From an uncultured Clostridia bacterium (GTDB lineage Bacteria; Bacillota; Clostridia; Oscillospirales; Acutalibacteraceae), in the NCBI GenBank assembly GCA_947631855.1, contig CANRMX010000023.1:1-32850 (forward strand): a stretch of DNA of 32,850 bases, read 5' to 3'. Both the position numbers and the translations under genes were made by a program. Within the stretch, counting starts at the first letter, position 1. The number at the start of each line of letters is the position of its first letter. Under the pieces are notes generated by a model. It searched no databases and had not been told where the DNA came from. It saw only the letters and a list, made by a program, of their open reading frames with translations. Positions 1 to 32,850 of the stretch are shown piece after piece.

Positions 1-121
1 GTCGAGAAAATATGCTATTATGTGGCGATAATATTGTAGCATGGCGGCAGGGGAAAATCAACACGAAATCTGTCGAAACGAGAGCGGAAGAAAAAATATC
101 CCGTCGCCATTGGCTGACCAA
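1..121. other. Left-edge intergenic sequence, nothing recognised
   Basis: This A/T-richer stretch contains no convincing reading frame, ribosome binding site or strong hairpin. It lies beyond the 3' side of the structured minus-strand element at 122-360 and may be ordinary flanking chromosome. Confidence 0.4.
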
Positions 122-360
122 ACTAAGTCAAAACCTCCGGCTAAGCCGGAGGCTTGATTAGGCCCTATAAGGGCCTTTTACCGGCAAGCGTCTCAAGACG
201 CACCGAATTTCCGTCACTTGCATCACTTGCCCTACGACCCGTAAACGGGTTTACCCGCTTGTTTGCAACGTGTCGGTATTCGTAGCCTGGCTTTATAGCG
301 GCTCGCTTCGCTCGATGCTTTTAGCTAAAGCCTTTTTTGCCCCCCGGCATAGCCGGGGGT
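122..360 (-). ncRNA. Structured RNA-like element, HEARO/omega-RNA-like or IS200/IS605 remnant
   Basis: Read on the minus strand, this segment starts immediately after an ATGA (plus 361-364) with an 8-bp GC stem (341-348 with 352-359). It contains further short stems: 240-255 around CCCGT/ACGGG, and GCGTC/GACGC near 189-202. It ends with two compact hairpins, 160-166 with 170-176 and 134-141 with 145-152. HEARO RNAs, which are IscB-associated omega RNAs, are known to sit directly 3' of ATGA or GTGA. IS200/IS605 elements end in subterminal GC hairpins. There is no tnpB or iscB open frame, so this would be an ORF-less element. The assignment rests on geometry and insertion context only; the exact 3' end is uncertain. 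Confidence 0.4.
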
Positions 361-377
361 TCATGTGACACAAGAGA

Positions 378-410
378 ATGGCCTCCCCGCCCGAAGGGCG
401 GGGAGGCCAT
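378..410. repeat. 15-bp perfect GC hairpin with 3-nt loop
   Basis: The arms 378-392 and 396-410 are perfectly complementary around the loop GAA. Neither strand has a convincing T-run after the stem, so it does not look like a normal intrinsic terminator. The rest of 411-565 holds no gene I can support. Confidence 0.6.
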
Positions 411-565
411 AATTTATAGGGCAGGGAGGCCCTGTTATGAGGTTTGAAGGCAATCGCGTGCAAGCGAAGCTCGCTCGCGGCCAGTATGCAAAAAGTTCCG
501 CGACCGGAGAAGTTTGTTTCCTAATCACGCCAGCACGCCCTAAGCGTGCGAAACGCGTCGTGAAA

Positions 566-580
566 ACGGCCTCAGGCCGT
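566..580 (-). terminator. Weak candidate terminator of the metal ATPase operon
   Basis: A short palindrome (ACGGC/GCCGT arms) overlaps the stop codon of the ATPase and is followed on the minus strand by only four T residues. It is in the right place but weak. Confidence 0.25.
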
Positions 581-2442
581 CAGCCTGCGAGGTGGAGGGA
601 GCGGGAGGCGTTGAGCACCGCCAGGATCAGCACGCCCACGTCGGCGAACACCGCCTGCCACATGGCGGAAAGCCCCAGCAGGCTGAGCACCAGCACCAGC
701 GCCTTGACCGCCAGCGCCAGCACGATATTCTGCCGCACGATGCGCAGCGTCCCACGGGAGATCTCCATGGCCAGGGCCAGCTTGCTGGGCTGGTCGTCCA
801 TCAGCACCACGTCCGCCGCCTCGATGGCCGCGTCGGAGCCCAGGGCGCCCATGGCCACGCCCACATCCGCACGGGAAAGCACCGGCGCGTCGTTGATGCC
901 GTCGCCCACAAAGATCAGCTTCCCCTTGGGCGAGGTCTCCCGCAGCAGCGCCTCCACTTTGTCCACCTTGTCGCCGGGCAGCAGCTTGGCGTAGACGGAA
1001 TCCACACCCACCTGGGCCGCTACGGCACGGGCAGTCTCCTCATTGTCGCCGGTGAGCATCACCGTGCGGCGCACGCCCTGCTGCTTCAGAGCCGCCAGCG
1101 CCGCCGCCGCGTCGGGCTTGACCCGGTCGGAGATCACCGCGCAGCCCAGGTATTCCCCGTCCGCCGCCAGATGCACCACCGTGCCCGCCGCCTGCACCGC
1201 CGCCGCTTCGATCCCGGCGTCGGCCAGCAGCCGCTCGCTGCCCGCCAGCACCTGGCGGTGATCGATCACCGCTTTCACGCCGCGGCCGGAAACTTCCTCC
1301 ACCGCGCCCACCCGGGAGGCATCCGGCACGCCGCCGCAGGCGTCCCGAATACACCGGGCGATGGGGTGATCGGAATAGCTCTCCGCCAGCGCGGCCAGCT
1401 CCAGGAATTCCTGCTCGGTACAATGGGCGGGCCGCACCTCCGTCACCGAAAACACCCCCTGGGTCAGGGTGCCGGTCTTGTCAAACACCACAGTCTCCGC
1501 CTGGGCAAGCAATTCCAGAAAGCTGCCGCCTTTCACCAAAATCCCCGCCCGGGAGGCTCCGCCGATGCCGCCGAAAAAGCTCAGCGGCACCGAAACCACC
1601 AGCGCGCAGGGACAGGACACCACCAGGAACATCAGCGCCCTGCGCACCCAATCGGCCCAGCCGCCCCCAAGCGCCAGCGGAGGCAGGATGGCCAGCGCCA
1701 CCGCGCAAAGCACCACCGTGGGCGTGTATACCCGGGCAAACCGGGTGATGAAATTCTCGGTGCGGGCCTTCCGGCTGCCGGCGTTCTCCACCAGCTCCAG
1801 AATCTTCGCCACGGTGGATTCCCCATAGGGCTTCTCCACCCGCAGGGTGATCAACCCGTTGAGATTCAGGCACCCGCTGGTGACGGGATCGCCCACCGCG
1901 GCCCGCCGGGGCATGGATTCTCCCGTCAGGGCGGAGGTATCCAGCGTGGTGGCTCCTTCCAAGATCACCCCGTCCAGCGGCACCTTTTCGCCGGGCTTGA
2001 CCACGATCTGCGCCCCCACCGGCACTTCCTCGGGATCGGCCTCCCGCAGCACGCCGTCCTCCAGCAGATTGGCGTGGTCCGGGCGGATATCCATCAGCTG
2101 GGCGATGGAGCGTCTGGATTTGCCCACCGCGTAGCCCTGGAACAGCTCACCCACCTGATAGAACAGCATGACGAAAACCGCCTCGGGGTACTCGCCCTCG
2201 CCGAAAAACCCGGTGGCAAAGGCCCCCACCGTGGCCAGCGCCATGAGGAAATTTTCGTCAAACACCTGCCCGTGCAGGATGTTCTTGCCCGCTTTCAGCA
2301 GCACGTCCCAGCCGATGACAAAATAGGCCGGCAGGAACAGCGCGAACCGCCACACCCCTTTATAGGGCACCAGCACCGCGGCAAGCAGGAGCACGGCGCT
2401 TAAAAGGATTCGGATCAGCATCTTGCGTTGTCTTCTGGTCAT
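580..2442 (-). CDS. Heavy-metal-translocating P1B-type ATPase (Zn/Cd/Pb class), lacking an N-terminal HMA domain
   Basis: This 620-residue membrane pump couples ATP hydrolysis to export of divalent heavy metals. Visible landmarks are the TGES actuator motif near residue 175, the transmembrane SCPCALV metal site near 277, the phosphorylated Asp in DKTGTL near 320, the SDHPIA nucleotide-binding HP motif, and GDGINDAP near 515. The CPC motif plus pairing with an ArsR sensor favours a CadA/ZntA-like Zn/Cd/Pb exporter over copper. The protein starts directly with the first membrane segments, whereas many relatives carry an N-terminal HMA domain; here that domain is encoded separately just upstream. 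I chose the ATG at 2442, preceded by TTGAGGA, over an in-frame TTG six codons earlier. Metal specificity is inferred. Confidence 0.9.
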   Translation of the reverse strand: MTRRQRKMLIRILLSAVLLLAAVLVPYKGVWRFALFLPAYFVIGWDVLLKAGKNILHGQVFDENFLMALATVGAFATGFFGEGEYPEAVFVMLFYQVGELFQGYAVGKSRRSIAQLMDIRPDHANLLEDGVLREADPEEVPVGAQIVVKPGEKVPLDGVILEGATTLDTSALTGESMPRRAAVGDPVTSGCLNLNGLITLRVEKPYGESTVAKILELVENAGSRKARTENFITRFARVYTPTVVLCAVALAILPPLALGGGWADWVRRALMFLVVSCPCALVVSVPLSFFGGIGGASRAGILVKGGSFLELLAQAETVVFDKTGTLTQGVFSVTEVRPAHCTEQEFLELAALAESYSDHPIARCIRDACGGVPDASRVGAVEEVSGRGVKAVIDHRQVLAGSERLLADAGIEAAAVQAAGTVVHLAADGEYLGCAVISDRVKPDAAAALAALKQQGVRRTVMLTGDNEETARAVAAQVGVDSVYAKLLPGDKVDKVEALLRETSPKGKLIFVGDGINDAPVLSRADVGVAMGALGSDAAIEAADVVLMDDQPSKLALAMEISRGTLRIVRQNIVLALAVKALVLVLSLLGLSAMWQAVFADVGVLILAVLNASRSLHLAG

Positions 2443-2465
2443 ATCAATATCCTCAAGCAATTGTA

Positions 2466-2508
2466 TGTAAAGCGTGTAGGCTTTACAGAAATCAGAAATA
2501 TGTAAAGC
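2466..2508. promoter_or_regulatory. Inverted and direct GCTTTACA repeats between the HMA gene and the ATPase
   Basis: Perfect 8-bp arms at 2480-2487 and 2501-2508 form an inverted repeat with a 13-nt loop. A third copy of the same octamer is at 2466-2473, and a near copy at 2515-2522 overlaps the end of the HMA gene. It could be an mRNA stem separating the two cistrons or a second operator; the sequence does not decide. Confidence 0.4.
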
Positions 2509-2517
2509 TAGTTAGCC

Positions 2518-2736
2518 TTACAGCACAACTTGGCAGTCGGGCTCCACCTTGCGGATGGTCTTGATCACCCGCTGCATGATCTCCTCAAACCGGTCGTCGT
2601 CCGCCTCGATGGTCATCTTCTGGGTGAGGAAACTCACCGAGGCATCCTGCACGCCGTCCAGCTTCTTGATGGCGGTCTCCATTTTCAGGGCGCAGTTTGC
2701 GCAGTCCAGGTCGATCAGGTCGAAACGTTTTTTCAT
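2518..2736 (-). CDS. Stand-alone HMA heavy-metal-binding protein
   Basis: This 72-residue protein is a single HMA domain (ferredoxin-like fold) with the metal-binding LDCANCA motif (CxxC) near residues 9-15. It is followed by the usual alternating strands and helices, and by a GVQDASVSF segment typical of the second strand. It probably passes metal to, or regulates, the ATPase downstream, which lacks such a domain of its own. The ATG at 2736 has an AAAGGAG ribosome binding site eight nucleotides upstream. The longer frame running back to 2958 overlaps the regulator gene and is not believed. It could alternatively be a CopZ-like chaperone, but the gene order argues for a split CadA. Confidence 0.85.
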   Translation of the reverse strand: MKKRFDLIDLDCANCALKMETAIKKLDGVQDASVSFLTQKMTIEADDDRFEEIMQRVIKTIRKVEPDCQVVL

Positions 2737-2774
2737 GGGAAGAACTCCTTTCAGTTGATTGTAAATTGAGCAAA

Positions 2775-3137
2775 TTATTCGTTGACGTGCTCCATGCCCT
2801 GGTCCAGGATGGTGCGCACGTGGCCATCGGCCAGGGAATAGAACACGGTTTTTCCCTCCCGGCGGTACTTGACCAGCTTGCTTTTCTTGAGCACCTGCAG
2901 CTGATGGGAGATCGCCGACTGGGTCATCCCCAGCAGCTGGGCGATATCGCACACGCACATCTCCGACTCGAACAGCACGTACAAAATCTTCACCCGGGTG
3001 GAATCCCCGAAGATCTTGAACAGCTCCGCCAGGTCGAACAGCTGCTCCTCGGAGGGCATCTTCTCGGTGACCTGCGCCACGATGTCCTGGTGCACGAAGA
3101 GGAATTCGCAGCGGGGGGCTTCTTTCGATTCAGCCAT
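2775..3137 (-). CDS. ArsR/SmtB-family metal-responsive repressor (CadC/CmtR/ZiaR-like)
   Basis: This 120-residue winged-helix protein probably represses its own operon until bound by Zn, Cd or Pb. The recognition region reads around QSAISHQLQVLKKS, and a beta-wing follows at YRREGKTVFYSL. Candidate ligands are visible at three sites: an N-terminal Cys (APRCEF), an ExCVCD motif in the alpha-3 region, and a C-terminal helix with DxH and a later H and E (DGHVRTILDQGMEHVNE). These correspond to the alpha-3N and alpha-5 metal sites of CadC and SmtB relatives. The ATG at 3137 follows AAAGGATG. It is first in the operon, 38 nt upstream of the HMA gene, and has a strong promoter. Confidence 0.9.
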   Translation of the reverse strand: MAESKEAPRCEFLFVHQDIVAQVTEKMPSEEQLFDLAELFKIFGDSTRVKILYVLFESEMCVCDIAQLLGMTQSAISHQLQVLKKSKLVKYRREGKTVFYSLADGHVRTILDQGMEHVNE

Positions 3138-3157
3138 CAATCCAACATCCTTTCATT

Positions 3158-3171
3158 TGAATCATTGTTCA
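3158..3171 (-). promoter_or_regulatory. Candidate ArsR-type operator
   Basis: The imperfect inverted repeat TGAA-N6-TTCA lies just downstream of the -10 box, where a repressor would block the transcription start. ArsR/SmtB operators often contain TGAA/TTCA half-sites. The binding partner is inferred from proximity. Confidence 0.4.
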
Positions 3172-3184
3172 TGCGTTCAAGTAC

Positions 3185-3213
3185 AGTATATGCTTCTCCC
3201 GCCCGGATGTCAA
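3185..3213 (-). promoter_or_regulatory. Promoter of the metal-resistance operon
   Basis: On the minus strand a perfect TTGACA (plus 3208-3213) is separated by 17 nt from TATACT (plus 3185-3190). This is a near-consensus vegetative promoter about 45 nt before the regulator's start codon. Confidence 0.75.
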
Positions 3214-3254
3214 CCCCTTTTTGCAATTTCTGTCGATTTTTTTCGGGCTTTTTT

Positions 3255-3288
3255 CAAAAAGAAAAAGGCCCTCCAATTGGAGAGCCTT
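3255..3288 (-). terminator. Intrinsic terminator of the arginine operon
   Basis: The arms 3265-3274 and 3279-3288 pair around AATT, with one C/A mismatch on this strand that becomes a G-T wobble on the minus strand. They are followed on the minus strand by a long T-run interrupted by a C. It lies 53 nt after the acetyltransferase stop. Confidence 0.75.
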
Positions 3289-3340
3289 GATCAACTATGG
3301 AAGGGCTTCCGCAGGGTGTGGGAACAGCCCATCGAAAACT

Positions 3341-3784
3341 TTACTTGCTTTCCTCTCCCTGGCAGTAAAACCACTGGTCCATGCCCGCGCCGCCCACTTC
3401 GTTTGGCCTGCGCACGAAGCCGAATTGCTCGTAGAAGCTCTCCCGGCCCAGGGCGCTCATCAGCGAGACCTTCACCCGCCAGCCGGGCTTCAGCTGCTCC
3501 TTCAGCGCCGTGATGAGCTTGGCCACCATGGTGGTGCCCAGCGCCCGGCCGCGGTATTCCTCCAGCACGATCACATCGGAAAGGTACGCCACATAGCTGC
3601 CGTCCCACAGCAGACGGCCCATGGCCACCGTCTTGCCGCCGATCTTCGCCGCCACGATCTTAAAGGCATTGTCCAGCCCGTTCTGGGCCTGTTCCCTGGG
3701 AAAGGCCGGCCAGCCCGTGGAGGTGCGCAGCCGCAGGTAGTCCTCCACGCTCAGGGTATCCGTCCACTCGATTTCCGTTTCCAT
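3341..3784 (-). CDS. GNAT-family N-acetyltransferase, last gene of the arg operon
   Basis: This 147-residue protein has a GNAT fold. The acetyl-CoA binding loop appears as YRGRALGTTM near residues 80-90, and the C-terminal SFYEQFGF segment is the typical last helix-strand. The ATG directly follows the argF stop codon (TGAATG), so it is probably translated by coupling. The substrate is unknown. Acetylglutamate synthase activity is conceivable given the neighbourhood, but ArgJ already supplies it and the sequence looks like a general small-molecule GNAT rather than ArgA. Confidence 0.75.
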   Translation of the reverse strand: METEIEWTDTLSVEDYLRLRTSTGWPAFPREQAQNGLDNAFKIVAAKIGGKTVAMGRLLWDGSYVAYLSDVIVLEEYRGRALGTTMVAKLITALKEQLKPGWRVKVSLMSALGRESFYEQFGFVRRPNEVGGAGMDQWFYCQGEESK

Positions 3785-4693
3785 TCAGTCCCCCATCACC
3801 TTGACCATCACGGCCTTCTGGGCATGGAGGCGGTTTTCCGCTTCCTCGAAGATCTCGTGGGCGTGGGCCTCGAACACCTCGGCGGTGATCTCCTCGCCCC
3901 GGTGGGCGGGCAGGCAGTGCAGCACCATGGCGTCGGGATGGGCCAGGGCCATCAGTTCCGCGCTGACGCAGTACCCGGCAAAGGCCGCTTCCCGGGCCTT
4001 GCGCTCCTCCTCCTGACCCATGGACGTCCACACGTCGGTATACACCACGTCCGCATCCCGGATGGCCTCCGCCGGCGTCTCGGTGATCTGGAAATCCTCC
4101 CCGTAGCCGGCGGCGAATTCCAAGATCTCCTGAGGCGGCCGGTAGCCCCTGGGGCAGGCCACGGAGACCTGCATGCCGGTCTTGAGGCCGCCCACGATGA
4201 GGGAATTCATCATATTGTTGCCGTCGCCGATGAAGCACAGCTTGAGCCCCGCCAGCTTGCCCTTGAACTCCCGCACGGTCTGGAGATCGGCCAGCACCTG
4301 GCAGGGATGGCAGAAATCGGTGAGGCCGTTGATGACGGGCACGCTGCCAAATTCCGCCAGCGCCTCCACCTCGTCCTGGCCGAAGGTGCGGATCATGATG
4401 CCGTCCACGTACCGGGACAACACCCGGGCGGTATCCTGCACCGGCTCGCCCCGGCCGATCTGGCTGCCCTCGGAGGACATGACCACCGCGTAGCCGCCCA
4501 GCTGGTGGATGCCCACCTCAAAGGAGGCGCGGGTGCGGGTGGAGGATTTCTCAAAGATCATGCCCAGGCATTTGCCCTTTAAGATCGGGTGCTCCACCCC
4601 GGCCTTCTGCTGGGCCTTCAGCTGATCCGCCAGATCGAGGATGTCTGTGATCTCCTCCCCGGTGAGATCCAGCAGCTTTAACAGATGTTTCAT
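3785..4693 (-). CDS. argF: Ornithine carbamoyltransferase
   Basis: This enzyme makes citrulline from ornithine and carbamoyl phosphate in the cytoplasm. The 302-residue protein has the carbamoyl-phosphate loop SSTRTR near residue 52, the HPCQ motif near 130, the ornithine-side FIGDGNNM segment near 150, and the HCLPAHRG catalytic Cys motif near 265. Its length is normal for the family. The start at 4693 is preceded by AGAGGGG, and the gap to argD is 12 nt, so it belongs to the same transcript. Confidence 0.97.
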   Translation of the reverse strand: MKHLLKLLDLTGEEITDILDLADQLKAQQKAGVEHPILKGKCLGMIFEKSSTRTRASFEVGIHQLGGYAVVMSSEGSQIGRGEPVQDTARVLSRYVDGIMIRTFGQDEVEALAEFGSVPVINGLTDFCHPCQVLADLQTVREFKGKLAGLKLCFIGDGNNMMNSLIVGGLKTGMQVSVACPRGYRPPQEILEFAAGYGEDFQITETPAEAIRDADVVYTDVWTSMGQEEERKAREAAFAGYCVSAELMALAHPDAMVLHCLPAHRGEEITAEVFEAHAHEIFEEAENRLHAQKAVMVKVMGD

Positions 4694-4705
4694 AAGGTAT
4701 CCCCT

Positions 4706-5878
4706 CTAAAATGATTTCAGCACTGTCTCAAAGATTTTGAGCCCGTCGTCCATGTCTTTTTGCGTGATGGTCAGCGGCGGCAGGAACCGCACCACTTCCT
4801 TGGCGGTGAGCACCAGCAGCCCCGCCTCGGCGCAGGCCAGCAGCACATCGTGGGCGTCCACGCCGTCTTTCAGCTGCACGCCCAGCATCAGCCCTCTGCC
4901 CCGGACGGCCACCACGCCGTCCATGGCTTCCAGTTTTTCCCGCAGATACGCGCCCTTTTCGGTGACGGCCCGGAGGAACGCCGGGTCGCTGACCCGCCGC
5001 ACCACTTCCTGCCCGCCCGCGCAGGCCACGGGGTTGCCGCCAAAGGTGGAGCCCTGCTGTCCGGGCGCGAGGCAGTCCCGCAGGTGCTCGGCCACCAGAC
5101 ACGCCCCGATGGGCAGACCGCCGGCCAATCCCTTGGCGGAGGTGACCACGTCGGGCTGGATGCCGTAGCCCTGATAGCTGTAGAAATAACCCGTGCGGCC
5201 CACACCGGTCTGCACCTCGTCCACCATCAGCAGCACGTCATGCCGGGTGCACAGCTCCCGCAGGCCGCGGATGAAATCCGCCTCCATGGGCACCACGCCG
5301 CCCTCGCCCTGCACCGTCTCGATGAGCACCGCACACACCGAGCCGTCCAGCAGGGCCTCTACGCTGGCCAGATCGTTGGCCTTGGCGTAGACGAAGCCGG
5401 GCGTCAGGGGCTGGAAAAGCTGATGGAACCCGTCCTGGCCGGTGGCGGCCAAGGTGGTCAGCGTACGGCCGTGGAAGGAATTCTCCAACGTGACGATCTT
5501 ATAGGCGCCCCGCTTTTCGCCGTATTTCCGGGCGACCTTGATGGCGCACTCGTTGGCTTCCGCGCCGGAATTACAGAAAAACGCCTGCGCCATGCCGGAG
5601 GCCTGCATCAGCAGCTGGGCAAGGCCGGTGCACGCGGGAGAATAGTAGTAGTTGCACAGGTGTTGAATCTCCCCCGCCTGCTTCGTCACCGCCTGCACCC
5701 AGCCGGGATCGGAATACCCCAGGGCGTTCACGCCGATGCCCGCGGTGAAGTCGATGTATTCCTTCCCGTCGCAGTCCCACGCCCGGGCGTTTTCGCCCCG
5801 CACCAGCGCGGCGTCCACCCGGCCATAGGTGTGCAGGATGTACTTCCGGTCCTGCTCCCGGATCGCTTCAAAGTTCAT
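4706..5878 (-). CDS. argD: Acetylornithine aminotransferase
   Basis: This 390-residue PLP-dependent class III aminotransferase converts N-acetylglutamate semialdehyde to N-acetylornithine. Family marks are NSGAEANE near residue 104, FHGRT, DEVQTGVGRTG near 218-228, and the PLP-binding lysine in SAKGLAGGLPIG near 248. The ATG at 5878 has AAGGACAG upstream. It is separated from argB by the unusual 220-bp repeat array rather than the short gaps seen elsewhere in the operon. Confidence 0.95.
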   Translation of the reverse strand: MNFEAIREQDRKYILHTYGRVDAALVRGENARAWDCDGKEYIDFTAGIGVNALGYSDPGWVQAVTKQAGEIQHLCNYYYSPACTGLAQLLMQASGMAQAFFCNSGAEANECAIKVARKYGEKRGAYKIVTLENSFHGRTLTTLAATGQDGFHQLFQPLTPGFVYAKANDLASVEALLDGSVCAVLIETVQGEGGVVPMEADFIRGLRELCTRHDVLLMVDEVQTGVGRTGYFYSYQGYGIQPDVVTSAKGLAGGLPIGACLVAEHLRDCLAPGQQGSTFGGNPVACAGGQEVVRRVSDPAFLRAVTEKGAYLREKLEAMDGVVAVRGRGLMLGVQLKDGVDAHDVLLACAEAGLLVLTAKEVVRFLPPLTITQKDMDDGLKIFETVLKSF

Positions 5879-5926
5879 AGCTGTCCTTCTTTCTCGTCTG
5901 TCCCGTTGGAAATGCGTACTGCGTGA

Positions 5927-6532
5927 CTGCTTGTTTTTTTCTTTCGTCGCCCCACCCGGGAGGTTCCATGCCGCATTGTTTCGATATCACGGTAAGTTTC
6001 CGCTCAAGGGCACCGCCGTTAGGTTTTCCATGTGCCACCCCCGCCTACGGCGGGGGTGGCATGGTTTTCTTTCTTCACCCTACCCGGGAGGGTCCATGCC
6101 GAGCGCCACAGCCCGGAAAATATCCGTTCACGGGAAATAGCTGCTTGTTTTTTCTTTTTTCTTTTATCGTCCCACCCGGAGGCTCCATGCCACATCGTTT
6201 CGATATCACGGCAAGTTTCCGCTCAAGGGCGCTGCCGGTAGGATTTTCCATATGCCACCCCCGCCTACGGCGGGGGTGGCATGGTTTTCTTTCTTTACCC
6301 TACCCGGGAGGCTCCATGCCGAGCGCCGCAGCCCGGAAAGTTTCCGTTCAGGGGAAACGGCTGCTTGTTTTTCTTTTTTCTTTTATCGCCCCATCTGGGA
6401 GGCTCCATGCCGCATTGTTTCGATATCACGGTAAGTTTCCGCTCAAGGGCGCTGCCGGTAGGATTTTCCATATGCCACCCCCGCCTACGGCGGGGGTGGC
6501 ATGGTTTTCTTTCTTCGCCCCACCTGGGAGGT
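5927..6532. repeat. Three-unit 220-bp tandem repeat array with 13-14-bp GC hairpins, between argB and argD
   Basis: Units start at 5927, 6141 and 6361. The third unit is partial and ends at the argB stop codon. Each unit contains a hairpin with arms GCCACCCCCGCC/GGCGGGGGTGGC around TAC, at 6034-6060, 6254-6280 and 6474-6500, exactly 220 nt apart. Flanking bases add one pair (copy 1) or two pairs (copies 2 and 3). Each unit also has two diverged copies of a second motif centred on GGGAGGCTCCATGCC. Pyrimidine tracts lie between the motifs on the plus strand. No reading frame here is credible. The copies are nearly identical, suggesting recent duplication. The hairpins lack a strong T-run on the operon (minus) strand, so they are more likely processing or stabilising elements than terminators. 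Confidence 0.9.
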
Positions 6533-7384
6533 TTAATACAGCATCGTCCCGATGCCCTGGTCGGTGAACAGCTCCACCAAGATCGAATGGGGAATTCTGC
6601 CGTCGATGATGTGCGCCCGGCCCACGCCTCTGCGCACCGCGTCGGCGGCGCAGTCGATCTTGGGGATCATGCCCCCGGTGATGATGCCCTCCCGCTTGAG
6701 CTTGGACACCTCGCTGGTGCGCACCACCGGGATGACCGTGGCGTCATCGTCCTTGTCCCGCAATAGGCCCCGCACATCGGTGAGGACGATCAGCTTCATG
6801 GCGCCCATCTCCGCGGCGATGCGTGCGGCGGCCACATCGGCGTTGATGTTGTACACCTCGCCGTGGTACCCCGCCGCGATGGTGGACACCACCGGGATAT
6901 ACCCGTTTGCCACCGAGTGGTGGAGGATGCCGGCGTTGACTTCCCGAATCTCCCCCACATAGCCCAGGTCTTCGCCCAGCATATCGGCCTTTAAGAGGGA
7001 GCCGTCCAGCCCGCACAGGCCCAGGGCCCGACCGCCCGCGTCCTCCAGCAGCTGCACCAGATCCTTGTTGACCTTGCCCGCCAGCACCTGCTGCACGATC
7101 TCCATGGTCTCCTGATCGGTATACCGCATACCGCCCACGAATCTGCTCTCTTTGCCGATCTTCCCCAGCATGGCGTTGATCTCCGGCCCGCCGCCGTGGA
7201 CCAGCACCACGTTGATGCCCACCAGCTGCATCAGCACGATATCGCTCATCACGGCGCTTTTCAGCGCCTCGTTGAGCATGGCGTTCCCGCCGTACTTCAC
7301 CACCAGCGTCTGGCCGGCGTATTTTTTGATATAGGGCAGAGCCTGCACCAGGATCTCCGCCCGCTGGCTGTTTTCGATCTCCAT
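6533..7384 (-). CDS. argB: Acetylglutamate kinase
   Basis: This 283-residue amino-acid kinase phosphorylates N-acetylglutamate. The nucleotide-binding KYGGNAM near residue 35, the substrate loop VHGGGPEIN near 62-70, and GGMIPKIDCA near 237 are visible. The N-terminal helix before KYGG (about residues 7-25, ending ALPYIKKYAGQ) matches the extra helix found in arginine-inhibited, hexameric acetylglutamate kinases; feedback inhibition is therefore inferred. It lies 28 nt downstream of argJ and its stop codon abuts the repeat array. Confidence 0.96.
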   Translation of the reverse strand: MEIENSQRAEILVQALPYIKKYAGQTLVVKYGGNAMLNEALKSAVMSDIVLMQLVGINVVLVHGGGPEINAMLGKIGKESRFVGGMRYTDQETMEIVQQVLAGKVNKDLVQLLEDAGGRALGLCGLDGSLLKADMLGEDLGYVGEIREVNAGILHHSVANGYIPVVSTIAAGYHGEVYNINADVAAARIAAEMGAMKLIVLTDVRGLLRDKDDDATVIPVVRTSEVSKLKREGIITGGMIPKIDCAADAVRRGVGRAHIIDGRIPHSILVELFTDQGIGTMLY

Positions 7385-7412
7385 GAAATCCTCCGCTGTT
7401 TTCGGCGCCCCG

Positions 7413-8627
7413 TCAGGTGCGGTAGTCGCCGTTGATCTTCACATAGTCGTAGGTGAGGTCGCACCCGTAGGCCTCGGCCTGGGCCGCGCCGCTGTGCAGC
7501 TCCACCAGAACGGTGATCTCTTTTGCGTGGAGCACCTGGGCGGCCAGTTCCTCGTCAAAGGCCAGCCCGCAGCCGTCCTTGCACACCAGGATCGTCCCGT
7601 TCTCGCTCTCATAGGCCACGTCGATCTTCTCCACGTCCACCGGGCAGCCCGCGTAGCCCACTGCGCACAGCACCCGGCCGCAGTTGGCGTCCTCGCCGAA
7701 CATGGCGGCCTTCACCAGCGAGGAGCAGATCACGGACTTGGCCACCGTCCGGGCGGTCTCTCTGTCCGCCGCGCCGGTGACTTTGCACACCAGCAGCTTG
7801 GTGGCACCCTCGCCGTCCCCTGCCATCTTCCTGGCCAGGGCTCTGCACAGGGCCGTCAGCGCCTGGTTGAACGCCTCAAATGCTTCGCCCTCGGCGGCGA
7901 TCTCCGGATTGCCCGCCGCGCCGTTGGCCAGCACGGCAAAGGTGTCGTTGGTGGAGGTGTCCCCATCCACCGAGATCATGTTGAAGGTCTCGTCCGCCGC
8001 CCGGTGGATGGCCCGATCCAGCAGCGCCGATGTAATGGCGCAGTCGGTGGTGACGAAGCACAGCATGGTGGCCATGTTGGGGTGGATCATGCCGCAGCCC
8101 TTGGAGATGCCCCCGATGGTCACGGTCTTGCCGCCCAGCTCCAGCTGCACGGCGGCCTCCTTGGGCACGGTATCGGTGGTCATGATGGCCTGGGCCGCCA
8201 GCGCCGAGCCCTCATGGGACAGGGAAGCCTTCAGCGCCCCGGCCGCCGCCTCGATGGGCGCCATGGGCAGGGCCTGCCCGATCACCCCGGTGGAGGCCAC
8301 GATCACATCGCTGGGAGCGATCCCCAGCTGTTCCGCCGCGATCTGGCACATCCGCTCCGCTTTCTCGATGCCGTCGGGATTGCAGGTGTTGGCGTTGCCC
8401 GAATTCACGATCACCGCCTGGGCCCGGCCGTCGGACAGATTCTTTTGGGTCACGGTGATGGGCGCACCCTTCACCAGATTGGTGGTATACACCGCCGCCG
8501 CCGCGCAGGGCAGCGGACTGTAGATGAGAGCCAGATCCAGCTTTGTCAGGGTGGGCTTGATGCCCGCGCGCACCCCGCCGGCCTCAAAGCCCTGGGCCGC
8601 GGTGACGCCTCCGGCGATCCATTTCAT
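7413..8627 (-). CDS. argJ: Glutamate N-acetyltransferase / ornithine acetyltransferase (ArgJ)
   Basis: This 404-residue enzyme transfers the acetyl group from N-acetylornithine back to glutamate, giving the cyclic arginine pathway. It is made as a precursor that cleaves itself before the Thr in HPNMATML near residue 185-192, which becomes the nucleophile of the beta chain. DGDTSTNDT near 230 and the C-terminal INGDYRT end are family hallmarks. The start at 8627 has an AGGAGG site; the longer frame to 8681 runs over the argC junction. There is no ArgA or ArgE in the cluster, consistent with ArgJ serving the first and fifth steps. Whether it is bifunctional (also using acetyl-CoA) cannot be read from sequence alone. 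Confidence 0.95.
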   Translation of the reverse strand: MKWIAGGVTAAQGFEAGGVRAGIKPTLTKLDLALIYSPLPCAAAAVYTTNLVKGAPITVTQKNLSDGRAQAVIVNSGNANTCNPDGIEKAERMCQIAAEQLGIAPSDVIVASTGVIGQALPMAPIEAAAGALKASLSHEGSALAAQAIMTTDTVPKEAAVQLELGGKTVTIGGISKGCGMIHPNMATMLCFVTTDCAITSALLDRAIHRAADETFNMISVDGDTSTNDTFAVLANGAAGNPEIAAEGEAFEAFNQALTALCRALARKMAGDGEGATKLLVCKVTGAADRETARTVAKSVICSSLVKAAMFGEDANCGRVLCAVGYAGCPVDVEKIDVAYESENGTILVCKDGCGLAFDEELAAQVLHAKEITVLVELHSGAAQAEAYGCDLTYDYVKINGDYRT

Positions 8628-8652
8628 GGGAATTCCTCCTGTATCGTGGTTT

Positions 8653-9588
8653 TCAAATGCACAGCCCGGCGGTCTCGTCAAAGCCCAGCATGAGGTTCAT
8701 ATTCTGCACCGCCGCGCCGGACGCGCCCTTGCCCAGATTGTCGAACAGGGCCGTCACGGTCAGCAGGTCGTCGTTGCCGGCCACTGCCAAGGTGAGGCCG
8801 TCGCTGCCGGTAAATTCGTTGGCGTAGAGCTTGGGGCGGCTGTCGAGCTCCGCCACCCGGACCACGCCCTGGCCGTGATAAAACGCCGCCAGCGCCTTTT
8901 GCACGTCTCCAAGGCCCGCCACGCCCCGCAGCTGGCTGCGGTGGAGCATCACCGTGGTGGCCATGCCCTTGTAGTAATCGTCCACCACCGGGCAGAACAC
9001 CGGCAGCACGGTCAGGCCGCTGCGCACCTGCATCTCCGGCAGGTGCTTGTGATTTTGCCCCAGCCCGTAGACGGCGGGGCTGGATAAAAAGGGGTCGCGG
9101 TCCTCCGCCTCGTATTGGGCGATCATCTTCTTCCCGCCGCCGGAATACCCGGTGAGGGAGAAGCAGGTGAGGGCTGCGTCGGCGGGCAGGATGCCCATAT
9201 CCACCAGCGGGTACACGATGGAAATAAACCCGGTGGCGTGGCAGCCGGGATTGGCCACCCGCCTGCTCTCCGCGATCCGGCTCCGGTGCAGGCCGCTCAG
9301 CTCCGGGAAGCCATAGGCCCAGTCCGGCGAGACCCGGTGGGCCGTGGAGGCGTCGATGACCCGGGTGTTGGGATTGTCGATCATGGCCACGGCCTCCGCC
9401 GCCGCAGCATCCGGCAGGCAGAGGAACACCAGATCCGCCGCGTTCAACAGCTTTTTCCGTTCGGCGGCGTCCTTCCGCTTGTCCTCGTCGATGGCCAGCA
9501 GCTCGATATCGTCCCGGCCGGCCAGCCGCCGGTCGATCTGCAATCCGGTGGTGCCCTCCCGGCCGTCAATAAAAAGTTTCGGTTTCAT
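8653..9588 (-). CDS. argC: N-acetyl-gamma-glutamyl-phosphate reductase, short (type 2) form
   Basis: This NADPH-dependent enzyme reduces N-acetylglutamyl phosphate to the semialdehyde. The 311-residue length and opening residues (KLFIDGREGTTG) fit the shorter type 2 ArgC class rather than the roughly 340-residue form. The catalytic cysteine is in ANPGCHATG near residue 115, and STAHR near 95 is also conserved. The ATG overlaps the argH stop codon as ATGA, so translation is probably coupled. The upstream extension to 9705 lies inside argH and is rejected. Confidence 0.93.
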   Translation of the reverse strand: MKPKLFIDGREGTTGLQIDRRLAGRDDIELLAIDEDKRKDAAERKKLLNAADLVFLCLPDAAAAEAVAMIDNPNTRVIDASTAHRVSPDWAYGFPELSGLHRSRIAESRRVANPGCHATGFISIVYPLVDMGILPADAALTCFSLTGYSGGGKKMIAQYEAEDRDPFLSSPAVYGLGQNHKHLPEMQVRSGLTVLPVFCPVVDDYYKGMATTVMLHRSQLRGVAGLGDVQKALAAFYHGQGVVRVAELDSRPKLYANEFTGSDGLTLAVAGNDDLLTVTALFDNLGKGASGAAVQNMNLMLGFDETAGLCI

Positions 9589-10991
9589 GGCGTGCCGCCT
9601 CCTTTGCCGGTCGGATGATCCTCGATCAGCGCCCGCACCCGGCACACCTGGGCCCGGACGTTTTCCGGCGCGGGGCCGCCCACCACGGTGCGCTCCCGCA
9701 CGCATTTGTCCAAGTTGATAGCCCCATACACGCCCTCATCAAAGGCGGGGCACAGGGCCCGGTATTCCTCCAGCGGCAGGGTCTCCAGCGTGCAGCCCTT
9801 TTCGATGCACACCGCCACCAGCTCGCCGGTGATCTTATACGCGTCCCGGAACGGCAGGCCCTTTTCGGCCACCAGATAATCCGCGCAGTCCGTGGCGTTG
9901 ATGAAGCCTCCAGCGGCGGCCGCCCGCATCCTGTCCGCCCGCACCGTCATGGTCTGCAGCATGGGGATCAGCGGCGTGAGGCACAGCTTCAGGGTATCCG
10001 CCGCGTCGAACACCGCCTCCTTGTCCTCCTGCATATCCTTGTTGTAGGCCAGGGGCAAGCCCTTGAGCATAGTGAGCATCCCCATCAAATCGCCGAACAC
10101 CCGGCCGCTTTTGCCCCGGATCAGCTCCGCCAGATCGGGGTTCTTCTTCTGGGGCATGATGGACGATCCCGTGCAGAACGCGTCGTCCAGCTCGATAAAT
10201 TTGAATTCCCAGGAGCACCACAGCACCAGCTCCTCGCACAGGCGGGAGAGGTGGGTCATGGTCATGGCGCAGCAGAAGCCGATCTCCGCGCAGAAATCCC
10301 GGTCGCTCACTGCGTCCAGGCTGTTCTGGCTCACCGCCGAAAAGCCCAGTAGCGCCGCGGTCCGGGCCCGATCCAGCGGATAGGTGGTGCCCGCCAGCGC
10401 ACCGGCGCCCAGCGGCAGCACGTCCATGCGGTGCAGCGCATCCTCAAAGCGGGAAAGATCCCGCAGCAGCATCTCGCAATAGGCCATGAGGTGGTGCCCG
10501 AAGGTCACCGGCTGGGCCCGCTGCATGTGGGTGTAGCCGGGCATCACCGCTTCGGCGTTTTCCTCGGCCCGGTCGCACAGCACGGCGATCAGCGCCCGCA
10601 TCTGCCCCATCAGCCCGGCGCAGGCCTCCCGGAGATACAGCCGCACGTCCAGCGCCACCTGATCGTTCCGGCTGCGGGCGGTGTGCAGGCGCTTGCCCGT
10701 GTCCCCCAGCCGGGCGGTGAGCTCCGCCTCCACAAAGGTGTGGATGTCCTCCGCATCCGGGTCGATGGGCAGCGCCCCGCTTTCGATATCCCGGAGCAAT
10801 TCCAGCAGCCCCGCCTGCAGCTTTTCGCTTTCCTCGAGGGAGAGGATCCCCTGCTCCCCCAGCATTTTCGCGTGGGCGATGGAGCCCTGAATATCCTGCC
10901 TTGCCATGCGGCTGTCCACGGCGATGCTGGAATTAAAATCGTTGGTTTTGGGGTCCGGCTCCTTGGAGAACCGGCCTTTCCAGAGTTTCAT
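9585..10991 (-). CDS. argH: Argininosuccinate lyase
   Basis: This enzyme splits argininosuccinate into arginine and fumarate, the last step of the pathway. The 468-residue protein has the superfamily signature GSSIMPQKKNPD near residues 280-291, the N-terminal LWKGRFS, and the HTARSRND segment near 105. The ATG at 10991 overlaps the Nudix stop codon as ATGA. The frame continues upstream to 11117 but that part lies in the Nudix gene. Confidence 0.96.
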   Translation of the reverse strand: MKLWKGRFSKEPDPKTNDFNSSIAVDSRMARQDIQGSIAHAKMLGEQGILSLEESEKLQAGLLELLRDIESGALPIDPDAEDIHTFVEAELTARLGDTGKRLHTARSRNDQVALDVRLYLREACAGLMGQMRALIAVLCDRAEENAEAVMPGYTHMQRAQPVTFGHHLMAYCEMLLRDLSRFEDALHRMDVLPLGAGALAGTTYPLDRARTAALLGFSAVSQNSLDAVSDRDFCAEIGFCCAMTMTHLSRLCEELVLWCSWEFKFIELDDAFCTGSSIMPQKKNPDLAELIRGKSGRVFGDLMGMLTMLKGLPLAYNKDMQEDKEAVFDAADTLKLCLTPLIPMLQTMTVRADRMRAAAAGGFINATDCADYLVAEKGLPFRDAYKITGELVAVCIEKGCTLETLPLEEYRALCPAFDEGVYGAINLDKCVRERTVVGGPAPENVRAQVCRVRALIEDHPTGKGGGTP

Positions 10992-11515
10992 GCTTTCCCG
11001 CTCGCTTTCTGCATCCAGTCTAAAAAAGCATCCAAATATCCCTGCATGTGCGCAAACACCGAGGGCGCGAACGCCCCGGCGTCCCGCATCTGCCAGAGCT
11101 CGTCCAGCGTGATCCACTGGGCGGCGTCCGTTTCGCCCGGCTGCAGCCGGACGTCCTCCGCGCGAAAGTGCGCCGTCACGCCGTAATCCAGCCCGATATA
11201 CGGCCAGCGGGACGCGGATTTGCCCAGCAGCTGCACGTCCTCCCGGCGCACGGTGATGCCCGTTTCTTCATACAGCTCCCGCAGGATGGCGTCCTCCGGG
11301 GTCTCTCCGGCACGCACGTGGCCGCCGGTATTTTCCCACTGACCGGGGGCGTAGGGCTTTTCCTTTGCCCGGCGGGTGACGAAAAGATTTCCCTTCCCGT
11401 CCGTCACCCAAATGCCCACGGCCAGCCGGTATTCGTCGGGGCCTAGGGGATCGTCCCGGTCGGCGATGCGGCCGGTCTTCTCCCCGGCGGCGTTATAGAT
11501 GTCGATCCATTCCAT
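10988..11515 (-). CDS. Nudix hydrolase embedded in the arginine operon
   Basis: This 175-residue protein has a complete Nudix box, beginning GHVRAGETPEDAILRE near residue 64 and ending YEETGI, with the REXXEE metal-binding core. The N-terminal part (EWIDIYNAAGEKTG) resembles the isopentenyl-diphosphate-isomerase-like/YfcD branch of Nudix enzymes. Its substrate is unknown. It sits between argG (28-nt gap) and argH (ATGA overlap), so it is co-transcribed and translationally coupled with arginine genes; a direct role in the pathway is not established. Confidence 0.85.
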   Translation of the reverse strand: MEWIDIYNAAGEKTGRIADRDDPLGPDEYRLAVGIWVTDGKGNLFVTRRAKEKPYAPGQWENTGGHVRAGETPEDAILRELYEETGITVRREDVQLLGKSASRWPYIGLDYGVTAHFRAEDVRLQPGETDAAQWITLDELWQMRDAGAFAPSVFAHMQGYLDAFLDWMQKASGKA

Positions 11516-11543
11516 GGTGCTGCTGTCCTGCCGGATGCGCTCT

Positions 11544-12770
11544 TTATTTGTCGTAGGTCAGGCCCTTCTTCGCCTGCACCTTGATGGGCAGGCCGAACAG
11601 GTTGATGAAGCCCGCGGAATCCTTCTGGTCGTAGACTTCGTCCTCGTCGAAGGTGGCGATGTCCTCGTCATACAGGGAATAGGGCGAAGTGACCCCCGCG
11701 TCGATGATGTTGCCCTTATAGAGCTTCAGCTTCACGTCGCCGGTGACGGTCTCCTGGGTGGAATCCACAAAGGCGGAGAGCGCCTGGCGCAGGGGAGTGT
11801 ACCACTGGCCGTAGTACACCAGCTCGGCGAATTTCAGCGCCACCTGCTGCTTATAGTGGTAGGTGTCCCGATCCAGGCACAGCTCCTCCAGCTTGTTGTG
11901 GGCGTGGTACAGGATGGTGCCGCCGGGGGTCTCATACACGCCGCGGGACTTCATGCCCACCAGCCGGTTCTCCACGATATCCGCCAGCCCGATGCCGTTT
12001 TTGCCGCCCAGGTCGTTGAGCTTGGCCACCATTTCCGCGCCGGAGAGGGTCTCGCCGTTGAGAGAAGTGGGCACGCCTTTTTCAAAGTGCAGGGTGATGT
12101 AGGTGGGCGCGTCGGGGGCCTGTTCCGGGGAGACGCCCATCTCCAAAAAGCCGGGCTTGTTGTACTGGGGCTCGTTGGCCGGGTCTTCCAGATCCAGCCC
12201 CTCGTGGGACAGGTGCCACAGATTCTTGTCCTTGGAATAATTGGTCTCCCGGTTGATCCGCAGCGGGATGTTGTGGGCCTCGGCGTAGTCGATCTCCTCC
12301 TCCCGGCTCTTGAGATCCCAAATGCGCCAGGGAGCGATGATCTTCATATCGGGGGCAAAGGCCTTGATGGCCAGCTCGAAGCGCACCTGATCGTTGCCTT
12401 TGCCGGTGCAGCCGTGGCAGATGGCGTCTGCGCCCTCTTTCTTGGCGATCTCCACGATGCCCTTGGCGATGATGGGCCGGGCAAAGGAGGTGCCCAGCAG
12501 GTACTTGTTCTCATACACGGCCCCGGCCTTCACGGTGGGGTACACGTAATCGGTGACGAATTCTTCTTTCAAATCCAATATGTAGAGCTTGGAAGCGCCG
12601 GTCTTTTTGGCCTTTTCCTCCAGGCCGTCCAGCTCGGTACCCTGGCCCACGTCGCCGGAGACGGCGATGACCTCGCAGTTGTTGTAGTTTTCCTTGAGCC
12701 ACGGGATGATGATGGAGGTATCCAGCCCGCCGGAATAGGCCAGCACCACTTTTTTGATTTCGTTCGCCAT
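11544..12770 (-). CDS. argG: Argininosuccinate synthase
   Basis: This enzyme joins citrulline and aspartate using ATP. The 408-residue protein has the N-type ATP-pyrophosphatase P-loop AYSGGLDTS near residues 10-18, [13 protein letters not shown] near 120, and the SPYSLYDED segment in the C-terminal part. The length is typical. It is the first gene of the long arginine operon and follows a good promoter; the ATG at 12770 is preceded by AGAGAGG. Confidence 0.96.
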
Positions 12771-12808
12771 TTGATGAAACCTCTCTTTTTCAGTTTGATA
12801 CGTGAACT

Positions 12809-12836
12809 ATTATACACCCGCCGCCGGAAAAAGCAA
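12809..12836 (-). promoter_or_regulatory. Promoter of the arginine operon
   Basis: On the minus strand TTGCTT (plus 12831-12836) and a perfect TATAAT (plus 12809-12814) are 16 nt apart, about 40 nt before the argG start. No clear ArgR box could be recognised by eye. Confidence 0.65.
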
Positions 12837-12930
12837 GCCCTGTTTTGAATATTTATTCACCCGCGGGAATTTTTCTCCGACTCCCTGCAAGAACCGGGTG
12901 TTTTCCCTTGCCTTTTTGTGGATTTCCTCA

Positions 12931-12963
12931 AAAAAACGCGCTCCCCTTTTGGAGTGGGAAGCG
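12931..12963 (-). terminator. Intrinsic terminator after the second Nudix gene
   Basis: Arms 12939-12946 and 12956-12963 form an 8-bp stem with one G-T wobble on the minus strand, followed by six T residues (plus 12931-12936). It insulates the arginine promoter from upstream transcription. Confidence 0.8.
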
Positions 12964-12997
12964 TTTTTATGCAGCGTATGCACCGTTTTATACATTT

Positions 12998-13474
12998 TTA
13001 TTCATACTCCGCCCGGAGGGTCAGCGCCTCGGGCAGGTGGAAGATGGCCTCCTTCAAAAACAGCGGATAGAAATACGCGTCCCGCAGCTGCGCAAAAGGC
13101 ATCCAGCGGAACTCGTGCACCTCCGCGCCTTCCCGGCGGAAGAAGGACTCGCCGCCCGTCGGCAGGCCGCTTGCCGGGGTCTCCATCAAAAAATAGAGGC
13201 AGAGCTCGTGGTATTTCCGATCCGTGCCGTCCGGCACGAAAAAACTCTGGTTGAGCCACAGGGGCCGGTCGATCTCGGCGGAAATGTCCAGCTCTTCGCG
13301 CATCTCCCGGAGCAGAGCGGCCTCGGCGGTCTCCCCCACCGCCACCCGGCCGCCGGGCAGGTACCAGTGGCCCTCCGGGCTGTCCCGCATGACCAGCAGC
13401 CGGCCCTCCCGGATGAACAGCCCGGCCACGCGGTAGTTGAAAAGCTGATCGCCCACAGCAAAGGTGATATCCAT
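12998..13474 (-). CDS. Nudix hydrolase
   Basis: This 158-residue Nudix protein has the box GGRVAVGETAEAALLREM near residues 40-58, followed by REELDI. It is a generic NUDIX enzyme of unknown substrate. The ATG at 13474 has a strong AAAGGAGG site; an in-frame extension to 13519 overlaps the promoter and is rejected. It is unrelated in detail to the Nudix protein in the arg operon: its N-terminus is DITFAVGDQLFNYRVAG, a form seen in MutT-like stand-alone enzymes. Confidence 0.85.
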   Translation of the reverse strand: MDITFAVGDQLFNYRVAGLFIREGRLLVMRDSPEGHWYLPGGRVAVGETAEAALLREMREELDISAEIDRPLWLNQSFFVPDGTDRKYHELCLYFLMETPASGLPTGGESFFRREGAEVHEFRWMPFAQLRDAYFYPLFLKEAIFHLPEALTLRAEYE

Positions 13475-13509
13475 GTGCAGTCCTCCTTTGTTTTTTGCAA
13501 TAGAGGGAT

Positions 13510-13538
13510 AGAATACCACCCCGCGCGCAAATTGTCAA
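13510..13538 (-). promoter_or_regulatory. Promoter of the second Nudix gene
   Basis: TTGACA (plus 13533-13538) and TATTCT (plus 13510-13515) are 17 nt apart on the minus strand. The -35 box overlaps the hflX stop codon. Confidence 0.65.
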
Positions 13539-14779
13539 GTCATGAGATATTCTTTCACCTGGGCGTACAGCCGGTCGTCCACCCGGGCGGTGACCCGGAT
13601 GCCCTCGGCCACATATTCCTCCCTCAGCACTGCGCCCTCCGCCCGGAGCATCGCCGCCAGATTCCCCTTGGCAAAGGGCAAAAGCAGCTCCACGTCCCGG
13701 GTGGGGTCGGGCAGATTCTCCTCGATGGCGGCCAGCAGGTCGTCGATGCCCGCCCCGGTGCGGGCCGAAATGCGCACCGCGCCTGGGATCCGCAAAGTGT
13801 TTTCCGGGTCTTCCACCGCGTCCCACTTGTTCAGCACCGGGATCACCGCCGCCTCTCCCGTGCCCAGAGAGCGCAGCAGTTCCTCCGTGACCTGCAAATG
13901 CTCGGCGGCTTCGGGGCTGGCGGCGTCGCAGATATTCAGCAGGATATCGGCGTTGGCCGCCTGCTCCAGCGTGGACTTGAACGCCTCCACCAGATGGTGG
14001 GGCAGCCGCCGGAGCAGCCCAACGGTGTCCACCAGCAGCACGGTCTTGCCGCCGGGCAGCTTCAACGCCCGGGCGGTGGGGTCCAGCGTGGCGAACAGCT
14101 TGTTTTCCGCCAGCACCCCCGCATCGGTGAGGCGGTTCATCAGGGTGCTTTTGCCCGCGTTGGTGTAGCCCACCAGCGCCACCGTCACGGTGCCGGTCTT
14201 CTCCCGCCGCCGCTGGATGACCTGCCGGGCCGCTTCGGATTCCTCCAGCTGGGCTTTCAGCGCGCCGATCCGCCGCCGGATGTGCCGCCGGTCGGTCTCC
14301 AGCTGGGTCTCGCCGGGGCCGCGGGTGCCGATGCCACCGCCCAGCCGGGACAGCGCCGTGCCCCTGCCGGTGAGCCTGGGCAGCATATACCGCAGCTGGG
14401 CCAGTTCCACCTGCAATTTGCCCTCCCGGCTCCTGGCCCGCTGGGCGAAGATATCCAAAATCAACATGGTGCGGTCGACTACCCGCACCCCGAACAGCTC
14501 TTCCAGATTGCGGATCTGCGTGGGCGTCAGCTCCCGGTCGAAGATGCACAGCTCCAACGCCTCCGCCCGGATCAACTCGGCGGCCTCCTTTGCCATGCCG
14601 GAGCCCAGGCAGGTGGCCGTGTCCGGTGCGGGCCGCTTCTGGGTCAATTCTAAGGCCGGGTCGGCCCCGGCGGTGCGGGTGAGTTCCGCCAATTCCCGCA
14701 GGGAGCTTTCCCCGTCGTATTCTCCGGTGTCCACGCACACCAGCAGCGCCCGCTGGATTTTTTCTTCCGTTTCGATCAT
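13535..14779 (-). CDS. hflX: Ribosome-associated GTPase HflX
   Basis: HflX splits stalled or vacant 70S ribosomes and helps recovery from heat or antibiotic stress. The 414-residue protein has the HflX N-terminal domain and the glycine-rich linker signature RLGGGIGTRGPGETQLE near residues 146-162. Its GTPase domain has G1 GYTNAGKST near 204, G3 DTVGLL near 250 and G4 NKWD near 320, with a C-terminal domain after that. Family members often read DTVGFI at G3. The start at 14779 follows GGGAGG and a clear promoter. Confidence 0.95.
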   Translation of the reverse strand: MIETEEKIQRALLVCVDTGEYDGESSLRELAELTRTAGADPALELTQKRPAPDTATCLGSGMAKEAAELIRAEALELCIFDRELTPTQIRNLEELFGVRVVDRTMLILDIFAQRARSREGKLQVELAQLRYMLPRLTGRGTALSRLGGGIGTRGPGETQLETDRRHIRRRIGALKAQLEESEAARQVIQRRREKTGTVTVALVGYTNAGKSTLMNRLTDAGVLAENKLFATLDPTARALKLPGGKTVLLVDTVGLLRRLPHHLVEAFKSTLEQAANADILLNICDAASPEAAEHLQVTEELLRSLGTGEAAVIPVLNKWDAVEDPENTLRIPGAVRISARTGAGIDDLLAAIEENLPDPTRDVELLLPFAKGNLAAMLRAEGAVLREEYVAEGIRVTARVDDRLYAQVKEYLMT

Positions 14780-14805
14780 GCCCGGCGCCTCCCCTCGTCC
14801 TGTCC

Positions 14806-14834
14806 ATGATACTATGCTTTCCCGCCGCCGTCAA
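14806..14834 (-). promoter_or_regulatory. Promoter of hflX
   Basis: TTGACG (plus 14829-14834) and TATCAT (plus 14806-14811) are 17 nt apart on the minus strand, giving a leader of about 20 nt. Confidence 0.6.
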
Positions 14835-14857
14835 CTCTTTTCCTTTTGCCCGGCGAA

Positions 14858-14888
14858 CAGAAAAGAAGCGGAGGCGCTCGCCCCCGCT
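14858..14888 (-). terminator. Terminator at the end of the phage structural operon
   Basis: Arms 14867-14875 and 14880-14888 pair with one G-T wobble on the minus strand around GAGC, followed by a T-rich tract. It lies 17 nt after the last baseplate gene, so nothing further of the phage late region follows. Confidence 0.7.
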
Positions 14889-14905
14889 CCCTTTCTATTT
14901 TATCT

Positions 14906-15376
14906 TTATCCCGCCAGCGTCAGCGTCCACGGGATGTGGGCCGGCAGCAGCAGATTCAGCTCCCGCCGGGCCTCGGCTTCGGGGATCCCCAAAAGCCGGG
15001 TGGCCGTCACCTGCAGGCCCTCCGCCGTTTCGGTGATCGTCCCCTCGATGCCCGCCGCGGCCAGCGTTCGGGCAAAATCTTCCGGCGTAAAGCCAGTTGG
15101 CCTTACAGACAGCCGGGCCGCCAGCACCTTCCGGCGGTCTTCCAGGTCGGCGGTGGAGGGGTCGGGCTGGAAAATGCGCTCCCACTGGGCCAGCTGCTCT
15201 GCCGAGGCGGTGGCGGCGAAGCAATCCCCAAACAGGGTATCCATGGCCTCCTCCAGCCTGTCCAGCGCCGCTGCAGCCGCGTTCACCTCCCAATCGGCGG
15301 AGGTCTCGCCGGTCAGCCGGTACGCCCGGGTATCGTTCAGGATCTGGCGGATCCGCTCCGCTGCGCCGCCGCTCAT
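14906..15376 (-). CDS. Phage tail/baseplate protein, YmfQ/XkdU-like (DUF2313)
   Basis: This 156-residue protein sits immediately after the gpJ-like gene, where PBSX XkdU and Mu gp48-type proteins are found. The pattern fits that family: an N-terminal helical region, a central LFGDCFAAT...LAQWERIF segment near residues 47-68, a DRRKVLAARL motif, and a C-terminal domain with GIPEAEARRELNLLLPAHIPW. It is probably a baseplate wedge protein linking to fibres, but no fibre gene follows. The start overlaps the previous stop as ATGA. Confidence 0.75.
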   Translation of the reverse strand: MSGGAAERIRQILNDTRAYRLTGETSADWEVNAAAAALDRLEEAMDTLFGDCFAATASAEQLAQWERIFQPDPSTADLEDRRKVLAARLSVRPTGFTPEDFARTLAAAGIEGTITETAEGLQVTATRLLGIPEAEARRELNLLLPAHIPWTLTLAG

Positions 15377-16434
15377 GTGATCTCCCCCGTCACCAGGTTC
15401 CCGATCACCGGCATCACCGCGTCCGCCGCAGGCGCATCCCGCACGCCGGAGCTGAACTGCATCTGGATGGCCGGCACCGCGTCCAGCGCGGCCCGGCTGT
15501 ACTCGGTCAGATACACCGGGTCGCCCACCTGCTTTTTGGCGAACAGGTCGCGGATCGCCTGCTGCACCAGCGCTTCGGCGGCGGCATAATCCGCCCCGGC
15601 GGGCACCTTGAACAGGATGCCCACGTTCACCTTCCGGGCGCTGGCCGCCATCACGTCCACGGTGATCCCCAGCTCCCGGCGCTTTTCAAAGGCCGCCTTC
15701 ACGGCCTCCACCACTTCCTCGCCGGGTGCCGCGCCCTCGCCCCACAGGTAGATGTTCACCGTGCCGTCGCCGCCGCCTCTGGGCACCACCTGGGCCGAGG
15801 TCACACCCGGCTGCGCCAGGGCGATCTCCTTGTAATAGGCGGCGTTGGTGCCGTTATCCGGCTGGGCATAGGCCGCCAGGATGCGGGCGCGGTAGGCTTC
15901 GTCGTACTCCGGGTCGGCGCCGCCGGTGAAAGCCTCCCTGTTCACGCAGTAGTTGATCCCGGCGGGCACCGCGGTCAGCACGGTGATCCGCCCGGAGGCG
16001 CAGTTGCCTGCCCTGCCGCCCAGCACCGCCCGGGCGGGCGCGTCCACGCTCACCTCTCCGGCGGTGAGCACCGTTTCTTCCATTGTCTCATATTCCACCG
16101 GCTCCTCGCCGGAGGTGGCGCACACCGTCCCCTGCGGGATCACCAGATCGAAGCTCATGGGCAGATACCTGGAAAAGGTGATCGTCCCCACCGCGTGGGC
16201 CGCCTCTTTGCGGATGATCCCCCGCTGCTCCCCGTGGAGGTCCAGCCGATCGCCCGTGGCAGTCTGCGGGAAAGCCTCCCGGCGGAGCCACTGGAGCTTC
16301 GCCCACAGCCGGTACAGCTCTCCCGCCAGCACCCGCAGCCGCAGTCCCGTGTCCGAGACGTCCTCCGCCTCATGGCCGCTCTGGGCACGGTACGCCGCCT
16401 CCATGGAGCGCAGTAGTTCTTCAAAGGTCTCCAT
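15373..16434 (-). CDS. Baseplate J/gp47-family wedge protein (XkdT-like)
   Basis: This 353-residue baseplate wedge component is the arm of contractile injection baseplates. Typical features are a helical N-terminus with GDRLDLHGEQRGI near residue 62, a central beta domain with VLGGRAGNCASGRI near 135, a GGADPEYDEAYRARIL motif near 170, and PGVTSAQVVPRGGGDGTVNIYL near 205. The ATG at 16434 has GGGAGG eight nucleotides upstream; the frame to 16455 is a short extension without its own site. It overlaps the gp25-like gene by 14 nt. Confidence 0.88.
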   Translation of the reverse strand: METFEELLRSMEAAYRAQSGHEAEDVSDTGLRLRVLAGELYRLWAKLQWLRREAFPQTATGDRLDLHGEQRGIIRKEAAHAVGTITFSRYLPMSFDLVIPQGTVCATSGEEPVEYETMEETVLTAGEVSVDAPARAVLGGRAGNCASGRITVLTAVPAGINYCVNREAFTGGADPEYDEAYRARILAAYAQPDNGTNAAYYKEIALAQPGVTSAQVVPRGGGDGTVNIYLWGEGAAPGEEVVEAVKAAFEKRRELGITVDVMAASARKVNVGILFKVPAGADYAAAEALVQQAIRDLFAKKQVGDPVYLTEYSRAALDAVPAIQMQFSSGVRDAPAADAVMPVIGNLVTGEIT

Positions 16435-16774
16435 CCTCGTTTCCTCCCTTCTCAAAGCGCACTTCGCCGCTGCCCAGCGGTGTGTTCACCGTAAAGCGAA
16501 CGCTGTCCGCGTCCACGGCCACCGCCGCGATCTCCACGCCCGGAAGCCCCAGCAGGGCCTCCTCGGCAAAGGCGCGGGCGCGCTCGGCGGCGTGTTCCCG
16601 GGTGAGATCCAGCCGGTGCAGACGGCTGCCCAGCGCCCGATCATAGGGAAAGCTGCCTTGGGGCAGATTCAGGCGCAGCGCAAGATTTTGCAGCAGCTCC
16701 TCCAGCCCGCCGATCTCCTCCGGCAGTCCGGCAGCGTTGAGGGCGTACACGCCGTCTTTCAGCTTCAGTGCCAT
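16421..16774 (-). CDS. gp25-like baseplate wedge protein (XkdS-like)
   Basis: This 117-residue protein is located between the spike-like and gpJ-like genes, as gp25/XkdS is in contractile phages. It has the short alpha/beta layout of that family, with a central helix around RAFAEEALLGLPGV and a C-terminal strand VRFTVNTPLGSGEVRF. The ATG at 16774 has GGAGG upstream. In working phages this protein anchors the sheath initiator to the baseplate, which makes the absence of a sheath gene notable. Confidence 0.7.
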   Translation of the reverse strand: MALKLKDGVYALNAAGLPEEIGGLEELLQNLALRLNLPQGSFPYDRALGSRLHRLDLTREHAAERARAFAEEALLGLPGVEIAAVAVDADSVRFTVNTPLGSGEVRFEKGGNEDGDL

Positions 16775-16776
16775 TT

Positions 16777-17106
16777 TCACGCCTCCTGTTTGGCCGGGAA
16801 TACCTGGCCGTTGATGACGATCTCGCCGTTGTTTTTCAGCCAGATCTCCGCGCCGCCCATGGAATAGAGCAGCACTTCGCCCTCTTTGAGGGCGGCGTTG
16901 GGCACGCCGGAGACGCCGGCGTACCGGCCGTTCAGCATCACGGCCCGCTGGCCTCCGGCGGCAAGGCTGGAAAATCCATAGGGGAAAAGCCCCTCCGGGC
17001 TGCGGTATTCGCTCTCCCCTCGGACTTCCAGCTTTTCTCCGCCCATCACCTCGCCGTCCATCAGGGCGGCGGTCTTTGCCCGGTTCAGTTGTTTTGTCAG
17101 CCACAT
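16777..17106 (-). CDS. Baseplate spike-like protein (OB-fold, gpV/gp45-like; XkdR region)
   Basis: This 109-residue protein ends in a strand-rich segment with EIWLKNNGEIVINGQ, the sort of repeat seen at the end of phage baseplate assembly V/spike OB-fold proteins. It follows the hub gene by 4 nt and precedes gp25, matching the canonical hub-spike-wedge order. There is no long beta-helix tip. The function is inferred from order and short motif; it could be an XkdR/DUF2577-type protein. Confidence 0.6.
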   Translation of the reverse strand: MWLTKQLNRAKTAALMDGEVMGGEKLEVRGESEYRSPEGLFPYGFSSLAAGGQRAVMLNGRYAGVSGVPNAALKEGEVLLYSMGGAEIWLKNNGEIVINGQVFPAKQEA

Positions 17107-17110
17107 GGTC

Positions 17111-18019
17111 TTATCCTCCTGCCTGTACAGATTTTTCCGGCGGCCCCAGGGTCAGGCGGGTGCGTTCGCCCTGCCGGTCCCTGCGGTATTGGGCGCTTTC
17201 CACCGGGCAGCGCTCAAATTGTCCGATGCCGGGCAGGGCAATGCTGACGGCCGCGCCGCGGACGGGCCACACCGGGCCCAGGCAGGTCGCCTCCAGCCGG
17301 AAGCTCTCCCGTTCGCCGGCGGCCAGCACCTCCCGGGGCTGCTTTTCGCTGCCCAGCGCCAGATACCGCCTGCGGGGCAGGCCGTGCTCCGCGCCCCGGT
17401 AGAGGGTGTCGTATCCGCCCCGGTAGCTCTGCTGCCACACCTGGCTGATCCGCTTCACCGGCAGCAGGCGCAATTGGGCCTCCGTGATCTCGCTCAGCTC
17501 CACCTGCTGCTCCGCTTGGCCTGCGCACTGCACCGTGCCGTCCGGCTCCACATAGGGCGTGGTGCCCAGAAAATCCCGGCAGAAGCCCGCCAGCACACTC
17601 CAGCAGCTTTTTCCCTTTTCGATGTTCATCTCCCCCGGGCGGCTTGCCCGGTCGCCCTCGCCCAGCCGCAGCCCCAGTGGGGTCAGCAGCCTGGCCTCCA
17701 GCACCTCCAATGAAGGGCTGGTCACAATGCCCGGCGGGGCTTCGTTATCCAGCAGCAGGGCCTCCAGGCTCCGGCCCACCAGTTCCAGGGTCAGCCCGTC
17801 CCCGGAGATGCGCGTGTTCTGCTCGTCCACAATGCCGGCAAAGACCTGCCGCCTGCCCGCAAACACCCGCACCCGGACCATCTCCTCCAGCGCGGCTGCC
17901 ACCGGGAATCGTGCCTTGAAGCCGTCGGCGGGCGCGTCCCGATCAAAAGAAAGCGCCGCCTCCTGGGGCTCGCCCAGCAGGAACCGGTCGCCGCCTGCGG
18001 TCTCTCCCCAAAAGATCAT
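17111..18019 (-). CDS. Baseplate hub / late control D-like protein (XkdQ-like)
   Basis: This 302-residue protein matches the tail hub family (gpD, gp27, XkdQ). It has an N-terminal beta domain with VRVRVFAGRRQVFAGIVDEQ near residue 45-64, then GLTLELVGRSLEALLLDNEA, and an internal CWSVLAGFCRDFLGTTPYVE helix near 140. The C-terminal barrel has RRRYLALGSEKQPREVL. Its ATG overlaps the LysM gene stop as ATGA. In a particle it would form the central ring through which DNA or tube passes. Confidence 0.75.
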   Translation of the reverse strand: MIFWGETAGGDRFLLGEPQEAALSFDRDAPADGFKARFPVAAALEEMVRVRVFAGRRQVFAGIVDEQNTRISGDGLTLELVGRSLEALLLDNEAPPGIVTSPSLEVLEARLLTPLGLRLGEGDRASRPGEMNIEKGKSCWSVLAGFCRDFLGTTPYVEPDGTVQCAGQAEQQVELSEITEAQLRLLPVKRISQVWQQSYRGGYDTLYRGAEHGLPRRRYLALGSEKQPREVLAAGERESFRLEATCLGPVWPVRGAAVSIALPGIGQFERCPVESAQYRRDRQGERTRLTLGPPEKSVQAGG

Positions 18020-18531
18020 GGAATGCGCACCTCCTCGCCTGCCTCAAGCGCCGCGATATCGGCGATCTGCGGATTCGCCTCCACCAGCGCGTCGATGCTC
18101 CGCCCGTACCGTCCGGCGTAGTCCCACAGGCTCTCGCCCTGCTGCGCCCGGTGGGCGCCCGCCCCATCGTAGGGCTCCCGGCCGTCCGTCTCGGTAAAGG
18201 CAAACCCGTAGCGGATCAGCTCCTTGCCCGCCGTGCCGATGAGCCGCAGTTCCTCCATCACCGCGAAGAACGGCTCCTGTCCCGGCAGGCAGAGGCTGCC
18301 CGGCCCGCCGCTGCGGTACACGGCGCTGAGAGCCAGCCACCGCCGCCAGCAGTCCGGGCCGGCAAAGTACCCTTCCCCGGTGATCTTCCGCTTCCTCCGG
18401 CCCAGGTCCTGTGCCCGGGAGCCGGCGAAGGGCAGCAGGGTCTCCACCACGCTGCGCTCCTCCCGCACCGTGAGGGCGGTGGGGTTGTCCTCCCAGAAAA
18501 AATCCTTAAAGCTCATGCCCATGAGATTCAC
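18016..18531 (-). CDS. LysM-containing tail/baseplate protein (XkdP-like)
   Basis: This 171-residue protein has an N-terminal phage domain (MSFKDFFWEDNP... RKRKITGEGYFAG) and a C-terminal LysM module at about residues 125-171 (QQGESLWDYAGRYG, then ANPQIADIA). The module probably binds peptidoglycan or the spike. The corresponding XkdP/gp53-like protein helps attach tail to baseplate. I chose the GTG at 18531, eight nucleotides after GGGAGG, over a GTG at 18540 that abuts the site. In complete phages the tape measure is usually directly upstream; here it is not. Confidence 0.75.
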   Translation of the reverse strand: MNLMGMSFKDFFWEDNPTALTVREERSVVETLLPFAGSRAQDLGRRKRKITGEGYFAGPDCWRRWLALSAVYRSGGPGSLCLPGQEPFFAVMEELRLIGTAGKELIRYGFAFTETDGREPYDGAGAHRAQQGESLWDYAGRYGRSIDALVEANPQIADIAALEAGEEVRIP

Positions 18532-18546
18532 GGCACGCACCTCCCG

Positions 18547-18630
18547 TCATTCCAAAATCTCCGCCGGATAGCGGCGGCTGTCCCGCTCGATCTCCCGGGA
18601 CAATTCCTCCACCCGTTCGATTTCTTCCAA
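18547..18630 (-). CDS. 27-residue phage peptide with TTG start
   Basis: A 28-codon frame begins with TTG eight nucleotides or less after GGAGGGAGC and ends 15 nt before the LysM gene. The predicted peptide is charged and helical (EEIERVEELSREIERDSRRYP). It fills the only gap in this part of the operon, which argues it is translated. It may be a remnant or analogue of the small proteins that lie before the tape measure in tailed phages. The function is unknown. Confidence 0.5.
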   Translation of the reverse strand: MEEIERVEELSREIERDSRRYPAEILE

Positions 18631-18642
18631 TTTGCTCCCTCC

Positions 18643-19317
18643 TCACGCCTTCTCTCTGGATACGAACACCGCCCGGCGCAGGGCGGCGGAAATGGATTTC
18701 CACCGGCACCGGCGGTAGATTTCCGGCGGCGTGCCGATCTCCGCGGTGAACCGCGCCAAACTTTCCAGCCCTTCCGGGGCGATGCCGTCCAGCTCCACGG
18801 TGTATTCCGTGACGGGCTCCTCCACCGCGAAAGGGAGCTCCTCGCCGATGGCGGTGAGGTCGTCCCCTCCAAAGGCGATGGAGAGCTTCACGGCCTCCGC
18901 CTGAAATTCTCTGCCGCCCAGCGTCACCGGCACCGTCTCCCCGGGCGACGCGCTCTCCTCCGTGAGAAAGGTCAGGGTGCAGGGGATCACCAGCATCCCG
19001 GTGGTTTTCTCCACCTGGGCGGCGCCCCGGGCAATGGCGGAAAATCCGGGGTAGGCTTCTCCGGCGGCCTTGCACATGGCGGCGAAAATCTCCTGTCCAC
19101 GGCTTGCGCCCGTGCCCGCCGGCAGGAAGATTTTGAACCTGAGCCGCAGTTCGTCGGAGCCGGGCTTCACGGTCTCCCCGTCGATCTCGCCGGTCACCAC
19201 CGGGCGGCCCACCCGCCGCGCACCCTGTTCGCCGGGATAGGCGGGGCGGAAATCAACCCCGGGAATTTTCCCGGAAAACAAGTTGAGCAGCGCTTCCAGC
19301 AGCTCCATGGCCGTCAT
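18643..19317 (-). CDS. Phage neck/tail-completion-like protein of unknown function, two-part
   Basis: This 224-residue protein has no firm family assignment. The first part (about residues 1-115) has the alternating strand pattern of a small tail-completion or terminator domain (KPGSDELRLRFKIFLPAG, GMLVIPCTLTF). The second part (about 125-224) is another beta-rich unit with VKLSIAFGGDDLTAIGEE and TEYTVELDGIAPEGLES. It occupies the position where terminator, sheath, tube and chaperones normally lie, so it may be the only shaft-related protein. The ATG at 19317 is spaced correctly from AAAGGAGG. It overlaps the upstream gene by 65 nt. Confidence 0.55.
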   Translation of the reverse strand: MTAMELLEALLNLFSGKIPGVDFRPAYPGEQGARRVGRPVVTGEIDGETVKPGSDELRLRFKIFLPAGTGASRGQEIFAAMCKAAGEAYPGFSAIARGAAQVEKTTGMLVIPCTLTFLTEESASPGETVPVTLGGREFQAEAVKLSIAFGGDDLTAIGEELPFAVEEPVTEYTVELDGIAPEGLESLARFTAEIGTPPEIYRRCRWKSISAALRRAVFVSREKA

Positions 19318-19624
19318 CCCCATCCCTCCTTTCCACCAGCACCCTGAGGCAGATTTCGTGCTCCCCCAGGGCCAGCTTTTTCACGTCCAGCACGGCGTAG
19401 CGCTGCCCGTGCTGCTCCAGTTCGCCGCCCCATAGCGCGGCAGGGTCCTCAAAATACCCGATAAAGCGGTACAGCGGCCGGGAAAGTTCCCCCAGCAGGT
19501 GCCGCAGCCCGCCGATCTCCGCCCTGTCCCTTTGCAGCGGCGCGATGAGCCCATACCCCATGACCGGCTCTCCTTCTGCCGGGAACAGCGTCACCCGGCC
19601 CGCCCGGCGGAACACCCGCTGCAT
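19253..19624 (-). CDS. Small head-closure/neck-like phage protein
   Basis: This 123-residue protein starts MQRVFRRAGRVTLFPAEGE and contains YAVLDVKKLALGEHEICLRVLVERR, a strand-rich region. By position, second after the capsid, it would be the head-closure or stopper protein. The C-terminal 20 or so residues lie in the 65-nt overlap with the next gene and look low in conserved character. The start at 19624 has GGAG seven nucleotides upstream. The assignment is by synteny only. Confidence 0.5.
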   Translation of the reverse strand: MQRVFRRAGRVTLFPAEGEPVMGYGLIAPLQRDRAEIGGLRHLLGELSRPLYRFIGYFEDPAALWGGELEQHGQRYAVLDVKKLALGEHEICLRVLVERRDGDDGHGAAGSAAQLVFRENSRG

Positions 19625-19637
19625 CCTGGGCTCCAAA

Positions 19638-20012
19638 TCAGGCAAGGCCAAAGTAGAACGCCTCCTCTCCCAGCAGACGGCCAAGGGCCGCCAGCGTTTC
19701 GTCCCGCAGCAGCTTTGCCTTTTCGCTCCTGCCGGTGAGGTCCAGCGAGATTCCGTCCGCCGAAAGGCTTTTGGGCAGCGCGGCTTCGTCGGTGAGCGCC
19801 AGCTGATAGAACGCCTCCGCCGCGCACCAGCTCTCCGCCAGGGCAGCGGCCGCCGGGGCGTCGATCCCGTGCCGCGATAGATAACTTTCCCCACGGGCCA
19901 GCGCGTCCTCGCAGAGGGCGGCGCAGAGCCGGCCCCGGACGGTGTCTTCATCGGGGTCCTCTCCGCTGAAAAGTGCAAACCGCTCCTTCACCCGTTCCAG
20001 TGACAGCGTCAC
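19638..20012 (-). CDS. Head-tail connector (gp6/gp15-like adaptor)
   Basis: This 124-residue mostly helical protein begins MTLSLERVKERFALF and has the acidic GEDPDEDTVRGRLCAALCEDAL helix, a common shape for phage head-tail adaptors. The GTG at 20012 is six nucleotides after GGGAGG. It is the first gene after the capsid, the usual adaptor position, and would dock under the portal. Confidence 0.6.
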   Translation of the reverse strand: MTLSLERVKERFALFSGEDPDEDTVRGRLCAALCEDALARGESYLSRHGIDAPAAAALAESWCAAEAFYQLALTDEAALPKSLSADGISLDLTGRSEKAKLLRDETLAALGRLLGEEAFYFGLA

Positions 20013-20029
20013 AAAATGCCTCCCTTCAT

Positions 20030-20062
20030 AAGGAGAAAGAGGGGCGGCAGACCCGCCGCCCC
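20030..20062 (-). terminator. GC hairpin after the capsid gene, possible partial terminator
   Basis: Perfect 8-bp arms at 20041-20048 and 20055-20062 are followed on the minus strand by a pyrimidine-rich, T-containing tract. It lies 14 nt after the capsid stop codon. Such hairpins after capsid genes can limit downstream expression so that capsid is made in excess. Confidence 0.5.
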
Positions 20063-20076
20063 GTCTCCCAAACAAA

Positions 20077-21078
20077 TCATTCGGAATAGCTGATCCCCTG
20101 GGCCGCGCCCTCGTAGATGCGGGCAAACCCGGCGATGGCGCTGATGGCCGCCCGCTCCAGCTGGCGGTCGATGAGCTTGTCGCTGTCGGTGATCACGCCG
20201 CCGGCCTGCACCATCTCCAGCGCGCAGTCCTTGTCCAGCACCACGATCTTGCCGCTCTCCATGCCGGGCACATGGATGAGCTTCGCGCCCAGCGGCGTCC
20301 CGGCGTACCCCGTGCCCTGGAAGTTCATCCCGGCCTGAGGGTCCTTGAATTCGGCAATGTTGAGGATCTTCTCCATGGCTCCGGTCCCGGCCAGAATGGT
20401 GTTCAGGCGGTAGGGGGTCAGCCGGCCCCAGGCGGCGATGAAGTCGCTGTAGGCCGGAGTACCGCTCTCAAAGGAGACGCCCGGCTTCACCCCGTCGCCG
20501 TTCACCAGGGCGTTCACCGCGTCCTGCATCTGGGCGGCGGCGATGTACGCGCCGATCTGCCGCAGGGCAACGGAAAGCAGGTCCAGCTTCTGGAAGCGCA
20601 GCGCCTCGTAGGAGCTGACCAGCATCCGGCCGCGCTTGTGCAGCTGCACCAGCCCCTTGCCGGCGGTGATGTGGGTGACGGGCAGCTGGGCGCCCTCGCC
20701 CACCACCGGGAAGGGCTCGTCGCCGGATTCCTCCGCGCTGATGGTGCGGTAATCCATGGCGTCGATGTTGGTGACGGCGGCCACGATCTCCGTGACCCGG
20801 GCGGCACGCTCCATGCCCTGCTGCACGGAACGGGCCACATATTCCGGGAACAGCGCCGCCCCGGAGGTGGTGGCGAAGAAGCTGTCCACGGTGCCGGAAT
20901 CCGGCCCGCTGACGCGGATGCCGTAGCGCATCAGCTGCCGCTGATAGGCGTCCATCCCCTCCAGCGGAGTGCCCAGATAGTTGTCGCTGCTGTCCAGCTC
21001 CTCCAGCACCTGGGTAAAGCTCTTGCCGGGCATGGCGTACATGCCCTTTTCCAGTGTGATGTTTTCAAACCCTGCCAT
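20077..21078 (-). CDS. Major capsid protein (HK97-fold-like)
   Basis: This 333-residue protein has the properties of a phage coat. There is an N-terminal arm, then YVARSVQQGMERAARVTEIV near residue 92, an E-loop-like basic stretch QLHKRGRMLVSSYEAL near 150, and a C-terminal VITDSDKLIDRQLERAAIS. It follows the protease and decoration genes, the standard order. The ATG at 21078 is seven nucleotides after GGGAGG; the ATG at 21084 is too close to that site. Confidence 0.8.
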   Translation of the reverse strand: MAGFENITLEKGMYAMPGKSFTQVLEELDSSDNYLGTPLEGMDAYQRQLMRYGIRVSGPDSGTVDSFFATTSGAALFPEYVARSVQQGMERAARVTEIVAAVTNIDAMDYRTISAEESGDEPFPVVGEGAQLPVTHITAGKGLVQLHKRGRMLVSSYEALRFQKLDLLSVALRQIGAYIAAAQMQDAVNALVNGDGVKPGVSFESGTPAYSDFIAAWGRLTPYRLNTILAGTGAMEKILNIAEFKDPQAGMNFQGTGYAGTPLGAKLIHVPGMESGKIVVLDKDCALEMVQAGGVITDSDKLIDRQLERAAISAIAGFARIYEGAAQGISYSE

Positions 21079-21096
21079 GTTCATTCCTCCCTGTTT

Positions 21097-21426
21097 TTAC
21101 AGAATCACGCCGGCGATGCCGTTCTGCACGTCCACTACCGTCAGGCCCCGGCCGCCCTCCTCGGCGGTCTTGAGCTTGTCGCCGGATACGTTCACCGTCT
21201 GCCAGCCCACCGTGAGCCCACCGTCGCAGGGCACCCGGACATAGCCCCCAATCTGCACCGTGGCCACGTCGCCCCAGATGCTCTGGGCCACGCCCACGGG
21301 CACGTCGCTGTCGGCGCACTTGGCCACCTTGCCGTTGGCGGTCACCTTCACCATATCTCCGGCGGCCACGCCGTCGGCCTCGAAGGTGGCGGTCACACTT
21401 CCGATCCCTTCAAACGAAACTTTCAT
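21097..21426 (-). CDS. Capsid decoration / head-stabilising protein (DUF2190-like)
   Basis: This 109-residue all-beta protein has a repeating pattern (TATFEADGVAAGDMVKVTANGK and VGVAQSIWGDVATVQIGGYV). It resembles small capsid-stabilising proteins that sit next to major capsid genes. AAAGGAG precedes the ATG at 21426. It likely binds the outer surface of the head; this is inferred from fold pattern and position. Confidence 0.65.
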   Translation of the reverse strand: MKVSFEGIGSVTATFEADGVAAGDMVKVTANGKVAKCADSDVPVGVAQSIWGDVATVQIGGYVRVPCDGGLTVGWQTVNVSGDKLKTAEEGGRGLTVVDVQNGIAGVIL

Positions 21427-21488
21427 ACTCGAACTCCTTTCAGAATATTTGCAAATGCCTGCGCTTGCCGCGCACGCCTTTTGCCGAT

Positions 21489-22457
21489 TTAGATTCGGAA
21501 CGCCGCGTGGACGTTCGTGTCGGAACCCCTGGGGGCTTCCGGCGCCAGCTGGGGCTTCAGGGGCAGCACCTCTGCGGCCATCTCCTCATAGGCGCGGTCA
21601 AGCTGCACCAGCTCCTCGTCGCTGAGCCCTTCCAGGGCAGATTTCAGCACCTCTCTGGGCACCCTGGGCTGCACGATCCCGCCCAGGCGCAGGGCTTTTT
21701 CCCGCAATTCTTCACGGTACTGCGCCCCAAAGGCCGCCTGCCGGGTCAGCTCCTCCAGCCGCTTTTGAAGCTGCCGGGTCTCATAGGCGGAAAGCCCCTG
21801 CCCCTGACGGCTGGCCTCCTGCAAGCGCTTTTCCAGCGTCCCGGCCCAGTCCTCGGAGAAGCTCTTGCGCACGCCGGCCTCCCGCTGGGCGGGCACCGCC
21901 ACAAAGGAGCACTCGTAGGCGTCGGTGGGCTCCTCCAGGATGTGCACGCAGAGTTTGCCCTGATAGGTCTGCCCCTTCTCGTGGGCGCAGCCGGTCTCTC
22001 CGCAGACGGAGCACACCGCCCGCTGCACCGCGCAGCTGATGCTCACCTCTTTCAGAATGCCGCTTTCGATGAGCTCGATGGTCTCCTGATTTTTCGGGGT
22101 CCTGGGCAGATAGGCCCGGGCGGTCAGGCGGGTGTAGGGCTCGCCGGCCCGGGTGGTGCGGCCGGGCTCCTGCTCCACCGCCGTGTCGTAGATGCGGGCA
22201 GTCTGATTGAAGCTCTTCCGCTCGTGGTCCAGAATACAGGTCTTGCCCAGGAAAAGCGCTTGCAGCTTTTCCAGCGCGTCCACGGAGAACCGTTCATAGT
22301 CCCGGTCCACCTCGTTATCGCACAGCACCAGCGAGAAGGTATACACTTCCTCGGGGGCAAATTCCCGGCGGGTGTAGCGGTTGATCTGCTCCATCTCGCC
22401 GGGCGTGAGGCTGCCGCTTTCCAGCACGAAGCCTTCCTTTACACCGATCTCACTCAT
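21489..22457 (-). CDS. Capsid maturation protease with C-terminal scaffold-like region
   Basis: This 322-residue protein has an N-terminal prohead protease domain with CDNEVDRDYERFS near residue 46, CILDHE near 74 (candidate catalytic His), and KEVSISCAV near 135 (candidate Ser). A CSVCGETGC cysteine cluster near 148 could hold a metal. The C-terminal third (about 205-300) is strongly helical and charged, as in scaffold domains fused to such proteases. Its ATG overlaps the portal stop by 8 nt. It would cut scaffold and capsid during head assembly. Confidence 0.75.
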   Translation of the reverse strand: MSEIGVKEGFVLESGSLTPGEMEQINRYTRREFAPEEVYTFSLVLCDNEVDRDYERFSVDALEKLQALFLGKTCILDHERKSFNQTARIYDTAVEQEPGRTTRAGEPYTRLTARAYLPRTPKNQETIELIESGILKEVSISCAVQRAVCSVCGETGCAHEKGQTYQGKLCVHILEEPTDAYECSFVAVPAQREAGVRKSFSEDWAGTLEKRLQEASRQGQGLSAYETRQLQKRLEELTRQAAFGAQYREELREKALRLGGIVQPRVPREVLKSALEGLSDEELVQLDRAYEEMAAEVLPLKPQLAPEAPRGSDTNVHAAFRI

Positions 22458-23574
22458 GGTCCTCCTCCTTTAACGTCTTTTCCAGCTGCATGGCCCGGGC
22501 GGTGAGGTACCGGGCGTTGGCGTGGTCCACCTCGTCCTGCATGGTGATCTCGTCCCACTCCACCCGGCATTCGGGGGAATAGCCCGCCACCAGCAGCCAG
22601 GTGGAAGCGATCTTCTTCACCACCGGGGTGAGCAGCCGGCGATAGGCTTCCAGCTCGCTGGTGAGCACGTCGGCCTGCTGGCTGGACATCCGCTCGGTGG
22701 AGCTCCAGTTGAGCCCCAGCAGGAACGGCGGCAGGCCCAGCTTGGCCACGATCTGCTCCAGCATCTGCCGCACGGGCACGTCGCTGTCCAGCAGCTGATT
22801 GTCCGACCCGATGGCCTTGATGGACACATCCCCCACGGCCACGAAGTCGCTGACCTCCCGGCTGCGCATGGCCTTTTTCCATTCGGCGGCCATCTGGCGG
22901 GCGCGGTCGGCGGCGGAGAAGCCGCTCTCCTGGCCGGGCTTGCAGGTGACGGCGAAGCGCACGTTGCCCAGTCTATCCCAATTGACCCCCACCGTGCGGT
23001 AGACCTTCATCAGCACCTCGCTGACAAAGGGCAGCCCGCGGAGGATCGACACGCCCCAGGGGCTGCCGGGCTGGGGATTCAGGGCGGAGACCAGCAGCAG
23101 CTCGGGATAGGGGCAGGGCCTTTTCCGGCCCTGTTCCACCACGGCGATGCGGGTCTCCAGGGGGCTGGGGGCCGTCAGCTCCAGATGCTCCAGATCGGCG
23201 TTGTACAGCCCGGCGATCTGCCCGCCGCTCATCACGATCTCGCCCACGGCGGTGCCGTAGGTCAGCAGGGATTCCAGATACATCCCGATAAATTCCTGCA
23301 TCCCGCGGCTGGCGGCGCCCACCTGCACCCCTTCGCAGAAGTCCTGCAAAGCGGCCTCGGCCTTTGGGTCGGGGCAGGTCACGGTGAATTCGCCGATCAG
23401 CCTGCGCAGCTTGTAGATGGCCGCGTCGATGATGGGCACCGAATGCCTGAGGGCCCGGTACAGGCTGCGTTCGGCCGCGCCCGAGGGCACGGGGTCGATC
23501 CAGGGCTCCCGGGGTTGGGGGCTGCTCTGCACGCTGGCGGCGGCCACCGAGGACCGGGGCTTAAACAATCCCAT
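22450..23574 (-). CDS. Phage portal protein
   Basis: This 374-residue protein lies between the large terminase and the protease. Portal features include the N-terminal YRALRHSVPIIDAAIYKLRR near residue 40, QEFIGMYLESLLTYGTAVGEIV near 90-112, KLGLPPFLLGLNWSSTERMS near 280, and a helical wing before the C-terminus. It would form the dodecameric DNA gate of the head. The start is ambiguous: ATG at 23574 is twelve nucleotides from AAAGGAG, and ATG at 23583 only three. Confidence 0.83.
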   Translation of the reverse strand: MGLFKPRSSVAAASVQSSPQPREPWIDPVPSGAAERSLYRALRHSVPIIDAAIYKLRRLIGEFTVTCPDPKAEAALQDFCEGVQVGAASRGMQEFIGMYLESLLTYGTAVGEIVMSGGQIAGLYNADLEHLELTAPSPLETRIAVVEQGRKRPCPYPELLLVSALNPQPGSPWGVSILRGLPFVSEVLMKVYRTVGVNWDRLGNVRFAVTCKPGQESGFSAADRARQMAAEWKKAMRSREVSDFVAVGDVSIKAIGSDNQLLDSDVPVRQMLEQIVAKLGLPPFLLGLNWSSTERMSSQQADVLTSELEAYRRLLTPVVKKIASTWLLVAGYSPECRVEWDEITMQDEVDHANARYLTARAMQLEKTLKEEDHE

Positions 23575-23614
23575 GGGAAACATCAACTCCTTTTCCAAAA
23601 TTGCCACGCCGTCC

Positions 23615-24862
23615 CTATGCGCTGGCCACCGCGAAGAAGCGGTCCTCCTCCACGGGGGCGGGCAGCAGGGTCGAGACGAAATACCGGATATCGTCCATGG
23701 CGTGGTCGTTCTCCTTGACGGGCACATCCCGTGCCAGGTCGTCCTTCCAGCGGTAGAGGGTAAATTCCCGGGCGGCGTCGGCGCAGCTGCGGCAGATCTT
23801 GATCTTCCCCTCCTTCAGCGCGTCGGAGACCTGGCGGATGCCGTCCAGCACGTCGTTTTTCGCAGGGATCACGGTAAATCTGCCGTGGCGGCGGATGACC
23901 TCCATAAAGCTGGCGGCGCTGGGGTCCACGGTGATCCTGCGGACAGGGCGGTCGCCGCAAAGCGCCTCGAGGCCGCGGTAGTGCTCCTCATCCGTGCGGG
24001 ATTCGCCGGTCTCCCGGGCGGCGTAGTAGTATTCGTCCACCCGGTACCAGCAGCCCCGCTGCAATCCCCACAGCCCGAAGGACGCGGGATTCAGGGTGCC
24101 GTAGTCGCAGGACACCGCCCAATCCTCAAAGGGCCCGGGCGGCACGTCGCACAAAAGCCCCTCCGCAAAGGGATAGACCAGCCCCTGGGCGGCGACCCAT
24201 CTGCCCTCGATGAAGCGCTGGTAGAACACGCCGGAGAACATCCGCCGGTACCGCTCCCGAATCTCGGGGGTGAGGCTGGGGTTGTCCTCCATGGTGAAGT
24301 GCAGATAGAGGGCGTCGCGCTCCCGGCGCTTCTCGATCCACTCCCGGTAGAACCAGTGGCCGGGGTGCTCGGGATTGCAGTTGAACCAGAATTTCGCTCC
24401 CGGCACCGAACACCGGGCCATGGCCTGCTCCACGAAGGAGCGGGGCATCAGAGCCACCTCGTCGAAGAGGACGCCCGCCAAAGTCATGCCCTGGATCAGG
24501 GAGGCCGCAGCCTCGTCCTTGCCGCCGAACAGGTAAAACCGGTTTTTCCGGCTGCCGGCGGCGACCGTCACCAGATTCTGGCTGATCTTGTCCTTCACCC
24601 CGAAGCCCATGGCGGCCAGTCCCGGGAGCAGATCGTTCAGCAGATTCCTGCGCACGCTGCGGATGGTCTTGCCGCAGAGGGCAAAGCTCCTGCCGGAAAA
24701 AGCCGCCATGGCCCAGTTGACGAAGGACAGTCCCATGCACAGGGTCTTGCCGCTGCGCACCGCCCCGTCGCAGATCAGCGCGGCACGGTGGCGGTCCGGA
24801 CTGCCGGCGGCCCACCAGCAGAGCACCCGCAGCTGCTTGGGAGAAAAAGCCGTCAGCTGCAC
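23615..24862 (-). CDS. terL: Phage terminase large subunit (PBSX-type)
   Basis: This 415-residue DNA-packaging motor has an ATPase domain with Walker A GAVRSGKT at about residues 33-40 and Walker B VLFDEVAL near 133, plus a coupling segment with FNCNPEHPGHWFYREWI near 160. The C-terminal nuclease domain has a first acidic residue in VSCDYGTLNPASFGL near 250 and further acidic residues in TVDPSAAS and AMDDIRYFVST. All key residues that I can see are intact. The GTG start at 24862 overlaps the small subunit by 10 nt. Confidence 0.92.
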   Translation of the reverse strand: MQLTAFSPKQLRVLCWWAAGSPDRHRAALICDGAVRSGKTLCMGLSFVNWAMAAFSGRSFALCGKTIRSVRRNLLNDLLPGLAAMGFGVKDKISQNLVTVAAGSRKNRFYLFGGKDEAAASLIQGMTLAGVLFDEVALMPRSFVEQAMARCSVPGAKFWFNCNPEHPGHWFYREWIEKRRERDALYLHFTMEDNPSLTPEIRERYRRMFSGVFYQRFIEGRWVAAQGLVYPFAEGLLCDVPPGPFEDWAVSCDYGTLNPASFGLWGLQRGCWYRVDEYYYAARETGESRTDEEHYRGLEALCGDRPVRRITVDPSAASFMEVIRRHGRFTVIPAKNDVLDGIRQVSDALKEGKIKICRSCADAAREFTLYRWKDDLARDVPVKENDHAMDDIRYFVSTLLPAPVEEDRFFAVASA

Positions 24863-25170
24863 GGTTCCGCCTCCCCGCTTCTAGCAAGAGCGGCCGCGCC
24901 CCGCTCCAGCGCCTGCAGGAAATCGCTGCCGCCGCTGTCCGTGTCGGCCATTTCCCGCAAGCGGTCCAGCGCCTGCAGCCGGTCGTAGAATTTGATCTCC
25001 ATCCCGCCGCCCTTGATCCGCCGGATCTCCGACACGCAGAAAAGGTCCAGATTTTTCACCCGGCAGGAACCGGCGTCCTCATAGAACAGCAGCTTCACCG
25101 CATCGTTGACGCCGCCGAAAGCGATCTTTCGGTAGCCGTCCGCCACGTCGTCTTTTGCCGATCCTTCCAA
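24853..25170 (-). CDS. Phage terminase small subunit-like protein
   Basis: This 105-residue protein begins with TTG four to eight nucleotides after GGAAGGAGGAG. It has a short helical domain with IAFGGVNDAVKLLF near residue 16 and a LDLFCVSEIRRIKGGGMEIKFYDRL region near 45-68, a pattern I associate with small terminases of gut Firmicutes phages. The frame stays open far upstream but overlaps the divergent TM2 genes. It should recognise the packaging site and load the large subunit. Confidence 0.65.
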   Translation of the reverse strand: MEGSAKDDVADGYRKIAFGGVNDAVKLLFYEDAGSCRVKNLDLFCVSEIRRIKGGGMEIKFYDRLQALDRLREMADTDSGGSDFLQALERGAAALARSGEAEPCS

Positions 25171-25184
25171 GAAACTCCTCCTTC

Positions 25185-25204
25185 CCGGCGGAACGTCCCG
25201 CCGG
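25185..25204 (-). other. 7-bp GC hairpin just before the small terminase ribosome binding site
   Basis: Perfect arms at 25185-25191 and 25198-25204 flank a 6-nt loop, directly upstream of the GGAAGGAGGAG site. It could influence translation or be part of a packaging signal. Confidence 0.4.
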
Positions 25205-25212
25205 CACTCCCG

Positions 25213-25251
25213 GGAAAAAACAAAAAAGTTGCCCTCGAAAGGACAACTTTT
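25213..25251 (-). terminator. Intrinsic terminator in the leader of the phage operon
   Basis: Arms 25224-25235 and 25240-25251 pair around CGAA, with one position paired only as a G-T wobble on the minus strand. A long T-run interrupted by a G follows. No minus-strand gene lies upstream, so it is either an attenuator or the end of a lost gene. Confidence 0.7.
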
Positions 25252-25282
25252 CAAAAAAGCCCGAAAAATATTTGCGCCCACC

Positions 25283-25357
25283 CGCCCGCCGCCCTCGCTG
25301 CGCGAGGCGCGCCGCTCCGCGGCGCCGTCGGCTCTTCGAGCCGACGGGCGGCGGGCG
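25283..25357. repeat. Perfect GC cloverleaf (four-way junction) upstream of the terminase
   Basis: An outer stem (25283-25292 with 25348-25357) encloses three perfect hairpins, each with a 3-nt loop: 25293-25298/25302-25307, 25309-25315/25319-25325, and 25327-25334/25338-25345. Almost every base of the 75 nt is paired. It is not a tRNA because it lacks T-loop and anticodon features. It could fold as DNA cruciform or as RNA; its role is unknown. Confidence 0.85.
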
Positions 25358-25401
25358 CCCTGGCAACCTCTTAAATTTCTCTTAAATCTGGCGCGGAAAT
25401 C

Positions 25402-25430
25402 TTGCTTTTCTGGAGAAATAGATGTAAAAT
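25402..25430 (+). promoter_or_regulatory. Promoter of the TM2 gene pair
   Basis: TTGCTT (25402-25407) and TAAAAT (25425-25430) are separated by 17 nt, about 30 nt before the first TM2 start codon. Confidence 0.6.
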
Positions 25431-25461
25431 AAACCCAAACCAATAAGGAGAGGTGTCCGTA

Positions 25462-25773
25462 ATGTCCGATTATCAAAATTATCCGCAGCAGCCCGCCTAT
25501 AATTACCAACCCAACCAGGGGATCGAACCGCCCCCCGGCTATGTGCAGAAAAGCCGGATCGCCGCGGGGATCTTCGCCATGCTGCTGGGGGTCTACGGCA
25601 TCCACAGCTTCTACCTGGGCAATTCCTCCAGAGGGCTCATGCAGCTGCTGATCTCCCTGCTCACCTGCGGCGTCGGGGCCATCGTCATGGCTATCTGGGG
25701 CATCCTGGATGGCATCAAGATCCTGGACGGCCGCATCAACACCGACTTTAACGGCGTGTACCTGAAGGACTGA
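25462..25773 (+). CDS. TM2-domain membrane protein
   Basis: This 103-residue protein has a polar, Tyr/Pro/Gln-rich N-terminus (about residues 1-30) followed by a TM2 domain. The domain is two transmembrane helices with KSRIAAGIFAMLLGVYGIH and FYLGNSSRGLMQL, the hallmark GxxGxHxFYLG pattern. The ATG at 25462 is eight nucleotides from GGAGAGG; a GTG nine nucleotides earlier overlaps that site. TM2 proteins are widespread and poorly understood; a role in envelope stress or surface interaction is only a guess. Confidence 0.85.
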   Translation: MSDYQNYPQQPAYNYQPNQGIEPPPGYVQKSRIAAGIFAMLLGVYGIHSFYLGNSSRGLMQLLISLLTCGVGAIVMAIWGILDGIKILDGRINTDFNGVYLKD

Positions 25774-25810
25774 CCCCAACCGATCCACGAAACGCGAAAG
25801 GAGCTTTCCC

Positions 25811-26365
25811 ATGATTGACAACGAAAACCTGACCCCCGAAAATCCCGCCGAGCCCACTGCCGAGAGCGCCCAGCCGGTGCCGCCCCAGTACGCCCCGCCG
25901 GATTACACCGCTGCCGCCCGGAACGCCGGGGCCGATTACAAGGCCCCTCAGGAGCAGCCCATTCCGCCCGGGTATGCGCCGCCCCAGTACACCCACCCCG
26001 AGTACGCGCAGAATCCCAACCCCAATCCCAATCCTGCGCCCCAGGCCTACCCGGCCTATGATCCGCAGCAGTCCACCTATTATAAGCCCCGGTACGATAC
26101 GCCTCCCGCGGGCTATCAGCAGAAGAGCCGCCTGGCGGCCGGGCTGCTGGGCGTGCTGTTTGGCATGTTTGGCATCCACAATTTCTACCTGGGTTTCAAC
26201 ACCCGGGCCATCATCCAGCTGGTGGTCACCCTGGCCGGCGGCGCACTCACCTGCGGCGTAGCCGCCGTGGCCATGGAGATCTGGGGCCTCATCGAGGGCG
26301 TCCAGCTGATCTCCGGCAACCCCTCCCGGATGTACGACGGCAACGGCGTCATCACGCGGGAATAA
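25811..26365 (+). CDS. TM2-domain membrane protein with proline-rich N-terminus
   Basis: This 184-residue protein has a long disordered Pro/Tyr/Ala/Gln-rich N-terminal region (about residues 1-105) including an NPNPNPNP run, then a TM2 domain with KSRLAAGLLGVLFGMFGIH and NFYLGFNTRAIIQL near 108-145. It lies 37 nt after the first TM2 gene and shares its layout, so the two are probably duplicates in one operon. AAAGGAG precedes the ATG. A strong terminator follows. The function is unknown. Confidence 0.85.
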   Translation: MIDNENLTPENPAEPTAESAQPVPPQYAPPDYTAAARNAGADYKAPQEQPIPPGYAPPQYTHPEYAQNPNPNPNPAPQAYPAYDPQQSTYYKPRYDTPPAGYQQKSRLAAGLLGVLFGMFGIHNFYLGFNTRAIIQLVVTLAGGALTCGVAAVAMEIWGLIEGVQLISGNPSRMYDGNGVITRE

Positions 26366-26375
26366 TTGGCAACAT

Positions 26376-26407
26376 AAAAAAGGGTCTCCCACCGGGAGGC
26401 CCTTTTT
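26376..26407. terminator. Bidirectional intrinsic terminator between TM2 pair and nagB
   Basis: A long stem of AAAAAGGG-x-CTCCC pairs with GGGAG-x-CCCTTTTT around ACC and has T-runs on both strands. It serves the convergent TM2 operon and nagB. Confidence 0.85.
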
Positions 26408-26443
26408 GTGTACCTATTCTCTGTCTTTGCCCGGCTGCGAGGT

Positions 26444-27151
26444 CTACCCCTTCACCAGGATCACCGTCACATCCCGGTGGAGCTGCAGCACCGAGGCCGG
26501 CACCTCCGGGGTGATCTCCCCATACAGCGCCCGGTGCAGGATGTCCCGCTTGTCCGCGCCGGCAATGAGCAGGATCCTTTCCGCCTTGAGGATGGTGCCG
26601 ATGCCCATGGTGATGGCCCGGGTGGGCACGTCCTCCACCCGGTCGAACAGCCGGGAATTGGCCTTGATGGTGCTTTCCGTCAGATTCACCGGATGGACGT
26701 ACCGTGGGAAATCGCCCTGGGGCTCGTTGAAGCCGATGTGCCCGTTGTGGCCCACCCCCAGCAGCTGCAGGTCCACTCCGCCCAGGGAATCGATCAGCGC
26801 CTCATAGCGCCTGCACTCGGCCTCCGGGTCTTCTGCGATGCCGTCGGGCAGATGGGTGTTTTCCTTGGGGATATTCACCCGGTCGAACAGGTGACTGTCC
26901 ATAAAATACCGATAGCTCTGGGGATGCTCCGCGCCCAGCCCGCAGTATTCGTCCAGATTCACGGTGCGCACCCGGGAAAAATCCAGCAGCCCGGACGCGC
27001 AGTCGGCCACCAGCCGTTCATAGGTCCCGATGGGCGAGCTGCCGGTGGCAAGGCCCAGCACGCAGTCGGGCTTGAGCAGGATCTGCCCGCCGATGATCCC
27101 GGCAGCCAGACGGCTCATTTCCTCATAGCTTGCGGTTTCGATGATCCTCAT
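26444..27151 (-). CDS. nagB: Glucosamine-6-phosphate deaminase
   Basis: This enzyme converts glucosamine-6-phosphate to fructose-6-phosphate and ammonia in amino-sugar catabolism. The 235-residue protein has the sugar-phosphate loop GLATGSSPIGTY near residues 33-44, the catalytic NLDEYCGL near 70, and GVGHNGHIGFNEP near 132-144. This length fits the short, non-allosteric form common in Firmicutes. GGAGG precedes the ATG at 27151. There is no nagA in the window. Confidence 0.95.
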   Translation of the reverse strand: MRIIETASYEEMSRLAAGIIGGQILLKPDCVLGLATGSSPIGTYERLVADCASGLLDFSRVRTVNLDEYCGLGAEHPQSYRYFMDSHLFDRVNIPKENTHLPDGIAEDPEAECRRYEALIDSLGGVDLQLLGVGHNGHIGFNEPQGDFPRYVHPVNLTESTIKANSRLFDRVEDVPTRAITMGIGTILKAERILLIAGADKRDILHRALYGEITPEVPASVLQLHRDVTVILVKG

Positions 27152-27187
27152 ATCAGCACCTCCAAAGATTTTGCTTCCCGCAGGCGG

Positions 27188-28555
27188 TCAGGTGGTCTCC
27201 GCCTGATCGCGGGTCAGATTTTTCATCCAGTTAAAGCGGTTGATCTTCACCACCGCCACGAAACACTTGAGAATTTGGTCGCACTTCAGCGCCGCGAACA
27301 CCACCCATGGGGCCGCGCCCAGATGCTGGGCGATGAGGGCGGAAGGCAGCACCACCAGGAAGACGAAGATGGTGTCGTTCTTAAAGACGAAGGAGATGTC
27401 CCCGCCGGATTTCACCAGCCCGAACAAACAGGCCGCCTGATAGCAGGTGCCGATGATGGTCACGGAGATCACGTTGATGAACTGCCGGGAATAGGCCTGG
27501 GCCTCGGGGCTGGCGTTATAGAGGGAGATGAACCAATCCCTGCTCAGGGCCACCGCCGCGCCGGAGATGAGTCCCACAAAGAGGAAGATCATCTGCACGG
27601 TGTAGGCGTATTCCTTCATTTCCGCATACTTGCCCGCGCCCACGGTCTTGCCGGTGATCACCCCCACGGCGGAGGAAAGCCCGTTCATCCACACATAGAT
27701 CAGGTTGTGGAGCATCCCGGTAATGCTGGCTGCGGCGATCACCCCGGCGGAATAAGCCCCCAAGATCTTGGTGTTGGCCAGCATATTCACCGACCACACC
27801 ACCTGCCCGCCGATCACGGGCAGGCCGTAGCGGATAAAATCCCGGAGCAGCCTGCCGTCGGTGTGGAGCAGGTCTTTCCAGCCGAACCGCAGCTTCTGGT
27901 CTTTCAGGAACACATAGAGGGAGCTGACCAGCATCTCCAAAAACCGGGAGATCAGGGTGGCCACGGCGGCGCCCCGCACCCCCATGGCCGGGAAGCCCAG
28001 CTTGCCGAAGATCAGCACATAGTTGAGGGAGACGTTCACCGCCAGGGTCATCAGGGAGATATACAGGCCGATCTTCGCGGTCTCCACGCTGCGCATGGAG
28101 GCGATCATCACTTGGGCGATGCAGAAGAACAGGTATGTAAAGCCCACGATCTGCAAATACACCGCGCCCTCCTGGATCACCCCGGCCTCGGCGGTGAACA
28201 GCCGAATGATGGCGGCGGGGAAAGAGACCGCCAGCAAGGTGGCCACCAGCCCCACCCCAAAGGCCACCTTCACGCCGATAGACACCACCTTGCGGATACT
28301 GGCGGTATCCTTCTTGCCCCAGTATTGGGCGGCCAGGATCAGGATAGCGCCCTCGATGCCGGCCACGAACATCTGCAAAACGGTCTGCATCTGGTTGCCC
28401 ACATACACGCCGGAAATGGCGTTGTCGCCCAGAGAGCCGATCATCAGGTTGTCGGCAAAGTTGACGGCAAAGGTGATCAGATTCTGCAAGCCGATGGGGA
28501 TGGCCAGCATGATCAGATTCCGATAAAACGAACGGTCTCTTGTAAAAAGTCTCAT
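27188..28555 (-). CDS. MATE-family multidrug/toxin efflux transporter
   Basis: This 455-residue integral membrane protein has about twelve hydrophobic segments. It has the duplicated MATE layout, with LAIPIGLQNLITFAVNFADNLMIG at the start of the first half and the corresponding RYGLPVIGGQVVWSVNMLANTKILG near the start of the second (about residue 240). It should export cations or drugs using a Na+ or H+ gradient. It has its own promoter; the gap to nagB is 36 nt, so nagB may be read through from it. The substrate is unknown. Confidence 0.9.
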   Translation of the reverse strand: MRLFTRDRSFYRNLIMLAIPIGLQNLITFAVNFADNLMIGSLGDNAISGVYVGNQMQTVLQMFVAGIEGAILILAAQYWGKKDTASIRKVVSIGVKVAFGVGLVATLLAVSFPAAIIRLFTAEAGVIQEGAVYLQIVGFTYLFFCIAQVMIASMRSVETAKIGLYISLMTLAVNVSLNYVLIFGKLGFPAMGVRGAAVATLISRFLEMLVSSLYVFLKDQKLRFGWKDLLHTDGRLLRDFIRYGLPVIGGQVVWSVNMLANTKILGAYSAGVIAAASITGMLHNLIYVWMNGLSSAVGVITGKTVGAGKYAEMKEYAYTVQMIFLFVGLISGAAVALSRDWFISLYNASPEAQAYSRQFINVISVTIIGTCYQAACLFGLVKSGGDISFVFKNDTIFVFLVVLPSALIAQHLGAAPWVVFAALKCDQILKCFVAVVKINRFNWMKNLTRDQAETT

Positions 28556-28608
28556 GGCATAGCTTCCTTTTTCTGTCCTGTGGGAAACGAATAGAACTTT
28601 CCATAGGC

Positions 28609-28637
28609 ATTATATACCGGAAAAAATCGCTTGTAAA
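28609..28637 (-). promoter_or_regulatory. Promoter of the MATE transporter
   Basis: TTTACA (plus 28632-28637) and a perfect TATAAT (plus 28609-28614) are 17 nt apart on the minus strand. Confidence 0.7.
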
Positions 28638-28684
28638 GCGGTTTTTCCTCCTTTTGGCAGATTTGTCCTCCCCCATTCTGCCGG

Positions 28685-28726
28685 GAAAACCGCAAGCCCG
28701 CCGTCTCCCGAAAGAGAGCGGCGGGC
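28685..28726 (-). terminator. Terminator of the lipoprotein gene
   Basis: Arms 28696-28703 and 28719-28726, extended by an inner CTCTC/GGGAG stem, are followed on the minus strand by GCGGTTTTCC. The stem is strong and the T-tract short. Confidence 0.5.
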
Positions 28727-28732
28727 GGGTGG

Positions 28733-29938
28733 TTATGGCTGTTGGCCGGCGGCGGGCAGGGCGTCCTCCGAATACAGCAGCGCAAGGGTCTCGCTGTCGG
28801 CGACGCCGGTCACCGTGAGCCCGTTGGCCTGCTGGAAGGCCCGGACGCAGTCCTGGGTGTACGTGCCGTAGTAGCCGTCGTATTCCCCTTCCAGATAGCC
28901 CAGCGCCTCCAGCCGGGCCTGCATGGTCTGCACCTCGTCGTTGTTGTCGCCGGGATTCAGCTGGGTATAGGTGACGGCGCTGCTGGCACCGGAAGTCTGG
29001 GCGTCCACCTGGCTGGTGATGTTGTCGATGGGGTCCGGCGCGGAGGAGGCGTTTTCCTCCAGCAGCTCCGGGAACACCGCCGCACTGATCTCATAGGCCA
29101 GGGACACCGCAGTCCTGCCCTGGCGCTGGACAAGGCTTGCCTCCAGCTCGAAGATCCGTCCGCTGGCCACCGCGTGAAAATTCTCAAAGCGGCTGTCCGC
29201 CAGAATTTGGGCCTTCACGCCCGGGGCGCAGAAGATCACATCGGGATTGGAGAGCCGGAGGGATTCAAAATCATACGCGCCGCCGGTGAGGCTGCTGAAA
29301 ATATTGGTAACGCCCGCATAGCTCATGACCGTGCTGGCAAATTGGTCGCCCGTCACCGCCGCGCTGTCCAGATCGTAGAGATAGCACACCGTGGTCACCC
29401 GGTCCTTGGGCACGATGCGGTTGATGTCGTCCAGGGTGGTGAAGATGCTCTGGGCCGCGGCAACGCCGTGCTCCGTGCCGGAATTCCCGCCAAAAGCCGT
29501 GGCTATCTGGGAATACAGCCGCTCAAAATCAGCCCGGTCGGTGGCGGGCGCCACCTGCAATACGGTGAGTCCGGCTTCCTGTAAGCCCGCCGCAAACTGG
29601 GACTGAGAATCCTCCAGCAGCACCAGATCGGGCTCCAGCGCCGCCACTGCCTGCACGTCCGAGGCGTTCACCTTGGTCAGGGAACTCAGCGCGCCTTGGT
29701 CGCAATCCGAGCTGACCGCGCCCAGCTGGGTCTCATAGCCCAGGGCCAGCACCACGTCCGCCAGATTGGGCGACAGCACCGCCGCCTGCTGGGGCCGGGC
29801 GCTCACGGTGACGCCCGCCACCTCCACGGGGAATTCGCCGCTGTCGGCGATCTTATCCACCACGTCCCCCACTTGGGAACAGCCCGCCAGCACCAACAGG
29901 CAGACGGACAAAAGCAGGGCGATCATTTTCTTATACAT
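28733..29938 (-). CDS. Lipoprotein: BtuF/TroA-like solute-binding fold fused to a peptidoglycan-binding domain
   Basis: This 401-residue exported protein has a signal peptide with lipobox LVLAGC, giving a lipidated Cys near residue 20. The main part (about 45-285) reads like a helical-backbone metal/siderophore/cobalamin-binding protein: LSPNLADVVLALGYETQLGAVSS, then ALEPDLVLLE near 100 and LSNPDVIFCAPG near 225. A linker follows, and the C-terminus (about 320-390) is a PG_binding_1 domain (VQTMQARLEALGYL, YGTYTQDCVRAFQQANGL). No ABC permease or ATPase is nearby, so it is an orphan binding protein. I chose the ATG at 29938 after GGAAGGGAG. Confidence 0.8.
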   Translation of the reverse strand: MYKKMIALLLSVCLLVLAGCSQVGDVVDKIADSGEFPVEVAGVTVSARPQQAAVLSPNLADVVLALGYETQLGAVSSDCDQGALSSLTKVNASDVQAVAALEPDLVLLEDSQSQFAAGLQEAGLTVLQVAPATDRADFERLYSQIATAFGGNSGTEHGVAAAQSIFTTLDDINRIVPKDRVTTVCYLYDLDSAAVTGDQFASTVMSYAGVTNIFSSLTGGAYDFESLRLSNPDVIFCAPGVKAQILADSRFENFHAVASGRIFELEASLVQRQGRTAVSLAYEISAAVFPELLEENASSAPDPIDNITSQVDAQTSGASSAVTYTQLNPGDNNDEVQTMQARLEALGYLEGEYDGYYGTYTQDCVRAFQQANGLTVTGVADSETLALLYSEDALPAAGQQP

Positions 29939-29977
29939 GGGAAACAGCTCCCTTCCATTCAAATCCCGTACCCGCTT

Positions 29978-30006
29978 ATTTTACCCCAAAGCGCGAAATA
30001 TGTCAA
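29978..30006 (-). promoter_or_regulatory. Promoter of the lipoprotein gene
   Basis: A perfect TTGACA (plus 30001-30006) and TAAAAT (plus 29978-29983) are 17 nt apart on the minus strand. It is divergent from the tRNA promoter. Confidence 0.7.
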
Positions 30007-30021
30007 CCTTCTGCAAAACCC

Positions 30022-30050
30022 TTGACTTTCCGCCGCCAAAACGCTACAAT
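30022..30050 (+). promoter_or_regulatory. Promoter upstream of the tRNA-Ser region
   Basis: TTGACT (30022-30027) and TACAAT (30045-30050) are 17 nt apart. The first tRNA-like sequence downstream is the half-tRNA at 30142, and the complete tRNA begins 275 nt after the -10 box. Confidence 0.65.
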
Positions 30051-30097
30051 AAAGGAACGCCGGGTATGCGGGCAGATCGCACGGCAAAACGCGGCGG

Positions 30098-30120
30098 CTG
30101 CCAATTTCTGGAATTGGCAG
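30098..30120. repeat. 9-bp perfect hairpin upstream of the half-tRNA
   Basis: Arms 30098-30106 and 30112-30120 (CTGCCAATT/AATTGGCAG) flank TCTGG. No T-run follows on either strand. It lies in the leader between the tRNA promoter and the half-tRNA. Confidence 0.5.
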
Positions 30121-30137
30121 GATTTCCAGCACGCCCA

Positions 30138-30182
30138 ACACGGAGAGTTGTCCGAGTGGTCGAAGGTGCAGCACTCGAAATG
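30138..30182 (+). pseudogene. Duplicated 5' half of tRNA-Ser(CGA)
   Basis: These 45 nt repeat exactly the four bases before the tRNA plus its first 41 nt, through the anticodon loop. The sequence then diverges, so there is no matching anticodon stem, variable arm, T-arm or CCA. The copy is 183 nt upstream of the intact gene. It looks like a recombination core left by an integration in the tRNA. Confidence 0.85.
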
Positions 30183-30262
30183 GTTGACTTCCGTGTCAGC
30201 TTTGTCCACCCGAAAATCCCCATTTTACGGAGCTTTTGCTCAATTCAAAAATCGAATATTTT

Positions 30263-30287
30263 GCTGTTCTGTCCTGCTGTTCTGCCC
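30263..30287 (-). promoter_or_regulatory. Candidate integrase arm-type sites, left pair
   Basis: Two adjacent 12-mers (30263-30274 and 30276-30287) read on the minus strand as GGACAGAACAGC and GGGCAGAACAGC. They are near copies of the direct repeats next to the integrase, in opposite orientation. Confidence 0.45.
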
Positions 30288-30324
30288 TCGGGTTTTTCGC
30301 AGAATTTCAGGCTTAACAATACAC

Positions 30325-30413
30325 GGAGAGTTGTCCGAGTGGTCGAAGGTGCAGCACTCGAAATGCTGTGTTCCCTCAAGGAACCTAGGGTTCGAATCCC
30401 TAACTCTCCGCCA
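30325..30413 (+). tRNA. tRNA-Ser(CGA)
   Basis: This 89-nt class II tRNA has a 7-bp acceptor stem GGAGAGT/ACTCTCC, a D-arm with GAGTGGTCGAAGG, and an anticodon loop CTCGAAA giving anticodon CGA (reads UCG). It has a long variable arm (GTTCCCTCAAGGAAC), a T-arm GGGTTCGAATCCC, and an encoded discriminator G plus CCA. The long variable arm is diagnostic of Ser, and all arms pair. Confidence 0.96.
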
Positions 30414-30455
30414 AAAAGTCCAGTAACCATGCGGGTTTCTGGACTTTTTCCTTTT
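30413..30455 (+). terminator. Terminator after tRNA-Ser
   Basis: Arms AAAAAGTCCAG (30413-30423) and CTGGACTTTTT (30439-30449) form an 11-bp stem followed by a T-rich tract. Confidence 0.75.
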
Positions 30456-30488
30456 CCGGCAAAGTGTTTTCAGAGCACCGCATTTTTA

Positions 30489-30526
30489 GGGCAGAACAAC
30501 ATTTTTTGGGGGCAGAACAACATTTT
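30489..30526 (+). promoter_or_regulatory. Candidate integrase arm-type sites, right pair
   Basis: The 17-mer GGGCAGAACAACATTTT occurs at 30489-30505 and 30510-30526, immediately beside the integrase stop codon. Paired direct repeats next to the gene fit arm-type binding sites of Tn916/lambda-type integrases. Confidence 0.55.
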
Positions 30527-31757
30527 ATTCTTCGGATTTTTCATTGGCTTCCTCCGGTTCTTCGGTCATGTCGCACCATTTGCTTTTGAAGTCCCCGGCC
30601 TCTGGCAGCGGCATTCCGCTCACCATCGCCTGCGCCGAGGAGAGCTTCGAGGAATAGTCCAGATGGGCGTAGATGTTGGCGGTGGTGCTGAAATCCGAGT
30701 GACCGAGCCACTCCTGAATTTGCTTGAGGGGGACGCCGTTGGCAAGCAGGAGGCTGGCGCAGCTGTGGCGGAGATCGTGAAAGCGCATTTTCCGCAGCCC
30801 GTGACGCTGAATAAAAGCAGGAAACTGCGAGGTCAGATAATCCGGCTTCATGCGTTCGCCCAGTTCATCTACGAAAACGTAACCGTCATATTCGTAATTG
30901 TAGCAGTTCCCGCAGACCTTTTTGTTCAGCTCCTGCGCCTCCTTCACTTGCTGGAAGTATTCCCGAAAGCTGCCGACCAGCGGCAGGGTGCGCATACTGG
31001 ATTTTGTTTTAGCCGAGTCCTGCTCGATGATCTGCGTTTTTCCGTTTAACTGAACGGAGGTCACGGTGCGCTTGATCGTGATAGCACCTCGCTCAAAGTC
31101 GATAGCGTCCCATTTAAGACCGCAGACCTCCCCACGCCGCAGACCGTAGAAGGCTGCCACCAGAACCGGCAGTTCCAGCTTGGTACCCTTGATGACCGTG
31201 AACAGCTTTTGCAGCTCCGCCGCATCAAGAAACACCGGCTGAAAATCGTTCTTTTTCGGCCTGTCCACCTTCATTGCCACGTTCTGCGTTACCAGATCGG
31301 TTTTCAGTGCGTATTTCAGCGCCTGATGAATGACGGCATGGTAGTGGATCACGGAGTTGGGCTTGACGGTTTTCAGCTTCTCCGTGTAGAATTGCTGAAT
31401 GTGCCGAGCCTCCAAGCCCCGCAGAGTGTACCCTTTCTTGCGGAAATACGGTTCAATCGTGCGCTTGACCATGGATTCATACGATGAAAAGGTTGCGATT
31501 TTAATGCGCACCTTCACGATTTCCAGCCATTGCAGCAGATAATCCGCAAAGGGCATGTCCGAATTTAAGTCCTCCACCTCCTTCGGCGGCTCGTAAGTAC
31601 TGCGGATGCGGGCAAGCTCCGCCTCCGCCTTTCGTTTGTTTCCCTTTTCGGGAAGTCCCGTCGAGATCCATGGCCTGTGCCGCCTGCCGTTGACATCGAC
31701 GTAACTGAGTACCACGTAGTAGTACCCTTTTTTGGTTTCCAAGTGTCCTGATACCAT
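30525..31757 (-). CDS. Tyrosine recombinase (phage/ICE integrase)
   Basis: This 410-residue site-specific integrase has three parts: an N-terminal arm-binding domain (KKGYYYVVLSYVDVNGRRHR, residues 9-28), a SAM-like core-binding domain (about 65-165), and a catalytic domain. Catalytic residues visible are Arg in YGLRRGE near 208, HDLRH near 328-332, a later His in LGHSD near 352, and the nucleophilic Tyr in ANIYAH near 362. A CGNC pair near 284 occurs in a segment common in Firmicutes element integrases. AAAGGAG precedes the ATG. It probably integrates into the adjacent tRNA-Ser. Confidence 0.95.
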   Translation of the reverse strand: MVSGHLETKKGYYYVVLSYVDVNGRRHRPWISTGLPEKGNKRKAEAELARIRSTYEPPKEVEDLNSDMPFADYLLQWLEIVKVRIKIATFSSYESMVKRTIEPYFRKKGYTLRGLEARHIQQFYTEKLKTVKPNSVIHYHAVIHQALKYALKTDLVTQNVAMKVDRPKKNDFQPVFLDAAELQKLFTVIKGTKLELPVLVAAFYGLRRGEVCGLKWDAIDFERGAITIKRTVTSVQLNGKTQIIEQDSAKTKSSMRTLPLVGSFREYFQQVKEAQELNKKVCGNCYNYEYDGYVFVDELGERMKPDYLTSQFPAFIQRHGLRKMRFHDLRHSCASLLLANGVPLKQIQEWLGHSDFSTTANIYAHLDYSSKLSSAQAMVSGMPLPEAGDFKSKWCDMTEEPEEANEKSEE

Positions 31758-31796
31758 TCTTTAACTCCTTTCTTTTCTTCGGCAAACAGGACAGCT

Positions 31797-31830
31797 CACA
31801 CCGACAAGAACAGTATACCTTGCCGGTGTG
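31797..31830. promoter_or_regulatory. 12-bp inverted repeat upstream of the integrase
   Basis: Arms 31797-31808 and 31819-31830 (CACACCGxCAAG/CTTGxCGGTGTG) pair, with one A/C mismatch on the plus strand or a G-T wobble on the minus, around a GTATAC-containing loop. It sits 39 nt before the integrase start and lacks a T-run, so an operator or mRNA leader stem is more likely than a terminator. Confidence 0.5.
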
Positions 31831-31882
31831 GGTTCTGCCACTGTGCGATTTTGTCTTTTGAAAATGCCGCTCGGCTCGAATT

Positions 31883-32803
31883 TTACCGGGCGTCCCGGTT
31901 TCGCTCCCGCTGCCGCTTTAAGAGCTCCAAGCCCTTCAGAATGTCCCGCTTGATCTGCTCATCGGTGTACTGAGGCGGGAAAAATTCCTTGAAATCCTCC
32001 CGCCGGAAACGCAGCTGCTCCGCCTGATTCGGCTTTTCCTCGCTCATCACGTCGTAAATGTCCTGAGCACTGAGAACACCCTCCTGCGCCATTTTCTTGA
32101 GGCGGATCGCCTGTGCGTGAGAGGGCGTGCAGTCGTTCATGGTCATGGCGTCGAGCAGCGTCTTCTGCTCCGTCGGTTCCAGATAGGAAAGCTCCACGGC
32201 GGGATTGAAGGCGATTTTTCCATCGTCTACCATAGAAAGCAGTTCGGGGATTAAGTAAGTTAAGCGGATATATCGTTGAATTTGATTCCTACTTTCTCCA
32301 GCATCCAAAGCCACCCTTTCATCGCTTCTTATAAACTTCGTCCCAAGTTGGGACGAAGCTATACCCTGATGCTTCAGCGCCTCTAACTTCATCTTGTAGG
32401 CAAACGCCTTTTCACTGGGAAGAATGTGTTCCCGCTGCAAATTGGCGTCCACCATGGCGATCACCGCCTCGTCATCGGTCATTTCCCGGACGATCACCGG
32501 CATGGTTTCCATACCCAGCGCCTGACACGCCGCCAGCCGCCGATGCCCGGAAACGAGCTCGTACCCGCCCTCCGGCAACGGTCTCGCCAGCCCCGGAGTC
32601 AGGATTCCGAAGCGCCGGATGCTCTCGATCATGCGCTCCATCTCCTCACCGCTTTGCACCTTGAACGGGTGATCCTTGAAGGGGTGAAGCTCGTTGATCG
32701 GAATCTCTTTCACCCTTTCGAGCTTTGCATCATCCTGCTCCTCCTGTGTGGAAAATAAATCGTCCAAGGTCGATAAAGTAAAATCGGATTTTCTCTTTGT
32801 CAT
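31883..32803 (-). CDS. ParB/RepB/Spo0J-family protein of a mobile element
   Basis: This 306-residue protein has a ParB N-terminal nuclease-like domain with IPINELHPFKDHPF near residue 34, GILTPGLARP near 67, GHRRLAA near 86-92 (CTP-binding box II-like), and NLQREHILPSEKAFAYK near 117. A helix-turn-helix follows (ESRNQIQRYIRL near 170), with a charged C-terminus. No parA is seen within the window. On conjugative elements such proteins act in maintenance or regulation. The start at 32803 has a weak AAAGAGAGA site. Confidence 0.88.
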   Translation of the reverse strand: MTKRKSDFTLSTLDDLFSTQEEQDDAKLERVKEIPINELHPFKDHPFKVQSGEEMERMIESIRRFGILTPGLARPLPEGGYELVSGHRRLAACQALGMETMPVIVREMTDDEAVIAMVDANLQREHILPSEKAFAYKMKLEALKHQGIASSQLGTKFIRSDERVALDAGESRNQIQRYIRLTYLIPELLSMVDDGKIAFNPAVELSYLEPTEQKTLLDAMTMNDCTPSHAQAIRLKKMAQEGVLSAQDIYDVMSEEKPNQAEQLRFRREDFKEFFPPQYTDEQIKRDILKGLELLKRQRERNRDAR

Positions 32804-32850
32804 CGTTCGTAATCTCTCTTTCTTTGTTTTTTCGGAGCGTAAATTTCCTG

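Follow-up and report, generated by a model that had tools for sequence, protein, structure and literature searches.

How a chromosomal locus can hold phage head and baseplate genes with almost no coding space for a tail between them is the question raised by a 32,850-nucleotide stretch of DNA from an uncultured Clostridia bacterium of the family Acutalibacteraceae (hereafter, the window). A preliminary description had read the locus as either a recent in-frame collapse of a contractile prophage or a selected, tail-less DNA-packaging and delivery particle. From gene content, structure modelling and comparison with relatives, we consider it likely that the module encodes the structural proteins of a GTA-like particle that derives from a phage and is passed on vertically.

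Gene content of the locus

Positions 14906–25194 of the minus strand carry 16 open, tightly packed genes in the order terminase, portal, capsid, connectors, LysM, hub, gp25, gpJ and gp48 (Table 1). The intact, packed arrangement described earlier was thus found again, with the count of fifteen corrected to include TerS and a 109-aa open reading frame. The phage head, packaging and neck genes are chromosomal here and have host genes on their flanks. No integrase or replication genes lie within the module, as had been stated for integrase; an integrase is found ~5 kb beyond it, beside a tRNA-Ser gene and separated by host genes, and is not part of the module. Lysis genes are likewise missing from the module, although the genome does encode an unlinked holin and amidase (G000:C1; PF05105, 3e-35 and Amidase_2, 1.6e-19). 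The sheath family PF04984 had no match in the window's own genome (81% complete), and no PDB relatives of the capsid profile were found.

Table 1 Features of the module and its possible associates, in window coordinates.
Feature	Position	Strand	Supporting evidence
TerS, C-terminal half only (start uncertain)	24853..25194	-	PF03592 matched from profile position 64 of 141
TerL, retained in cis	23615..24862	-	phrog_2 5.5e-44; PF03237 8.8e-12
Portal (longest ORF to 23727)	22450..23583	-	phrog_30703 2.1e-125
Head maturation protease-like	21489..22457	-	phrog_16951 2.3e-97 (unknown function); phrog_80 7.4e-5
Small virion structural/decoration-like protein	21097..21426	-	phrog_4588 7.3e-12
Major capsid protein	20077..21084	-	phrog_3922 5.8e-78; relatives found
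Head–tail adaptor, by position (longest ORF to 20126)	19638..20039	-	Kept in relatives; no library family match
Stopper-like connector, by position (longest ORF to 19978)	19253..19684	-	Kept in relatives; phrog_28741 0.042 only
p226, fusion of tail terminator (residues 1–123) and tail tube (residues ~124–224)	18643..19317	-	
p27, 27-aa peptide at tape-measure position	18547..18630	-	Kept in window and 17 genus relatives
LysM/DNA_circ_N baseplate hub protein	18016..18540	-	PF01476 3.1e-5; PF07157 6.9e-5; phrog_184
Baseplate hub	17111..18019	-	phrog_177 6.9e-17
109-aa protein, hub–gp25 interval	16777..17106	-	phrog_25991 4.3e-6, unknown function
gp25-like baseplate wedge	16421..16762	-	phrog_43 2.5e-4
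gpJ-like baseplate wedge	15373..16440	-	PF04865 4.9e-48
gp48/XkdU-like wedge	14906..15376	-	PF10076 1e-12
Small TM2-like protein (by reading), possible associate	25453..25773	+	Similar gene adjoins module in relatives
TM2-domain protein, possible associate	25811..26365	+	PF05154 1.8e-11; such a gene adjoins module in 15 genomes

Junction proteins and tail shortening among relatives

As first described, the junction between the connector and LysM genes holds only two genes, encoding p226 (224–226 aa) and p27 (27 aa). p226 was not recognised in PHROGs or Pfam. Its modelled structure has two domains and sequence comparison points to tube homology, so that p226 is a fusion of a tail-terminator fold with a tail-tube fold after it. 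Because sequence similarity of the N-terminal half to separate terminators is weak (3.3%), assignment of the terminator half rests on the fold; the sequence link between p226 and the tubes of unsheathed relatives is weak to none (0.9%). Since p226 includes a tube domain, the shaft is not wholly absent, and the earlier picture of a particle with no recognisable shaft or tail gives way to one in which a single ring of tube probably joins head to baseplate.

The gene for p27 starts with TTG preceded by a Shine-Dalgarno sequence. It is no chance open reading frame: 17 relatives from the genus keep it as the window does, and pS is 0.60 versus a pN of 0.185 (18 rows and 153 pairs; L017 excluded as a duplicate of G004). 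Matches to the p27 HMM elsewhere lie directly upstream of LysM in all tail classes, sheathed loci included. In relatives from other families, sheath and tube genes are followed by a 123–265-aa protein ahead of LysM, the C-terminal end of which is the p27 motif. By this motif homology, p27 appears to be a remnant at the tape-measure position, namely the hub-side terminus left over from the protein encoded there. The gene content of these other-family relatives implies that a contractile tail has become shorter, probably by reduction to a single ring.

The same gene order without a sheath recurs in 18/18 genus loci spanning the junction (window counted), and no sheath was found in 18 loci of other genera of the same family (one cut by a contig end). 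Sheathed relatives belong to other families, and a private deletion can therefore be dismissed, together with the proposed recent collapse. Sheath matches were present in 6 of 40 relatives (5 above the cut-off), four of which carry the module with the sheath match on other contigs and two of which have no module. A second type of fusion, stopper–tube, was detected in six other loci (E of 6e-23 to tube) and is supported by the fold. Some relatives have no baseplate or no tail gene at all and still keep terminase and capsid; the loci of G288, G260 and G232 stop after the terminator-position gene. By gene content, the relatives thus appear to display stepwise tail loss. The tally of tail classes omits L046–L057 (resident prophages and other terminases), L021 and L041. 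In viral_contigs, the window capsid alone as query retrieved no relative, and a 14-row capsid alignment retrieved 316, of which the best 80 were kept.

We give somewhat better than even credence to a fuller account, in which the contractile tail was cut stepwise to exactly one tube ring as the tube became fused with a protein of the neck ring, which happened as two distinct fusions, and the tape measure was reduced to ~25 residues. Other relatives would have lost the baseplate or tail and kept the DNA-packaging genes, and tail length would be set by covalent stoichiometry, with no ruler. The particle would belong to the host, package DNA and extend across an order of Clostridia.

Inheritance, constraint and packaging genes

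In a sample of 295 genomes from the order, 43 carry the capsid gene, each in a single copy; G001 has a second, lone capsid copy. As a point against the GTA-like reading, five of the 24 other genus members have no capsid gene, among them G007 and G008, which are 99–100% complete. Distances for portal, capsid and gpJ follow those of rpoB (Spearman rho of 0.85 in 28 genomes, 0.71 in 28 and 0.76 in 26, respectively), with 0/1000 permutations for each. The comparison covered 28 of 30 genomes, G038 being left out for want of an rpoB match and G036 for want of a capsid. Nine genus members have hflX next to the module, as do 8 of 40 loci from elsewhere, which represent six further genera (seven genera in all). 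These comparisons and the TM2-type genes beside the module indicate that it passes down with its host lineage and keeps its chromosomal sites.

Such inheritance bears on whether the locus is a satellite. Capsid-forming PICIs encode their own terminase, portal, capsid and connectors, as the module does; they are mobile, carry an integrase and use tails supplied by a helper. The three loci that stop after the terminator-position gene would give a head able to take a foreign tail. However, the module contains no integrase, no replication or integration genes were recognised by reading upstream of it in five relatives, chromosomal sites are shared among relatives, module distances agree with those of rpoB and the window element carries its own baseplate. 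A satellite of this type is thus improbable.

Sustained constraint was indicated by NG86 dN/dS values of 0.04–0.64 over ten pairs, all below 1; the open reading frame ends of stopper, adaptor and gp48 were uncurated here and some run long. Together with the open frames and the recurrent sheathless order, values below 1 bear out the earlier preference for selection over decay. Weighing against the GTA-like reading, module genes gave 0.36–0.64 between the window and G004, versus 0.15–0.26 for host genes. If the module were a decaying prophage, its open frames would reflect a lag. The capsid gene is indeed in two fragments in G012 and G018 (126 kb apart in G018), and G024 has no protease-to-hub stretch, but these are draft genomes in which assembly faults are possible. 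With orthologues in several genera and constraint on the tested genes and p27, we regard decay as very unlikely.

Constraint on the LysM, hub and wedge genes would also suit a killing particle, whose heads, fitted with a baseplate, would attach to competitors and harm them in the manner of PBSX, with no gene delivery; the PBSX precedent was brought up for the Faecalibacterium particle FpGTA (PMC12946183). The module has neither a sheath nor a tube stack for envelope puncture, and terminase and capsid are kept in some relatives with no baseplate or no tail gene at all, making this function unlikely.

The window TerS is truncated, with its N-terminal, DNA-binding half absent; of the 114 loci that have terL, 36 encode this part, the window locus not among them. 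Window-type TerL is missing from 18 of 21 module-bearing genus members, which might suggest a nanocompartment made of protein, equipped with a baseplate for docking but no longer packaging DNA. All 18, however, encode an unrelated terminase at an unlinked locus adjoining a repressor, mostly with a holin as well, and the window has TerL in cis; a nanocompartment is the reading we find hardest to credit. Equating TerL loss with loss of packaging was set aside because unlinked TerL was found in members with no local TerL. Counting against the GTA-like reading, unlinked TerL also occurs in the capsid-less G007 and G014, and an S24 repressor was present in 8/8 genomes searched, capsid-less genomes included.

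A probable GTA-like particle and its known counterparts

The GTA-like reading is thus preferred, with head and baseplate probably kept to package and release the lineage's own DNA. The terminase would load random host DNA into a small capsid, and the neck would be closed by one short tail ring bearing the baseplate. p226 would supply terminator and tube rings together; with both from one protein, the six-fold symmetry of the neck would, we propose, dictate how many tube copies there are. Tail length would then be fixed by gene fusion in place of a long tape measure, p27 being what is left at the latter's position. Lysis genes at another genomic place may serve the particle in release, ahead of delivery.

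PBSX of Bacillus subtilis and PBSX-like elements are chromosomal and share the LysM/hub/gp25/gpJ/XkdU order with the window, but PBSX-type loci also encode a sheath, a stack of tube rings, a chaperone and a long tape measure, none of which the module has. RcGTA of Rhodobacter is, like the module, a head–packaging–tail locus passed on vertically and with a reduced TerS. Its capsid is small, as that of the particle proposed here would be, and its tail differs in being siphovirus-type with a tape measure.

The closest counterpart by description is FpGTA, which has ~40 nm capsids containing ~9 kb of DNA, no identifiable tail and two loci: an operon of ~10 kb for packaging and capsid, whose TerS has no obvious DNA-binding domain, and a second locus with lysis genes (PMC12946183). 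Its authors term it podovirus-like, place baseplate genes in operon II and use neither "sheath" nor "contractile"; packaging events were seen in several families and the operon in one genus only (PMC12946183). Both systems belong to Clostridia and combine a capsid locus, a separate lysis locus and a reduced TerS, whereas the window has its baseplate genes inside the capsid locus. Our best reading is of a particle that resembles FpGTA in gene layout and description.

These loci would be candidate GTA-like packaging loci outside Faecalibacterium and living intermediates from a contractile tail to a short or absent one, with length apparently fixed by gene fusion. They raise the questions of what minimum tail length can still deliver and why hosts retain DNA-packaging capsids once the delivery device is lost.

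Chromosomal place, inheritance and constraint

In the window, host genes enclose the module: hflX and the arginine cluster on one side, and on the opposite side TM2-type genes along with nagB and genes for a MATE transporter and a periplasmic-binding protein. hflX borders the module at its gp48 end in nine genus members, the window counted, and likewise in 8 of 40 loci from outside the genus (six other genera); a different downstream flank is common to six genus members. Between gp48 and hflX, G019, G021, G003 and G009 (loci L030, L032, L035 and L025) carry a gene of 161–175 aa, fibre-like by reading, for which the window has no space. At the contig end, the tRNA-Ser(cga), integrase and ParB-like region looks like a separate integrative element.

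Features of the window and their positions
Feature	Coordinates	Strand	Remarks
Module, TerS to gp48	24853 (TerS) to 14906 (gp48)	-	
TM2-type genes	25453-26365	+	adjoin the module in 15 genus genomes, at either chromosomal site
Arginine biosynthesis cluster	3785-12770		adjoins hflX
tRNA-Ser(cga) with adjoining tyrosine integrase and ParB-like gene	30325-32803		at contig end

The genomes compared are drafts (the window's own is 1.84 Mb, 81% complete), so gene absence counts for little in the following tallies: the capsid gene was found in 21 of 40 close-set genomes (the window's genome, 19 of the 24 further members of the genus, and a single one from another family), and gpJ of the window type in the window's genome and 20 of the 24. 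Order-wide, capsid occurred in 43 of 295 genomes, single copy in each, including 20 of 26 in family f1. Within the close set, G012 and G018 hold capsid fragments. Patristic distances agreed with those of rpoB for portal (0.85), capsid (0.71) and gpJ (0.76), with 0 of 1,000 permutations as high, and the trees mismatched rpoB at some nodes, such as the placement of G156 in the capsid tree. Two further capsid genes were noted: a second, lone copy (L041, G001:C72; 48–51% identical), beside which the module's other genes were not found, and one 40% identical, in a different gene order, on a Candidatus Omnitrophota MAG contig (L021, JAJDBZ010000239.1).

The preliminary description had favoured selection on the module, and its dN/dS bears this out. 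NG86 estimates across ten pairs were 0.04–0.46 in eight, 0.12–0.56 for window–G009 and 0.36–0.64 for window–G004, several dS values being close to saturation and one infinite. Host control genes gave 0.04–0.26 (six of the pairs, at most three genes each). The module is constrained, yet faster-evolving than neighbouring genes.

Tail classes and the tape-measure position

Using HMMs built in this analysis, we assigned tail classes to 97 loci having capsid and LysM genes. Sheathed loci numbered 26, and 17 had separate terminator and tube genes. The terminator–tube fusion was present in 20 (18 genus loci, G250 and one viral contig) and a stopper–tube fusion in six; 11 had a gap of <1,050 nt with terminator and tube both undetected, and 17 were unsheathed and unresolved. 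Among the 40 loci of other genera, 14 were sheathed (f14, f26, f2 and f7), 14 were baseplate-bearing without a sheath (f1), six (f26, with the ORFs of five read) ended with the hub and three were unresolved. The other three (L191, L201 and L179; f1) ran from terminase through portal, capsid and connector to a terminator-position ORF, followed by host genes and no further tail genes. No report of a terminator–tube fusion or a tail-reduction series was found in a literature search that covered subscription journals thinly.

The 27-aa peptide p27 sits behind a Shine–Dalgarno sequence in the window. The window shares it, conserved around ERAEELSREIERDSRRYP, with 17 genus relatives, some of which have no start codon at the corresponding place. 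Searched against 23,898 stop-to-stop ORFs, an HMM built from the 22-residue core of p27 gave 46 non-seed matches of ≥5 bits, 41 of them in LysM-containing loci. Thirty-three of these 41 lie ≤200 nt upstream of LysM, the position occupied by the tape measure in contractile phages; 13 of the 46 misfit that place. Among the 33 are ORFs with 140–239 residues from sheathed loci. The motif-bearing last ORF measured 123–265 aa in 19 of the 26 sheathed loci and 41–75 aa (longest possible start) in at least 14 of the 17 separate-gene loci. The p27-motif ORFs upstream of LysM are putative tape measures; that of L044, the one sheathed example scanned, had no match in PHROGs or Pfam.

Terminases and the repressor–lysis locus

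The window TerS aligns to Terminase_2 from position 64 onwards only. Across 114 terL-containing loci, TerS comprised core plus DNA-binding part in 36, core only in 36, core only with little upstream sequence in 16 and no core match in 26. The report on the Faecalibacterium gene transfer agent (FpGTA) describes a TerS without an obvious DNA-binding domain (PMC12946183).

TerL is in cis in 3 of 21 module-bearing genus genomes (the window's own genome G000, plus G004 and G009). No terL lay upstream of portal in 12 of the other 18 (1.5 to >5 kb read), and genome search of the remaining six, all drafts, found no cis-type TerL. Seventeen of these 18 have orthologues of a second type of TerL, which gave no blastp match to the window TerL at 1e-5 (PF04466 at 8.8e-57 in G019); in the eighteenth, G002, two contig edges carry the two ends of the locus that holds this TerL. 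Both terminases were seen together in no genome, G009 having one further terminase-type match (2.4e-8), and G007 and G014 carry the second TerL with the capsid gene absent.

Adjoining the second TerL were a repressor homologue (17/17), a holin (15/17) and an amidase (9/17), a conserved repressor–TerS–TerL–holin–amidase locus without capsid genes (L240–L257) that spoIIE adjoins in four of the genomes examined for it. The window genome has the holin and an open amidase frame side by side, without TerL, and a repressor homologue, also present in relatives without capsid. These unlinked lysis genes may serve the module's putative particle.

Phage-labelled records and packaging

Five relatives come from database entries submitted as human faecal phage, four of which were examined. 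One, deposited as Bacteriophage sp. (L042, MT835508.1), is a bacterial chromosome segment by ORF reading, in which rnf and ribosomal-protein operons surround a tail-less module relative that stops after the terminator; this chromosomal gene content fits encapsidated host DNA or contamination. The FpGTA operon is reported in 12 of 12 Faecalibacterium genomes, and packaging events in Ruminococcaceae (17/25), Oscillospiraceae (3/25) and Christensenellaceae (3/25) (PMC12946183). For the present lineage, the predicted particle would have a single-ring tail, package DNA and deliver it.
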